From Acidobacteriota bacterium (GTDB lineage Bacteria > Acidobacteriota > Vicinamibacteria > Vicinamibacterales > UBA8438), in the NCBI GenBank assembly GCA_009861545.1, contig VXME01000083.1, positions 1 to 51,891 of the forward strand: 51,891 nt of DNA, in the 5' to 3' direction. Each line of letters begins with the position of its first letter. Position 1 is the first letter of the stretch. This document shows positions 1-51,891 of the stretch, one piece after another. A model generated the notes under the pieces. That model did not search any database. It was not told where the DNA came from and worked only from the letters and a program-made list of their open reading frames with translations. Made by a program: the position numbers and the translations under genes.

Positions 1-49
<49 letters not shown>

Positions 50-53
50 ACCG

Positions 54-84
54 GAGGGGTCCGGGCCACGATACCGGGCCCCTC
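54..84. other. GC-rich hairpin upstream of the defence pair
   Basis: An 11-bp stem (bases 54-64 against 74-84, one G-T wobble) encloses a 9-base loop. No T-run follows on either side, so it is not a convincing intrinsic terminator. It could be the 3' hairpin of a lost upstream gene or a structured leader of the gene at 184. The rest of 85-183 shows no clear promoter. Confidence 0.35.
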
Positions 85-183
85 TCCCCTGGGGACCAGA
101 CCCGAACTGGCTGCCGCCTACTCCGTCCCGCGCCAGACCGGTTCACAGCGGCTGACCGCTTCTCGACCGCCCATATCAGAACG

Positions 184-1899
184 ATGAGCGATCTCCGAAT
201 CAGTCGCGTGACAATCCGCAACTTCCGTTGCGTACAGGACATCCAAGTCGACCTGGAACCGGGGACCACCTATCTCGTCGGTGAGAACAACGTCGGCAAG
301 ACGTCGATCCTGCTCGCGCTCTGGTCGGCACTCGGAAGACGGCGGCCGCTGGATGACGACCTCCGTCAGTCAGTCGATACACCCGCACCGGCGGAAGCGT
401 CGGTCGACGTCCTGCTCGTGCCCGCGGAAGGTCAGCAGTTCTCCAACGAAATCCGGCAGCGCCTCCTGCACGTGCAGCGCGTTCCCTCCACGCGGCAGGA
501 AGCGGTCGGTATTCGCACGTCATTCCAACCCAGTCGCGAGAGCAGCGTGCTGTCAACCCGACGGTCATTTCTTCAGCCAAACGGTGACGGCGAATGGACC
601 CCCGCCGCCGCCCCACGCCTTCCTCCCGAACTGATGAGGCGAGTCGAAGCTCACTTCCTGGATGCATCCCGGGACCTGGTCGAGGAACTGGGAAACCGCA
701 CGAGCACCTGGGGCAGAGTTCTCGCCGATCTCCAGATCGAGCAGCACCCCGAAGAAGGCGACGGCCGTGAAGCTCTCGAGGTTGCGCTCGCTGACTTGGC
801 CCATCGCATCCGGGACTCCAGTCCGGTCCTGTGCACGCTCCAAGACGACCTCGCCGGAATCACCGACGCCCAGGCCGGCGTCGGACGGGTCGAGGTACAA
901 CCCCTGCCTCCGCGCCTCGAAGAACTGGCCAGAACGGCGGAGGTGGTGCTTCATCAACCGGAACAGCCGGTTCTGCCGCTCCGACAGCACGGGCTCGGCA
1001 GCCGGAGTCTCGCCACGATGCTCGTCTTCCACACCCTGGCAAGGCTCCGACTCGGCGCCGACAGCGGTTTCCAGCCACACCTGCTCACGTTGCTCGAGGA
1101 ACCCGAGGCGCACCTGCATCCCCAAGCCATCTTCGCGTTGCGAAGCCTCCTGGACCGGCTACCCGGACAACGCATCGTATCGACGCATTCCTCGCAACTC
1201 GTAGCGGACGCTGACCCACGGTCCGTTAGGGTCCTGCGGCGCTCGGGAGCCTCCACACGGGTTCTACTACTCTCTCCCGAGACCGCGAAACAGACGCACC
1301 AGTTTCGCCGCTACGTCGAGCGTCCTTTCGGTGAAATCATGTTCGCCAGAGCCATCGTGCTCTGTGACGGCAGCACCGAAAGGGGAGTACTTCCGATCCT
1401 GCTACACCGCCATTTCGGGAGCAATCCCGCGGGGTTCGGCATTTCCTTCGTCGATTGTGAATCGATGAACGACGCCCGGACGCAGAAAATACTGCGCGCC
1501 GCCCACGACTTGGCGCTGCCGTGGCTAGTCTTTGCCGACAACGATCGCGAGGGCCGCGACGCTCTGCGTCGAATCACGCATCCCGCGACGGGCCGGCAGC
1601 TCACCACGGATTCCGACGAAGTCGTCATGAGCGGCCAACAGCAGGTGGAGCGACTTCTGGTCGACGCCGGATATACCACCGAGATAGAGCAGGTCGCGCA
1701 GGACAACGGCATGCAGATGCCCGCTGGCGACAATCCACATCTGGATTTCCTGAGGAAGAACAAACCCTGGGCCGCCGAACAGGTCGCCGTTCAGGCGATG
1801 GAGGCCGACAAGCCGCTTCCGGAGCCCGTCCTAGCCCTGGCCCGGAAACTGCACGCCGTCCTCGGCATCACCCAAACCGAGCCGGTGGAGAAACCGTGA
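184..1899 (+). CDS. gajA: OLD-family ATPase/TOPRIM endonuclease (GajA-like)
   Basis: 571-aa protein with the two-part layout of OLD (overcoming lysogenization defect) nucleases. The N-terminal ABC-type ATPase has Walker A GENNVGKTS at residues 33-41, a Walker B LLEEPEAHLHP near 303-313 and an STHSSQL switch motif near 331. The C-terminal TOPRIM domain shows the acidic pair of motifs: a glutamate in DGSTERG (about 394-400) and ADNDREG (about 447-453). Length fits GajA, the DNA-nicking subunit of the Gabija anti-phage complex. The stop overlaps the next gene's GTG start by 4 nt, and that gene is a UvrD-like helicase, the arrangement that defines class 2 OLD/Gabija. There is no strong Shine-Dalgarno before the ATG. 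A non-defence OLD nuclease remains possible. Confidence 0.82.
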   Translation: MSDLRISRVTIRNFRCVQDIQVDLEPGTTYLVGENNVGKTSILLALWSALGRRRPLDDDLRQSVDTPAPAEASVDVLLVPAEGQQFSNEIRQRLLHVQRVPSTRQEAVGIRTSFQPSRESSVLSTRRSFLQPNGDGEWTPAAAPRLPPELMRRVEAHFLDASRDLVEELGNRTSTWGRVLADLQIEQHPEEGDGREALEVALADLAHRIRDSSPVLCTLQDDLAGITDAQAGVGRVEVQPLPPRLEELARTAEVVLHQPEQPVLPLRQHGLGSRSLATMLVFHTLARLRLGADSGFQPHLLTLLEEPEAHLHPQAIFALRSLLDRLPGQRIVSTHSSQLVADADPRSVRVLRRSGASTRVLLLSPETAKQTHQFRRYVERPFGEIMFARAIVLCDGSTERGVLPILLHRHFGSNPAGFGISFVDCESMNDARTQKILRAAHDLALPWLVFADNDREGRDALRRITHPATGRQLTTDSDEVVMSGQQQVERLLVDAGYTTEIEQVAQDNGMQMPAGDNPHLDFLRKNKPWAAEQVAVQAMEADKPLPEPVLALARKLHAVLGITQTEPVEKP

Positions 1900-3776
1900 G
1901 TCCGCGTGTACCCCGCTCCCTCACGCCCGATCAGGAGCGCGCCATTTCGGCGACACGTCGCGAGGTGCTCGTAGTGGCGCCAGCCGGCAGCGGCAAGACC
2001 GAAGTCCTGATCCAGCGCGTGATTCGGACTCTCAAGCACAGCGCCGGCGAAGCGTTTCGGCTGCTCGTAGTGACGTTCACGGTCAAGGCGGCGGAAGAAC
2101 TGAAGCAACGTGCTCGTGCAGCCGTCGCCGACGAGCTGTGGCGGGTGGACGCCGACACGATTCACGGTTTCGCGCTCGATTGGCTGAAGCGGTATGGAAG
2201 GGAGATCGGTATCGGGCCCGACGTGGTAGTGCTGAGCGACGACATCGATCGCGTGGCGGTCCTCGCGGAGTATCTCCGGTCCATCGGACTGGGCGACGAC
2301 CTCGGCAGTGACGACGGATCCGGCCTGAGAAGGGTGATTGAGGCCATCGACACTCATCGAACTGGACACAATGGACAGCATCGTGCGTGCACCAGCGACT
2401 ACACCCACCTCGGAGTTTCGATGCAGGAGCTTGCAGATGCCTACAGCGCCGGCCTGCAGGCCCGGGGGGCGGTCGATTTCCCGGGGATGCTGTCGAGCCT
2501 GATGGAACTGCTGGACGAGGATCCCTGGGTACTCGAGCATTTCCGCACGCTGTACCGCTGCATCCTGGTCGATGAGGGCCAGGATCTCACGCTGGTCCAA
2601 TCGGCTCTCCTGCGACGGCTCGCGGGCGAGGGCATCGACCTGTTCGTCGTGGCCGACGACAGGCAGTCGATACGAGGATACGCCGGCGGTGCATTTACTC
2701 ACGCGCAGGCGCTCGTGCCGTCGGCGGCCCCGGATCCATTGCACCTGCGCCACAACTTTCGCTGCGCACAGGTGATCCAGCGGGCGGCCGAGGCGATCCT
2801 GAGACCGGTCGGAGATACTCGCCACGTCGCGCTGCCGGAGAACACGCCGCCCGGTCGAGTCCGCTTCGTTCCCCTGAAGTCTCCCGAAGCGGAGGCATAC
2901 TGGATAGCGGAGTGGACCAGCGGGCTGCTCAAGACAGGGCTCGATCCCGAGGTCATCGCCGACGGCGAGGATCCATCGGTCGTGCCCGAAGACGTCGCAA
3001 TCGCCCTCAGAACGCGCTGGATCCTCGCCCCGATCGTCGACGCCCTGGCTGAGCGCGGCATCCGGTGCGTGGTGCAGACGGATACCTCGGTATTCCTTCC
3101 GGAACCCGAAGCGAGACTGTTCGTGGATTGCCTCGCGTTCGGGGTAAACGCGAATAATGCGCCAGCGGCTCGCAGGAGCATCGAGGAACTGCGTGACTGG
3201 ACCGGCGACGACCTGTCAGGAGATCCGTTGCAGGCTCTCCGGAGCGTCCGGAATGCCTCTCTGGAATCCGTAGCTGAACTCGTCACCCGGTGTCTGCTCG
3301 GAGGGGCCGACCTCGAACAGGCGATGGAGGCGGTCGCTGAACTGGGAAAGACCCATGACTGGCCGAGAGGAGCTCGCACTCTCTCGGATGTCTGGAGGGA
3401 CTATCGGACCGCATCGACAGTCCAGAGTCGGTCTCCACAGGGGTTCCTGGCGCATCTCGCCAGAACGCAAAGGACTCGCCCCACCGACCCGGGCGTACGA
3501 CTGCTCACGATAGACCGTGCGAAGGGGCTGGAGTTCAAGGCGGTGGCCCTGATCGGCGTTCGTGACGGCCTGATACCGCACTACCGCGCCAACAACCCAC
3601 TCGAACGCAACGAGGAACGCCGACGGCTCTACGTGGCAATGACCCGTGCGGCCCGCGAGTTGGTCATCACATGGCCGACGACGACCGTCGACAGGTACGG
3701 TAGAACGCACGAACAGTCACCGTCACCGTTTCTCGTGGAAGCGGGACTCCTGGCCAGCGTTGGCCGGACTACGTAG
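1896..3776 (+). CDS. gajB: UvrD/PcrA-like superfamily 1 helicase (GajB-like)
   Basis: 626-aa SF1A helicase. The open frame runs further upstream inside the preceding gene, but the start is set at GTG 1896 because GGTGGAG lies 5 nt upstream and the homology begins just after (SLTPDQERAI). Motifs are in order: Walker A APAGSGKT (28-35), VTFTVKAAEELK (Ia), VDEGQD near 225 (II), DDRQSIRGYAGG (III), LRHNFRC (IV), TIDRAKGLEF (V) and YVAMTRAAREL (VI). It is therefore a complete, probably active motor. GajB proteins are shorter (about 500 aa in the founding system), so this is an enlarged version. Coupled translation with the upstream OLD nuclease supports a Gabija-like complex. The alternative is a repair helicase paralogue. 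Confidence 0.8.
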   Translation: MSPRVPRSLTPDQERAISATRREVLVVAPAGSGKTEVLIQRVIRTLKHSAGEAFRLLVVTFTVKAAEELKQRARAAVADELWRVDADTIHGFALDWLKRYGREIGIGPDVVVLSDDIDRVAVLAEYLRSIGLGDDLGSDDGSGLRRVIEAIDTHRTGHNGQHRACTSDYTHLGVSMQELADAYSAGLQARGAVDFPGMLSSLMELLDEDPWVLEHFRTLYRCILVDEGQDLTLVQSALLRRLAGEGIDLFVVADDRQSIRGYAGGAFTHAQALVPSAAPDPLHLRHNFRCAQVIQRAAEAILRPVGDTRHVALPENTPPGRVRFVPLKSPEAEAYWIAEWTSGLLKTGLDPEVIADGEDPSVVPEDVAIALRTRWILAPIVDALAERGIRCVVQTDTSVFLPEPEARLFVDCLAFGVNANNAPAARRSIEELRDWTGDDLSGDPLQALRSVRNASLESVAELVTRCLLGGADLEQAMEAVAELGKTHDWPRGARTLSDVWRDYRTASTVQSRSPQGFLAHLARTQRTRPTDPGVRLLTIDRAKGLEFKAVALIGVRDGLIPHYRANNPLERNEERRRLYVAMTRAARELVITWPTTTVDRYGRTHEQSPSPFLVEAGLLASVGRTT

Positions 3777-4257
3777 CGGCTTCGTACCCGGAGCGCAAGC
3801 ACTCCACAGGCGCGGCCGTTACAGTATCGAGCGCCGGCCGGATGTGCGCCGATCCGCGGAGCTGCCGGCCAATGCGACGGTTCAGTTTCGAAATTGTGCT
3901 GGTCGCGGTGCTGCTGTAGCCGGTTGACGGCTGCGCCCGAGGCAGAGGAGTGGCCGTTCGGCGAAGCGGCGGGTTCGGGACGCGCCATCGGAACGCGAGC
4001 CGATCGGTTGCCGGAGCGGGGTTGCCCCCCGTGCGTGGCCATCAGTGATAGACCCGAATCGATGCCAAGAGGACCGAGGGATGAGTGGAGACCGGCCGAC
4101 CCGGTCGCGTGCGCCGTGCAGGTCGCCGACCGGCGAGATTGAGGAACCTACGAGGATCCGCGTCGACCAGATCCGGCAGCGGACAAGGATCGCGTCAGCA
4201 GGCGCGGTAAGGCCCGTGCCACAGCCCTAACGGCGACGCGAGATTGCCTCGACAGCG
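3777..4257. other. Intergenic stretch without recognisable gene
   Basis: About 480 bases between the helicase stop and the next gene on the opposite strand. Open frames here are short, arginine/proline-rich and overlap each other in several frames, as expected by chance in GC-rich DNA. No tRNA fold, repeat array or transposase similarity was found. Confidence 0.5.
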
Positions 4258-4698
4258 CTAGAACGCGTTGGGGGGCGTCGTGAGTAGGGAGCTGGAGTCT
4301 CCCTGCCCCTCAGACTCAGCGCCCTTGTCGTCCCGTCCCACCAGCCCCCAGGCGTTCCCAGACTTGAAGATCGTGCCGCGCTTTTTGAGCCGGTACAGGG
4401 CGGTATGCAGATGTCCTCGCGTGATGTCGCGCTCTTGCGACAGGTATCCCCAGAGATCATCGGTCGTCATCATCCCGTCGCGCGTAATGAGCTTCAACGT
4501 GGCCGCAGGAAGCGGGACGGTAGCCGAAGCCGGGTGAAGAGAAGCCTCACGAGATGCGTCGGCCTCATCTAGGACACTGAGTGCCGCTTCAAGGCGCTGT
4601 TGCTCGTTGTCGATCTCTTGAAGTTGTCGATCCAGAGCTTCACGCCGCCGAACAAGATCGGCCCGTTTCGACTCAACAAAGCTCCTATAATCAGTCAT
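4258..4698 (-). CDS. Coiled-coil protein with C-terminal winged-helix-like region
   Basis: 146-aa protein of unknown function. Residues about 8-50 are rich in E/Q/R/L with heptad-like spacing (predicted coiled coil). Residues about 65-120 read like a compact winged-helix segment (LITRDGMMTTDDLWGYLSQE, then a TALYRLKKRGTIFKSGN hairpin). The tail is acidic and disordered. The start ATG has AGGTG 6 nt upstream. It stands alone between the Gabija-like pair and a decayed insertion sequence. A small DNA-binding regulator is the natural guess, but nothing shows the target. Confidence 0.55.
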   Translation of the reverse strand: MTDYRSFVESKRADLVRRREALDRQLQEIDNEQQRLEAALSVLDEADASREASLHPASATVPLPAATLKLITRDGMMTTDDLWGYLSQERDITRGHLHTALYRLKKRGTIFKSGNAWGLVGRDDKGAESEGQGDSSSLLTTPPNAF

Positions 4699-4995
4699 TT
4701 GGCACCTGTTTCATTTGTGGTAAAATCAGGGGACGGATGTGGGGCCGGGTTTCCCCGACCCCTCGCCCGCGACGGGCGGCGCTCACCTCATGGGCTCCCC
4801 CTTCCGGGGCGTGACCGTCGGGGGCAACGCATCGGGTGTGACCCACCACAGATCGCCAATGCGTTGCCCCTCTCACCACGCCTGATATCAGTCTACACGC
4901 CCACATCACAGCACGCAAGCAGCGCGCCCGAAAAATATCACACCGGTCACCGGGAGGCCTGACATCACATGCCAGCTTCACGTGGCGCCTTGGGC
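4699..4995. other. Non-coding stretch upstream of the IS remnant
   Basis: About 300 bases without a credible gene. The only structure noted is the inverted repeat at 4821-4870, listed separately. This side also carries the upstream region of the leftward gene starting at 4698. Confidence 0.45.
4821..4870. repeat. 12-bp perfect inverted repeat with nested hairpin
   Basis: GGGGCAACGCAT at 4821-4832 is matched perfectly by its reverse complement at 4859-4870. Inside the 26-base spacer, GGGT (4834-4837) and ACCC (4841-4844) can form a second small stem. It sits about 125 bases left of a decayed IS1-type transposase in a gene-free stretch. It could be a mobile-element end, an operator, or a structured RNA; the sequence alone does not decide. 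Confidence 0.55.
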
Positions 4996-5665
4996 ATGAA
5001 AAGGCCGTCAGCCTGCGAAGCGCGCCGCCATCATCAACCTGCTCGTCGAGGGCCCGTCGCTACGGTCGATCAGTCGCGTCACGGGCGCGTCCATCAACCC
5101 GGCCACCAAGCTGCTCGTGGACGCGGGCGAGGCGGGCGTCGCATTCCATAACGAGATGGTCCGCAACGTCAAGGCGGACCGCGTCCAAGTCGATGAGATC
5201 TGGCAGTTCTGCTACGCCAAGGCGCACAACGTCGAGACGGCCAAGGCTGCCGCGGATGGGGCGGGCGACACGTGGACGTGTACCGCGCTGGACGCAGACT
5301 CGAAGCGGATCGTCCCGTGGCTGCTTGGCGACCGGTACGGTCACGCCGCCTACGACTTCATGACGGATCTGGCCGAGCGCCTGGCCGGCCGCGTACAGCT
5401 CACGTCAGACGGCCTGCGAGTCTACGAGGGGGCGACTACACGCAGTTGAGCAAGGTGCTCGGCAACCCGCGCAAGACTTCCGCGTGCTGGCGTCACAAGA
5501 CACTGCGCTTGCCCCGGCGCAGGCGGGCAGCTCGAGCGACACGTGGCACGATGCAGAGTGCATTGTCGGCCTGATCTACGCACGAGCCCCGGAGCCGGAA
5601 CCGCGCGGACCGCACAAGAAGCCCGCCAAGGCTCAGATTTCAAACTGCAACACTACCGAACCCAG
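4996..5665 (+). pseudogene. Decayed IS1-family transposase
   Basis: Read through frame changes, this matches an IS1-type DDE transposase. An ATG at 4996 is in frame with the rest only if one A is dropped from the AAAA run at 4999-5002; as it stands a TGA at 4997-4999 blocks the frame. The helix-turn-helix follows (AAIINLLVEGPSLRSISRV, SINPATKLLVDAGEA), then the first catalytic aspartate in VDEIWQF, the IS1-like block TALDADSKRIV..WLLGDR, and the second aspartate in LTSDG. The frame then stops at 5447-5449. A piece resembling the next block (GDYTQLSKVLG) continues in another frame, and a C-terminal tail (LIYARAPEPEPRGPHKKP) is in a third. The middle with the third acidic residue is deleted, so it cannot be active. 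Confidence 0.72.
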
Positions 5666-5670
5666 GCAGC

Positions 5671-7056
5671 TCACGGCGCGTCGTTGGTGATGCGGTAGAG
5701 CCTCGACTGCGTTCGCAGGATGAGGCTGCCGTGCGCGATGGCCGGCGTCGCCAGCGCCATCTCGTCGAGGTCGTTCGTGCCCACTATCGAGAATTCCGAA
5801 CCGGCCTCCATCACATAGGTGATCCCGTCCTCGCTCAGGGCGAAGATCTTCCCGTTGTAGGCCCACGGAGACGCGGTGAAGCCGTGGCCGGGAGCGATTC
5901 GTCGGCGGCCGTAGATCTCCTCTCCCGTGCGGGCGTCGTGACACAGCAGAAAGCCGCGGTCGAGCAGCGTGTAGTAGTAGTCGCCGTAGACCAGCGCCGA
6001 CGTGCTGTAGGTGCCGAGCAGCGGTTGGTACCACGCGATGTGGTCGTTGCTCGCTTCGCCCTCGGCCAGCGAGATGTCGCCCGACGCGCCCGGCCGGATG
6101 GCGTAGACCGGCCGCGGGAAACCGCCGGGATAGCCGGAGCTCAAATACAGCAGGCCGTGGCCGGCGAACGGCGTCGGCACGACGTTGACGGTCATTCCGC
6201 CCAGCTCCCAGAGCTGGTTGCCGTCCAGGTCGTAGGAGCGGATCCTGCGGCGGCCGGTGGTCACGATCTCGGTCCGCACCTCGTTCTCCCAGACGAAGGG
6301 CGTCGACCAGTTCTCCGTCTCGTCCCGGTCGATGCGCCACACCTGCTCGCCGGTGGCGGTGTCGAAGGCGGCCAGAAACGACCGGGTGGTGTTGTCGTTG
6401 ACGATGTACAGGCGCCCGTCGTGCAGCACCGGCGAAGCCGCGCTGCCGAACTCCTGCCCGCCGTTGAAGGCGCCGACCTCGGCGGTCCAGACCGTCTCGC
6501 CGCTCAGGTTGAGCGCGGCGACGAGCCCGACGGCGCCGAAGTAGACGTACACCCGCCGCCCGTCGGTGACCGGCGTCTCCGAGGCGAAGCTGTTCTTGAT
6601 GTGCTTCAGCTCGGGCGGCGCCAGGGTGTCCAGCTCGCGCGCCCAGCGGATGCGGCCGGTGGCGAAGGAGACGTCGTACACCATCCAGCGATGCTCGGCC
6701 GTCGACCGCTGCTTGCCGAACTCGTCGCCCGGGTCGTACAGCCCCGGCACCGGCTGCAGCTCCTCGCCCGCGCTGATCGCCGCCGTCACGAAGACATGGT
6801 CGCCCGCCACTACCGGCGAGCTCCAGCCCAGGCCGGGAACCTCGACCGACCAGGCGACGTTCTCCGTCCTGCTCCAGGTGTCCGGCAGGGCCGGATCGTC
6901 GGCCACCGCCCCGGCGTTGAGGCCCCGAAACTGCGGCCACTCCGCCGGCGCCTGGGCCAGGACCGGCGGCCCCGTCCCGAGCACCACGAACCCCGCCGCG
7001 CCGAAAGCCACGAACGCGGCAAGCAGCCCCGCGCGCCTCCACTGTCTCATCGTCAT
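5671..7056 (-). CDS. Secreted PQQ-like beta-propeller protein
   Basis: 461-aa protein with an N-terminal signal peptide (basic start, hydrophobic core about residues 9-27, cleavage near VLAQA). The mature part has repeated beta-propeller blades of the PQQ-dehydrogenase type: WPQFRG near the N-terminus, SSPVVAGDHVFV, ASETPVTDGRRVYVYF, LHDGRLYIVND, ENWSTPFVWENEV and FTASPWAYNGKIFALSEDG. It lacks the cytochrome or catalytic parts of true quinoprotein dehydrogenases, so it is probably a periplasmic scaffold or binding propeller. It is closely similar along its length to the protein at 18328-19698, and the two bracket the block of exported genes. It is divergent from the gene at 7309. Either of two nearby ATGs (7056 or 7050) may be the start. 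Confidence 0.85.
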   Translation of the reverse strand: MTMRQWRRAGLLAAFVAFGAAGFVVLGTGPPVLAQAPAEWPQFRGLNAGAVADDPALPDTWSRTENVAWSVEVPGLGWSSPVVAGDHVFVTAAISAGEELQPVPGLYDPGDEFGKQRSTAEHRWMVYDVSFATGRIRWARELDTLAPPELKHIKNSFASETPVTDGRRVYVYFGAVGLVAALNLSGETVWTAEVGAFNGGQEFGSAASPVLHDGRLYIVNDNTTRSFLAAFDTATGEQVWRIDRDETENWSTPFVWENEVRTEIVTTGRRRIRSYDLDGNQLWELGGMTVNVVPTPFAGHGLLYLSSGYPGGFPRPVYAIRPGASGDISLAEGEASNDHIAWYQPLLGTYSTSALVYGDYYYTLLDRGFLLCHDARTGEEIYGRRRIAPGHGFTASPWAYNGKIFALSEDGITYVMEAGSEFSIVGTNDLDEMALATPAIAHGSLILRTQSRLYRITNDAP

Positions 7057-7308
7057 CGCTGAGCGCCCCCTTGGAAGCCCGTGGCCAAGCGCCGCGGCGT
7101 TTTCACCACGCTCCCTCGCGACATACTACCCGGCGACGGCCTTCGGGGTGGCGGGCCGGCCTGCCGACACGCTCCGCTCCCCGCTTCCGGCGCCTGGGCG
7201 GTACCGCACAAATCCGCGCCGGCGCACCACCAAAACTGCTATCTTTAGACTTTCCGGAGGCAGAATCGTGTCGTTCTCCGAAGACACTCACGCAATGGGA
7301 GGAAAACG

Positions 7309-8325
7309 GTGACCAGACGCAGTCTTCACCTGGCGGTCGTGCTCTTCGCCGGCCTGGCGCTCCTGGCCGGCACGGCGGCGGCGCAGGACGACTCCTGGAC
7401 GGCGCCGCGAACCGCCTTCGGCCACCCTGACCTGCAGGGGGTCTGGGCCAACAACAACGCCACGCCGCTCCAGCGGCCGGAAGTGCTGGGCGACCGCGAG
7501 TTCCTCACCGAAGAGGAAGTCGCCGCGCTGCAATCCCACGCCGAAGAGCTCTTCGCCCTCGACGGGGGCGACGCCGCCTTCGGCGACAGCGTCTTCACGG
7601 CGGCGCTGAACGCGGTGCAGAACTTCAGCTCGCGCGACACCGCCACCGGGAACTACAACCAGTTCTGGATGGTCGAGCGCGACTGGGACAACCGCACTTC
7701 CCTCGTCGTCGATCCGCCCAACGGCCGGCTGCCCGCGCGCACCGCGGCGGCCACGATGCGGGCCGAGACGGCCAGCATGAAGCGGCAGCGCCACGCCATC
7801 TGGACCGACGACCGCAGCCTCGGCGAGCGCTGCGTCAGCTTCGGCGCGCCGCGGCTCGGCGCGGGCTACAACAGCTATTACCAGCTCTTTCAGACGCCCG
7901 ACCACGTGGTCATCCTGATGGAGATGGCCCACGACGCGCGGATCATCCCGCTCGACGGGCGGCCCCATCTCGATGACGGCGTCCGGCAGTGGCTCGGCGA
8001 CTCGCGCGGCTACTGGGACGGCGACACCCTGGTGGTGGAGACGAAGAACTACTCGCCGTTCGCCAACTTCATGGGGGCGGCCGAGCACCTGCACATCACC
8101 GAGCGCTTCACGCGCGTGAGCGACGACGTGCTGCAGTACGAGATCACGGCCAACGACGCGACGACGTGGGAGCGGCCTTGGACGGCGATGATTCCGCTGC
8201 GCAGCAGTCCCGACGCGCTCTACGAGTACGCCTGCCACGAGGGCAACATCGGCATGGAGGGCATCCTCGCCGGCGCGCGGCACCAGGAGGCCCAGGAGGC
8301 GGAGGCCGCGGCCGCCAGCCGCTGA
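7309..8325 (+). CDS. Secreted paralogous family protein, copy 1
   Basis: 338 aa, GTG start with GGGAGG 6 nt upstream. A signal peptide (hydrophobic about residues 7-22, AAAQ cleavage) precedes a domain shared by four genes in this window. Family hallmarks are HPDLQGVWANN and PLQRP near the N-terminus, YNQFWM, TSLVVDPPNGRLP, a DGRPH segment, the block QWLGDSRGYWDGDTLVVET, ERFTRV, PWTAMIPL and the C-terminal YEYACHEGN then AGAR. The conserved Cys, His, Glu and Asp residues suggest an extracytoplasmic enzyme or ligand-binding protein, but I know no function for the family. It is followed by a strong terminator. Neighbouring copy 2 is in tandem. Confidence 0.8.
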   Translation: MTRRSLHLAVVLFAGLALLAGTAAAQDDSWTAPRTAFGHPDLQGVWANNNATPLQRPEVLGDREFLTEEEVAALQSHAEELFALDGGDAAFGDSVFTAALNAVQNFSSRDTATGNYNQFWMVERDWDNRTSLVVDPPNGRLPARTAAATMRAETASMKRQRHAIWTDDRSLGERCVSFGAPRLGAGYNSYYQLFQTPDHVVILMEMAHDARIIPLDGRPHLDDGVRQWLGDSRGYWDGDTLVVETKNYSPFANFMGAAEHLHITERFTRVSDDVLQYEITANDATTWERPWTAMIPLRSSPDALYEYACHEGNIGMEGILAGARHQEAQEAEAAAASR

Positions 8326-8351
8326 TCCGCTGACGAACCGGCGTCTTCCGC

Positions 8352-8395
8352 ACGGCCGCCTTCCGATCCTGCATCGGAGGGCGGCCGTTTTCTTT
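8352..8395 (+). terminator. Strong intrinsic terminator after copy 1
   Basis: A 16-bp stem (8352-8367 with 8373-8388, one wobble) and a 5-base loop are followed by TTTTCTTT. It lies 27 bases after the stop of the gene at 7309, so the second paralogue at 8501 must have its own promoter. Confidence 0.9.
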
Positions 8396-8500
8396 GCCAA
8401 GCCCTCGGGGACGGGCTGTCGGCGGCCAGGCGCGTTCGTCACGCGGCGCGGATTCCCGCCCGGTCGCATGCTATCCTGACCGATTATCAGGAGGTGGATC

Positions 8501-9505
8501 ATGGGCACGCACGACCCGCGTCGACCCCGGACACTGCTGCTCGCGACGGTCTGCGCGGCGCTCGTCGCCGGCGCCATCGCCGTCACCCACGCGCAGTCCA
8601 CGGGCAGCGCCTACACGGCGCCCCGCACGGCCTGGGGAGCGCCCGATATCCAGGGCATCTGGACCAACGCCACGCTGACCCCGATCGAGCGCCCGGCGTC
8701 GATGTCCGACCAGGACGTGCTCACGGCGGAGGAAGCCGCGGCGTTCGAGACGTCGTCGGCCGAGGCGCGCGCCGCATCCGACCGCTTCATTCCGGGCAAC
8801 GTCGGCGCCTACAACCAGTTCTGGATGGACGGCGGCAAGGTAGTGACCGGCGACCGCCGGACGTCGCTCATCACCGATCCGCCCGACGGGCGCATCCCGT
8901 GGACCGAGGCGGGGCGCGAGCGCCTCGCCGCGGACTCCGCCAAGTACGGCGTCGGCCCGTTCGATTCCTGGATCGACGCCGACACCGGCGAGCGCTGCCT
9001 CACCGACGGCCTGCCGTTCGTTCCGCTGCAGGGCTACAACATGAACTACCACATTCTGCAGTCCGAGGGCTGGGTGGCCATGCTGAACGAGATGTTCCAC
9101 GAGTTCCGGCTGATCCCGACCGACGGACGGTCGCACATCCCGGTGCACGTCGGACAGTGGCTCGGCGACGCACGCGGCCGGTGGGAGGGCGACACCCTCG
9201 TGGTCGAGACGACCGCCTTCGCCGACCGGAGCGCCGACCTGTGGCGGGCGACCTGGCGCGGCGCGCGTCCCGGCCTGCACCTGGTCGAGCGGTTCACGCG
9301 CGTGGACGAGCAGACGCTGGACTACGAGTTCACGATGACCGACCCCGACATGTTCACGCGGCCCTGGACGGCGCTGCTGCCCATGACCACCGACCACGAG
9401 TCGCGCGGGGTCACGTCCGGTCCCATGTACGAGTACGCCTGCCACGAAGGCAACTACGGTCTGCTGAACATCATGCGCGGCGCGCGCGCGGAGGACGCGC
9501 AGTAG
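8501..9505 (+). CDS. Secreted paralogous family protein, copy 2
   Basis: 334 aa, ATG start with AGGAGGT 5 nt upstream. Signal peptide (hydrophobic about residues 10-27, cleavage after HAQS region), then the same family pattern as copy 1: APDIQGIWTN, IERPA, YNQFWMDGG, TSLITDPPDGRIP, GERCLTDG, QWLGDARGRWEGDTLVVET, ERFTRVDEQ, RPWTALLP and YEYACHEGN. It differs from copy 1 through most of the middle, so the duplication is old. It is separately transcribed from copy 1, judging by the terminator between them, and may continue into the gene at 9657. Confidence 0.8.
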   Translation: MGTHDPRRPRTLLLATVCAALVAGAIAVTHAQSTGSAYTAPRTAWGAPDIQGIWTNATLTPIERPASMSDQDVLTAEEAAAFETSSAEARAASDRFIPGNVGAYNQFWMDGGKVVTGDRRTSLITDPPDGRIPWTEAGRERLAADSAKYGVGPFDSWIDADTGERCLTDGLPFVPLQGYNMNYHILQSEGWVAMLNEMFHEFRLIPTDGRSHIPVHVGQWLGDARGRWEGDTLVVETTAFADRSADLWRATWRGARPGLHLVERFTRVDEQTLDYEFTMTDPDMFTRPWTALLPMTTDHESRGVTSGPMYEYACHEGNYGLLNIMRGARAEDAQ

Positions 9506-9656
9506 TCGCTCGAGAGCGTCCGGTCGGGCATGGGCGCGACGGAGAACGCCGTTGCCGACGAAGGTGTGAACGTCGTCATCTCCGGCTCCAGGCCTGTCGG
9601 ACCGCAAGGATGCGCTCCGCCGTAAAGACGTTTTCTGCCCCCGCCGGGAGGATGCC

Positions 9657-10886
9657 ATGTGTTCGCTCAGGTTCCGCCGACGCCTCGCCGCCGTCAGTCT
9701 CGTCGTGATCGGAGCTCTGCTCTGGCAGGGCGCGGAGCGTGCCGCAGCGCAGGTGCGCCCCGACGCCCCCGGCAGTACCCCGGTGGTACGCCTCGACGAG
9801 CCGCGCATTCCGCCGCTTCCGGAAGCCGAATGGACGGCCGAGCAGCGTGCGCTCGTCGAGAAGTACGCCTCCGAGGTACGCATCGGCAACGCCTTCCGGA
9901 CCATGCTGCGCGTGCCCGAGCTGGTCGAAGCGGTGATGCCGTTCGTCCTCTTCACGTCGATCGACTCGACCCTGTCGGCCCGGCACCGGGCGCTGCTGAT
10001 CCTGCGGACGGCCTGGCTGACCCGGTCGAGCTACCTCTGGGCCGACCACGTGCCGACCGCCCGGGCGGCGGGCGTCATGCCGGGCGAAATCCGGCGCGTC
10101 GCCGAGGGGCCCGGCGCAACGGGGTGGGACCCGTTCGAGGCCACGCTGCTGCGGCTCGCCGACGAGCTGTACGTCAACTCGTCGGTGCGCGACGCCACCT
10201 GGGACGCGCTGGCCGCCCGCTACGACCTCTACAACCTGTTCGACGCGGTGATGGCGGTCAACGAGACGACGCTGGTCGCGATGCTCTACAACTCGTGGGG
10301 CGTGCAGCCGGACGACAACGCTTATGCGCGCTTCCCCGCCGACGTGCCGTACGCCCTCGACGTGCCGGCCCCGGAGCCGCCGCTCACCACGCCTCGCGTT
10401 GCCCCGCTCGAAGGGGAAGGCATCCGGGTGCGCCGGACGATGGGGCGCTACCCCGAGCTGCAGGCCGCGCGCAGCGGGCAGTCCGGCTACGTGAACCGGA
10501 TCTCGCCGCTCACGCCCTACTTTCGCGAGCTGCTGATCCTGCGCATCGGCTGGAACTGCCAGGCCGTCTACGAGTGGGCCAAGCACGTCGGCAGCGTGGG
10601 CCGAGCGCGCGACCACGGGCTGGAGCCGGAGCGGATCGCGCTCGGCGCCGGCGCCGGCTGGGACGAGTTCGAAGCGGCGCACGTGCGCGCGGCGGACGAG
10701 ATCTACCGGGACGGCATCGTCTCGCAGGAGACGTGGGACACCCTGGCCGAGCGCTACGACACGCGCGAGATGATGAGCGTCGTGATGACGGTGGCCAACT
10801 ACCGCCTCGTCTCGATGTCGCTCAACGCGCTCGGCGTGCAGCCGCAGGAGACGGACGAACTGTTTCCCGACGTAGAGCTGCCCTGA
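9657..10886 (+). CDS. Exported protein with two carboxymuconolactone decarboxylase-like domains
   Basis: 409 aa, ATG start with GGGAGG 5 nt upstream. A signal peptide (about residues 10-31, AAAQ) precedes two repeats of the AhpD/carboxymuconolactone-decarboxylase fold. The first (about 45-225) reads RTAWLTRSSYLWADHVPTA and the second (about 255-400) WNCQAVYEWAKHVGSVG, the usual helix with Tyr-x-Trp-x-x-His. The CxxC pair of AhpD peroxidase-reductants is absent in both, so a lyase, hydrolase-like or non-redox role is more likely. The export signal is unusual for this mostly cytosolic family. The duplication mimics an obligate dimer in one chain. Confidence 0.75.
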   Translation: MCSLRFRRRLAAVSLVVIGALLWQGAERAAAQVRPDAPGSTPVVRLDEPRIPPLPEAEWTAEQRALVEKYASEVRIGNAFRTMLRVPELVEAVMPFVLFTSIDSTLSARHRALLILRTAWLTRSSYLWADHVPTARAAGVMPGEIRRVAEGPGATGWDPFEATLLRLADELYVNSSVRDATWDALAARYDLYNLFDAVMAVNETTLVAMLYNSWGVQPDDNAYARFPADVPYALDVPAPEPPLTTPRVAPLEGEGIRVRRTMGRYPELQAARSGQSGYVNRISPLTPYFRELLILRIGWNCQAVYEWAKHVGSVGRARDHGLEPERIALGAGAGWDEFEAAHVRAADEIYRDGIVSQETWDTLAERYDTREMMSVVMTVANYRLVSMSLNALGVQPQETDELFPDVELP

Positions 10887-10999
10887 CCTGGAACCTGGCA
10901 GGCCGGGCTCGCATGCCGTGCAGCAGCCGCGGGCCGGGTCCGGCCAGGCCTCGACGGGACACCGGCGATGCGCACGCCGGCGCCACGATGTGGCGGTGA

Positions 11000-12496
11000 C
11001 TACCGGCCGTGCCACGCGGCGCGGCGCGGCCAGCGCGGCCCGTCCTCGAAGAACCGGACGCCGCTGCCGATCCGGTCGTAGTCGCCGAGCTCCGCGCGGG
11101 CCTCGTCGGCGAGCGCGCTCAGCCGCTCGACGACCTCCGGATGCCGCGCCGCCACGTCGACCTGCTCGCCGATGTCGGTCTCCAGGTTGTACAGGGCCAA
11201 TTCGGCGACCGGCTCCAGCAGCTCGCCGCGGAACGCGCCGCCGCGCGAGAGCAGCCACTCGGACTCGTCGCGCCCGGGACGCGGGAACACCAGCTTCCAG
11301 GGACCGCTGCGGACGGCATCCAGGCGGGTCTCCCGGTAGTAGTAGAACGCCTCGTGGGGGCTGACCGCACCCGGCTCGCCGCGCATCAGCGCCGAGATGT
11401 CCCGCCCGTCGATGAGGCGGTCGGCAGGCAGGTCCGCCCCGGCCAGCGCGATGAACGTCGGCAACAGGTCCATGTTGGTGGCGATCGCGTCCGTCTCCGT
11501 GCCGGCAGGAACGTGACCCGGCCCCCACATCACCGTCGGCACGCGGATGCCGCCCTCCCAGGTCGTCCCCTTGGCGCCGCGCAGCGGCCCGGACGATCCC
11601 GAGTGCTCCGTGATCGCGGCGGTGTAGCGCGGCAGTGAGTGGTTGCTCCAGGGTCCGTTGTCCGAGGTGTAGACGACGATGGTGTTGTGGTCGATCTCCA
11701 GCTCCCGCAGCAGATCGAGAATCTCCCCGGTGCTGGCGTCCAGCTCCTCGATGACATCGCCGTAGAGACCGCGGGCGGACCCGCCCCGAAACCGCTCGCC
11801 GGCGCCGAGAACCACGTGCGGCATGGTGTGGGCGACGTACAGGAAGAACGGCCGGTCCGCGTGGCGCCGGATGAAGGAGAGCGCCTCGTCCGTGTAGCGC
11901 CGCGTGAGATCGTCGAGCCCGGCCGACTCCTCGATACGCTCCTCGTTGCGGTGCACCCAGTGCACCTCGCCGCTGTCGTTGGCGCCGACCACCCCGAACC
12001 ACTCGTCGAAGCCGCGGCGTACGGGGCTCAACTCCGGGCGCCAGCCCCGGCGCCGCTGCGTGATGTCGACCTTCCCGACCATGCCGGTCGCGTAGCCGGC
12101 CGCCTGCAGCACCGAGGGCAGCAGGATCTCCCGCTCGTGCACGTAGGGAAAGCTCCGCTTTTCGTTGCCGTACTCGCCGACCCGGATCGGATAGCTGCCC
12201 GTCAGCAGCGCCGTGCGCGACGGCCCGCACAGCACCTGGGCGTAGAAGCTGGTGAAGCGCATGCCCTCGCCCGCCATGCGATCGATGCGCGGCGTCTCGA
12301 AGTCGGTCGCGCCGAACACGCCGAGATCGCCGTAACCCTGGTCGTCGGCGAAAACGATGATGAAGTTCGGCCGCTGCGGCTGCCCGGGCACTCTCGCCGT
12401 TGCCGGCGAACCGGCGACCATGGGCGCCGCAGAACCCGAGACGCCCGCCAGCGCCCCAGCCAACAGCACGAGAAACGCGCTCACTCTCAGCTTCAT
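11000..12496 (-). CDS. Arylsulfatase-like secreted sulfatase
   Basis: 498-aa sulfatase-family hydrolase. The open frame extends upstream, but the ATG at 12496 is chosen because GGAGAAGG precedes it and a signal peptide (hydrophobic about residues 6-24) follows directly. Metal-binding Asp51-Asp52 are in FADDQGYGD. The formylglycine signature CGPSR is at 90-94, so Cys90 should be converted by a formylglycine-generating enzyme, none of which lies in this window. A second metal site appears as SDNGPW. Late motifs NMDLLPTF and YNLETD are typical of arylsulfatase A-type proteins. It probably desulfates sulfated carbohydrates outside the cytoplasm. It is divergent from the gene at 12791. Confidence 0.9.
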   Translation of the reverse strand: MKLRVSAFLVLLAGALAGVSGSAAPMVAGSPATARVPGQPQRPNFIIVFADDQGYGDLGVFGATDFETPRIDRMAGEGMRFTSFYAQVLCGPSRTALLTGSYPIRVGEYGNEKRSFPYVHEREILLPSVLQAAGYATGMVGKVDITQRRRGWRPELSPVRRGFDEWFGVVGANDSGEVHWVHRNEERIEESAGLDDLTRRYTDEALSFIRRHADRPFFLYVAHTMPHVVLGAGERFRGGSARGLYGDVIEELDASTGEILDLLRELEIDHNTIVVYTSDNGPWSNHSLPRYTAAITEHSGSSGPLRGAKGTTWEGGIRVPTVMWGPGHVPAGTETDAIATNMDLLPTFIALAGADLPADRLIDGRDISALMRGEPGAVSPHEAFYYYRETRLDAVRSGPWKLVFPRPGRDESEWLLSRGGAFRGELLEPVAELALYNLETDIGEQVDVAARHPEVVERLSALADEARAELGDYDRIGSGVRFFEDGPRWPRRAAWHGR

Positions 12497-12593
12497 CGTG
12501 TCGTCACCTTCTCCCGTCTGCCTGCCGTCGGGCCCTGATGATCGGTCGGAAGCCGCCTGACTATCGCAGGGCAAGTCACGTACACTGTAGTGC

Positions 12594-12779
12594 ATGCTTC
12601 GGCCAGAGCCGCGTGACGATGACGCGGTGCGCGAGGCCCGGCGGCAATCATTGCTCGTCAGCCGCCGCGACTCCGAACGCGAGACGCTCGACTTCATCGA
12701 GCAGGCGATCGAAGATGGCCCGAAGCCCTCGACAACACGCTCCGTTGCTTGCTATCGCTCGACGGACCACGACGGGTAA
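12594..12779 (+). pseudogene. Possible MazE-like (DUF3018) antitoxin fragment
   Basis: A 61-codon frame whose central part (AVREARRQSLLVSRRDSE, then ETLDFIEQAIEDG) resembles the C-terminal half of DUF3018 MazE-like antitoxins. The usual N-terminal RPVQIWVPD segment is reduced to RPEPRDDD, there is no Shine-Dalgarno, and no MazF partner follows. It lies in the 294-base gap between the divergent sulfatase and SMP-30 genes. Best read as a degraded antitoxin remnant; chance similarity is possible. Confidence 0.35.
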
Positions 12780-12790
12780 GGATTTCCGCC

Positions 12791-13894
12791 ATGCACACTG
12801 ACACCACTCGCCACCCATCGAACTCTCCCGCACACCGTTCGCCCCGCCGGCCGCTCAGCCGGCGAGCGTTTCTCGGAGCCACGGTCGCGTCCACCACGAT
12901 TGCGCCGGCGCTGGCCGCCGCGCAGCAGGCAAGCCTGCCGCCGTACGAGCCGCGCGACTGGTCGGGACAGAATCCGCTGCACTATCCGGACCCGGACATC
13001 ATCGCGCTCGATCCGCGGTTCCGGCCCTACATCCTCTTCAACACGCCGATCCGCCGGCACTACATCGGCACGCTGTGGGCGGAGGGCCCGGCGTGGAACG
13101 GCAGCGGCCGCTACCTGGTCTGGAGCGACATTCCGAACAACCGCCAGTTGCGCTGGCTGGAGGAGGACGGCCACGTCAGCGTCTTCCGCAGCCCGTCCGG
13201 CCACAGCAACGGCAACACGTTCGATCACGAGGGACGGCAGATCTCCTGCGAGCACGGGAACCGGCGCGTGGCGCGTTACGAGCATTCCGGCGAGGTGACG
13301 GTCATCGCGGACCGCTACGAGGGCAGGCCCCTCAACTCGCCGAACGACGTGGTGGTCCATCCCGACCGCAGCATCTGGTTCACCGACCCGCCGTACGGCA
13401 TTCGGGGCAGCTACGAGGGCTTTCCCGCCGAGCAGGAGCAGCCGCTGTCGGTCTACCGCGTCGACGGCGCTACCGGCGCGATCACCCGCGTCACCGACGA
13501 GATCGGCGCGCCGAACGGACTCTGCTTCTCGCCCGACTACGACCGGCTCTACGTCGCCGACACCGGCAGCGGGCAGGAGGTGAAGGTCTGGGACGTCGAC
13601 GGCGAGACGCTGGTGAACGGCCGCACCCTCGTGCAACTCTCGGTGCCGGGCGATCCCGACGCGCGGTCGGTAGCCGACGGCATGCGCTGCGACGCGGACG
13701 GCAACGTCTGGGCCGGCGCCGTGCCGGGAGTGCAGGTCATCGCGCCGGACGGAGACGTCATCGGCATCATCCGCCTCCCGGAGCGGTGCGCCAACGTCTG
13801 CTTCGGCGGGACCCGGCGCAACCGGCTGTTCATGACCGCGAGCCAGTCGCTCTACTCGGTCTACGTCGGGGTGCGGGGCGCCGGCATCGCCTGA
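12791..13894 (+). CDS. Tat-exported SMP-30/gluconolactonase-like protein
   Basis: 367 aa from the ATG at 12791 (AAGGA 8 nt upstream). The N-terminus carries a twin-arginine signal (LSRRAFLGATVAS), so the folded protein is exported by Tat. The mature part is an SMP-30/gluconolactonase six-bladed propeller: TLWAEGPAWNGSGRYLVWSD with the metal-ligand Glu, GNTFDHEGR, LNSPNDVVVHPD with the Asn-Asp pair, WFTDPPYG, APNGLCFSPD, LYVADTG and VADGMRCDADGNVWAG. These match lactonases that open sugar lactones. The stop is 7 bases from the stop of the convergent gene at 13902. Confidence 0.85.
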   Translation: MHTDTTRHPSNSPAHRSPRRPLSRRAFLGATVASTTIAPALAAAQQASLPPYEPRDWSGQNPLHYPDPDIIALDPRFRPYILFNTPIRRHYIGTLWAEGPAWNGSGRYLVWSDIPNNRQLRWLEEDGHVSVFRSPSGHSNGNTFDHEGRQISCEHGNRRVARYEHSGEVTVIADRYEGRPLNSPNDVVVHPDRSIWFTDPPYGIRGSYEGFPAEQEQPLSVYRVDGATGAITRVTDEIGAPNGLCFSPDYDRLYVADTGSGQEVKVWDVDGETLVNGRTLVQLSVPGDPDARSVADGMRCDADGNVWAGAVPGVQVIAPDGDVIGIIRLPERCANVCFGGTRRNRLFMTASQSLYSVYVGVRGAGIA

Positions 13895-13901
13895 CCCGAG
13901 C

Positions 13902-15350
13902 TTACGCGCGCAGGTCGTAGCACAACAGGCGCGGGCCCGCGCCCGTGAGCAGGTCCCGCGCGTTCTGCGTCACGTAGAGCAGGCCGCGCGACAGCACGGG
14001 CAGGCTCCACGACTCGCGGGCCGCGAACAGCCAGCCGCGCGAGATCTCCGTGTAGCCGTCGGGCGTCAGGTCCAGCCACAGCAGGTGCCCCAGCTCGCCC
14101 AGGGCCAGGAACTGCCCGTCCGCGGCGAGCAGCGACCCGCGCGCGGTGCCCAGGATCTGCTCGTACTCGCGCCCGTCGATGGTGAACCTCTCGCGCCACT
14201 GCGGAACCTCTCGCCAGGCCACCTCCCCCGTCGCGGCATCGATGCAGGCGAGGGAGGAATCGCCCATGTTGCGCCCGTCGAACCCGTAGAGGTAGCCGTC
14301 GCGATGAATGGGCGTGTTGAAGTGCAGCGCGAAATCCCGTGTGGTCCATGCCACGTCATGCGTGAAATCGGGCCGCACCTCGACGAGGGCCCCGCCGGCG
14401 CGGTAGCTCGCGGTGATGAACACCTTGTCGTCGAAAACGACCGGGCAGGCGGCGTTGACCGACTCGTACGTGCGACTGCGCCACGGGAAGGCGAAGTCCA
14501 CGCGCCCGTTGGTCGGGTCGATGGACATGAGCCCGCCGGACGGGGGCCGCGACTCCCCGCCGGCGAACACGAACACCCTGCGCTCGCCGTGCACGACGGC
14601 CGGCACCGGCGAGGCGTAGCTCGCACCCCATTCGTCGCCCGCCCGCCAGACCTCGTCGCCGGTCTCCAGGTCGAGCGCCGCGACGGTCGGTCCACCCGGT
14701 GCGCCGACGTTGACTATCAGCACGCCGCCCTCGATGAGCGGCGTCGAGCTGATGCCGAAGAAGTCCTGCCGCACGCTGTAGGCGCTGCGCAGATCGGACC
14801 GCCAGACGACGCGGCCGGTCTCCAGCTCCATCGCGTGGACCCGCCCCTCGGCGCCGATTGTGTAGACCCGGCCGCCGGGAACGTCGATGACAGGACTCGA
14901 GCGGGGGCCGTTGTTGTACCCGTAGCGGTCGCGGTACGCCGACGGATACCGCAGCCGCCAATGGGTGCCCCCGGTCTCGGGATGCAGGCACTCGACGATC
15001 TCTTCTTCGCCGACCCGGTGGAGATAGACGAGGCGGTCGCCGTGGATCGCCGGCGAGGCGTAGCCGGACCCGGTAGGCAACTCCCAGACCAGCGGCGGCG
15101 GCAGGGTCCGGCTGAGCCGCGTCTCGGTCGACTCGCCGTTGTGGGTCGGCCCGAGAAAGGACGTCCAGTCGTGGGTGACGGCGTCCGCCGCGAGTGGCCG
15201 CGGGGCGCCGTGCACCAACGCACGGCCGGCCCCGGCCTGAACCCCCGCCGCCTGCTGCGAACCCGGCGCCAACCGACTCGCGGCGACGGGCGGCGCGAGA
15301 ACAGGCGCGGCCAGCGCCGCGATCGCCGAGCGCCGCGACATCAGTCGCAT
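13902..15350 (-). CDS. Exported PQQ-like beta-propeller protein
   Basis: 482 aa from the ATG at 15350, preferred over upstream starts because GAGGA lies 8 nt before it. The N-terminus (MRLMSRRSAIAALAAP) has an SRR followed by a hydrophobic stretch, which could be Tat or Sec. Propeller repeats include ASPAIHGDRLVYLH, SSPVIDVPGGRVYTIG, ALDLETGDEVWRAG, ASPVPAVVHGERRVFVF and LLAADGQFLALGELG. It is clearly more distant from the propellers at 5671 and 18328 than those are from each other. No haem-binding CxxCH is present, so it is not a quinohaemoprotein. Role unknown. Confidence 0.8.
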   Translation of the reverse strand: MRLMSRRSAIAALAAPVLAPPVAASRLAPGSQQAAGVQAGAGRALVHGAPRPLAADAVTHDWTSFLGPTHNGESTETRLSRTLPPPLVWELPTGSGYASPAIHGDRLVYLHRVGEEEIVECLHPETGGTHWRLRYPSAYRDRYGYNNGPRSSPVIDVPGGRVYTIGAEGRVHAMELETGRVVWRSDLRSAYSVRQDFFGISSTPLIEGGVLIVNVGAPGGPTVAALDLETGDEVWRAGDEWGASYASPVPAVVHGERRVFVFAGGESRPPSGGLMSIDPTNGRVDFAFPWRSRTYESVNAACPVVFDDKVFITASYRAGGALVEVRPDFTHDVAWTTRDFALHFNTPIHRDGYLYGFDGRNMGDSSLACIDAATGEVAWREVPQWRERFTIDGREYEQILGTARGSLLAADGQFLALGELGHLLWLDLTPDGYTEISRGWLFAARESWSLPVLSRGLLYVTQNARDLLTGAGPRLLCYDLRA

Positions 15351-15432
15351 GCGTTGAATCCTCGCAAGGAAATGCGCCGCACGTCCCAGGTCCTGCATCG
15401 TCTGCGGCACAGCTTTCCGCGGCGCAAACTCC

Positions 15433-15891
15433 TCAATGGGGGCGATACGAGAGGACCAGGAACGCGCCGGCCGCGGCCATCAGGATACCCAGGAAGAACA
15501 CCGGCGACGGGCTCTCCTGCGGCGGATTGTAGAGCATCGCGACGAACACGCTCACGACCGGCGCCCCGGCGAAGACCAACGGGGGCACCACGTTCGGGCG
15601 GCCGCCGTTGACCAGGGCCAGGACGATGCCGAGCGCGCCCACCGCGCCCAGTACGCCGGCGGCGAACGTGAACAGCATGCCGTTCGGGTTGTCGCCGAAC
15701 AGATTCCACGTGCCGGCGCGGGCGATCATCATCCCCGGCACGGCGATCGCGACGACCAGATAGGCCGCCCCGACCATCAGGAAGGCATGTACCCCGCTGC
15801 TGCCGAGGGCCTGCTGTCCGCGATGCAGCGTCGGGATGTAGGTCCCCCAGCTCAGCACCGTCATCACGACGAAGGGCAACCACGTACGCAT
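15433..15891 (-). CDS. Small DMT/EamA-like integral membrane protein
   Basis: 152 aa from the ATG at 15891, preceded by GGAAGGAAG. Four to five hydrophobic helices are visible: LPFVVMTVLSWGTYIPT, AFLMVGAAYLVVAIAVPGMMI, GMLFTFAAGVLGAVGALGIVLALV, PPLVFAGAPVVSVFVAML and VFFLGILMAAAGAFLVLSY. The arrangement resembles half of a drug/metabolite (EamA) transporter. It follows a terminator, so it is transcribed separately from the paralogue at 16017. Confidence 0.7.
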   Translation of the reverse strand: MRTWLPFVVMTVLSWGTYIPTLHRGQQALGSSGVHAFLMVGAAYLVVAIAVPGMMIARAGTWNLFGDNPNGMLFTFAAGVLGAVGALGIVLALVNGGRPNVVPPLVFAGAPVVSVFVAMLYNPPQESPSPVFFLGILMAAAGAFLVLSYRPH

Positions 15892-15927
15892 GGATCGTCT
15901 TCCTTCCGAAAGAAACGAGAAACACAT

Positions 15928-15962
15928 AAGAAAGGCCCGCCCCAGTGCACTGAGACGGGCCC
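15928..15962 (-). terminator. Intrinsic terminator of copy 3
   Basis: Read on the minus strand, GGCCCG...CGGGCC closes a stem of about 12 bp (15934-15962, with G-T wobbles) around a CAGTG/CACTG core, followed by TTTCTT (15928-15933). It lies about 55 bases past the stop at 16017. Confidence 0.85.
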
Positions 15963-16016
15963 GTGAGAGTCGCGTGTCGAGACCGGCGCACTGCACCGGT
16001 CAGTCGGTGTCCTGCA

Positions 16017-17018
16017 TCAACGGACCGACGTCACGGCCTGCGTGTCCTTGCGCCGCGCGCCGGCCATGATACCGGCCATCCCGATGTTGCCCTCGTGGCA
16101 GGCGTACTCGAAGAGCGGGCCGTCGGTCCGCCGCAACGGCATCATCGCCGTCCACGGCCGGATGAAGTTGTTCGGGTCCTCGACGGTGAACTCGTACATC
16201 ACGGTGTCGGGATCCATGCGCCGGAAGCGCTCGATCACGGAGGTGTCCGCCGACGAGCCGCCCAGGCTGGTCTCCCGCAGGAAGTTCTTCGTCTCGACGA
16301 CGAGGGTCTCCCCTTCCCACCGCCCACGCGAGTCGCCCGACCACTGCGGGAGCTCGCCGTGCGGCCGGCCGTCGATGGGAATGATGCGCGCGTTGTGCAC
16401 CATCTCGTTCAGGATCACGACGTAGCCGGGCACCTGGAAGATCTGCACGTTGTTGTTGTAGGCGCTCGAGACCATCGGCGGTCCGGCATTGAAGCCCATG
16501 ATGCAGCGGTCCGCGAGGCTGCGATCCGTGTAGTGGTCCGCGAACCCGTTGCGCAGGTTGAGCCGGCGGATCTGCGCCGCCTCCTGGTACTCCGGCTTGA
16601 ACGGGATGCGCCCGTTCGGCGGGTCGACGACGAGCGACGTCCGCTTGTCGGCGGTCAGCTCGATGCCGCGCTCGTACCAGAACTCGTTGTAGGAGAGCAC
16701 CCCGCCCTCGGCCCGCGACTGGTAGCCCGCGTTCGGGGCGCCGGTCTCCGGATCGAACAGGTCGCGGTTCAGCCGGATCCGTTCGGAGGCCTCGAACTGG
16801 GCCGCCTCCTCGGCGCCGAGCCGGTCCTGGCCCTCGAGCGCCGCGGGGCGCTGGAGCGGGGTCAGGGTCCGGAAGGTGAAGATGCCGGAGATGTCCGGCT
16901 GGCCGTCCGGCGTCCGCATCACGGTCTCCGACTCGGCCGACTGGGCGTTTGCGGGAATCGCCGCCGCTACCGTCGCGGCGAGCGCCATTGCGACGACCAT
17001 CACGAATCGCTGACTCAT
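16017..17018 (-). CDS. Secreted paralogous family protein, copy 3
   Basis: 333 aa from the ATG at 17018 (GGAGG 7 nt upstream). A longer open frame continues leftward of the start on this strand but is shadow coding. Signal peptide to about residue 26 (ANAQS). Family pattern: MRTPDGQPDISGIFTF, PLQRPAAL, YNEFWYERG, TSLVVDPPNGRIP, DRCIMGFNAGPP, VILNEMVHNARIIPIDGRPH, QWSGDSRGRWEGETLVVET, ERFRRMD, RPWTAMMPL and YACHEGNIGM. Much closer to copy 4 than to copies 1 and 2, so copies 3 and 4 come from a later tandem duplication. Confidence 0.82.
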   Translation of the reverse strand: MSQRFVMVVAMALAATVAAAIPANAQSAESETVMRTPDGQPDISGIFTFRTLTPLQRPAALEGQDRLGAEEAAQFEASERIRLNRDLFDPETGAPNAGYQSRAEGGVLSYNEFWYERGIELTADKRTSLVVDPPNGRIPFKPEYQEAAQIRRLNLRNGFADHYTDRSLADRCIMGFNAGPPMVSSAYNNNVQIFQVPGYVVILNEMVHNARIIPIDGRPHGELPQWSGDSRGRWEGETLVVETKNFLRETSLGGSSADTSVIERFRRMDPDTVMYEFTVEDPNNFIRPWTAMMPLRRTDGPLFEYACHEGNIGMAGIMAGARRKDTQAVTSVR

Positions 17019-17146
17019 CTGGAATCCTCCATGCGCTGCAACGGAAACATGGATCCTACCTTGGAATCGCCACCTGTTCAACGGCGTGCCGCGCCTGACG
17101 CGGAGATCCGACGCGGACGATCTCGCGCCCGACCCCGTACAGGGAA

Positions 17147-17180
17147 GCGGCCCGTAGCGGGAAGCCCCGCAACGGGCCGC
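17147..17180 (-). terminator. Terminator-like hairpin between copies 3 and 4
   Basis: A 9-bp perfect stem GCGGCCCGT (17147-17155) with ACGGGCCGC (17172-17180) contains a second GCGGG/CCCGC stem. It lies about 40 bases after the stop of the gene at 17219 (minus strand). The following T-run is weak, so it may slow rather than stop transcription. Confidence 0.6.
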
Positions 17181-17218
17181 ATGCGTCGTGCGAATTCCGG
17201 TCCGACCCGCGTTCCCGA

Positions 17219-18217
17219 TCAGCGGTCGGCGTCGACGCGCTGCGTGTCCTTGCGACGCGCGCCGGCCATGATGCCCTCCATGCCGATGTTGCCCTCGTGG
17301 CAGGCGTACTCGAAGAGCGGGCCGTCGGTGCGACGCAGCGGCATCAACGCAGTCCACGGACCGGTGAGGTTGTTCGGATCCTCGACCGTGAACTCGTACA
17401 CCACGGTGTCGGGATCCACGCGGCGGAAGCGCTCGATGACGTGCGTGTCCTTCGACGAGCCGCGCAGGCTGGTCTCGGTGATGAAGTTGTAGGTCTCGAC
17501 GACGAACGTCTCACCCTCCCACCGGCCGCGCGACTCGCCCGACCACTGCCGCAGGCCGTGGCGCGGCGCCTCGGCGTCTATCGGGATGATCCGCGGGTTG
17601 TGCACCATCTCGTTGTAGATGACCACGTAGCCCGGGATCTGCATGATCTGCACGTTGTTGTTGTACGAGCCCGCGGTCATCGGCGGCCCGGCGTTGAAGC
17701 CCATGATGCAGCGGTCGGACAAGCTGCGGTCGGTGTAGTGGTCCGCGAAGCCGTTGCGCAGGTTGAGACGGCGGATGCGTCGCGCCTCCCGGGCCTCACC
17801 GGTATACGGGATGCGGCCGTCCGGCGGATCGACGATGAGCGCCGTGCGCTTGTCGGCGGTCAGCTCGATGCCCCGCTCGTACCAGAACTCGTTGTACGAC
17901 AGCACCCCGCCCTCGGCCCGCGACTGGTAGCCGGCGCTCGGCGCGCCGGTCTCCGGGTCGAACAGGTCGCGGTTCAGCCGGATGCGCTCGGAGGCCTCGA
18001 ACTGCGCGGCCTCCTCGAGGCTCAGGCGCTCGCGCCCTTCCAGGGCCGCCGGCCGCTCCAGGGGCGTCAGCGTGCGGAAGGTGAAGATGCCGGAGATGTG
18101 CGGCTGCCCGTCGGGGGTCCGCATGACTTCGTCGCTCGACTGCGCCCCGAGCGGCAGCGGGGCCAGCAGCGCAACCGCGGCCAGCGCCAACAACGCCGTC
18201 AATGCACGATGATTCAT
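17219..18217 (-). CDS. Secreted paralogous family protein, copy 4
   Basis: 332 aa with a Sec signal peptide (hydrophobic about residues 8-24, cleavage near LGAQS). It is near-identical to copy 3 in long stretches: MRTPDGQPHISGIFTF, GYQSRAEGGVLSYNEFWYE, GIELTADKRTALIVDPP, LRNGFADHYTDRSLSDRC, QIMQIPGYVVIYNEMVHN, GRWEGETFVVETYNF, PWTALMPLRRTDGPLFEYA. The downstream order propeller (18328), copy 4, copy 3 on one strand mirrors propeller (5671), copy 1, copy 2, suggesting repeated co-duplication or functional pairing of the propeller with this family. Confidence 0.82.
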   Translation of the reverse strand: MNHRALTALLALAAVALLAPLPLGAQSSDEVMRTPDGQPHISGIFTFRTLTPLERPAALEGRERLSLEEAAQFEASERIRLNRDLFDPETGAPSAGYQSRAEGGVLSYNEFWYERGIELTADKRTALIVDPPDGRIPYTGEAREARRIRRLNLRNGFADHYTDRSLSDRCIMGFNAGPPMTAGSYNNNVQIMQIPGYVVIYNEMVHNPRIIPIDAEAPRHGLRQWSGESRGRWEGETFVVETYNFITETSLRGSSKDTHVIERFRRVDPDTVVYEFTVEDPNNLTGPWTALMPLRRTDGPLFEYACHEGNIGMEGIMAGARRKDTQRVDADR

Positions 18218-18327
18218 CGACCCGCCTCCCTCAAGCTGTGCGCTCCCCGGGCGCCAGCCGGTTCAGACACGATTTTGCCTCTCGAATCAACTATCGTAAC
18301 GTTGATTTCGCGGCTCCTTCAACCCCG

Positions 18328-19698
18328 CTAGTCGCCCGCATCCGAAGCGATGCGGTACAGCGTCGACGCGGTCCGTAGGAAGAGGCTGCCCCGCGCGATG
18401 GCCGGGGTCGCCATCGTCATCTCGTCGCCGAGCGAGTTGCGCCAGAGCACCTCGAACTCATCGCCCGCCTGCATGACGAAGGTCTCGCCGTCCTCGCTCA
18501 GCGCGAAGATCTTGCCGTTGTAGGCCCAGGGCGACGCCGTGAAGAGCGTTCCCGCGGTGACCCGCCGGCGCGGATAGACGGGCTGCCCGGTGCGGGCGTC
18601 GTAGCACATCAGGATGCCGCGATCGAGCAGCGTGTAGTGGTAGTCGCCGTAGACGAGCGACGACGGGTTGTAGGAGCCGAGCTGCGGGTGCGACCAGACG
18701 ACGTAGTCGTTGCTGGTGCTCCCCTGCCCCAGCGAGATGTCGCCGCTCGCACCGGCCCGAACGGCGTAGACCGGCCGGTGGCTGTCGGCGATGTAGCCGG
18801 AGTTGATGAACAGCAGGCCATGGTCGGAGAACGGCGTCGGGATGACGAGCGACGACATGCCGTGCAGCTCCCACAGCAGCTCGCCGTCGAGGCTGTAGGA
18901 GCGGACGCCGCCGGTGCCGGTCGTCACGAGCTCGGTGCGGACGTCGTTCTCCCAGACGAAAGGCGTCGACCAGTTGGTCCCCTCGTCGCGGTCGGTCCGC
19001 CAGATCTGCGCGCCGGTGGCCGCGTCGAAGGCCGCGACCCACGACTGCTCGTCGTTGTCGTTGACCACGTAGAGACGGCCGTCGTGCAGGATGGGCGATC
19101 CGGCCGCGCCCCAGTTGCGCCGCGGCAGCCACTCCAGCGGCACCGACCACGCCTCGTTGCCCTCGAAGTCGAACGCGAAGAGGCCGATGTCGCCCAGGTA
19201 GACGTAGACCCGCTCGCCGTCGGTGACCGGCGTCTCCGACGCGAACGTGTTCTTCTGGTGCGCGGTCAGCGTCGGCACCGCGGTGTGCAGATCGCGCTCC
19301 CAGCGGACCGCCCCGGTCTCGAAATCGACGTCGTAGAGCACCCAGCGCAGCGGCTCGCCCTCCCGGTCGATGTCGGCCCCGGTCATCGATCCGCCGAGGG
19401 ACCGGGCCCGGTAGGACTCGATCGGCAGCGGCTGCGCGTCCGTCGTGCCGCTCACGCGGGTGACGGTCAGCACGAAGACGTGATCGCCCCAGACTATCGG
19501 CGAGCTCCAGGCGCGGCCCGGGATATCGATCTGCCAGGCGATGTTCTCGTCCGGCCCCCAGCGGTCCGGCAGCGCCGGATCGTCGGCGACGACGCCCGCC
19601 ACCCCGCCCCGGAACTGCGGCCAGTTGGTCTGGGCCGAGACACCCGCCGCCATCGACGCCACCAGCGCCGCCATCACCGTCACTCGCGTCGTATTCAC
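18328..19698 (-). CDS. Secreted PQQ-like beta-propeller protein, close paralogue of 5671
   Basis: 456 aa from the GTG at 19698. An ATG 21 bases upstream is in frame, but AGGAGG sits 5 nt before this GTG. Signal peptide about residues 6-23 (VSAQT). Strong similarity along the full length to the protein at 5671-7056: WPQFRGGVAG.VADDPALPD, NTFASETPVTDGERVYVY, LHDGRLYVVNDND, TNWSTPFVWENDVRTE, GASGDISLGQG, FTASPWAYNGKIFALSEDG and ATPAIARGSLFLRT. A probable periplasmic propeller without cofactor motifs. The gene lies immediately downstream of copy 4 on the same strand (110-base gap). Confidence 0.85.
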   Translation of the reverse strand: MNTTRVTVMAALVASMAAGVSAQTNWPQFRGGVAGVVADDPALPDRWGPDENIAWQIDIPGRAWSSPIVWGDHVFVLTVTRVSGTTDAQPLPIESYRARSLGGSMTGADIDREGEPLRWVLYDVDFETGAVRWERDLHTAVPTLTAHQKNTFASETPVTDGERVYVYLGDIGLFAFDFEGNEAWSVPLEWLPRRNWGAAGSPILHDGRLYVVNDNDEQSWVAAFDAATGAQIWRTDRDEGTNWSTPFVWENDVRTELVTTGTGGVRSYSLDGELLWELHGMSSLVIPTPFSDHGLLFINSGYIADSHRPVYAVRAGASGDISLGQGSTSNDYVVWSHPQLGSYNPSSLVYGDYHYTLLDRGILMCYDARTGQPVYPRRRVTAGTLFTASPWAYNGKIFALSEDGETFVMQAGDEFEVLWRNSLGDEMTMATPAIARGSLFLRTASTLYRIASDAGD

Positions 19699-19805
19699 CG
19701 CAGCCTCCTGAAGGGTCATCGTTGTCGAGCCGGCTCATTCTACCGCGCCGGCACACTGGGGCGGCGGCACGCGCTGCCGCGCCGGCGCGCGTACACTGAT
19801 ACGCC

Positions 19806-21650
19806 GTGACTCTCATCCGCTGGACGGCGGCGTTCCTGCGGCCCTACCGGGCGCGCGTCGCCGCCGTCCTGGGGCTGTCGCTGGTCGAGATCGGGCTGGC
19901 CACCGCCGCGCCGTGGGCGCTGAAGCTGATCGTCGACAGCGTGCTCGGCGAGCAGCCGCTCCCCGCGCCGCTCGTCGCCGCTGTGCCCTTCTTCGCCGAC
20001 CTGGGGGCGGTCGCGCTGCTGGCATTGTTCGCCGGCGGCGGCCTGGCCATCGAGCTGTCGGCGGAGGCCGTGCGCCTCGCGCACACGCAGATCGAGGTGG
20101 ACATGGGCCAGCGGGTCGTGCACGACCTGCGAAGCCGTCTTCTCGAGCACCTGCAGGCGCTGCCCCTCCGGCACCATCTCACCCACCGGACGTCGGATGC
20201 GGTCTACCGGCTGGACGCCGACACCTACTGCATCAACGACCTCGTCACGGGCGGCGCCTTGCCCATCGCGCTTGCGGGGCTGCATCTGGCGGTCATGTTC
20301 GCCGTGGTCCTGGCCATGGACCCGACGCTCGCGCTCCTCGCGCTGGCCGTGGCGCCGTTCCTGTACCTGTGCCTGCGCTACCACGCGACGACGCTGAGCG
20401 AGCGGGCCGAGCAGGTCAAGATGCTCGAGTCCGGACTCGTCGAGCGCGCCTACGAGACGCTGCGGTCGATCGCGGCCATCAAGAGCTTCGCCCGCGAGAG
20501 GCACGAGCTCGGCCGCTTCTCCCGCACCAGCCGCGACACCGCGCGGGCGCGGGTGCGCCTGACCTGGCAGGAATCCCTCTTCTCCCTGGCCGTGACCACG
20601 GTGACGCTGGCCGGCACGGCGATGATTCTCGTCGTGGGAGGGCTCCGCGTCGTCGACGAGACGCTGACCGTCGGCCAACTGCTCGTCGTCATCGCCTACC
20701 TGGCGCGCGTCTACGACCCGGTGGCCGAGATCGCCCATACCGTGGGCAATCTGCAGCAGGCGGGCGGGGGGGCGGGCCGGGTGCGCGACATCCTGGCGCT
20801 GGAGCCCGAGATTGCCGATGCGCCGGACGCGGTGGACGCCCGCGGCCTGGCCGGGCACGTCCGCTTCGAGGCGGTCGCGTTCTCGTACGACGGCGAGCGC
20901 ACCGTTCTCGACGGCGTGAACCTCGAAGCCAATCCCGGCGAGCTGGTCGCCGTGGTCGGCCCGACCGGGGCCGGCAAGACGACCCTCGTGCACCTGATCC
21001 CGCGGCTCTTCACGCCGACGGCGGGACGCGTGCTCATCGACGAGCGCGACGCCGGCGCCTACCGTCTGCGCTCGCTCCGGGAACGGATAGCTCTCGTGCC
21101 GCAGGATCCGCTGCTCTTCGCGGGGACCATCGCCGACAACATCCGCTACGGGCGGCTCGATGCCTCGGACGCCGAGGTGGAGCAGGCGGCGCGGGACGCG
21201 CAAATCCACGCGGCCATCGCCCGGCTGCCGGGCGGTTACGAAACCCCGGTCGCCGAGGCGGGCGCGACGCTCTCCGGCGGCGAGCGCCAGCGGCTGGGCA
21301 TCGCGCGAGCGCTGCTGAAACAGGCGCCGATCCTGATCCTCGACGAGCCGACCTCGGCCGTGGACACCCTGGCCGAAGCGGCCGTCTTCGATGCCCTGCG
21401 CCGTCTGCGGGACGGCCGCACGATGTTCGTGATCGCGCACCGCCTGTCCACCATCCGGGACGCCACCCGCATCCTGGTCCTGCAGGACGGCCGGATCACC
21501 GCGCAGGGTCCGCACGATGCGCTGCTCGCGACGAGCGATCTCTATCGCCGCATGTGGGAACGGCTGGCCAGCGGCGGCTCGCTCGACGACCCCGACCTGG
21601 CGCGCGCCACGGCGGAAGCCCCCGACCTCGCGCTGCCGGCGCGATCCTGA
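19806..21650 (+). CDS. ABC exporter, fused membrane and ATPase domains
   Basis: 614 aa, GTG start without a clear Shine-Dalgarno. The N-terminal half (about 1-320) has six hydrophobic segments typical of type IV exporters. The nucleotide-binding domain carries Walker A GPTGAGKTT (about 385-393), Q-loop VPQDPLLF, signature LSGGERQRLG (about 489), Walker B ILILDEPTS (about 510) and the H-loop histidine in IAHRLSTI. All catalytic elements are intact. As a homodimer it would export lipids, glycolipids or small molecules. Two glycosyltransferase-like genes follow within 10 bases, so a glycosylated or lipid-linked substrate is a reasonable inference. Confidence 0.88.
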   Translation: MTLIRWTAAFLRPYRARVAAVLGLSLVEIGLATAAPWALKLIVDSVLGEQPLPAPLVAAVPFFADLGAVALLALFAGGGLAIELSAEAVRLAHTQIEVDMGQRVVHDLRSRLLEHLQALPLRHHLTHRTSDAVYRLDADTYCINDLVTGGALPIALAGLHLAVMFAVVLAMDPTLALLALAVAPFLYLCLRYHATTLSERAEQVKMLESGLVERAYETLRSIAAIKSFARERHELGRFSRTSRDTARARVRLTWQESLFSLAVTTVTLAGTAMILVVGGLRVVDETLTVGQLLVVIAYLARVYDPVAEIAHTVGNLQQAGGGAGRVRDILALEPEIADAPDAVDARGLAGHVRFEAVAFSYDGERTVLDGVNLEANPGELVAVVGPTGAGKTTLVHLIPRLFTPTAGRVLIDERDAGAYRLRSLRERIALVPQDPLLFAGTIADNIRYGRLDASDAEVEQAARDAQIHAAIARLPGGYETPVAEAGATLSGGERQRLGIARALLKQAPILILDEPTSAVDTLAEAAVFDALRRLRDGRTMFVIAHRLSTIRDATRILVLQDGRITAQGPHDALLATSDLYRRMWERLASGGSLDDPDLARATAEAPDLALPARS

Positions 21651-21657
21651 TCCACCC

Positions 21658-22797
21658 ATGCGCATCCTCTTCGCCGGCATCATCGGGCGCTATCCCTTCG
21701 GCGGCGTCACCTGGTGCTCGCTGATGTACCTGCTCGGGCTGCGCGATCTCGGCCACGAGGTCTGTTATCTGGAGGACACCGGCGAGTGCATCTACGACGC
21801 CGACGCGGACGCCATCTCGGAAGACCCCTCCTACGGCACGCGCACCATCCACGCAGCGCTGGCGCCGCACGGGCTGGGCGACCGCTGGTGCTTCGTCAAC
21901 TACGACGAGACCTACCACGGCTGGTCGCGCGACCGCCTGCGGGAGTACTGCCGCGGCGCCGACCTCTACATCGACCTGTCGGGCGGCTGCTGGTTCTGGC
22001 GCGACGAGTACCGCGCGATCCCGCGGCGGATCTTCATCGACTCGGACCCCGTGTTCACCCAGCTCGCCATCGCCAAGGGCGTCACGTGGTACGTCGACTT
22101 CTTCCGCGGCTTCGATCACCTCTTCACGTTCGGGGCGAACGTCGGCACACCCGCCTGCGACGTGCCGACCGGCGGGTTCACGTGGCGCCCGACCTGGCAG
22201 CCGGTCGTCACGCGGCTCTGGCGCACCGACCGTCCTCCGGCCCGCAACCGCTTTACGACGGTGATGACCTGGAAGACGGAGAGCTTCACCGACGTCGACG
22301 GCAACAAGGACCGCGAGTTCGTCCGGTTCATCGATCTGCCGGCACGCACCGCGGCGCGCTTCGAGCTGGCCGTCAACGGCCCCCACGATCTGCTGCGGGC
22401 GCACGGCTGGGCGCCGGTCGACGCGATGCACGTCTCGCGCACCGCCGATGCCTACCGCGAGTTCATCCAGGACTCTAAGGCGGAGTTCGGGGTGGCCAAG
22501 CACGCCTACGTCGCGCACCGGTCGGGGTGGTTCAGCGACCGCACCGCCTGCTATCTGGCCGCGGGCCGCCCGGCCGTCGTGCAGGACACCGGGTGGAGCG
22601 CCCACCTGCCGTCGGGCACGGGCCTGATTCCGTTCTCCACGGTCGATGAGGCGCTCGACGGACTTGCCCGCGTCGAACGCGACTACCCGCTGCACGCCGC
22701 GCGGGCCGCCGCGATCGCGCACGAGTGCTTCGACGCCGCGTACCTGCTGCCGCGGCTGCTGGACGCGACGGCCGAACGAGGCGGCGGATGCGGATAG
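21658..22797 (+). CDS. Glycosyltransferase-like protein (GT-B fold, family uncertain)
   Basis: 379 aa from the ATG at 21658, 7 bases after the ABC exporter stop. The N-terminus MRILFAGIIGRYPFGGVTW is the first Rossmann strand and glycine turn of a GT-B enzyme. The C-terminal half has the nucleotide-sugar-site pattern GVAKHAYV..RSGWFSDRTACYLAAGRPAVVQDTG, with a DRTA/GRPAV block where GT4 enzymes have E-x7-E. Cysteine- and tryptophan-rich middle (DLSGGCWFWRDEYRAIPRR). The last codons overlap the next gene by 10 nt, so the three genes form one operon. Acceptor unknown. Confidence 0.65.
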   Translation: MRILFAGIIGRYPFGGVTWCSLMYLLGLRDLGHEVCYLEDTGECIYDADADAISEDPSYGTRTIHAALAPHGLGDRWCFVNYDETYHGWSRDRLREYCRGADLYIDLSGGCWFWRDEYRAIPRRIFIDSDPVFTQLAIAKGVTWYVDFFRGFDHLFTFGANVGTPACDVPTGGFTWRPTWQPVVTRLWRTDRPPARNRFTTVMTWKTESFTDVDGNKDREFVRFIDLPARTAARFELAVNGPHDLLRAHGWAPVDAMHVSRTADAYREFIQDSKAEFGVAKHAYVAHRSGWFSDRTACYLAAGRPAVVQDTGWSAHLPSGTGLIPFSTVDEALDGLARVERDYPLHAARAAAIAHECFDAAYLLPRLLDATAERGGGCG

Positions 22798-23870
22798 CGC
22801 TGGTCGCGCCGGTGGCGCAGTCGGTGCCGCCCGCACGCTCCGGCTCCATCGAGGCGGTGACCGACCTGCTGGTGCGAGGCCTCGTGGCTCGCGGGCACGA
22901 CGTCACCCTCTTCGCGGCGGGATCATCCGAGACCCCGGCAAGGCTGCACGCCATCTTCCGCGAGGGCTACCACGCGGACGAGTGTCTCTGGCCGTGGGAG
23001 TTGTGCGAGCTGTTCAATCTCGCGGCCGCCGTCGAGCGCGCTTCGGCGTTCGACGTGATTCACGCCCAGGCCGAGTACGCGCCCCTGGGACTGGCCTATT
23101 CGCGGCTGTCCCCGGCGCCTGTCGTCCATACGGTCCACCATTGGCCGACCGACCCGGAAGTCTCGCTCTGGTCGCACTATTCGGAAGCGCCGTTCATCGC
23201 CGTCTCGGCCGCGCAGGCGCAGCGGCTCGCCGGGTTGACGGTGGCCGGCGTGGTGCATCACGCGGTCGACCCCGCGGCGCTTCCCTTTCGGCCGGACCCC
23301 GAAGACTACCTGCTGTTCCTGGGCCGCTTCACGGCCGGCAAGGGCGTACGCGAGGCCATCGACGCGGCGCGGCGCAGCGGCATGCGTCTCGTACTCGCGG
23401 CGGCGGAGAACGACTATTACCGCGACGTGGTCGCCCCGCTCGTCGACGGCGACCGGGTCGTCCATCGAGGCGAGGTCGACTCGGCCGGGAGGGCGGCGCT
23501 GCTCGGCGGCGCGCGCGCCCTGCTCTACCCCGTGCAGTCCGAGGAACCGTTCGGCCTGGTGCTGGCCGAGGCGATGACCTGCGGCACGCCGGTGGCGGCG
23601 CTCGACCGCGGCGCGGTCGCCGAGTTGGTGGACGACGGGGTCACGGGCCGCGCCTTCGACAGCCTGGAGGAGCTGGTGGCGGGCATCCCGCGGATCACGA
23701 CGCTCGACCGCGCGAAGGTCCGCGCCCGCGCCCTCGAACGCTTCCACCCGGACCGGATGGTAGAGGGGTACGCCCGGATCTACGCGGCTTTGGCGGCGGC
23801 CCGGCGGGGCGTGCGAATCACCGTGAACCCGACTCAGCGCACGAAGAGCGACCCGCCGCCGAGCTCGTAG
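22788..23870 (+). CDS. Family 4 glycosyltransferase
   Basis: 360 aa from the ATG at 22788 inside the end of the previous gene. GT-B fold: N-terminal MRIALVAPVAQSVPPARSGS, middle LLFLGRFTAGKGVREAI, and the retaining GT4 motif EEPFGLVLAEAMTCGTPV with its two glutamates, followed by GAVAELVDDGVTG. A sugar-nucleotide-dependent transferase acting in the cytoplasm, probably together with the upstream transferase and ABC exporter on a cell-surface or secreted glycan. Its 3' end overlaps the convergent gene at 23834 by 37 bases. Confidence 0.85.
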   Translation: MRIALVAPVAQSVPPARSGSIEAVTDLLVRGLVARGHDVTLFAAGSSETPARLHAIFREGYHADECLWPWELCELFNLAAAVERASAFDVIHAQAEYAPLGLAYSRLSPAPVVHTVHHWPTDPEVSLWSHYSEAPFIAVSAAQAQRLAGLTVAGVVHHAVDPAALPFRPDPEDYLLFLGRFTAGKGVREAIDAARRSGMRLVLAAAENDYYRDVVAPLVDGDRVVHRGEVDSAGRAALLGGARALLYPVQSEEPFGLVLAEAMTCGTPVAALDRGAVAELVDDGVTGRAFDSLEELVAGIPRITTLDRAKVRARALERFHPDRMVEGYARIYAALAAARRGVRITVNPTQRTKSDPPPSS

Positions 23871-24784
23871 AAGACGATCGGGACGAAGTCGTTCGCCGTC
23901 CACGTCGCCTCCCGCCCCCACTGCGCGTCGTAGGCGGCGGTAGGCGCCGCCTCCATCACCCGCTCCAGGGTATAGCCCTCCGCGATCATCGCCTGCACGC
24001 GATCCCGCACGTCGACGATCATGTCCAGGAACTCGATCATCGCGTCGCGCCCGACGACCTGCAGCCCGTGGCCCGGAATCACCCGCGTGGCCGGCCCCGC
24101 CATGCCGATCGCCTTCTCGAGCGCCGCGACGGTGCCCGCGACCGTGCCGCCGTTGTAGACGTCGACGATCGGGTAGCTCGTTGTCCGGAACACGTCGCCG
24201 AGGTGCAGCACGTCGGATTCCGGGAAGTGCACGAAGGTGTCGCCGTCGGTGTGGGCGGCCGGCGCCAGGAACGCCCGCACCTTCTCGCCGTTGAAGTGGA
24301 AGCTCACCGCGTCGTTGTAGGTCACGACCGGCCGCGCGCCGGCGGCGGGACGCGGCGCGAAGCTCCCGCCGCGGCGCGGGAAGCGAAGACGCTCCAGCGC
24401 GCGGACCCGCACGTTGTCGTGCGCGAAGATCAGAACGTCCCGATCCGCCAGCGGTGCGTTGCCGCCGATGTGGTCGGGGTGCACGTGCGTGTTGATCAGG
24501 AAGCGGATCTCGCCGTCGGACACGCTCCGCACCGCGGCCACCAGCCGCTCGGCGAGCGGTGCGAACAGCGAGTCGACCAGCAGCACGCCGTCCGGCCCGG
24601 CGAATACGCCGACGTTGCCGCCGCCGCCGGGGCGCTTCACCATGTGGACCTGCCCCGCCACGGGCACGACGGTCAGCTCAACGCCGGCGAACGGGTCGGT
24701 GGGGTTCTGCGCTCCAGCTACCGCGACGGCCACGATGCAGGCCGCGGTCAGAACGGCCAGTACGGTACGAGGTTGTCTGATCAT
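23834..24784 (-). CDS. Secreted metallo-beta-lactamase-fold hydrolase
   Basis: 316 aa from the ATG at 24784, chosen because GGGAGG lies 5 nt upstream and the signal peptide (VLAVLTAACIVAVAVAGAQ) starts there. Zinc site: NTHVHPDHIGGN (HxHxDH), the later H in HTDGDTFVHFPESDVLHLGDVF, and VIPGHG. This profile fits the SoxH/quinoprotein-relay and glyoxalase-II-like branch of MBL-fold hydrolases rather than true beta-lactamases, although a lactamase-like activity cannot be excluded. Exported to the periplasm. Confidence 0.85.
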   Translation of the reverse strand: MIRQPRTVLAVLTAACIVAVAVAGAQNPTDPFAGVELTVVPVAGQVHMVKRPGGGGNVGVFAGPDGVLLVDSLFAPLAERLVAAVRSVSDGEIRFLINTHVHPDHIGGNAPLADRDVLIFAHDNVRVRALERLRFPRRGGSFAPRPAAGARPVVTYNDAVSFHFNGEKVRAFLAPAAHTDGDTFVHFPESDVLHLGDVFRTTSYPIVDVYNGGTVAGTVAALEKAIGMAGPATRVIPGHGLQVVGRDAMIEFLDMIVDVRDRVQAMIAEGYTLERVMEAAPTAAYDAQWGREATWTANDFVPIVFYELGGGSLFVR

Positions 24785-24798
24785 GGACGCCTCCCGCC

Positions 24799-25113
24799 TC
24801 ATGCTCCGAAGTCCTCCCGGAACCGGTCCATCTGGTGCATCCGCTCATGCAGAACGGTGACGATACCGATGTCTCCGTCGCTCAGCGTCTTCCAGTAGAC
24901 GAAGTGCTTCTCGTACCGGAAGACGTAGCCATCCACCCCGAACGCGGCCGGTACGGGACGTGATGGAACTCCGCCGCCAGCGATTCTCCCGAATGCCTCG
25001 AAGAGCCCCGTGATGTACGTGTCGGCGCGGGCCGCCCCCCATCGCTCCCGGGAATAGCGGTAGATCTCGTCGATGCGAAGCGCGGCCGCCTCCTGGACCC
25101 GGACCACCCTCAT
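24799..25113 (-). CDS. parE: ParE/RelE-family toxin
   Basis: 104 aa. RelE/ParE fold pattern: EAAALRIDEIYRYSRERWG near the N-terminus, then a middle G..V..FRYEKHFVYWKT and C-terminal IGIVTVLHERMHQMDR. These are typical of ParE proteins that poison gyrase. The start ATG overlaps the stop of the upstream antitoxin gene by 4 nt, the usual type II toxin-antitoxin coupling. Complete, so presumably functional. Confidence 0.82.
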   Translation of the reverse strand: MRVVRVQEAAALRIDEIYRYSRERWGAARADTYITGLFEAFGRIAGGGVPSRPVPAAFGVDGYVFRYEKHFVYWKTLSDGDIGIVTVLHERMHQMDRFREDFGA

Positions 25114-25376
25114 TCGCCGGGCCGCACCCTGTTCCGGGAGATGACGTCGGCAGCCGAGAGCGAATGGAAGGAGGAGTCCGGCGCCGCGAAGGCACGCACC
25201 AGCTCGGCCTTGAGGCGCTCGTACGCCTCCTGCTCGGACCGCTCCTTGTCACGCCGGATGAGGTCGCGAACGTACTCGCTGATGTTCTCGTAGGATCCGT
25301 CCTCACCGACATTGGCCGCGACGAAGTCGCTGAGCGCACCGCTGAGGCGAACCGTCATCGTGGTCGTGCGTGGCAT
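25110..25376 (-). CDS. parD: ParD/CopG-family antitoxin
   Basis: 88 aa from the ATG at 25376 (GAGGA 7 nt upstream); a start 48 bases further upstream is in frame but has no support. Ribbon-helix-helix N-terminus TTTMTVRLSGALSDFVAANV, followed by GSYENISEYVRDLIRRDKE, the ParD signature, and a flexible C-terminal toxin-binding tail. It should bind its own promoter and neutralise the toxin encoded just downstream. Confidence 0.85.
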   Translation of the reverse strand: MPRTTTMTVRLSGALSDFVAANVGEDGSYENISEYVRDLIRRDKERSEQEAYERLKAELVRAFAAPDSSFHSLSAADVISRNRVRPGE

Positions 25377-25539
25377 GGCGTGTTCCTCGGCTGCCGCGTA
25401 TTCATCATAACCAATATTTTGCACATCTCAGCGTGCCGGCGACATCGCGGTGCTGCAAGGTCGCCATCCTCGTCTCCGCCACCCGTGGCGTGCCGGGCCG
25501 TCCGTGACGTACGCTTCCACCGTCGCAAGCACATCGACC

Positions 25540-26523
25540 ATGCCGGCCCCCACGAATCTTCGCGTCCGTTCGCTGCTGGCGGTCCTCGCGCATCCGGACG
25601 ACGAGTCGATCGCGTGCGGCGGCCTGCTGGCGTGGTGCGCCCATCTGGGAGTCGACGTGTCGCTGCTGTGCATGACACGCGGCGAGCACGGTCGCGGCTC
25701 GACGGCGGGCAGCGAGAAAGGAACCCTGCGATCCAGCCTGTGCGTGACGCGCGACGAGCACGGTGAGAGCCCGGGAGAGGTCGCACGGAAACGGCGGCGG
25801 GAGTTGGAGGCGGCCGCGCGAGCGCTCGGCATCGGCGCCGTGACGCTGCTCGACCACGAGGACGGCATGCTGCCCTGGCTTGCCGCCGGTCCGCTGCGGT
25901 CCGAGATCGAAGGGGCGATTCGCGTGCGCCGGCCGGAGGTCGTCGTCACCTTCGATGCCGACGGTCTCTACTGGCACCCGGACCACATCGCGGTGCACGA
26001 GCTGACGACGGCCGCCGTCATGGCGCTGCGCGACGACGCACCGGCTCTTTACTACGTCACGATGCCTTCCGGATCGATGCGCGCCGTCGCGGATCATGCC
26101 GCGGAGACGTTGCGGGGCGGCGCGGCCAACGAGCCGCCATCCGGTGGCGCTTCGGATCCAGGACGCCGGAGAGACTCCACGAAACGCCGCCCGCCGTCGT
26201 CGATTCTCGGGGTTGCGGATCCGGATGCGTTCGGTTCGGGTGCGCCGGCGCCGACACTGGTCGTCGACGCGGGCGTCTTCGCGACACGGAAGCTTGCCGC
26301 GCTAGCCTGCCACGCGTCGCAGTTCCGGGACAGCGCACTGGCCTACGTCACCGAGCAGGATGCCCCTCGCCTGCTGGGCATCGAACACTACCGGCGGGCG
26401 GCGGCCGGCGCCGCGGGCCGCACGTTTCTCGAGGACCTCGGCTCACCACCCGAGCCATTCGCCGGGCCCCGCCATGCCGGCGACCGCCCCCCGGGCGGAG
26501 GCCGAACGGCGCCGCCATGCTGA
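25540..26523 (+). CDS. PIG-L/LmbE-family deacetylase
   Basis: 327 aa. The zinc-binding AHPDDES motif (about residues 17-23) and YWHPDHIAVHEL histidines define the PIG-L/LmbE family, which removes N-acetyl groups from GlcNAc-containing small molecules (mycothiol, bacillithiol, lincosamide or GlcNAc-PI pathways). The start is uncertain: ATG 25540 has no good Shine-Dalgarno and GTG alternatives lie upstream. A low-complexity insert around residues 190-225 interrupts the usual layout. The stop overlaps the start of the methyltransferase gene at 26517, so the two are probably translated together. Confidence 0.8.
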   Translation: MPAPTNLRVRSLLAVLAHPDDESIACGGLLAWCAHLGVDVSLLCMTRGEHGRGSTAGSEKGTLRSSLCVTRDEHGESPGEVARKRRRELEAAARALGIGAVTLLDHEDGMLPWLAAGPLRSEIEGAIRVRRPEVVVTFDADGLYWHPDHIAVHELTTAAVMALRDDAPALYYVTMPSGSMRAVADHAAETLRGGAANEPPSGGASDPGRRRDSTKRRPPSSILGVADPDAFGSGAPAPTLVVDAGVFATRKLAALACHASQFRDSALAYVTEQDAPRLLGIEHYRRAAAGAAGRTFLEDLGSPPEPFAGPRHAGDRPPGGGRTAPPC

Positions 26524-27845
26524 TCGAGACTCTCGACCTCCTCCGCTGCCCGTTCTGCGGCACCCGCCTGTCGGTAATCGAGAACGCCGCGCTCGACCGC
26601 GGGCGGGACCGCATCGAATCCGGCGTTCTGGGCTGCGAGTGCTGCGCCTTCCCGGTGGTCGCAGGGATTCCGGTCCTGATCGCCGACGACGCGACACGGG
26701 ATGCGATGCACGCGCTGGAGGCGGGACGGCGCGACGACGCCCTCCACATGCTGCGCGGCCTGGAGGGCGCGCGGCTCGACGCGTTTCGCGAGATGACCTC
26801 GGTTGCCGGCCGGGCGACGTATCGCGATCTCCTCGGCGTGCTCTGCCTGGACGCCGAGGCGGACTATATGCTTCATCGGTTCTCGGACCCGACCGCCCTG
26901 CTCATCGAGGCGTTGCTCGACGCGCTGGGACACCGCGGGCATCCGGCCGGCGGCGGCGACCGAACTTGCCGCGTCGGCCCGCAGGCACACGCCGGCGCCG
27001 GAGCATCCGACCGACGGGGGCGCGGCGCGGCTCCACCCCGCCGCGCACTCGACCTGTGCGGCGGCTCAGGCCATCTCACCCGCATGCTGCTGCGTCAGCC
27101 CGCGTGCGCGGGCGCGGTCCTCGCCGACGTCCACTTCTGGAAGCTCTGGCTCGCCGCCCGCATCCTGGCCCCGCGCTGCGAGCCCATCTGCTGCGACGCC
27201 AACAGCCCGCTGCCGTTCGCGGACGACCGGTTCGCGATGGTACTTCTGAGCGACGCGTTTCCCTACATCTGGCACAAGCGGCTGCTCGCCGGCGAGATGC
27301 AGCGGGTCGCGACCGGCGACGGCGTGATTGCCATGCCGCACCTGCACAGCGCCCACGGCGAGAACTACTCCGCCGGCGACACCCTCTCGCCCGCCGCCTA
27401 CTCGAACCTCTTCGCAGCGCTGAAGCCCAGGCTCTTCGACGACCGACATCTCCTGGACCGCGTCCTCGACGACCGGGTCCTCGATCTCGCGAACCACACG
27501 CTACCGGCCGCATGCGGCGACACGCCGTCGATAACCCTCGTGGCCAGCCGCGATCGCGGGCTGTACCGGCACTACCCGGTGGCCGACCCGCTCGACGTGA
27601 CCGGCGTGCTGGCGGTCAACCCGCTCTACCGCGTCGACTACGCGGAGGGCGTCTCGCGGCTCACGCTCACCTTTCCGACCGCGGAGTACGAGGACGAGTT
27701 CGCGCTCGTCAAGCGGTACCTGCCGGCGAGCGTCACCGTCGACGCCGACCTGCGGGGCAAGATCGCCCCCGCCGACATCGGAGACCGGCACGCCGAGCTT
27801 CGTCGACGACGAGTGCTGCTCGACCTACCAAGCCGTTACTGTTGA
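26517..27845 (+). CDS. Class I methyltransferase with N-terminal zinc-ribbon (Trm112-like)
   Basis: 442 aa. The N-terminus has a four-cysteine zinc-ribbon (LLRCPFCGTRL, GCECCAFPVVAGIPVLI) like Trm112 or RlmA-type methyltransferases. The SAM-binding motif I is LDLCGGSGHLTR near residue 180, followed by motif II/III-like CCDANSPLPFADDRF and SDAFPYIWH. Before motif I there is an arginine/glycine/proline-rich spacer (about 145-175) that looks like a GC-driven linker. It is translationally coupled to the PIG-L deacetylase, suggesting the pair modifies the same small molecule. Substrate unknown. Confidence 0.72.
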   Translation: MLIETLDLLRCPFCGTRLSVIENAALDRGRDRIESGVLGCECCAFPVVAGIPVLIADDATRDAMHALEAGRRDDALHMLRGLEGARLDAFREMTSVAGRATYRDLLGVLCLDAEADYMLHRFSDPTALLIEALLDALGHRGHPAGGGDRTCRVGPQAHAGAGASDRRGRGAAPPRRALDLCGGSGHLTRMLLRQPACAGAVLADVHFWKLWLAARILAPRCEPICCDANSPLPFADDRFAMVLLSDAFPYIWHKRLLAGEMQRVATGDGVIAMPHLHSAHGENYSAGDTLSPAAYSNLFAALKPRLFDDRHLLDRVLDDRVLDLANHTLPAACGDTPSITLVASRDRGLYRHYPVADPLDVTGVLAVNPLYRVDYAEGVSRLTLTFPTAEYEDEFALVKRYLPASVTVDADLRGKIAPADIGDRHAELRRRRVLLDLPSRYC

Positions 27846-27929
27846 CCGGTCCTCCCGAAACAGCATTGAGTACCAGACCACCGAGTTTCCACGTCGCGGC
27901 CCTGTACTCGATACCTGCACGCGCCGCGC

Positions 27930-28775
27930 TCAGTCCTGAAGAATCCGAAACGGGTGGTTCCCGGCTTCCCATGCCCGCATATCCGTCCACAACGTCGTCG
28001 CCTGCAAGTCGGCTGGCGTAAAGCCGGAGCGGAGAATGCTCGAAATGTGCTCCTGGCCGACACCCGCTCCGACGTTGCCGAGAACACGGCCCAGTCCTAT
28101 TCTCAGAATACGCGCCATGTCGTGGCCGCGAACGACACGCCATGGATCAGCAACCGGCAACTGTCCGATGCACCGTTCCACAACTTCTTCATCGCACGTT
28201 GAACCATCCTTCACCACTGCGTGAAGCAATCCCTGCTCGTCCACCGCGCACGTCTCGACATCGACGAAACGCGGTACGCGAATTGCGGAACTGTCGATAT
28301 CGAGCCCGTCGCGCAGGGCTGCGAACCTCAGTCGTCCGAAGACCAGTGCCCGTTCCAGCAACGCGCCGCGCACATCCGTTCCCGCATCTCTTTCGAACCG
28401 GCCGATCTTCGATTCGTCACCGTATTCCGCAAGCACCTTTTCGAAAGCGGACGAGCGACAAAGAAGACACTCCAGATCGTGACCGTCCGTTCCCACCACG
28501 TTCGGCGTACCGAAGTCGACATCCATCAGGCTGTCACAGTCATCGTCCACAATCCCCAATACTCCGTCGATCCTCTCACCATCGAGCCTTCGAATACCAC
28601 CGATGACATTGTGCTTGCCTTCACCATCCACGAGCTCACACTCTTCGCACCTCCTCGGTCGCCAGAATCGCATATCCGTCACGCCCTCGACAACCAGAAA
28701 TGCGCCGGCGTGTTCCGTGCGCATCATCTTGATCTCCGAGGCGATCGTGCCCGGATCTTTGTGGCCGGTCGGCAT
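27930..28775 (-). CDS. ariB: DUF4435/TOPRIM-like defence effector (AriB-like)
   Basis: 281 aa. The N-terminus reads FLVVEGVTDMRFW with Glu30, then GIVDDDCDSL with Asp77/Asp79: the E and DxD motifs of a TOPRIM/OLD-like nuclease in DUF4435 proteins. The gene starts directly after the stop of an AAA ATPase gene (TGAATG). That order and domain pairing match PARIS, in which the AriA ATPase cage releases the AriB nuclease when a phage anti-restriction protein is sensed, and AriB then acts on tRNA. Length is close to known AriB. Which trigger or target applies here cannot be read from sequence. Confidence 0.72.
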   Translation of the reverse strand: MPTGHKDPGTIASEIKMMRTEHAGAFLVVEGVTDMRFWRPRRCEECELVDGEGKHNVIGGIRRLDGERIDGVLGIVDDDCDSLMDVDFGTPNVVGTDGHDLECLLCRSSAFEKVLAEYGDESKIGRFERDAGTDVRGALLERALVFGRLRFAALRDGLDIDSSAIRVPRFVDVETCAVDEQGLLHAVVKDGSTCDEEVVERCIGQLPVADPWRVVRGHDMARILRIGLGRVLGNVGAGVGQEHISSILRSGFTPADLQATTLWTDMRAWEAGNHPFRILQD

Positions 28776-30089
28776 TCAGGCAGGATCCCCCAGAGCAACC
28801 ATCAAGTCGTCTCTGTCGCCGACGACGTACGGCGAATGCGTCGCGACCAGCACGTCGAAATTCGACAGTTCGACGATCTTCAGCAAGTCGGGAAGAAAGC
28901 GCTTCTGCCAGGCCACGTGGAGGGAAAGCTCGGGCTCGTCGACGAGCACTATCGTGTTGGACCGAACCCTGAACAGCAGGTCGTAGTGGAGGACCAGCTC
29001 CTGTTGCTCTCCCGACGAGAGCGCCCGTAGCGCCAGGTCTTGGCCCATACCGCTCCTGGCGACGAATCCGTGCTCTCTATCCAGCGCGATCCTCTTGTGT
29101 CGATATTTCTGATTCACGTTATCCAGAAGAACGTGAACGCGTCTTGCGAGATCTTCCAGCACCTGCAGTTTCCGCTCGGTGTCCTGAATGTACAGGGTCA
29201 TGACCCGGATCCGCGCGGTATCCATGTCGCCGAGCTTGTCGACCGGGAATGGATGTGTGGGGGTCTCGTCCAGGACTCCGATTCTCTTCAACTCCTCCGT
29301 CTTGCGATCCAGTTCGGACATCCGTTCCTTGAGTTCGTCGACGGCCAGCTCATCCGTCGCCGAAATCAAGCGCTGCGGGAAGGACTGGTCAAGCGCCTGG
29401 GACTCGCGGCCGTACTGAACCATCTTATCGGCGATCCGTCGCCGGAAATGCTCACTGCATTCGTCCACCGCGAAGATGGGTGGTTCACGCCGTAGCGATC
29501 TCCGGTAGCCGAAGCGCGAAAAGGCGCTCAAGTCCGTCCGCACCAGGCGCTGGGCCTCGATGAAGTGGGCGCGAGCGTGCCCGAGAAATTTGTCGAACCA
29601 GATCGTCTGCTCTCCGTCGGTGTCTCCCTCCGAGTATCGTGAGACAACTTCCGAAGCGTCGAGCACTAGGTCATCGCGCATGTCGATCCAGGCGTCGGCG
29701 GTCCCAGGGTGCGGACGCAGATAGTCGATCTTCGCCGCTATCCTGCCTGCCGGGGACAATTCGTCGAGGCTTGCCGAGTGCGGCCGTCCTTGTGTGAACA
29801 ACCGCAGTTTGTAGCCGCCGCCGGGCTCTTCGCCCGTAGCCGTCACTTCCACGGTACTGCCATCACGAAACTCCAGGAAGAAGCGGGAGAACGGAATGCC
29901 ACGAATATAGCCGAGGCGCCGCCTGAGCAGCGCGTCGACCATCCCCAGAACGACTGTCTTGCCAACGCCGTTGGGGCCATGCAGAAGCGTGACTCGATCC
30001 TCGAGCTTGAGGTGAATGTCGTGGTTGTAGGTCCCGAAGAGGCCGTCCACCGCGATGCGCTGCAGCCTCAGCAACTCCGATTCGGCCAT
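28776..30089 (-). CDS. ariA: ABC-type AAA ATPase (AriA-like)
   Basis: 437 aa. Walker A GPNGVGKT at residues 38-45, a long helical middle region (about 230-320, charged, coiled-coil-like: ELKERMSELDRKTEELKRI), an ABC signature-like LSSGEQQELVLHYD near 355-368, Walker B IVLVDEPELSLH near 381-392 and a THSPYVVGDRDD switch near 413. This is the AAA_15/AAA_21 class used by several phage-defence sensors. It is followed without gap by a DUF4435 gene, as in PARIS (ariA-ariB). It lies 71 bases from the unrelated membrane-enzyme gene at 30161. Other AAA-DUF4435 pairs exist, so PARIS proper is likely but not certain. Confidence 0.72.
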   Translation of the reverse strand: MAESELLRLQRIAVDGLFGTYNHDIHLKLEDRVTLLHGPNGVGKTVVLGMVDALLRRRLGYIRGIPFSRFFLEFRDGSTVEVTATGEEPGGGYKLRLFTQGRPHSASLDELSPAGRIAAKIDYLRPHPGTADAWIDMRDDLVLDASEVVSRYSEGDTDGEQTIWFDKFLGHARAHFIEAQRLVRTDLSAFSRFGYRRSLRREPPIFAVDECSEHFRRRIADKMVQYGRESQALDQSFPQRLISATDELAVDELKERMSELDRKTEELKRIGVLDETPTHPFPVDKLGDMDTARIRVMTLYIQDTERKLQVLEDLARRVHVLLDNVNQKYRHKRIALDREHGFVARSGMGQDLALRALSSGEQQELVLHYDLLFRVRSNTIVLVDEPELSLHVAWQKRFLPDLLKIVELSNFDVLVATHSPYVVGDRDDLMVALGDPA

Positions 30090-30160
30090 TGAATCAGTCC
30101 CAGCCTCCGAATTTGGACATCGCTTTCAGTCTAGCATCGCATGCGTCGCGCGCGAACTGC

Positions 30161-31855
30161 TCAGGGGACCATCCTCTCGCCGGAATCCTCCGCGTCCCCG
30201 AACGCGTCGAGGAGCAACGGCAGCAGCGCGTCCATGCGGGCCAGCGTCGCCCCGCCCGGCGGCAGGCCGTCCGCGAACCCGCTACCCCGCAAGCGATCCA
30301 GCAGCGCCGGACGGCTGGCGACAACGTGCACCGGCACGTCCCAGGAGGCGCCTTCGCCGCTCACCAGGGCCGGCGGCTGGTGGTCGCCGACCAGGATCAT
30401 CACGAGGTCGCGGTCTCCGCGCAGCCGCAGGTACCCCCCTACCGTCGCGTACGCGTAGCGGAGCGCCTGCACGTAGCTCGGACCCAGGTTCATCCAGTCC
30501 GGCTGCTCGGACCAGGCTGCCCACAGCTCGTCGTCGTCATAGGGCCGCGCCGAGACCACCCGCTCCCAGTCGGGTTGGTACGGCGGTGCCGGAGTGAAGG
30601 GCGCATGGGTGGTGATGGTCGTGAAGAAGACGAATCGCGGCTCTCGGTCGCGCGGCTCGATCTCCAGGCGATCGACGCGGGCCAGCGCGTACTGGTCGTT
30701 GATGCTCCACCAGCCGAACGGCGGCCCGCGGTAGTCGAGCCGGTCGTGGTCGTAGATCTCGTCGAACCCGTAGAAGGCGCCCTCGGGCCAGGGGACGAGC
30801 AGACCCGGCGCTATCGCCAGCGCGCGATAGCCCCCGCGCTGGAACACCGTCACCAGCGTGTCGCGCTCCTGCGCCATCAGCCGCACGTTGCTCCGGTCGT
30901 CGCGCACCTCGGTGCCGGACAGCAGGCTGATGTGGGCGAGCCACGACTCGCCGCCGAAGGTCGTCGACTCAACCCGCGCCGAGACGACCTCCCGTGCCGT
31001 GTCCCGAATGTCTGCCGTCAACTGCGCCCGACTCGCGGCGAGCGCCTCCACGAACGCCGGGCGCTCCCAACTGACGACGCCGTACGACTCCATGAAGACG
31101 AGCAGCACGTCGGCCCCCGCCACGCGCGAGAGGTCCGAGCGCAGCACCGGCGGGGGTCCGAGCGCCGCGACCCCGGCGCCGCTCATCTCGTAGGCCAGCT
31201 CGTACGCCTCGCGGGCGTAGGCGGAGGCGACCGGATCGGCGAACCGCAGGCGCTCCACCGGCCGCCAGCCGGCCTGCTCCGCGGCGAAGAGCGCCGCCAG
31301 AAGCCCCGCGGCGGCGCCGAGCAGCCGCCTCCCCGCCGGAGCCTCCACCGCACGGGCGATACGGCCGACGCACCAGCGTGCGGCGGCATAGACGGCGACG
31401 GGCGCGGCGACCGCCGTCCCCAGGAACAGCGCCATCTGCCACGGCTCGGCCACCGTCGCGAACATCGCGCCCACGCTGGGCACGTGGCGCAGGTCCCAGT
31501 AGGGATTGACGTCCCGCCCATAGAGCGCGCGCGTCGTGACGTCCACGTAGCGTCCGGCGAGCAGCAGCACCCAGACGACGGCCGCCCCCCGCAGGAACCG
31601 CGCGGAGACGCGGCCGGTCCACCACCGGAGGCACACGAGGCCCAGAATCGCCGCCGCCAGATCCGGCGACACCTCGGCGGTCGGGCGGACGGCCAGCGTC
31701 GGCCAGACGTTGCGGAAGGTCAGCGACAGGTTGAGGAGCAGAATCGCGCCGGCGACCGCAACCCACGCGCCGAGATGCCGGAGGGCGTCTCGCGGCGCGA
31801 CGCGCGGCCGCCGCAATCCCGGGGCACGCGCAGGACGCGAGGCGTCTGCGGACAC
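30161..31855 (-). CDS. Membrane-anchored alkaline-phosphatase-superfamily enzyme (LTA-synthase-like)
   Basis: 564 aa, GTG start. Five or so transmembrane helices in the first 215 residues (VAVAGAILLLNLSLTF, AAILGLVCLRWW, GAAVVWVLLLAGRYVDV, MALFLGTAVAAPVAVYAAA, LLGAAAGLLAALFAAEQAG) are followed by a periplasmic sulfatase/phosphatase-fold domain: LVFMESYGVV (metal Glu), ESTTFGGESWLAHISLLSG with the probable catalytic Thr, FFTTITTHAPFTP and LVGDHQPP with the metal Asp-His. This is the layout of lipoteichoic acid synthases and phosphoethanolamine/phosphoglycerol transferases. Probably transfers a phosphoalcohol head group to a lipid or glycan. In operon with the DoxX gene (9-base gap). Confidence 0.78.
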   Translation of the reverse strand: MSADASRPARAPGLRRPRVAPRDALRHLGAWVAVAGAILLLNLSLTFRNVWPTLAVRPTAEVSPDLAAAILGLVCLRWWTGRVSARFLRGAAVVWVLLLAGRYVDVTTRALYGRDVNPYWDLRHVPSVGAMFATVAEPWQMALFLGTAVAAPVAVYAAARWCVGRIARAVEAPAGRRLLGAAAGLLAALFAAEQAGWRPVERLRFADPVASAYAREAYELAYEMSGAGVAALGPPPVLRSDLSRVAGADVLLVFMESYGVVSWERPAFVEALAASRAQLTADIRDTAREVVSARVESTTFGGESWLAHISLLSGTEVRDDRSNVRLMAQERDTLVTVFQRGGYRALAIAPGLLVPWPEGAFYGFDEIYDHDRLDYRGPPFGWWSINDQYALARVDRLEIEPRDREPRFVFFTTITTHAPFTPAPPYQPDWERVVSARPYDDDELWAAWSEQPDWMNLGPSYVQALRYAYATVGGYLRLRGDRDLVMILVGDHQPPALVSGEGASWDVPVHVVASRPALLDRLRGSGFADGLPPGGATLARMDALLPLLLDAFGDAEDSGERMVP

Positions 31856-31864
31856 GAACGCCGC

Positions 31865-32314
31865 CTACCTGAGGCTGAACGGCAGCGCCCGGCCGCCGAT
31901 GGTCAGTGCGAGCAGGCTGCCGAGCACCGGCGGCCCGAAGCCGTTCGTCAGATACCCCAGACCCGTGAACATGATGCCGCTCGCGAAGTGGAAGTTGAGC
32001 ACCATGAGCAACGCCAGGCCGGCCGTGACGCGCACGCTGAAGCCGACAATCAGGGCCGCGCCGGCGGCGAACTCCGCCAGCGGCACGACGCGCGCGAAGA
32101 GCGGGGCGAACGGGATGCAGATCGTTTCGAGGTACCAGAGGCTGTTGCCGGAAGTGAGCTCGCGCCAGCGCTCCAACTCGGCCAGCAGCGGGACGCTGCT
32201 GAGCAGCCAGCCGACCTTCTGCCCCGCCATCAGGATCAGGAACAGCCCCATGAACATCGACAACGCTCGCAGGCCGACGCCCGCACCAGTACCCTGGAAG
32301 GACATGCTGGCCAT
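31865..32314 (-). CDS. DoxX-family membrane protein
   Basis: 149 aa. Four hydrophobic helices: LSMFMGLFLILMAGQKVGWL, VVPLAEFAAGAALIVGFSV, VTAGLALLMVLNFHFASGIMF and PVLGSLLALTIGGRALPF. This matches DoxX/DoxD proteins, small membrane subunits of quinone-linked redox or stress systems. Start choice (32314 or 32305) is uncertain because no Shine-Dalgarno is evident. It is upstream of, and probably co-transcribed with, the LTA-synthase-like gene. Confidence 0.7.
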   Translation of the reverse strand: MASMSFQGTGAGVGLRALSMFMGLFLILMAGQKVGWLLSSVPLLAELERWRELTSGNSLWYLETICIPFAPLFARVVPLAEFAAGAALIVGFSVRVTAGLALLMVLNFHFASGIMFTGLGYLTNGFGPPVLGSLLALTIGGRALPFSLR

Positions 32315-32446
32315 TGTAACCGCGCGCGGTTCCATCCCAGAATGGGAATGCGTGGAGAAGACCGCCGTCCCGCCGCCCCCCGGTCGCATCGCAACCGCTC
32401 TTCGTCCCTCCCGACGCCGCGGTCGCCGCAACCAGGGACCTGTCGC

Positions 32447-33208
32447 GTGAGCGCCCTGCGCCGCGCCGCGGGGCTGGCGCGCTCCCTGCTCGTGTATCAC
32501 GCGATTCCGGGACGGCAGCGAAGACTCCGGCGCCTGTACCGGCAGTTCGTGACGCCCGGCGATCTGGTCTTCGATCTCGGGGCCCACGTCGGCAACCGGA
32601 CGCGGGCGTTCCGCGCGCTCGGATGCCGCGTCGTCGCGCTCGATCCGCAACCCGACTGCGCCCGCCTGCTGCGCGCCGTCTTCCGCCGGGCGCGCGGCGT
32701 CACCGTGGTCGAGTCGGCGGTCGGGGCAACCGACGGCCGGCTGCAACTGACGATCAACGAACGCCATCCCACCCTGAGCACCGCGGCGGACGGATGGCGC
32801 GCGGAACGGGAACGCGACCCCCGCTTCGCGAACATCCGCTGGAACCATACCGTGACGGTTGCGTGCACGACCCTGGACGGACTGATTGCCCGCTTCGGCG
32901 AGCCCGCCTTCGTGAAGGTCGACGTCGAGGGCAGCGAGCCCGACGTGCTGGCGGGTCTCGGACGGCCGCTCGCGAGCCTGTCGTTCGAGTATCTGCCGGG
33001 CGCACTCGACGCCGTGCGCGCCTGCGTGGCGCGGCTCTCCTCCCTGGGCCGCTACCGGTACAACTGGTCGCCGGGCGAGTCGTTCGAGCTCGCCGGGCCC
33101 GACTGGCTGACCGGCGACCGGCTGGCCGCGGTCCTGGCGACGGCCGCCGCCCAGCGTCGCTCGGGCGACGTCTACGCCCGTCTGGACGAGGGGGACGGCG
33201 GGCGATGA
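32447..33208 (+). CDS. FkbM-family methyltransferase
   Basis: 253 aa from the GTG at 32447, preceded by AGGGA. The same open frame extends far upstream, but that part is antisense shadow of the previous genes. SAM motif I is VFDLGAHVGNRTRAF, then VVALDPQPDCARLL, and the FkbM-family block FVKVDVEGSEPDVLAGL. FkbM enzymes mostly O-methylate sugars or secondary metabolites. The stop overlaps the next start by 4 nt (ATGA). First gene of a three-gene run. Confidence 0.82.
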   Translation: MSALRRAAGLARSLLVYHAIPGRQRRLRRLYRQFVTPGDLVFDLGAHVGNRTRAFRALGCRVVALDPQPDCARLLRAVFRRARGVTVVESAVGATDGRLQLTINERHPTLSTAADGWRAERERDPRFANIRWNHTVTVACTTLDGLIARFGEPAFVKVDVEGSEPDVLAGLGRPLASLSFEYLPGALDAVRACVARLSSLGRYRYNWSPGESFELAGPDWLTGDRLAAVLATAAAQRRSGDVYARLDEGDGGR

Positions 33209-34074
33209 CGGCGCGCTTCGACCCCACCCACGTGCAGCGGTACTACGACCGTCACACCGCGACGTTCCTGCGCTACGGGCAGGGCGGCGGCGCCGGCGCC
33301 ATCCACCGCGCGGTGTGGGGACCGGGCGTCGAATCCCGGGAGGCGGCGTTCCACTACGTCGAGGACCGCATCGCCGATCAGCTTCGCGCCGCCTTGCCGG
33401 CCGGGACCGAACCCTCGGTCGTCGACCTCGGCTGCGGCGTCGGGGGCAGTCTCTGCTATCTCGCCGGGCGGCTCCCGATCCGCGGCGCCGGCGTCACGTT
33501 GAGCCCGCTGCAGGCCCGTCTCGCCACCGAGCGCATCCACGCCGCCGGCCTCCACGATCGCATCCGCTGTCTGGAAGGCGACTACGCGGACCCCGGGCTC
33601 GCGCTGCCCGCCGCGGACCTGGCGTACGCCATCGAGTCGTTCGTCCACGGACCCGACCCCGCCGGCTTCTTCGCCCAGTGTGCGCGCGTCGTCCGGCCGG
33701 GCGGCCTGCTGCTCATCTGCGACGACGTCCGGCGCGCGGGCGGCGGCGCCGCGGCACGCCGCAGCATCGAGCGCTTCCGCCGCGGGTGGCGCATCAACAC
33801 CCTGCCGGACCGCGAGACGCTTCGCGCCCTTGCCGCAGAGGCGGGATTCGAGCACCGCTCGACCGACGACCTGACGCCGTTCCTCGAGACGGGGCGACCG
33901 CGCGATCGCGCGATCGCACTGCTCGCGGCGCTGGTCGGCTGGCTCCCGGTCGACGCGCGGCTCGGCCACCTGACGGGCGGCAGCGCGCTCCGGACCTGCC
34001 TGCGCCGCGGCTGGATCGGATACGATCTCGCGCTGTTCCGGCGCGCCGGCGGTCCGGCCACGGCCCATGCCTGA
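33205..34074 (+). CDS. Class I SAM-dependent methyltransferase
   Basis: 289 aa. The N-terminal helix YYDRHTATFLRYGQGG and the SAM motif VVDLGCGVGGSLCYLAGRLPI, followed by GVTLSPLQARLATERI, are typical of methyltransferases acting on small molecules (Methyltransf_11/25 or gamma-tocopherol-methyltransferase-like). FVHGPDPAGFFAQCARVVRPGGLLLICDD is motif IV-VI. It is coupled with the FkbM gene upstream and overlaps the creatininase-family gene downstream by 8 nt, so all three act in one pathway by inference. Confidence 0.82.
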   Translation: MTARFDPTHVQRYYDRHTATFLRYGQGGGAGAIHRAVWGPGVESREAAFHYVEDRIADQLRAALPAGTEPSVVDLGCGVGGSLCYLAGRLPIRGAGVTLSPLQARLATERIHAAGLHDRIRCLEGDYADPGLALPAADLAYAIESFVHGPDPAGFFAQCARVVRPGGLLLICDDVRRAGGGAAARRSIERFRRGWRINTLPDRETLRALAAEAGFEHRSTDDLTPFLETGRPRDRAIALLAALVGWLPVDARLGHLTGGSALRTCLRRGWIGYDLALFRRAGGPATAHA

Positions 34075-34873
34075 CGATCCGATCCCGCACTGGCAGTCGC
34101 TGACCGGCCCCGAGGCGGCGCAGTTCGCCCGCCGCGATCCGGTTCTCGTGCTGCCGCTGGCCGCCATCGAGCAGCACGGCCCCCACCTGCCGCTGTCGAC
34201 CGACGCCGACATCGGACGCGGCCTGCTGGCGCGCGCCATGACGCGGCTGCCCGCCGACTTCCCGGTCCGTGTGCTGCCGCCGCTGCCGATCGGCGCCAGC
34301 ACCGAGCATGCCCATGCGGGACTCGCCGGCACGCTCCACGTCGAGTCCGGCGACCTCGCCGCGGTGATAGTGCGCCTCGGCGCCGCCCTGGCCGGGTACG
34401 GCGTCCGGCGCCTCGTGCTGAGCAACAGTCACGGTGGGAACCGCCATGCCATGGAGACCGCGGGGCTGCAGCTTCGGCGCGAGCATGGCCTGCTGGTCGT
34501 CAAGGCCACCTACTTCTCGTTCGCGCCGGCGCCGGACGTCGACCTCCCGGATTCGGAATGGCGGCACGGGCTGCACGGGGGCGCGGTCGAGACGGCGATG
34601 ATGCTGCACCTGCATCCGGACCGGGTGCGGACCGAACAGGTGGCGCGCTTCGCGTCCCTGGGCCAGGAGCTCGAGGCCGCCGGCTCTGGAATCCTCCCGG
34701 AGGGATCGGCGGCGTTCGCGTGGGTGGCGGGCGATCTGAACCCCCGCGGCGTCACCGGCGACGCCCGTCTCGCCACCGGGGAGATGGGCCGGCGGCTGGT
34801 GGAGCACTACGGCGACACGCTGGCGGCGATCATCCGCGACACCCGGGCGTTTCCGGTCGAACGACTCGCCTGA
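34067..34873 (+). CDS. Creatininase-family amidohydrolase
   Basis: 268 aa. Metal-binding motif AAIEQHGPHLPLSTDADIG (Glu, His, Asp) and LSNSHGGNRHAME identify the creatininase fold, shared by creatininase, FAPy deformylase (ArfB) and MftE. Some members hydrolyse formamides of GTP-derived pyrimidines (ArfB after archaeal GTP cyclohydrolase III). That is notable because a GTP cyclohydrolase II homologue lies 17 bases away, convergently. Start ATG overlaps the methyltransferase gene by 8 nt. Substrate unproven. Confidence 0.82.
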   Translation: MPDDPIPHWQSLTGPEAAQFARRDPVLVLPLAAIEQHGPHLPLSTDADIGRGLLARAMTRLPADFPVRVLPPLPIGASTEHAHAGLAGTLHVESGDLAAVIVRLGAALAGYGVRRLVLSNSHGGNRHAMETAGLQLRREHGLLVVKATYFSFAPAPDVDLPDSEWRHGLHGGAVETAMMLHLHPDRVRTEQVARFASLGQELEAAGSGILPEGSAAFAWVAGDLNPRGVTGDARLATGEMGRRLVEHYGDTLAAIIRDTRAFPVERLA

Positions 34874-34889
34874 ACGGGCGCCGGCCCGC

Positions 34890-36014
34890 CTACTTGGTTG
34901 GGGGCGCGCCGGACAGCATGTCCTCGAGCCAATGGCCGGCGCGCTGCAACTTCGCCTTCACGTAGGGCAGGTTGTGGCGGTTGAGGGTGCCGTACAGGGG
35001 ACGGCGGTCGTACACCTCGATGCCCCCGCTCTGCAACGCGTCCATCTTCGCGGGATTGTTCGTCAGCAGCAACACCCGCTTCACGTCCAGCTCCTTGAGC
35101 ATCGCCACCGCCGCGACGTACTCCCGCTCGTCGGCGCCGAAGCCGAGCACGCCGTCGGCGTCGACCGTGTCGAGGCCATGCTCCTGCAGCGTGTACGCGC
35201 GCAGCTTGTTGGCCAGCCCGATGTCGCGTCCTTCCTGGCCCATGTACAGCAGCACGCCGCCGCCGGACCGGGCGAAGTGCCGCAGGCTGCCCCGCAATTG
35301 CTCTCCGCAGTCGCACCGCAGGCTGCCGAAGAGATCTCCCGTCAGGCACGCCGAGTGGATGCGGACCGGCACCGGATCCGGCCAGTCGCCCTGGCGCCCC
35401 ACCAGCACCGCCACGTGCCCGAGCAACCCGTGCGCCTCGCGAAAGAAGACGAAGCGGGCATACTCGGCCTCGGCCAGCGGGACGGGTCCCTCGCTGACCT
35501 GCGTGACGCGCACGTCCACGCTGCGGGCCATCTCCTCGATCTGCGCGCTCGTCACCGACAGCGTTGCCCCGCTGGCGATGCGATCGCGCAACGGCACGGA
35601 GTCCCGGGCATCGGCCGCCACGCTCACCACCGCCGGCAGCAGCCGTCCGAGGCGCGCCAGCGCAAGCCCGCCGATCTCGACGGTGGTCGCGGTTCGCACG
35701 TCCCGCGGGTCGATCGAGAACCGGCCCTTGGCCATCGCCAGGTGCAGAATCTGCTCGGGGCCCTCCCCGTTCAGCGAGAGGCTCATGCCGCGAGCCCCTT
35801 CCATGGCGGCGGTGGGAACGAGCCCCATCGATGTGGCGCGGTGGCGCGTCACCACGAGGCGCAACTGCCCCTCCCCGCGCAACGTCTCCAACGCCGCGTC
35901 GGTCAGTCCATCGACCGAGGCGATCAGCGCGGCGCGCTCACCCGCCGCCGTGATGTACACCGACCTGCCCTGCCGCAGGTCGAACAGTGCGCGTTCCGAG
36001 TCGTACATTCCCAT
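34890..36014 (-). CDS. ribA: GTP cyclohydrolase II-like protein with degenerate RibB-like N-terminal domain
   Basis: 374 aa. The C-terminal half (about 170-374) has the RibA zinc triad in HSACLTGDLFGSLRCDCG and catalytic segment GQEGRDIGLANKLRAYTLQEHG, then LLTNNPAKMDALQSGGIEV and YVKAKLQRAGHWL, all RibA hallmarks. It should open GTP to 2,5-diamino-6-ribosylamino-pyrimidinone phosphate. The N-terminal half aligns in position with DHBP synthase (RibB) of RibBA fusions but lacks the acidic DDEDRENEGD-type motif, having AAGERAALIASVDGLTD instead, so that activity is probably lost. The gene is divergent from the RibD-like gene. Either the riboflavin enzyme itself or, more likely given neighbours, a pathway-dedicated copy. 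Confidence 0.85.
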   Translation of the reverse strand: MGMYDSERALFDLRQGRSVYITAAGERAALIASVDGLTDAALETLRGEGQLRLVVTRHRATSMGLVPTAAMEGARGMSLSLNGEGPEQILHLAMAKGRFSIDPRDVRTATTVEIGGLALARLGRLLPAVVSVAADARDSVPLRDRIASGATLSVTSAQIEEMARSVDVRVTQVSEGPVPLAEAEYARFVFFREAHGLLGHVAVLVGRQGDWPDPVPVRIHSACLTGDLFGSLRCDCGEQLRGSLRHFARSGGGVLLYMGQEGRDIGLANKLRAYTLQEHGLDTVDADGVLGFGADEREYVAAVAMLKELDVKRVLLLTNNPAKMDALQSGGIEVYDRRPLYGTLNRHNLPYVKAKLQRAGHWLEDMLSGAPPTK

Positions 36015-36086
36015 GCGTCACAGTCGTTACGGTGGTTTACTCTGCTGCTACTCTAACAGCCCTTGGCAAGCCGTCCGCCCGAACCG

Positions 36087-37028
36087 ATGCGCGCCGCCGC
36101 CGCCAACGAGGGTACGCGGCTCGACGAGCAAGCTGCCTGGAGCCTGGTGCGCACAGTCCGTCCAGGTGCCCGCACCCTCGCGCAAGTGCATGATTCCAGA
36201 ACGGATGTGTCGCTGCAAGTGTATCCCTCCGGCGCATGGGACACACCAGCGCGGTTGACCGAGGAGGCGCGCCAGGTCCTGGATCTGTTCCTCCCGCTCC
36301 AACTGCAGTCCGACCTCGTCATCGCCCAGGCCGGGCAGAGTCTCGACGGCCGCATCGCCACCGACAGCGGACATTCGCACTACGTGACCGGTCCGCGGGA
36401 CATACTACGCCTCCATCGATTGCGCGCCCTCGTCGATGCCGTGATCGTGGGGGCCGGAACCATCGCGGCCGACGATTCGAGGCTGACCGTGCGAGAAGCC
36501 GAGGGTGACAACCCGGTACGAGTCGTCATCGACCCGAACGGCCGCCTCGACCGGTCGCGACAGGTCTTCCGAGACGGAGCGGCACCGACCGTGGTGATCC
36601 GGCGGAGCCGGCAGGAGGATCCGGAGCGACGCCGCGCCGAGCGTGAGGCCTCCGCGCGCCCGTGCCTCGCGCCGGGCGGCGACACGGCCATCGACCTGCC
36701 CGCCGGCCCGTCCGGAACCATCGACCCGCACGACGTGCTGGCGGCGCTTCGGGACCGCGGCTGCCGCCGCTTCCTGATCGAGGGCGGCGGGGTTACCGTG
36801 TCGAGATTCCTGGATGCCGGCGCGGTGGACCGGCTGCACGTCGCGGTCGCGCCCCTGCTCATCGGATCGGGCCGGCCGGCCTTCACCCTGGCGCCGATCG
36901 CGACCCTGGAGCAGGCGATCCGCCCCGCGTGCAGGGTGTTCCGTCTGGGCGAAGACGTCCTCTTCGACCTCGATCTGCGCGCGCCGATCAGGCCGGCAAC
37001 GCCAGCAGATCCAGGTGGCCGACCGTGA
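36087..37028 (+). CDS. RibD C-terminal-type reductase
   Basis: 313 aa from ATG 36087; a TTG at 36063 is also possible and no Shine-Dalgarno decides. Residues about 85-305 form a dihydrofolate-reductase-like RibD_C domain: LVIAQAGQSLDGRIATDSGHSHYVTG, AVIVGAGTIAADDSRLTVR, RRFLIEGGGVTVSRFLDAGAVDRLHV and LIGSGRPAF. The deaminase half of bifunctional RibD is absent. It should reduce the ribosylamino side chain of a pyrimidine using NADPH. The first ~80 residues have no clear family. Divergent from the ribA-like gene; its 3' end overlaps the convergent methyltransferase gene by 41 bases. Confidence 0.82.
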   Translation: MRAAAANEGTRLDEQAAWSLVRTVRPGARTLAQVHDSRTDVSLQVYPSGAWDTPARLTEEARQVLDLFLPLQLQSDLVIAQAGQSLDGRIATDSGHSHYVTGPRDILRLHRLRALVDAVIVGAGTIAADDSRLTVREAEGDNPVRVVIDPNGRLDRSRQVFRDGAAPTVVIRRSRQEDPERRRAEREASARPCLAPGGDTAIDLPAGPSGTIDPHDVLAALRDRGCRRFLIEGGGVTVSRFLDAGAVDRLHVAVAPLLIGSGRPAFTLAPIATLEQAIRPACRVFRLGEDVLFDLDLRAPIRPATPADPGGRP

Positions 37029-37833
37029 GCCCGAAACGGCCGCTCTCGATCGTCGCTCGCCGGCGTTCCGCCCAGGCCCGTACGCGCGCGGCGCCGCCAC
37101 AATCCGCACCGTCGCCGGGCACGTCCCCGAGCTCGTCCGCCGCCGCGGATTCCCAGCCGTCCACGAGCGCCTCCGCCAGCGCCGCGTCGTCCGGTCCGAG
37201 CCGCCACGGGCTCTGCAACGACCAGGCGCGGTAGCCCGCTTCGCGGAACAGGGTTTCCGCCATCAGACCGGCCATCGGACCGAGCGCCGGGCCGAGCCCC
37301 TTGTCCCGCCGCTGATGGGAGTTCACCGCCCGCCGGACGAGTGCGTCGTCCGGATCGTCCGCCGGCCGGCGGCCGTCCGCCGCCGTCCACTGAATCGTCC
37401 CGTCGTAGGTCAGGGCGAACAGCGCCGCGCAACGGGCGTCGCGGCAGGCTTCGGCCAGCCCGCGCAGCCAGTCTCTGGACACCAGATCGAGGAGCGCCGA
37501 GCCGGTCGCTAGGTCGACGTCCGAGTCGCGGATCGCCTCGAGTCCGGCGTCGGCCAGATCGCCCACGAAGCGCTTCACCTCCACCCCGTCCGGCGCCGTC
37601 GCGCGCTTGAGCAGGTCCCCATCGCGGTCGACCAGCGTCCAGCGCCCCACCCCCGGCAGCCGCGGGGCCAGGTACCGCAGATTCGAGCCCGTTCCGCTGC
37701 CCAGGTCGACGACGCGCGTCCAGCCCCCCGCGCGCCAGGCCGGCGCCAGGAGGGACATCGCGGCGGCCGACCGCGACCGGTGGTCGACCGGCTCGCGCAG
37801 CGCGAGCCACGCCGGATCGAACGTCTCGCTCAT
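36988..37833 (-). CDS. SAM-dependent methyltransferase
   Basis: 281 aa from the ATG at 37833, which overlaps the upstream stop (ATGA); the longer open frame upstream is shadow coding. SAM motif RVVDLGSGTGSNLRYLAPRL, then WTLVDRDGDLL, GDLADAGLEAI, and VDLATGSALLDLVSRDWL as motif IV. Last gene of a minus-strand run of five (41229 to 36988). Substrate unknown; by context it methylates a pterin-like or glycosylated intermediate. Confidence 0.78.
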   Translation of the reverse strand: MSETFDPAWLALREPVDHRSRSAAAMSLLAPAWRAGGWTRVVDLGSGTGSNLRYLAPRLPGVGRWTLVDRDGDLLKRATAPDGVEVKRFVGDLADAGLEAIRDSDVDLATGSALLDLVSRDWLRGLAEACRDARCAALFALTYDGTIQWTAADGRRPADDPDDALVRRAVNSHQRRDKGLGPALGPMAGLMAETLFREAGYRAWSLQSPWRLGPDDAALAEALVDGWESAAADELGDVPGDGADCGGAARVRAWAERRRATIESGRFGLTVGHLDLLALPA

Positions 37834-38609
37834 ATCGCCGGCGAGTCCTCGTAGGCGTTCGTCAGCTCGCCGACGCCGTCGATGCGCACCGTCACGACGT
37901 CGCCGTCCCGCAGCGAGCCGACACCCACGGACGTACCGCACGCGATGACGTCGCCCGGCTCCAGGGTCAGGTCGAACGACAGCCGGCTGATCAGATCCGC
38001 CGGACTGAAAACCATGTCCGTAACCGGATAGTTCTGGCGCTCCTGACCGTTGACCTCGGTTCGCACGCGCAGCGCCGACGGATCGAGGCCCGTCGCCACC
38101 GCGGGGCCGAGGACCCCGAACGTGTCGGCCGCCTTCGACCGCGTCCACTGCGGAAAGCTCGGATCCTTCTTCAGCAGCCCGATCGCCGTCACGTCGTTGA
38201 CGCACGTGCAGCCGAACAGCGCCTCCAGCGCCTCGGCCGGCGCCGCGTTGCGGCAGGTCCGGCCGATCACCAGGCCGAGCTCGCCTTCGAAGATGATCTT
38301 GCCGTCGTAGCCCCGCGGGCGCCGGATTGGCCGCCCGGGCCCGTTCAGCGACGTGTTGGCCTTGATGAAGTAGAGCGGCTCGGCCGGCACGCTGCCGCCC
38401 ATCTTCTCGATCAGGGCGTGGAAGTTGTTGGCGAGGCCGACGATCTTGCCCGGCGCGACCGGGGCCAGCAGCTCGACCTCGGCGCGGGGAATACCGGCGC
38501 CGGCCGGTGCGTGGCGGCCGAACGGGTCGCCCTCGTGCGGCGTGACGACGCCGTCCTCGAGCGTCCCGAATCCGGTGCCGCCGTCGTGCAGAAACCGTAC
38601 CCAGTGCAT
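37830..38609 (-). CDS. Fumarylacetoacetate hydrolase-family protein
   Basis: 259 aa from ATG 38609 (GAGG 5 nt upstream); a GTG two codons earlier is also in frame. FAH fold: IVGLANNFHALIEKMG, FIKANTSLNGPG, the metal-binding IFEGELGLVIGR (two glutamates) and CVNDVTA (aspartate), then PADLISRLSFDLTLEPGDVIACGTSVGVG. Members cleave or decarboxylate C-C bonds of beta-dicarbonyl acids (FAH, HpcE, oxaloacetate decarboxylase type). Within this cluster it could act on a side chain of the product. Overlaps the downstream methyltransferase by 4 nt. Confidence 0.85.
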   Translation of the reverse strand: MHWVRFLHDGGTGFGTLEDGVVTPHEGDPFGRHAPAGAGIPRAEVELLAPVAPGKIVGLANNFHALIEKMGGSVPAEPLYFIKANTSLNGPGRPIRRPRGYDGKIIFEGELGLVIGRTCRNAAPAEALEALFGCTCVNDVTAIGLLKKDPSFPQWTRSKAADTFGVLGPAVATGLDPSALRVRTEVNGQERQNYPVTDMVFSPADLISRLSFDLTLEPGDVIACGTSVGVGSLRDGDVVTVRIDGVGELTNAYEDSPAI

Positions 38610-38616
38610 CGTCACC

Positions 38617-39789
38617 TCATGTCCTCATCGCGTCCCCGTCGTCGTGCGCCGGCGCCGCCGCCCTGCTTCGCGAACCGGTCGCGTCGGGCGCCAGGGCCAG
38701 AAGCTGCGTCTCGAACGTCCGTGCCGCCGCCGTCCAATCGGGCAGCGCCGACGCGTGGCGGCGGGCCCCCGCCGCAAGCCCGGCCCGGCGGGCCGCACCG
38801 GGGCCCGGCGCCTTCCCGGCTGCCGTTGCCGTCTGCGTCTCTTCCGAGTCCAGCAGCGATCCGAGCGCCGACGCCAGCGCCGCGTCGTCGCCCGGCGGCA
38901 CCAGCAACGCGGCGTCCCCCGGCAGCGTATGGGGGATCGCGCCGCCGGTCGTGCTCACCACCGGCAGCCCGCGGACCAGCGCTTCGGTCAGCACCATGCC
39001 GTACCCCTCGTAGTGCGACGCGAGAACGAAGAGCGAGCTGGCGGCGTAGATGCGGTCCAGGGCCGCACGCTCGCATTCTCCGGCGAAGCGGACGCGCCCG
39101 GCAAGCCCGCGCTCCTCCGCCAGCGCCCGCACCCGCCGCGCATGGTCGGGCGCCCGTTCCAGACTCCCGGCACAGACGCATCGCCACGACAGATCGCGGA
39201 GCCGCGCGAGAGCCCGCACCAGCACGTCGTGCCCCTTGCGCGGAACCACCGACGCCACCGAGAGCAACTGCGGCGGCTCGCCCGGCGCCGGTCCGGCCGC
39301 GGGCGGCGCCGGATCCGTCCCCGGCGGCGCGACACGCACCCGGGCCGCGTCCACCTCGAAGCGCCCGAGACCGCGCGCCGTGAAGCTGCTGGTCACGATC
39401 ACGCCGGCCACCGCGGCCAGACTGCGCCGTTCCCGGTCCCGCAGACGCCTGCACACCGCCGCCGGAAGGCCCGTCTCGTCGGAGAGCGGATGGTGCACCA
39501 GGGCCAGGATCCGCAGCCGCTCCCGGTGCGCGACGACCGGCTCGGGCAGACCGCCGAGAGCCAGTCCGTCAATCAGCACCCGCGAGCCGTCGTCGAGCCC
39601 CGCCAGCACGCGAGAGAGGCTCGCGCCCGCCGCGGCGTCGGCGTCCGGGAACGCCCCCTGCAGGCCGTGCACGTCCACGCGCCAGCCGCGGCGGCGCAGC
39701 CCTTCCGCCATCCGGGCGTCGTAGATGTAGCCTCCGGTCTGCTGGTCGAGCGCCCCGGGGACGACCAGATGCAGCCGGCGTGCGCTCAC
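38617..39789 (-). CDS. Family 4 glycosyltransferase
   Basis: 390 aa, GTG start overlapping the upstream gene's TGA. N-terminal [31 protein letters not shown], middle [20 protein letters not shown], and the retaining GT4 motif [20 protein letters not shown]. The C-terminus (about 345-390) is an alanine/arginine-rich tail. It sits between a PTPS-like gene and an FAH-family gene, so it probably glycosylates the product of the pterin-like pathway. Confidence 0.82.
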
Positions 39790-40184
39790 GGGCGCCCCTC
39801 GTAGCGCCCCCAGGCGACGTGGGACTCGTGCAGCGTCACCGCGATGGAGGTCAAGCCGGCGGCGCCCGCGCCGAGCGCTCCCGACCGCATCGCGGCCGCG
39901 AGCCGCTCGAAGATCTCGCGGGCCAGAAACTCGGTCGTGGTGTTGCGGCCGGCGAAGGCCGGCTCGTCGTCGAGGTTGCGGTAGTTCAGATCGCTCAGGA
40001 TCTCCTTCAGGACCACCCCGGCGCGGCCGATGTCGACCACCATGCCGTCGGCGTCGAGCGCCGGCCGCGCGAACGTCGCGTCGACGACGTAGGTGGCGCC
40101 GTGCAGCTTCTGCGCGGGCCCGAACGCCTCTCCGGTGAAGCTGTGGGCAATCATGAAATGGTCGCGGACGTTGAGGCTGTACAC
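39786..40184 (-). CDS. 6-pyruvoyl-tetrahydropterin synthase/QueD-like protein with atypical active site
   Basis: 132 aa from the GTG at 40184; a longer frame exists but would run into the upstream gene, and [16 protein letters not shown] is the natural T-fold start. The first zinc His is present in IAHSF. The usual Cys...HGHNY block is replaced by [11 protein letters not shown]: no catalytic Cys and only one of two zinc histidines. The later [30 protein letters not shown] and [14 protein letters not shown] segments, including the catalytic-type Glu-Ser-His, are kept. It probably uses a different chemistry on a pterin-like substrate, or has lost catalysis. Confidence 0.8.
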
Positions 40185-40218
40185 GTCGATACCGTCTCCC
40201 TGCGCGGTCCCCCGCGCT

Positions 40219-41229
40219 TCAAGTTCCCGAACCAGCGGTTCCGACGGGGTCGTCGTAGCGGATGCGATGGCAGAGCGCATCGCCCGGCTGCGTGGCCAGC
40301 GCGGCCAGCACCGCCGGCAGCTCGTCGAACCCGCTCTCTCCGCTCACCAGTGCATCGAGGCGCGCGTCGGCCAGCAGCGCCAGCGCCAGCTTCAGACGGC
40401 GGCCGCGAGACCAGCGCGGCGCGCGGTCCGGCGGCACGTGCCCCACCTGACTGCTGCGGATCGTGAGGCGGCGGGCATGGAACGCCTCGCCCAGCGGCAA
40501 TGGAACCGGCGACGTACCGTACCAGCTCGCCTCGACGATCGTCGCCTCGCGCCCGGCCGCGGCCAGCGCCGCCCGCAACCCGTCCGGGTGCCCGCTGGCG
40601 TGGACGACCAGATCCGCCGTCGCACCCTGCGGCGGATCCGGGCGGTAGGTCAACCCGAGGGCGGCCGCGACCGCCGCGCGCGAGCGGTTGGGATCTACGA
40701 CCGTGACCTGCGCACCCGGCAGGTCCCGGCACAGGGTCGCGGCGAGCAGCCCGACGACGCCGCCCCCGATCACCACGATCTCGTCGCCGGGCCCCGGCCG
40801 CGCGTCCCAGACGACGTTCACCGCGGTCTCCATGTTGGCGGCCAGCACGGCGCGGGGCGGCGGCACGCGCGCCGGCACCGCGTGGACCGCAGCGGCGGGA
40901 ACGCAGTAGCGGTCCTGGTGCGGATACAGACAGAAGACCATTCGGCCCCGCAAGCGATCGGGCCCCTCCTCCACGATCCCGACGCTGCCGTAGCCGTACT
41001 TGACCGGCGCCGGGAAGTCGCCCTCCTGGAACGGCGCCCGCATCGCGGCATGTTGCGACGGCGGCACCGCCCCCCGAAACACCAGCGCCTCGGTACCGCG
41101 GCTGATGCCGCTGTAGCGGGTGCGGATCAGTACCTCGCCGGCTTGCCTCGGCGGAAGCTCGGCGGACACAATCTCTCCGTGGCCCGGCGTGCGAATCCAG
41201 AACGAGCGAGCGGTCGGCATGGCCGGCAT
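40219..41229 (-). CDS. Zinc-less MDR-family oxidoreductase
   Basis: 336 aa. Medium-chain dehydrogenase/reductase fold: [33 protein letters not shown], and the nucleotide-binding [19 protein letters not shown] followed by [18 protein letters not shown]. The structural four-cysteine zinc lobe of alcohol dehydrogenases is absent, and the catalytic Cys/His pair is not evident. It is the first gene of the minus-strand run with PTPS-like, GT4, FAH and methyltransferase genes. The start (41229 or 41220) has no strong ribosome-binding site. Divergent from the CDP-alcohol phosphatidyltransferase gene, 45 bases away. Confidence 0.8.
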
Positions 41230-41274
41230 GAGCAGGTCGCGAGTACCGTCCAGAGACCTTATCGCACAAGCGTC

Positions 41275-42048
41275 ATGCCGCGGAGTGGTACGCGGGCGGC
41301 CCCGACGAGTCGCTCTACCCAACCGCGCCGCGCCCTGACGGACCTCGGCCTCGGCCTGCTCCCGCTGGCCGCGTGCGCGCTCACCACCTCGCGGCTGCTC
41401 AGCCTCTCTCCACAGTACTTCTTCGACGTGGCGGGGATCTACGCCCTGTTGGCGGCTCTCATCGTGCGCTTCATGCCCCGGGATCTTCCTCCGCCCGGGC
41501 TGGGGGCGGCCAACCAGATCACCCTGGTCCGGGCCACGCTGGTGATCCCGACGGCGGCCCTGGTCCTGCAGCCTGCCCCGTTCGAGACGATGGCTCTCTG
41601 GTGGATCGCCGGCGTCGCGGCGGTCGCGATCGCGCTCGACGGCCTCGACGGCCTCGTGGCGCGGCGCAGCGGGCAGGAGACCGGGTTCGGGGCGCGCTTC
41701 GACATGGAGCTCGATTCCTTCCTGATGCTCGCGCTCTCCGCGCTCGTCTGGCGCACCGGCCGCGCCGACGCCTGGGTCCTGCTGGTCGGCGCGCCCCGCT
41801 ACCTGTTCGTGGCCGCCGGCTGGATCTGGTCCGCCCTGACCGCCGAGCTGCCGCCCAGCTTCCGCCGCAAGACGGTCTGCGTCGTCCAGGGCGTCGCACT
41901 GATCGCCTGCCTCCTGCCCGTCATGCCCGTCGAGCACGCGCCCCCCGTGGCCGCGGGCGCCCTGGCCCTGCTGGCATGGTCCTTCGGCATCGACATCATC
42001 TGGCTGATCGTGCACGCGCCGGGCCGCGTCCGGCCCCGGCGCGCGTAG
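41275..42048 (+). CDS. CDP-alcohol phosphatidyltransferase
   Basis: 257 aa. CDP-OH signature DGLVARRSGQETGFGARFD, then ELD, matching D-G-x2-A-R-x8-G-x3-D-x3-D with all acidic residues present. Six or so transmembrane helices, including PLAACALTTSRLLS, GIYALLAALIVRFM, WWIAGVAAVAIALDG, ALSALVWRTG, YLFVAAGWIWSALT, VVQGVALIACLLPVM and ALALLAWSFGIDIIWLIV. It would join a CMP-activated lipid or alcohol to a hydroxyl acceptor in the membrane. The acceptor could be the glycosylated product of the neighbouring genes or an ordinary phospholipid head group. Confidence 0.85.
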   Translation: MPRSGTRAAPTSRSTQPRRALTDLGLGLLPLAACALTTSRLLSLSPQYFFDVAGIYALLAALIVRFMPRDLPPPGLGAANQITLVRATLVIPTAALVLQPAPFETMALWWIAGVAAVAIALDGLDGLVARRSGQETGFGARFDMELDSFLMLALSALVWRTGRADAWVLLVGAPRYLFVAAGWIWSALTAELPPSFRRKTVCVVQGVALIACLLPVMPVEHAPPVAAGALALLAWSFGIDIIWLIVHAPGRVRPRRA

Positions 42049-42056
42049 GAGCTCCC

Positions 42057-42437
42057 ATGCGAGGACTGCCCGGCGCCGTCATCGTCCTGGCCGCCCTGTC
42101 CGCGGCCGGCTGCCTCGGTGACTCCCGATCGGACACCCCGCGCCCGTCGGTGGAGGAGCTGATCGAGAGAGCCGCAGAAGGCGATGCGCAAGCGCTCTTC
42201 GAGCTCGGCAACCGCCACGCGGACGGCGACGGGGTAGCCCGCGACAACGTGCTCGCCTACATGTGGTTCGGCCTCGCGGCCGAGCGCTTGACCACCGAGG
42301 AGGGATACGAGGCCAGACGGATGCAACTGCGGCTCGACCCCGACATGTTCCGGCATCAGATCACGGAAGCCGAACGGCTGGCCCGCATCTGGAAAGCCCG
42401 TCAGGCCGCGCGCGAGCGCGATGTCGAGCGTCGCTGA
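42057..42437 (+). CDS. Sel1-like repeat lipoprotein
   Basis: 126 aa, GGAG 5 nt before the ATG. N-terminal signal with a lipobox-like LSAAGC (Cys about residue 19), so probably lipid-anchored. One Sel1/TPR-type repeat: DAQALFELGNRHADGDGVARDNVLAYMWFGLAAE. The C-terminus is charged. It follows the CDP-alcohol transferase by 8 bases and may share its transcript. Protein-protein interaction role inferred from the repeat only. Confidence 0.75.
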   Translation: MRGLPGAVIVLAALSAAGCLGDSRSDTPRPSVEELIERAAEGDAQALFELGNRHADGDGVARDNVLAYMWFGLAAERLTTEEGYEARRMQLRLDPDMFRHQITEAERLARIWKARQAARERDVERR

Positions 42438-42475
42438 TACCCGGCCCCCGATACCCCGGACATCGGCGCGCCGCG

Positions 42476-43222
42476 TCACCGGGGCGGGGCTTCGCCGTCC
42501 GGTTCACCCTCCGCGGCGGGCCGCAACTCGTCCATTGCGAGCCGGCCGTCGCCGTCGGCGTCCAGCGAGCGTAGCGACTGCGCGGCCGAGGCGATCTCCG
42601 ACGCGGAAACCGCACCGTCGCCGTCGGCGTCGAGCGCCGCCATGAGCGGGATGCGGGGCGGCTCGGGCCCGCCATCCGCTTCCACCGCCTCCTCCCCCTC
42701 GGGACTTCCGGTCTCCGCCGGTTCCGGCTCGGGGGGAGGCTCGGCCTCGACGGTCAGCAGCGCCAGGATCTCCGCTTCGGAGGCCGCCCCGTCGCCGTCC
42801 GAGTCGGCGCGGGTCAGGAGGCTCCGGAACTGCGATGCCAGCTCCGTGCGCTCCAGCAGGCCGTCCTCGTCCGCATCGAACGTCATGAACGCAGCCGTCG
42901 CCTCCGGCGGGGTCCGCGCCGGCCCCCCGATCGGACCGCCGCGCCGCGGACGCAGCTCGTCCGCCGACAGGTTGCCGTCGCCATCCTCGTCGAGCGTGGC
43001 CAGCGATTCGGCCGCCGCGTCCATCTCGGCGGCCGAGATATCGTCGTCGTCGTCCGTGTCCAGGGCGCCGAAGGCGGGCAGCCTGCGCAGGGCGCGATCG
43101 TCATCCTCTGCCTGGCCGGCCCCCGACTCCTGTTCCTGAACCGCGGCGACACCCATCGCGGCGAGCGCGATCGTCACCGCCAGCACGACGGCCGCGCCGC
43201 GCTCCAGCCCACCTGATTGCAT
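42476..43222 (-). CDS. Exported EF-hand calcium-binding protein
   Basis: 248 aa with an N-terminal hydrophobic signal (about residues 9-27) and six EF-hand loops: DTDDDDDISAAE, DEDGDGNLSADE, DADEDGLLERTE, DSDGDGAASEAE, DADGDGAVSASE and DADGDGRLAMDE. Between loops 4 and 5 lies a proline/glutamate-rich spacer (about residues 158-185). It resembles exported EF-hand proteins of Planctomycetes and Acidobacteriota of unknown role, likely calcium binding or a calcium-dependent scaffold. It is 35 bases upstream of the dioxygenase gene on the same strand. Confidence 0.85.
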   Translation of the reverse strand: MQSGGLERGAAVVLAVTIALAAMGVAAVQEQESGAGQAEDDDRALRRLPAFGALDTDDDDDISAAEMDAAAESLATLDEDGDGNLSADELRPRRGGPIGGPARTPPEATAAFMTFDADEDGLLERTELASQFRSLLTRADSDGDGAASEAEILALLTVEAEPPPEPEPAETGSPEGEEAVEADGGPEPPRIPLMAALDADGDGAVSASEIASAAQSLRSLDADGDGRLAMDELRPAAEGEPDGEAPPR

Positions 43223-43257
43223 CGTCGACTCCAGTCAGCGGTTCCCGTGCACCCTGA

Positions 43258-44043
43258 TCAGCCGTCGCGCGACGTCTGCGGCCGGCCGAGACCCCAGCCG
43301 AGCGAACCGTCGTCCAGCTCCTCCACCGTCTGCCCGAGCACGATGTCGAAGTGGGCGGTCAGCTCGCCGATCCGCGATCCGGGCAGCGGCTCGAAGTCGA
43401 CGAGGATCGTCTCCTTCGCCACCGGATCCTGAATCCGCGCGGTGAGCCGGTCCTTCGCATTGTCCGGGTGGCCGTTGATCAGCATCTGCGACGTGAAGAT
43501 CCGCTGCCCGTGCCGGCTGACGGCGAAGTGTATGTGCGGGGTGCGGAAAATATCGCCGATGATGTACGGGACCGGCTTGATGGTGCGAAAGTAGTACTCG
43601 CCCTGCACGTTCGTGAGAAAGCGGCCGTAGCCCTGGAAGTTCGAATCGGGCGGCACCTCCTCGTTGACTCCGTCCTGGTGCCGGTACGACTTGTTCGTGT
43701 CGCACTGCCAGATCTCGACGAACGCGTTGCGCAAGGGCGTGCCGGCGCGGGTCGTGACCGTGCCGTGGAGATGAGTGACCTCGCCGACCGCCGGCGTGAT
43801 CGAGTCGTTGACGATCAGCAGATCGTTGTCGGTGTCCAGGGGCATCTCGTCCGGATAGAACGGCCCTTCGAGCGAGCGGCTGCTCGGCGTCGCGATCAGC
43901 TCCTCGGCGAGCACGCCGGGCGTCCAGAGGGCGGCGACGCCGAGCGTCCCGGCCCGCAGCGTGCGCTCCAGGAAGACGCGCCGCGGCAGTCGGGCATCGA
44001 GTCGCGAGTCACCTCGCGGGCGCGGACGAAACGGCTGGGTCAT
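43258..44043 (-). CDS. Tat-exported intradiol ring-cleavage dioxygenase
   Basis: 261 aa from the ATG at 44043 (GGAGG 8 nt upstream). Twin-arginine-type leader (LPRRVFLERTLRAG), then the catechol/protocatechuate intradiol dioxygenase fold: EGPFYPDEMP, LHGTVTTRAGTPLRNAFVEIWQCD, and the Fe(III) ligands expected in FQGYGRF, GEYYFRT and TPHIHF (two Tyr, two His). It should split an aromatic diol between its hydroxyls. Export outside the cytoplasm is unusual for the classical enzymes but known for this branch (PF00775, protocatechuate-3,4-dioxygenase-like). Confidence 0.85.
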   Translation of the reverse strand: MTQPFRPRPRGDSRLDARLPRRVFLERTLRAGTLGVAALWTPGVLAEELIATPSSRSLEGPFYPDEMPLDTDNDLLIVNDSITPAVGEVTHLHGTVTTRAGTPLRNAFVEIWQCDTNKSYRHQDGVNEEVPPDSNFQGYGRFLTNVQGEYYFRTIKPVPYIIGDIFRTPHIHFAVSRHGQRIFTSQMLINGHPDNAKDRLTARIQDPVAKETILVDFEPLPGSRIGELTAHFDIVLGQTVEELDDGSLGWGLGRPQTSRDG

Positions 44044-44070
44044 GGTCATCTCCTCCACGCGATTCGCGAT

Positions 44071-44316
44071 CTAACGATCAGCCGCCGACGGGCGTCCGAA
44101 GGGAGGACGCGCAAGCCCCGAAACGAGCAACGCGGCGGTCAGGCCGAAGTACCAGACGGTGCGCATCGACGGTTCCCAGAGCGGCAACGCGCACCAGATG
44201 GCGGCGCCGGCGACGCAGGCCGCCCGGGAAATTCCGGCGCCGTCAGGCCGACGCCAAACCATCAAGGTCAGCCCGACGAGCCAACAGCAGAATACGAGCA
44301 GGTCACGTTCGTTCAC
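44071..44316 (-). CDS. Small membrane protein
   Basis: 81 aa, GTG start with GGGGGA 6 nt upstream. Two to three hydrophobic helices (LLVFCCWLVGLTLMVW, AACVAGAAIWCALPLW, WYFGLTAALLVSGLA). No family recognised. It is upstream of the dioxygenase gene on the same strand. Confidence 0.5.
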   Translation of the reverse strand: MNERDLLVFCCWLVGLTLMVWRRPDGAGISRAACVAGAAIWCALPLWEPSMRTVWYFGLTAALLVSGLARPPFGRPSAADR

Positions 44317-44399
44317 GGTGCGTCCCCCATCGACACGTGCGTGTCCGTCCCGCCATCATAGCCGTGCGACGCACCATCCGCCACCGCCGGATCGGCGTG

Positions 44400-45626
44400 T
44401 CACCGGGGCGCCTGCGCGAGGCTCGCGTCGAGCCGCTCCTCCACCGCGCGGGCGCTCATGGCGCCCTTGTAGACGTACAGGCGGCCGGGCAGCTCCTCGT
44501 CCAGCACCTCCTCGCTGACCCGCAGCCGGGTGCTGACCGCGAAGACGACAGGCTGCCGAAGCCCGGCCTGCACCAGGTCGACGCGCCGCCACACCGCCTC
44601 GCGGCTCCAGTACCCGAGCGCCTCGAAGTAGACGCGGCGCCCGGCCCCGCGATGGGTGAAGACCAGATCCGGCACGCACAGGCCCACTCCCGGCAGATCG
44701 AGCAGCGTGCGGGCGATCTCCACCGTCCACGGCGTCTCCATCTGCCGGAACCGGTCGCGCAGCCGCGCAACCTCGTCCGGCAGGCCCGCATCCTCGTGCG
44801 CCGGGTTCGCGGCCGGATCTCCTTCGAGGCGGTACGTCGCGGGCCGCCGCTGCGGCCCCCACAGCACGTCGGCATCGAGCTCCCAGCCGGGGCCGCAGAC
44901 ATCGAGGATCGGCAGCAGGAGCGCCAACCGCAATCCATAGGTCGTGACCGACCGGAACAGGCTGAACGGCCCGTCGATCTCGATGCGGCAGGCGCCGTCG
45001 GGAAGCCGGGTCGCGACATACAGCAGCCGGTGGAACTTGAGCCGCCGGAAGAACAGGCGCAGCCCGCGCGGCTCGGGGCGCCGCAAGATGACGACGACGC
45101 GCACGGCCCGGAGCAGCACCGCCTGCTTCTGGGCGGTCTCGTAGGCGGCGACCAGCGCGGGGCCGCCGATGGCGTCGAACCTGGCGAGTACGTGGTTCTC
45201 CCGCAGGTCGGCGAACAGCGCGTCCCGAACCGCGGCCCCCCGCAGGTCGAGCTCGGCGGCAGCCGCCGCGATGACCGACTCGGCATCGAAGGGCTCGGCG
45301 TCGCCCAGGGCCCGCCGGGCCGCGGCGGCCTCCCCGAAAACGCCCCGCCTGAGCGCGATCGGGTCGACGTCGTCCCGCGCCTCGAAGCTGCAGCGATCCT
45401 CCACGAGCTTCCGCAGCCCCCGCACGAGGCGGTAGTCGATCGGGTGGTGCGGCACGTCGTCGCAGGCGGCCTCGAACGCCGCCCGGGTGTCGCCGACCCC
45501 CGCTCGCGCGGCGGCGACGTAGCGCTCCGCGACGCCGAGCAGCCGTTGCTTCTCCGCCGCGCGCAACGGCGGCGTCTCGATGCGCCCGCCGCGCCGCCGC
45601 ACCCGGACCAGGTCAGTCGTCAGCAT
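44400..45626 (-). CDS. Bax1-type (DUF790) nuclease
   Basis: 408 aa. N-terminal MLTTDLVRVRRRGGRIE, then HPIDYRLVRGLRKLVEDRC, match DUF790 (Bax1), the structure-specific nuclease that partners the XPB helicase in archaeal nucleotide excision repair. The C-terminal part has PDLVFTHRGAGRRVYFEALGYWSREAVWRRVDLVQAG with E/D-x-K-like restriction-endonuclease core features (FEALG). The start overlaps the XPB stop by 14 nt. Bacterial XPB-Bax1 pairs are uncommon. Confidence 0.8.
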   Translation of the reverse strand: MLTTDLVRVRRRGGRIETPPLRAAEKQRLLGVAERYVAAARAGVGDTRAAFEAACDDVPHHPIDYRLVRGLRKLVEDRCSFEARDDVDPIALRRGVFGEAAAARRALGDAEPFDAESVIAAAAAELDLRGAAVRDALFADLRENHVLARFDAIGGPALVAAYETAQKQAVLLRAVRVVVILRRPEPRGLRLFFRRLKFHRLLYVATRLPDGACRIEIDGPFSLFRSVTTYGLRLALLLPILDVCGPGWELDADVLWGPQRRPATYRLEGDPAANPAHEDAGLPDEVARLRDRFRQMETPWTVEIARTLLDLPGVGLCVPDLVFTHRGAGRRVYFEALGYWSREAVWRRVDLVQAGLRQPVVFAVSTRLRVSEEVLDEELPGRLYVYKGAMSARAVEERLDASLAQAPR

Positions 45627-46986
45627 CGTGCTCGCGCCGCCGCTCGCTCGTCCGGACCTCGGACGTCTCGTTGGCGACCAGCTCGTAGAGGACCGCCCTC
45701 TTGTCGCCCTGCTTGCGGAGGATGCGGCCGAGCCGCTGCACGTACTCGCGCACCGAGCCGCTGCCGGAAATCACGATGCCCACATTGGCGGCGGGCATGT
45801 CCACCCCTTCGTTCAGGACCTTCGAGGTGACGAGCGCGTTGTAGACGCCGGCGCCGAAATCCTCCAGCACCCGGGTGCGCTCGGACACCTTCGTCTGGTG
45901 CGTGATGATCGGCGCGAGGAATCGGCGGGACAGCGCGTAGGCATCGTCGTTGCGCTCGGTGAACAGCAGCGCCCGGTCGCGCCGGTGCCGGTGCAGCAGC
46001 GCCTCCACGTAGGTCAGCTTGGAGGGCGCCGCGAACGCGAGCTGCTTCTGCCGCTGGTAGGCGGCCAGGGCCCGCCGGCCCGCGGCGCTCTGCGACGAGC
46101 GGATGATGAACTGCGACCAGCCGTCCGGCTGCGACATGCGGATGCCCTGGCCGACCACGAACTCGCGGTATACGGCGCGCGCCTCGTCGTACGCCCGCCG
46201 TTCGTCGCGGCTCAGCTCCACGAAGATCCGCTCGACCGTGTAGTCGGCGAGGTAGTCGCCCGCGAGGTCCCGCACCTGCCGGCGGTAGACGATCGGGCCG
46301 ACCAGCGGCTCCAGTTCGGCGTGGCGGCCGTCGACGCGTTCCGGGGTCGCCGTCAGTCCCAGTCGAAAGGGCGCGAGGCAGTGCTGGGCGGCGAGCGCGT
46401 AGGCGGCGCCCGGCAGGTGGTGGCACTCGTCGAACACCACCAGGCCGAACCGCGCGCCGAGGTGCTCCATGTGGATGAACGCGGAGTCGTAGGTCGAGAC
46501 CGTGACGGGCTCCACGCGATGCTCGCCGCCGCCGAGCACCCCGATCTCGCGCCGCAACCGCTCGCCCAGCAGCCGATGCCACTGCGCGACGAGGTCGAGG
46601 GTGGGCGCCACGACGAGCGTGTCGCGCCGCATGGCATCCAGCGCCAGCAGCGCCACCTCGGTCTTCCCGGCTCCGGTCGGCAGCACTACCACGCCCCGTC
46701 CCCGCGCGGCCCGCCAGGCGTCCACGGCCTCGGTCTGGAAAGGGCGCGGATCCCGACGCACCTGCAGGCCGGCGTCCAGCACGCCGTACTGCCGCGCCTC
46801 GTCCTCGTAGGCGATCCGGCCCTGCACCAGCGCGCGCACCACGGGGGCATAGGCGACGGCCGGCGCCCGGAACCGCCGGGTGCGGGCATCCCAGCGGCAG
46901 GTGTCCGGCAGCGGAGCACCGCCCTCCTCCTCCGAGAACCCGCCGATGTCCAGCGTGCCGGCGACGAAGCGCAGGGAAACGGTCAA
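45613..46986 (-). CDS. XPB-type superfamily 2 DNA helicase
   Basis: 457 aa; the start is probably TTG at 46986, no upstream ATG in frame, so it is uncertain. SF2 motifs: VLPTGAGKTEVAL (I), FDECHHLPG (II, DEAH variant), LGLTATPERVDGR (III), LLFTERNDDAYALSR (IV), TSKVLNEGVDMP (V) and SGSGSVREYVQRLGRILRK (VI). A ~75-residue N-terminal segment precedes motif I (damage-recognition-domain position), and an insertion between motifs III and IV (about 225-320) fits the XPB thumb. It unwinds damaged DNA with the coupled Bax1 nuclease. Confidence 0.82.
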   Translation of the reverse strand: MTVSLRFVAGTLDIGGFSEEEGGAPLPDTCRWDARTRRFRAPAVAYAPVVRALVQGRIAYEDEARQYGVLDAGLQVRRDPRPFQTEAVDAWRAARGRGVVVLPTGAGKTEVALLALDAMRRDTLVVAPTLDLVAQWHRLLGERLRREIGVLGGGEHRVEPVTVSTYDSAFIHMEHLGARFGLVVFDECHHLPGAAYALAAQHCLAPFRLGLTATPERVDGRHAELEPLVGPIVYRRQVRDLAGDYLADYTVERIFVELSRDERRAYDEARAVYREFVVGQGIRMSQPDGWSQFIIRSSQSAAGRRALAAYQRQKQLAFAAPSKLTYVEALLHRHRRDRALLFTERNDDAYALSRRFLAPIITHQTKVSERTRVLEDFGAGVYNALVTSKVLNEGVDMPAANVGIVISGSGSVREYVQRLGRILRKQGDKRAVLYELVANETSEVRTSERRREHDADD

Positions 46987-47177
46987 AGCCTCGCGGCGCA
47001 GGCGCCCGCCTTCCGGGCCGCGCTCTCGCTACAGCGTACTCCCAATCAACCAGCGGACACTGCATGACCGCCGACCGCCCACGAACGCGCGGGACCCGCT
47101 TCGGGCCGCCGGATACACCGGCTCCACGGCCGGTCCCGGCGCACGGAACCGGTTTGGTCTAGAATTGAGGGCTGACC
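46987..47177. other. Divergent intergenic region XPB/mmdA
   Basis: 190 bases between the divergent XPB and decarboxylase operons. TAGAAT at 47160-47165 looks like a -10 box but is too close to the start at 47178 for a normal leader, and no matching -35 is seen. No terminator or repeat was noticed. Confidence 0.3.
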
Positions 47178-48992
47178 ATGTCCGACAACGGTAGCTCTTC
47201 GGAACCGCACGAATCCCCGCCGGAGGCGGAGGACCGGCCGGACGGCGGCGCCTCTCGTTCGAAGCCCCGCGGCAAGAAGAAGAGGAAGTCGACCGAAGCG
47301 CGGGCCGCCGGCGCCACTACTGCCGGGGCGGGCCTCGTGGCCGCGGTTCGCGCCCTGGCGCGCCGCCGCGAGAAGAAGCGGGTCGACCCGGACGCGGACT
47401 CGGCCGAGGCGGATACGAGCAACCTGGAAGCGGTCGCACCGGAGGCCGACGAGGGAGACTCGCTGACCGAGCGGCGCGCCGAGGCGCGGATGGGCGGCGG
47501 TCAGGATCGCATCGACGCGCAACACGCGCGCGGCAAGCTGACCGTGAGGGAACGGATCAACCGCCTGCTCGATCCCAACTCGTTCGAGGAGTTGGGCCCG
47601 TTCCTCGAGCACCGTCACACCGCGTTCGGCCTCGACCGCCAGCGGCACGCGGGGGACGGTGTCGTCACCGGCTTCGGCTATATCGACGGCCGGCGCGTCG
47701 CGGTCTTCGCGCAGGATTTCACGGTGCTGGGCGGCTCGTTCTCCGAGACCCAGGCGCTCAAGGTCGGCCGCCTGCTGGAAACGGCCACGTCCAGCGGCCT
47801 GCCGGTCATCGCGCTGCTCGACTCGGTCGGCGCCCGCATCCAGGAGGGGATCTGGAGCTTGGCCGGCTTCGGGGATCTGTTCTGGCGCAACACGCAGGCC
47901 AGCGGCGTGGTGCCGCAGATCAGCCTGATGCTCGGGCCGTGCGCCGGGGGCGCGGTCTACTCGCCGGGCCTGACGGACTTCGTGATCATGGCGCGCGGCA
48001 GCAGCTACATGTTCATCACGGGGCCCGACGTGATCCGCACGGTCACCGGCGAGGAGGTCGACGCCGAAACGCTCGGCGGAGCCGACACGCACGCCGGCGG
48101 CTCCGGCGTGGCGCACTTCGTGGCCGACGACGAGAACGCGGCTTTCGACGTGACGCGGCAGTTGCTCGGCTACCTGCCGTCGAACAATGCCGAGGATCCG
48201 CCGATCGTCGAGGCCGAGCAGAGCATCGAGCCGGACACGGCGGAGTTGGACAACCTCGTTCCGGAGGCGGCCGAAGAGGCGTACGACGTTCGCGAGGCGA
48301 TAACGCGCATCGCCGACCGACACTCCTTCCTGGAAGTGCACGCCGACTTCGCCCCGAATGCCGTCGTCGGGTTCATCCGCCTCAAGGGGCGCGTCGCCGC
48401 GGTCGTCGCCAACCAGCCCGAACATCTGGCGGGGGTGCTCGACATCGACGCGTCGGACAAGATCGCGCGCTTCATCCGCTTCGCGGACTCGTTCAACATC
48501 CCGCTCGTGACCCTGGTCGATTGCCCCGGGTTCCTGCCCGGCGCCGACCAGGAGCGCAACGGCATCATCCGGCACGGCGCCAAGATCGTGTACGCCTACG
48601 CCGAAGCGACCGTGCCGAAGGTCTCGGTCGTGCTGCGGAAGGCGTACGGCGGCGCCTACATCGTCATGAGCAGCAAGATGATCCGCACCGACGTCTGCCT
48701 CGCGTGGCCGACCGCCGAGGTGGCGGTAATGGGGGCCAAGGGAGCCGTCAGCATCCTCTACGCGCGCCAACTGAAGCAGGAGCTGCCCTCGAAGCGCGAA
48801 GCGGAGCGCGCGCGGCTCGAGGACGAGTTCGAGAAGCAGTTCAACTCCCCTTACGCGGCGGCCGCCACGGGGCACATCGACGACGTGATCTACCCGCGCG
48901 AAACCCGCGCGCGCGTCGTCGCCGCGCTCGACTTCCTGAAGGACAAGCAGACCGCGGCGATGCCCAAGAAGCATGGCAACATCCCGTTGTAG
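47178..48992 (+). CDS. mmdA: Biotin-dependent decarboxylase carboxyltransferase subunit (MmdA-like)
   Basis: 604 aa, GAGGG 7 nt before the ATG. The carboxyltransferase core starts about residue 92 (RAEARMGGGQDRIDAQHARGKL) and shows the two crotonase-fold halves with oxyanion-hole blocks GPCAGGAVYSP and RKAYGGAYIVMSS. This is about 500 residues, the usual length of methylmalonyl-CoA decarboxylase alpha or PCC beta. The first ~90 residues are an extra highly charged, low-complexity extension (KPRGKKKRKS, then an acidic stretch). First gene of a four-gene operon with a sodium pump, so it transfers CO2 from an acyl-CoA to the biotin protein. Confidence 0.88.
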   Translation: MSDNGSSSEPHESPPEAEDRPDGGASRSKPRGKKKRKSTEARAAGATTAGAGLVAAVRALARRREKKRVDPDADSAEADTSNLEAVAPEADEGDSLTERRAEARMGGGQDRIDAQHARGKLTVRERINRLLDPNSFEELGPFLEHRHTAFGLDRQRHAGDGVVTGFGYIDGRRVAVFAQDFTVLGGSFSETQALKVGRLLETATSSGLPVIALLDSVGARIQEGIWSLAGFGDLFWRNTQASGVVPQISLMLGPCAGGAVYSPGLTDFVIMARGSSYMFITGPDVIRTVTGEEVDAETLGGADTHAGGSGVAHFVADDENAAFDVTRQLLGYLPSNNAEDPPIVEAEQSIEPDTAELDNLVPEAAEEAYDVREAITRIADRHSFLEVHADFAPNAVVGFIRLKGRVAAVVANQPEHLAGVLDIDASDKIARFIRFADSFNIPLVTLVDCPGFLPGADQERNGIIRHGAKIVYAYAEATVPKVSVVLRKAYGGAYIVMSSKMIRTDVCLAWPTAEVAVMGAKGAVSILYARQLKQELPSKREAERARLEDEFEKQFNSPYAAAATGHIDDVIYPRETRARVVAALDFLKDKQTAAMPKKHGNIPL

Positions 48993-49025
48993 CCGCCCGT
49001 CGCGGCGGGCTGCCGAGGCCGCGCG

Positions 49026-49382
49026 ATGACGCCCGAGCTGCAGACGGTCCTGGAGATCGCCGGCGTCGGCTCGACGTTGCTGTTTCTCTCGCTCGGCGGA
49101 CTCGTCACCCTGATGTACGCGCTGACGTCGCCGCTGCTCTACGGCGGGCTGCGGCTGTCCCGCGGCAGCGGCACGGGCAGGACGAAGGCGGCGGAGCAGG
49201 CCCGGCTGGAAGCCGCGGCCGAGCAGGAGCGGCAGCGGCAGGCCGTCGCCATCGCGGTGGCGATCGCGCGGGCGCGAGCGGCGCGACCCGCGCCGCTGGA
49301 ATCGGACGTGGCCGCCTGGCGGCGGCTGCACCGGGCCAGCCGGTTCGCCCAGTCGACCGAACGGGCGAGGGTCCGCCTGTGA
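49026..49382 (+). CDS. mmdD: Sodium-pump gamma/delta subunit (OadG/MmdD-like)
   Basis: 118 aa. One N-terminal transmembrane helix (VGSTLLFLSLGGLVTLMYAL) and a cytoplasmic charged helical tail rich in Ala, Glu and Arg, the pattern of the OadG/MmdD subunit that anchors the carboxyltransferase to the membrane pump. Stop overlaps the next GTG by 4 nt. Confidence 0.72.
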   Translation: MTPELQTVLEIAGVGSTLLFLSLGGLVTLMYALTSPLLYGGLRLSRGSGTGRTKAAEQARLEAAAEQERQRQAVAIAVAIARARAARPAPLESDVAAWRRLHRASRFAQSTERARVRL

Positions 49383-49837
49383 CCCGCTACCGCGTCACCA
49401 TCGACGGCCGCGTGTACGACGTCGACATCGACGACCCGCGCGCCAGACCGGTCACCGCCCGCTTGTCGGGAACGGCGTACTCGGTGGATGTCGAGCCCAC
49501 GCGCAGCGCCGCCGCCCCGGAAGCGGCGCCGGCGGCCGAGCCCGAGCCCGGGCCGTCCGAGGAACCGTCCACCGCGCCGCTCTTTCCGTCCGAGTCCTCG
49601 CCGGAGGGAGGCGGCGCGCCGCGCACGATGACCGCGCCGATTCCGGGCGCCGTCACCAAGGTGGCCGCGGCCGTCGGCCTGTCCGTCGAGCGCGGCGGCG
49701 AGTTGCTCACCATCGAAGCGATGAAGATGTTCAACGTGATTCGCTCGCCGTGGCGGGGCACCGTCACCACGGTGCACGTCAAGGACGGCGACCGCGTCGT
49801 CCAGGGCCAGCCGCTCGTCACCCTGACGCCCAGCTAG
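49379..49837 (+). CDS. mmdC: Biotinyl carrier protein (MmdC-like)
   Basis: 152 aa, GTG start overlapping the previous stop, with GAGGG 8 nt upstream. N-terminal beta segment YRVTIDGRVYDVDIDD, a proline/alanine/glutamate-rich flexible linker (about 40-80), then a biotinyl domain with the EAMKMF lysine to be biotinylated and flanking MTAPIPGAVTKV and GDRVVQGQPLVTL. It carries CO2 from MmdA to the membrane subunit. Confidence 0.9.
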   Translation: MTRYRVTIDGRVYDVDIDDPRARPVTARLSGTAYSVDVEPTRSAAAPEAAPAAEPEPGPSEEPSTAPLFPSESSPEGGGAPRTMTAPIPGAVTKVAAAVGLSVERGGELLTIEAMKMFNVIRSPWRGTVTTVHVKDGDRVVQGQPLVTLTPS

Positions 49838-49916
49838 CCAGGCGGTCTGTGTCGCGGAAGGGTGCTGGCGGCGACGAACCCGGAGCAACCCGGCCAGCCG
49901 GATTACCGATACTCCC

Positions 49917-51008
49917 ATGATGTCGCTCGATTTCGGGATTCTCTTGATGTTCGCCATCGGCGGCATTCTGATCTACCTGGCGATCGCCAGGGAGTACGAG
50001 CCGACGCTGCTGCTGCCGATCGGGTTCGGCGTGCTGCTGGGCAACCTGCCCAACTCGCCGATGAACGAGCCGGGGGGGATGCTCTACCTTCTGAACGAGT
50101 TCGGCATCCAGACCGAGCTGTTCCCGCTGTTCATCTTCATCGGCATCGGCGCGATGATGGACTTCCGGCCTCTGCTGTCGCAGCCGATCTTCGCCCTGCT
50201 CGGCGCTGCCGGCCAGTTGGGGATCTTCGCGACGCTCCTGCTCGCCACGCTCATCGGCTTTCCGCTGAACCAGGCGGCGTCCATCGCGGTCATCGGCGCC
50301 ATCGACGGTCCGACCAGCATCTATGTCTCGTCGCTGCTCGCTCCCGAGCTGCTCGCGCCGATCGCGGTCACGGCGTACTCCTACATGAGCCTCGTGCCGA
50401 TCATCCAGCCGCCCATCATGCGGCTGCTCACGACCCGCAAGGAACGCCGCATCCGGATGGAGTACGCGCCGCGGCCGGTGCCGCGAGCCGCCGTAATCCT
50501 CTTTCCGATCGTCGTCACCGTCGTCATCGGCCTGCTCGTGCCGCAGTCGGCCCCGCTCGTCGCGACCCTCATGATCGGCAGCCTCATGAAGGAATCGGGC
50601 GTCGTCCCGCAGCTCGCCGGCTCGGCCTCGGAGACCCTGACCAACATCTCGACCCTGTTCCTGGGACTGACCATCGGCAGCCTCATGCAGGCCGAGACCT
50701 TCCTGCAGGTCGACACGCTCCTCATCCTGCTCCTCGGACTGGGCGCGTTCGTGCTCGACACGGTGGCCGGCCTCTGCTTCGGCAAGATACTCGCCCTGGT
50801 CACCGGGGGCCGCATCAATCCGCTGGTCGGCGCCGCCGGCATCAGCGCCTTCCCGATGAGCGGCCGGCTGGTGCAGAAGGTGGCGCAGGAAGAGGACTTC
50901 ACCAACCACGTGCTGATGCACGCGATGGGCGCGAACACGGCCGGTCAGCTCGGATCGGTCATCGCCGGCGGCGTGCTGCTGACGCTGGTGACGAACGTCC
51001 TGGGGTAG
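49917..51008 (+). CDS. mmdB: Sodium-pumping membrane subunit (MmdB/OadB-like)
   Basis: 363 aa with about nine transmembrane helices. The conserved IGAIDGPTSIYVSS block carries the key membrane aspartate of OadB/MmdB, and further family segments are AYSYMSLVPIIQPPIMRLL, IGSLMKESGVV, GLTIGSLMQAETFL and GINPLVGAAGISAFPMS-type (GRINPLVGAAGISAFPMS). It decarboxylates carboxybiotin and exports Na+. With the three upstream genes it makes a full sodium-translocating decarboxylase. The stop directly abuts the convergent toxin gene. Confidence 0.9.
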   Translation: MMSLDFGILLMFAIGGILIYLAIAREYEPTLLLPIGFGVLLGNLPNSPMNEPGGMLYLLNEFGIQTELFPLFIFIGIGAMMDFRPLLSQPIFALLGAAGQLGIFATLLLATLIGFPLNQAASIAVIGAIDGPTSIYVSSLLAPELLAPIAVTAYSYMSLVPIIQPPIMRLLTTRKERRIRMEYAPRPVPRAAVILFPIVVTVVIGLLVPQSAPLVATLMIGSLMKESGVVPQLAGSASETLTNISTLFLGLTIGSLMQAETFLQVDTLLILLLGLGAFVLDTVAGLCFGKILALVTGGRINPLVGAAGISAFPMSGRLVQKVAQEEDFTNHVLMHAMGANTAGQLGSVIAGGVLLTLVTNVLG

Positions 51009-51335
51009 TCAATCGCCGAGGTAGAGCTCCATCGCCGTGTCCAGGCGCTTCAGGAAGGAACTCGACGCAACCCCGATGAACCCGGCGAGCCGGGCCTTCG
51101 ACACTTGACGGATTCCGGGCAGTACGGCGAAAGAGGCCTTCCCGCGCACGTCGTCGGTCCTGATGCGCAGCGGCCAGACTTCATCTCCAATCGTGGAGAG
51201 AGGGACCACGACGACGCTGTCGAGCACTTCGTTGTGTGGAGTGCTCGAGACCACCAGACCGGGTCGGGTCTTCCCGAACTCCGGCGGCGAGGCGACGCCC
51301 AGGTCGATCCAGAACAGCGAGCCTCGGGTCGTCAC
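51009..51335 (-). CDS. MazF/PemK-family endoribonuclease toxin
   Basis: 108 aa from GTG 51335, chosen because it overlaps the antitoxin stop (GTGA) and the fold starts there: RGSLFWIDLGVASPPEFGKTRPGLVVSS, then VVVVPLSTIGDEVWPLRI and SFAVLPGIRQVSKARLAGFIG, typical of MazF/PemK. The open frame upstream is shadow. Likely an mRNA interferase paired with the upstream antitoxin. Confidence 0.85.
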   Translation of the reverse strand: MTTRGSLFWIDLGVASPPEFGKTRPGLVVSSTPHNEVLDSVVVVPLSTIGDEVWPLRIRTDDVRGKASFAVLPGIRQVSKARLAGFIGVASSSFLKRLDTAMELYLGD

Positions 51336-51580
51336 GACTCGGGCCCTCGCTTCGGCGGCGCGGCCAGATCCGCGCCATCCCACTCGGACAGCCACGCCTG
51401 CTCTTCCGGATGCGCGTCGATGAAGGCTTTGAACCTTGTAGCGGCGGCGCGCGCCTGCCCCCGTTCCAGGTCCTTTCGCAGCACCCATCGGACATGCGCC
51501 GAGAGGCTTCGGTCCGCCGGCTTGGCAGCTTCGATGCGCTCGAGAAGCTCGCCCTCCAGCTTGATAGTAGTCGCTCTCAT
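51332..51580 (-). CDS. Antitoxin of the MazF-like toxin
   Basis: 82 aa. N-terminal MRATTIKLEGELLERIEAAK, then SLSAHVRWVLRKDLERG, a ribbon-helix-helix-type DNA-binding start, with a C-terminal E/W-rich toxin-binding tail (HPEEQAWLSEWDGADLA). Located directly upstream of the toxin, with a 4-nt overlap. Confidence 0.8.
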   Translation of the reverse strand: MRATTIKLEGELLERIEAAKPADRSLSAHVRWVLRKDLERGQARAAATRFKAFIDAHPEEQAWLSEWDGADLAAPPKRGPES

Positions 51581-51891
51581 GCGTGCAATCTACCCTCGCA
51601 GCATGATCCGATCAACCCTCGGCTGAGAGCGCCTGGAGAGATTGCGGCCTCGGATCCCTGGTCAAGGCAGCGATAGCGCGAATACAGCGAAAAACCCCCG
51701 GATTCATTGGGGTTTCTGTCAGGACGCGTCGGGTACACCCACGATTCCACCCACGCGGGACCGCAGCCCACGGCCGGGGGCCGTTGTCGCCGCGGGGGTA
51801 ACCGTTCGGTGGTCCCGGGATTTTGTGCTGGTAACGCGTTTCGATATTCGATATGGTCTCGGCCATGGCGTGTCGGGACACGGCAGACGAT
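51581..51891. other. Right-edge region without assigned gene
   Basis: 311 bases. A frame of about 89 codons on the minus strand starts near the window edge but resembles nothing known. Apart from the hairpin at 51690-51715 nothing was recognised. The edge may cut a gene that continues outside. Confidence 0.4.
51690..51715 (-). terminator. Small terminator-like hairpin
   Basis: AAACCCC (51692-51698) pairs with GGGGTTT (51709-51715) around a 10-base loop. On the minus strand a T5 run follows. It would end transcripts entering from beyond the window's right edge, ahead of the toxin-antitoxin pair. Confidence 0.45.

Follow-up and report, generated by a model that had tools for sequence, protein, structure and literature searches.

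An exported protein family with a predicted calycin fold, reaching about a hundred copies per genome, and its possible role beside periplasmic quinoproteins

In FABPs and lipocalins, which belong to the calycins, the first strand is recognizable by a GxW motif. Massive expansion of exported small-molecule binders into paralogues is known from the Bug/TctC substrate-binding proteins of Bordetella. XoxJ/MxaJ, accessories of lanthanide and calcium methanol dehydrogenases, have an SBP-type fold, unlike the barrel described below, and we know of no genome in which they reach about 100 copies. Very large PQQ-dehydrogenase repertoires are reported for ocean Acidobacteria and for Pseudomonadales UBA9145 in passages of PMC11996626 that also call a D-x-D motif diagnostic of lanthanide use. 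The sections of PMC3174227 available to us describe paralogues in Solibacter and do not contain the term “PQQ.” For the family reported here, a literature search returned no description by title or abstract start, an absence that carries little weight because the family is nameless.

The window, i.e., the whole stretch of DNA analyzed, comprises 51,891 nt of contig VXME01000083.1 from the 6.35-Mb genome of an Acidobacteriota bacterium (GCA_009861545.1). It contains the following features:

5671..7056, minus strand: secreted beta-propeller of PQQ_2 type, from a set of eight close paralogues encoded by this genome (Pfam PF13360, 6e-19)
7309..8325, plus strand: copy 1, A type (GTG start at 7309 or 7339)
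8352..8388, plus strand: terminator-like hairpin of 16 pairs followed by TTTCTTT, immediately 3' of copy 1
8501..9505, plus strand: copy 2, A type, beyond the hairpin
9657..10886, plus strand: two-stretch carboxymuconolactone-decarboxylase-like (CMD) protein on the strand of copy 2 (Pfam PF02627, 2.3e-12)
13902..15410, minus strand: third PQQ_2 propeller
15433..15891, minus strand: 152-aa EamA-like membrane protein (Pfam PF00892, 1.8e-5, below the cut-off)
15933..15962, minus strand: terminator-like hairpin closely following copy 3
16017 to about 17018, minus strand: copy 3, A type
17219..18217, minus strand: copy 4, A type, source of the AlphaFold2 model
18328..19719, minus strand: propeller of PQQ_2 type, lying upstream of copies 4 and 3 and read in their direction (PF13360, 2.5e-20)

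An earlier sequence-only reading had taken the four genes starting at 7309, 8501, 16017, and 17219 for a secreted family of unknown function, and this is borne out. With the copy 4 protein as query, the other three were matched at E values of 2.3e-176, 1.4e-67, and 1.2e-65, so that, judged by their sequences, the homology of these paralogues far exceeds chance. All four carry YACHEGN together with variants of G[DE][SA]RG.W[ED]G[DE]T[LF]VVET and DPP[ND]GR[IL]P. Genome-wide, the family occupies 96 places (including contig-end fragments on C19 and C123 and a divergent B-type gene at C1:25469, and excluding a C167 fragment), and the window thus holds 4 of about 96 copies. Scanned against Pfam and NCBIfam at a threshold of 0.01, none of 71 members matches a model, and the Pfam comparison that the reading had proposed brought up no known enzyme family; a sequence search of the PDB likewise gave no match. 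In annotated plasmid records in which the gene is called, its label is “hypothetical protein.” Gene calls were made with a purpose-built codon-bias caller rather than a published tool, and some are wrong (L085 is in the wrong frame, and some starts are shortened); a family gene call was obtained in 62 of 80 named loci, the other 18 presumably being caller failures.

Members fall into two types, A and B. Eighteen columns are invariant in 71 A-type proteins despite identities to the reference of 36 to 48% for most members, and many of these columns are charged (R169, E203, R209, E262, R263, D280, E303, H307, and E308). The conserved polar set of the A type consists of the same residues with Q193 in place of R169. 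A Cys-His-Glu (CHE) site had been proposed as a possible active-site pocket; its Cys is indeed invariant across the family, whereas the His does not hold up, since a CHE-type motif with His307 is present in 170 of 181 A-type proteins and in 0 of 27 of the B type. Export is predicted: by a crude test, an N-terminal hydrophobic stretch is present in 82 of 94 members from the same genome and in 79 of 113 others. Some members are fused to Lactamase_B, double Glyoxalase, or Cytochrome_CBB3 domains, the fusion to a c-type cytochrome being found in a B-type protein; CxxCH occurs in 1 of 207 called members.

The AlphaFold2 model of copy 4 (pLDDT 84.1, pTM 0.81) has eight antiparallel strands at residues 188 to 296 plus a first strand at 43 to 46, in which G43 and W45 lie. 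The Gly is present in 89 and the Trp in 77 of 91 sequences from the same genome, and GIW or GVW was seen in the nine B-clade proteins examined. Structural comparison with VIA-align gave Z values of 10.2 to FABP5 (4azp; rmsd 3.0 over 111 residues), 10.2 to CRBP1 (5h9a; rmsd 2.7 over 115 residues), and 9.8 to the luciferase nanoKAZ (5b0u; rmsd 2.5 over 112 residues), and FABP-, CRBP-, and NanoLuc-type entries with Z values of 9.5 to 10.2 stand among the best 50 matches listed. These values are only moderately above the 7 to 8 that the tool gives as the usual top value when a model matches nothing clearly, and Foldseek alone returned nothing under an E value of 1e-3 (best, 2.6e-3). The fold is predicted to be an FABP/CRBP-like calycin barrel of about 130 residues, with a GxW first strand and a lid insertion of about 140 residues; the barrel and the GxW strand are seen in the model, and at the sequence level no known calycin family is matched. 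In the model, the conserved Cys170 and Cys306 probably form a disulfide.

Immediate neighbors of at least 90 aa were scanned, 117 of 123 in the same genome and 138 of 141 in other genomes (up to 900 aa, away from contig ends); in both sets, many adjoining genes encode enzymes. PQQ_2 proteins make up 11 of the 117, against 2.3 to 4.4 expected depending on the background count, and 9 of 113 when the window is left out (test run as 9/114); elsewhere they are 9 of 138, a raw count without a background. The proposed association with propellers therefore stands as an enrichment among adjoining genes (2.5 to 5 times the background), and it is only partial. Seen from the quinoproteins, 4 of 54 places have a family gene within 500 bp (0.6 expected) and 7 of 54 have one within 3 kb (2.7 expected); the majority of quinoproteins thus have no copy next to them. 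These 54 places score at least 121 bits with pieces merged; the C53 and C108 fragments (104 to 109 bits) were dropped and the weakest rows left unused. Among 38 weaker PQQ-like places, 1 lies within 500 bp (0.4 expected) and 5 within 3 kb (1.9 expected). Family genes are about twice as numerous as quinoprotein genes in the genome.

DUF1552/DUF1592 genes occur near several copies. DUF1552 is likewise expanded, and in a genome-wide count none of its 47 genes has a family copy within 1.5 kb and 3 have one within 3 kb (2.4 expected), so the occurrence of DUF1552 near copies is attributable to chance. Cytochrome_CBB3 proteins are encoded by 5 of 117 and 4 of 138 adjoining genes, and enrichment of cytochromes is not clear either in the same genome (CxxCH in 11 of 125 adjacent versus 13 of 249 distant genes) or elsewhere (8 of 156 versus 19 of 311). 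TonB receptors are absent from the 25 commonest adjacent-gene families in both sets scanned, and a TonB C-terminal domain was found in 2 of 138 adjoining genes in other genomes. Separately, a TonB receptor adjoins a DUF6152 gene and a B-type gene in Croceibacterium, and in Sphingobium one is separated from a B-type gene by about 3 kb.

Across 13 genomes, family and quinoprotein counts are correlated (rho 0.88; partial correlation given genome size, 0.86), while the control, sulfatase counts, gives a rho of 0.05 with the family. These genomes, all carriers of the family, were hand-picked from those behind the 80 named loci, and the correlation ignores kinship; family counts are matches (pieces) rather than genes, from at most the best 150 candidates per genome, and quinoprotein counts come from at most the best 101. 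In a survey of presence or absence in 149 Acidobacteriota genomes, a quinoprotein was found in 14 of 14 genomes with the family and in 19 of 135 without it, although some absences may be misses because scoring stopped at the best 14 and 8 candidates in each genome. The 19 genomes with a quinoprotein match and no family match seen indicate that quinoproteins can do without the family. Of 21 quinoproteins in fetched regions reaching up to 20 kb around a family gene, some of them not direct neighbors, 19 were covered at the relevant site, and 16 of these have D-x-D (the other three, N-x-D or G-x-D). Together with the counts, this suggests that the family expanded together with lanthanide-type alcohol-oxidizing quinoproteins.

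The most specific neighbor of the family is DUF6152 (PF19649). The genome has 11 such genes, each scoring over the cut-off; 8 of them are within 500 bp of a family copy, and none is in the window. A cassette of B-type, A-type, and DUF6152 genes also occurs in an alphaproteobacterium. A His-His pair lies near the presumed cleavage site, judged by eye, in 29 of 29 correctly read sequences (30 matches less one wrong-frame call); because alignment rows were trimmed to start at HH, the invariance of the two His in the alignment is by construction, and 29/29 is the unbiased count. DUF6152 was therefore considered as a candidate histidine-brace copper protein, a type in which two His and the amine of the N terminus hold the metal. 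A CopC- or LPMO-like fold, expected from the N-terminal His, was set aside, as the structural matches listed for the DUF6152 model are mostly of OB type, with PriB scoring highest (Z 9.6); the list is compatible with other folds as well. A literature search on DUF6152 found no paper.

Our favored reading, offered tentatively, is that these exported calycin-like proteins serve periplasmic oxidation by binding small organic molecules, which they may also convert. The proteins would take up a ligand in the barrel, in the periplasm or outside the cell, and probably also process it chemically, at a step upstream of, or together with, periplasmic oxidizing enzymes, above all lanthanide-type PQQ dehydrogenases. 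Each paralogue may be tuned to a different substrate, which would explain about 100 copies per genome. The nearest alternative is that the proteins are secreted enzymes with one shared reaction (e.g., a lyase, isomerase, or hydrolase inside the barrel) and carry no ligand, neighbors differing because substrates differ. This is possible: the invariant charged residues would be expected in an enzyme more than in a protein that only carries, and the enzymes encoded by adjoining genes, the fusions to glyoxalase-type and metallo-beta-lactamase domains, and the presence of an enzyme, the NanoLuc-type luciferase, among the structural matches point the same way. However, His307 is absent from the B type and so cannot be central to a reaction shared by the whole family, and the Pfam and NCBIfam searches matched no known enzyme family.

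More improbable is a role as accessories to the quinoproteins, serving electron transfer or handling a metal (lanthanide, heme, or copper) in a way comparable to XoxJ/XoxG, with DUF6152 as a metal-binding partner. It is consistent with a copy number that follows quinoproteins, most of them bearing the lanthanide motif, with the cytochrome fusion and the Cytochrome_CBB3 neighbors, and with the His-His pair near the expected mature N terminus of DUF6152. Against it, family genes outnumber quinoprotein genes and are mostly not adjacent to them, CxxCH is nearly absent from members, and cytochrome-type neighbors are not clearly enriched.

The earlier proposal that a propeller and two copies form one functional unit, duplicated as a block, is very improbable: propellers 56% identical by BLASTP do flank two copy pairs, and the right-side order propeller-copy-copy-EamA-propeller recurs in another MAG contig, L077 (with an EamA-like homologue at the corresponding position and, after its two copies, a protein start resembling the propeller at 13902 to 15410), but the tree, the gene directions, and the hairpin that separates copy 1 from copy 2 contradict it, and of the eight such propellers only three, the window's two and a third on C162, have a family gene at a distance of 500 bp or less. 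In the tree, copies 3 and 4 are sisters (78% identity; support, 100/95), whereas the other two belong to different clades, in which copy 1 groups weakly (98/76) with copies from L059, L044, L061, and L049, and copy 2 is the sister of L043_15905 (59%). On the left, propeller and copies are divergently oriented; on the right, they are co-directional. The hairpin at 15933 to 15962 would mark the end of a propeller-copy-copy transcript; the region has 4 terminator-like sites against 4.2 expected from shuffles, so the hairpin at 8352 to 8388 is argued for by length and position only. The outer propellers are close paralogues, as had been claimed, but not an exclusive pair: the eight members are 52 to 60% identical to the one at 18328, and a C154 propeller is as near to it (60%) as its counterpart in the window. 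Both outer propellers exceed the PF13360 cut-off and match PF01011 partially (23.9 and 23.4 bits; cut-off, 26.7); the propeller at 13902 is only distantly similar to them.

Returning to the binding of small molecules by exported barrels, a wider proposal, which we consider rather unlikely, is that about 100 calycin barrels (A and B) and DUF6152, perhaps a small metal-binding protein with an OB-like fold and an N-terminal His-His pair, form an undescribed secreted oxidation system, the substrate side of the exceptionally large lanthanide-PQQ dehydrogenase repertoires in marine and soil Acidobacteriota and Gammaproteobacteria. Such a system would account for about 2 to 4% of genes in some genomes (with family matches set against gene totals estimated from genome size). 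The family amounts to roughly 100 to 150 matches in several genomes (at most the best 150 scored) without a Pfam or NCBIfam model. If the quinoprotein link is true, it would provide a testable handle on the substrates of very large PQQ-dehydrogenase repertoires and on a sizeable unexplained share of the secretome in uncultured bacteria.

Compared with FABP/CRBP and lipocalins, the family shares the up-and-down antiparallel barrel of the model, the GxW in its first strand, and Z values of about 10 to FABP5 and CRBP1. It differs in being bacterial, exported, and about 330 residues long, with a conserved predicted disulfide, no sequence match, and an insertion of about 140 residues after strand 1 where FABP/CRBP have a short helical lid. 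With Oplophorus luciferase/NanoLuc, it would have in common the calycin barrel predicted from the model, whereas the PDB sequence search gave no match and a luciferase reaction is not suggested. XoxJ/MxaJ would resemble the family as periplasmic or exported partners of quinoproteins. Bug/TctC proteins share its paralogous expansion and have an unrelated fold, a likeness by analogy only.

The four genes at 7309, 8501 (plus strand), 16017 and 17219 (minus strand), picked out in the sequence-only reading, are present and are clear homologues. In the source genome (Acidobacteriota; 6,353,869 bases, 174 contigs, with the window making up all of contig C83), 102 matches were obtained with one protein as query and 106 with a 71-row profile of the family. 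Once pieces are merged, the family is spread over 38 contigs at 96 places, which fall into 52 clusters and include 22 neighboring pairs separated by less than 600 bp, a scale invisible from one window. When 660 called proteins from fetched regions were clustered by single linkage, the family members fell into one group of 94. None of 71 members matched a Pfam or NCBIfam model at an E value of 0.01, and a PDB sequence search gave no match, which bears out the idea of a family without assigned function.

Relatives comprise at least 586 stretches, and those named among the best 80 belong to Acidobacteriota (Vicinamibacter-, Bryobacter-, Holophaga-, and Terriglobia-type MAGs), Gammaproteobacteria (Pseudohongiella and others), and Ponticaulis. 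A contig from a MAG record titled Klebsiella pneumoniae (L137) has two family genes; since the remaining relatives are Acidobacteriota and Pseudomonadota from the environment, this title is probably wrong for that contig. Among evenly drawn Acidobacteriota, the family exists in 14 of 149 genomes (9 of 101 genera), and a quinoprotein match (1e-20) was found in all 14 carriers versus 19 of the 135 others (Fisher 5e-11, uncorrected for kinship, with carriers in four families). In 13 hand-picked genomes, all carrying the family, family matches (pieces, not genes) and quinoprotein matches were, respectively, 104/34, 147/47, 103/41, 105/56, 120/29, 48/14, 153/36, 8/14, 50/16, 36/13, 23/10, 64/23, and 6/1. 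The two counts correlate with a rho of 0.88 (partial correlation 0.86 with genome size removed); with sulfatases, the control family, rho was 0.05. D-x-D is present in 16 of the 19 covered quinoproteins of fetched regions, and N/G-x-D in three. According to PMC11996626, D-x-D is diagnostic of lanthanide binding, and Ln-PQQ-DHs are unusually numerous, reaching 70 in one genome, in three genomes of Acidobacteria and fifteen of Pseudomonadales UBA9145; judging from phylum and order names, these would be the lineages of the family carriers.

Residues P39, C170, R209, G227, T237, E262, R263, D280, and C306 are invariant in all 91 source-genome sequences. In the Cys-His-Glu motif (C306, H307, E308), His is kept in 81/91 and Glu in 89/91. 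Because 61 of the 91 proteins have exactly two cysteines, which must be the invariant C170 and C306, sequence conservation makes a disulfide between them likely. In a tree of the 91 members, nine rows lacking the motif His form a clade (support 100/100; 259 to 323 aa, plus one fusion of 361 aa), here called B type; the window copies are of A type. Profiles for the two types were then used to score proteins, and the motif was found in 170/181 A proteins versus 0/27 B proteins. Three fusions occur in loci fetched from the source genome, each as a single open frame:

L043:4549-6315, family protein with metallo-beta-lactamase (PF00753, 4e-10)
L045:14083-15849, two glyoxalase stretches with family protein (PF00903, 7e-21)
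L043:18529-19611, cytochrome c with B-type protein (PF13442, 1.4e-12)

Among neighboring genes, DUF6152 (PF19649) shows the most specific association. The source genome has 11 DUF6152 genes, and for 8 of them a family gene is at most 500 bp away (0.15 expected, P 2e-13), one of these neighbors being a divergent B-type gene (E 1.4e-10 with the 71-row profile, 1.5e-16 in a second search). No family match was found in the 12 to 14 kb fetched around each of the other three, two of which adjoin a 215- to 220-aa protein (L157:6984-7628, without a Pfam match, and L158:5436-6095) with similar starts, EYASRADFF/EYASREDRF. No DUF6152 was found in the window. B genes lie within two genes of a DUF6152 more often than A genes (18/27 versus 33/181). 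The order B-A-DUF6152 recurs in Acidobacteriota (L043 and L045 of the source genome, and L078, L086, L088, L097, L098, L120, and L133), and in L075 and Ponticaulis (L156) it is accompanied by additional A copies; other orders are DUF6152-B-A (L035), A-B-DUF6152 (L042, L073), B-DUF6152 (L051, L140, L160), and B-DUF6152-A (L109). In Croceibacterium atlanticum, a TonB-dependent receptor is adjoined by two “DUF6152 family protein” genes and a B-matching “hypothetical protein.” All 29 correctly read DUF6152 proteins (including L078:8472-8828 and L035:7362-7706) show, by eye, His-His at the expected mature N terminus after the signal peptide, and 28 have an NPH motif (VPH in one). The AlphaFold2 model (pLDDT 85.5) resembles OB folds (PriB, Z 9.6). 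DUF6152 is a candidate exported metal-binding protein.

Two further gene sets recur near family genes. DUF1592 (PSD4), DUF1552, and ankyrin-repeat genes, whole or in part, occur in L031, L048, L049, L065, and L112; for the 47 DUF1552 genes of the source genome, proximity to the family is not above chance. A protein of about 266 to 295 aa adjoins a cytochrome/Cu-monooxygenase-like protein in L052 (13720-14538), L065 (10873-11712, no Pfam match), L064, and L130.

In the source genome, scoring 150 out of 295 candidates gave at least 197 PQQ_2 matches, and 54 places pass the analysis cutoff for a quinoprotein dehydrogenase. Of 117 adjacent nonfamily genes, 11 match PQQ_2 and 9 match PQQ (the sets can overlap); 2.3 to 4.4 PQQ_2 neighbors are expected, assuming 110 to 197 such genes genome-wide (P 2e-5 to 5e-3, or 6e-4 to 0.024 with the window left out). 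In other genomes, PQQ matches account for 9/138 adjacent genes. Of the 54 quinoproteins, 4 have a family gene within 500 bp (0.62 expected, P 0.0035) and 7 have one within 3 kb (2.7 expected, P 0.017); for weaker PQQ-like places the numbers are 1/38 (0.4 expected, P 0.35) and 5/38 (1.9 expected, P 0.036). Only three of eight window-type propellers adjoin family genes, two being the window's own. Because adjacency is above chance yet confined to a minority, the proposed propeller association is real but partial. The window features concerned are as follows:

5671-7056, minus strand, left PQQ_2 propeller, divergent from its copies
8352-8388, terminator-like hairpin after copy 1 (7309)
13902-15410, minus strand, third propeller
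15962-15933, terminator-like hairpin after copy 3 (16017)
18328-19719, minus strand, right PQQ_2 propeller, co-directional with its copies

Since four terminator-like sites were found versus 4.2 expected in shuffles, only position and stem length argue for the two hairpins.

A duplicated propeller-copy-copy unit had also been suggested. Block duplication would pair copies across the two sides; in the tree, 16017 instead has 17219 as its sister (78% identity, support 100/95), next to L034_11499, while 8501 pairs with L043_15905 (59%) and 7309 groups weakly (98/76) with L059/L044/L061/L049, which contradicts it. The sequence-only reading was thus half right, on the secreted family and part of the propeller link. 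The right-hand order, propeller-copy-copy-EamA-like-propeller, recurs on a 3.7-kb contig (L077) from a different MAG, where the contig ends truncate both propellers and the family match has 76% identity, and so this block looks like a conserved unit. Midway between the four copies lies a sulfatase (11000-12697, PF00884, 9e-56) with a CGPSR stretch resembling the sulfatase formylglycine motif. An SMP-30/gluconolactonase-like protein (12749-13894, PF08450, 3e-50) with a twin-arginine-like start, SRRAFLG, adjoins the third propeller. Small genes at 24799-25358 and 51009-51335 resemble, by eye and on translation alone, toxin-antitoxin pairs or parts (ParE/ParD-like; MazF-like).

What deserves following is an unnamed calycin-like family of about 100 copies, which has DUF6152 as a partner and whose numbers follow those of lanthanide-type quinoproteins. 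We propose that its members may be calycin barrels exported to handle small organic molecules, which they may only bind or also convert, in periplasmic oxidation pathways with many lanthanide-type quinoproteins; different paralogues would perhaps act on different substrates. Invariance of the charged residues points to chemistry or to a head group common to the ligands. Loss of His307 in the B type argues against this residue as the center of a reaction common to the family.

The AlphaFold2 model of the 17219 protein (built with 71 rows; mean pLDDT 84.1, pTM 0.81) gave CRBP and FABP entries as top Foldseek matches (best E 2.6e-3, none below 1e-3). In VIA-align, 50 rows had Z scores of 9.5 to 10.2 (rmsd 2.4 to 5.8, mostly below 3.6; 105 to 122 residues), covering about positions 30 to 304 of the model. 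GxW in the first strand is a calycin hallmark, and the first predicted strand has G43 in 89/91 and W45 in 77/91 source-genome sequences. In the model, strand 1 is separated from the remaining strands by a long stretch that contains helices and parts of low confidence (about 81 to 110). While FABPs have a short helical lid, the family would, according to the model, have this long stretch in its place.
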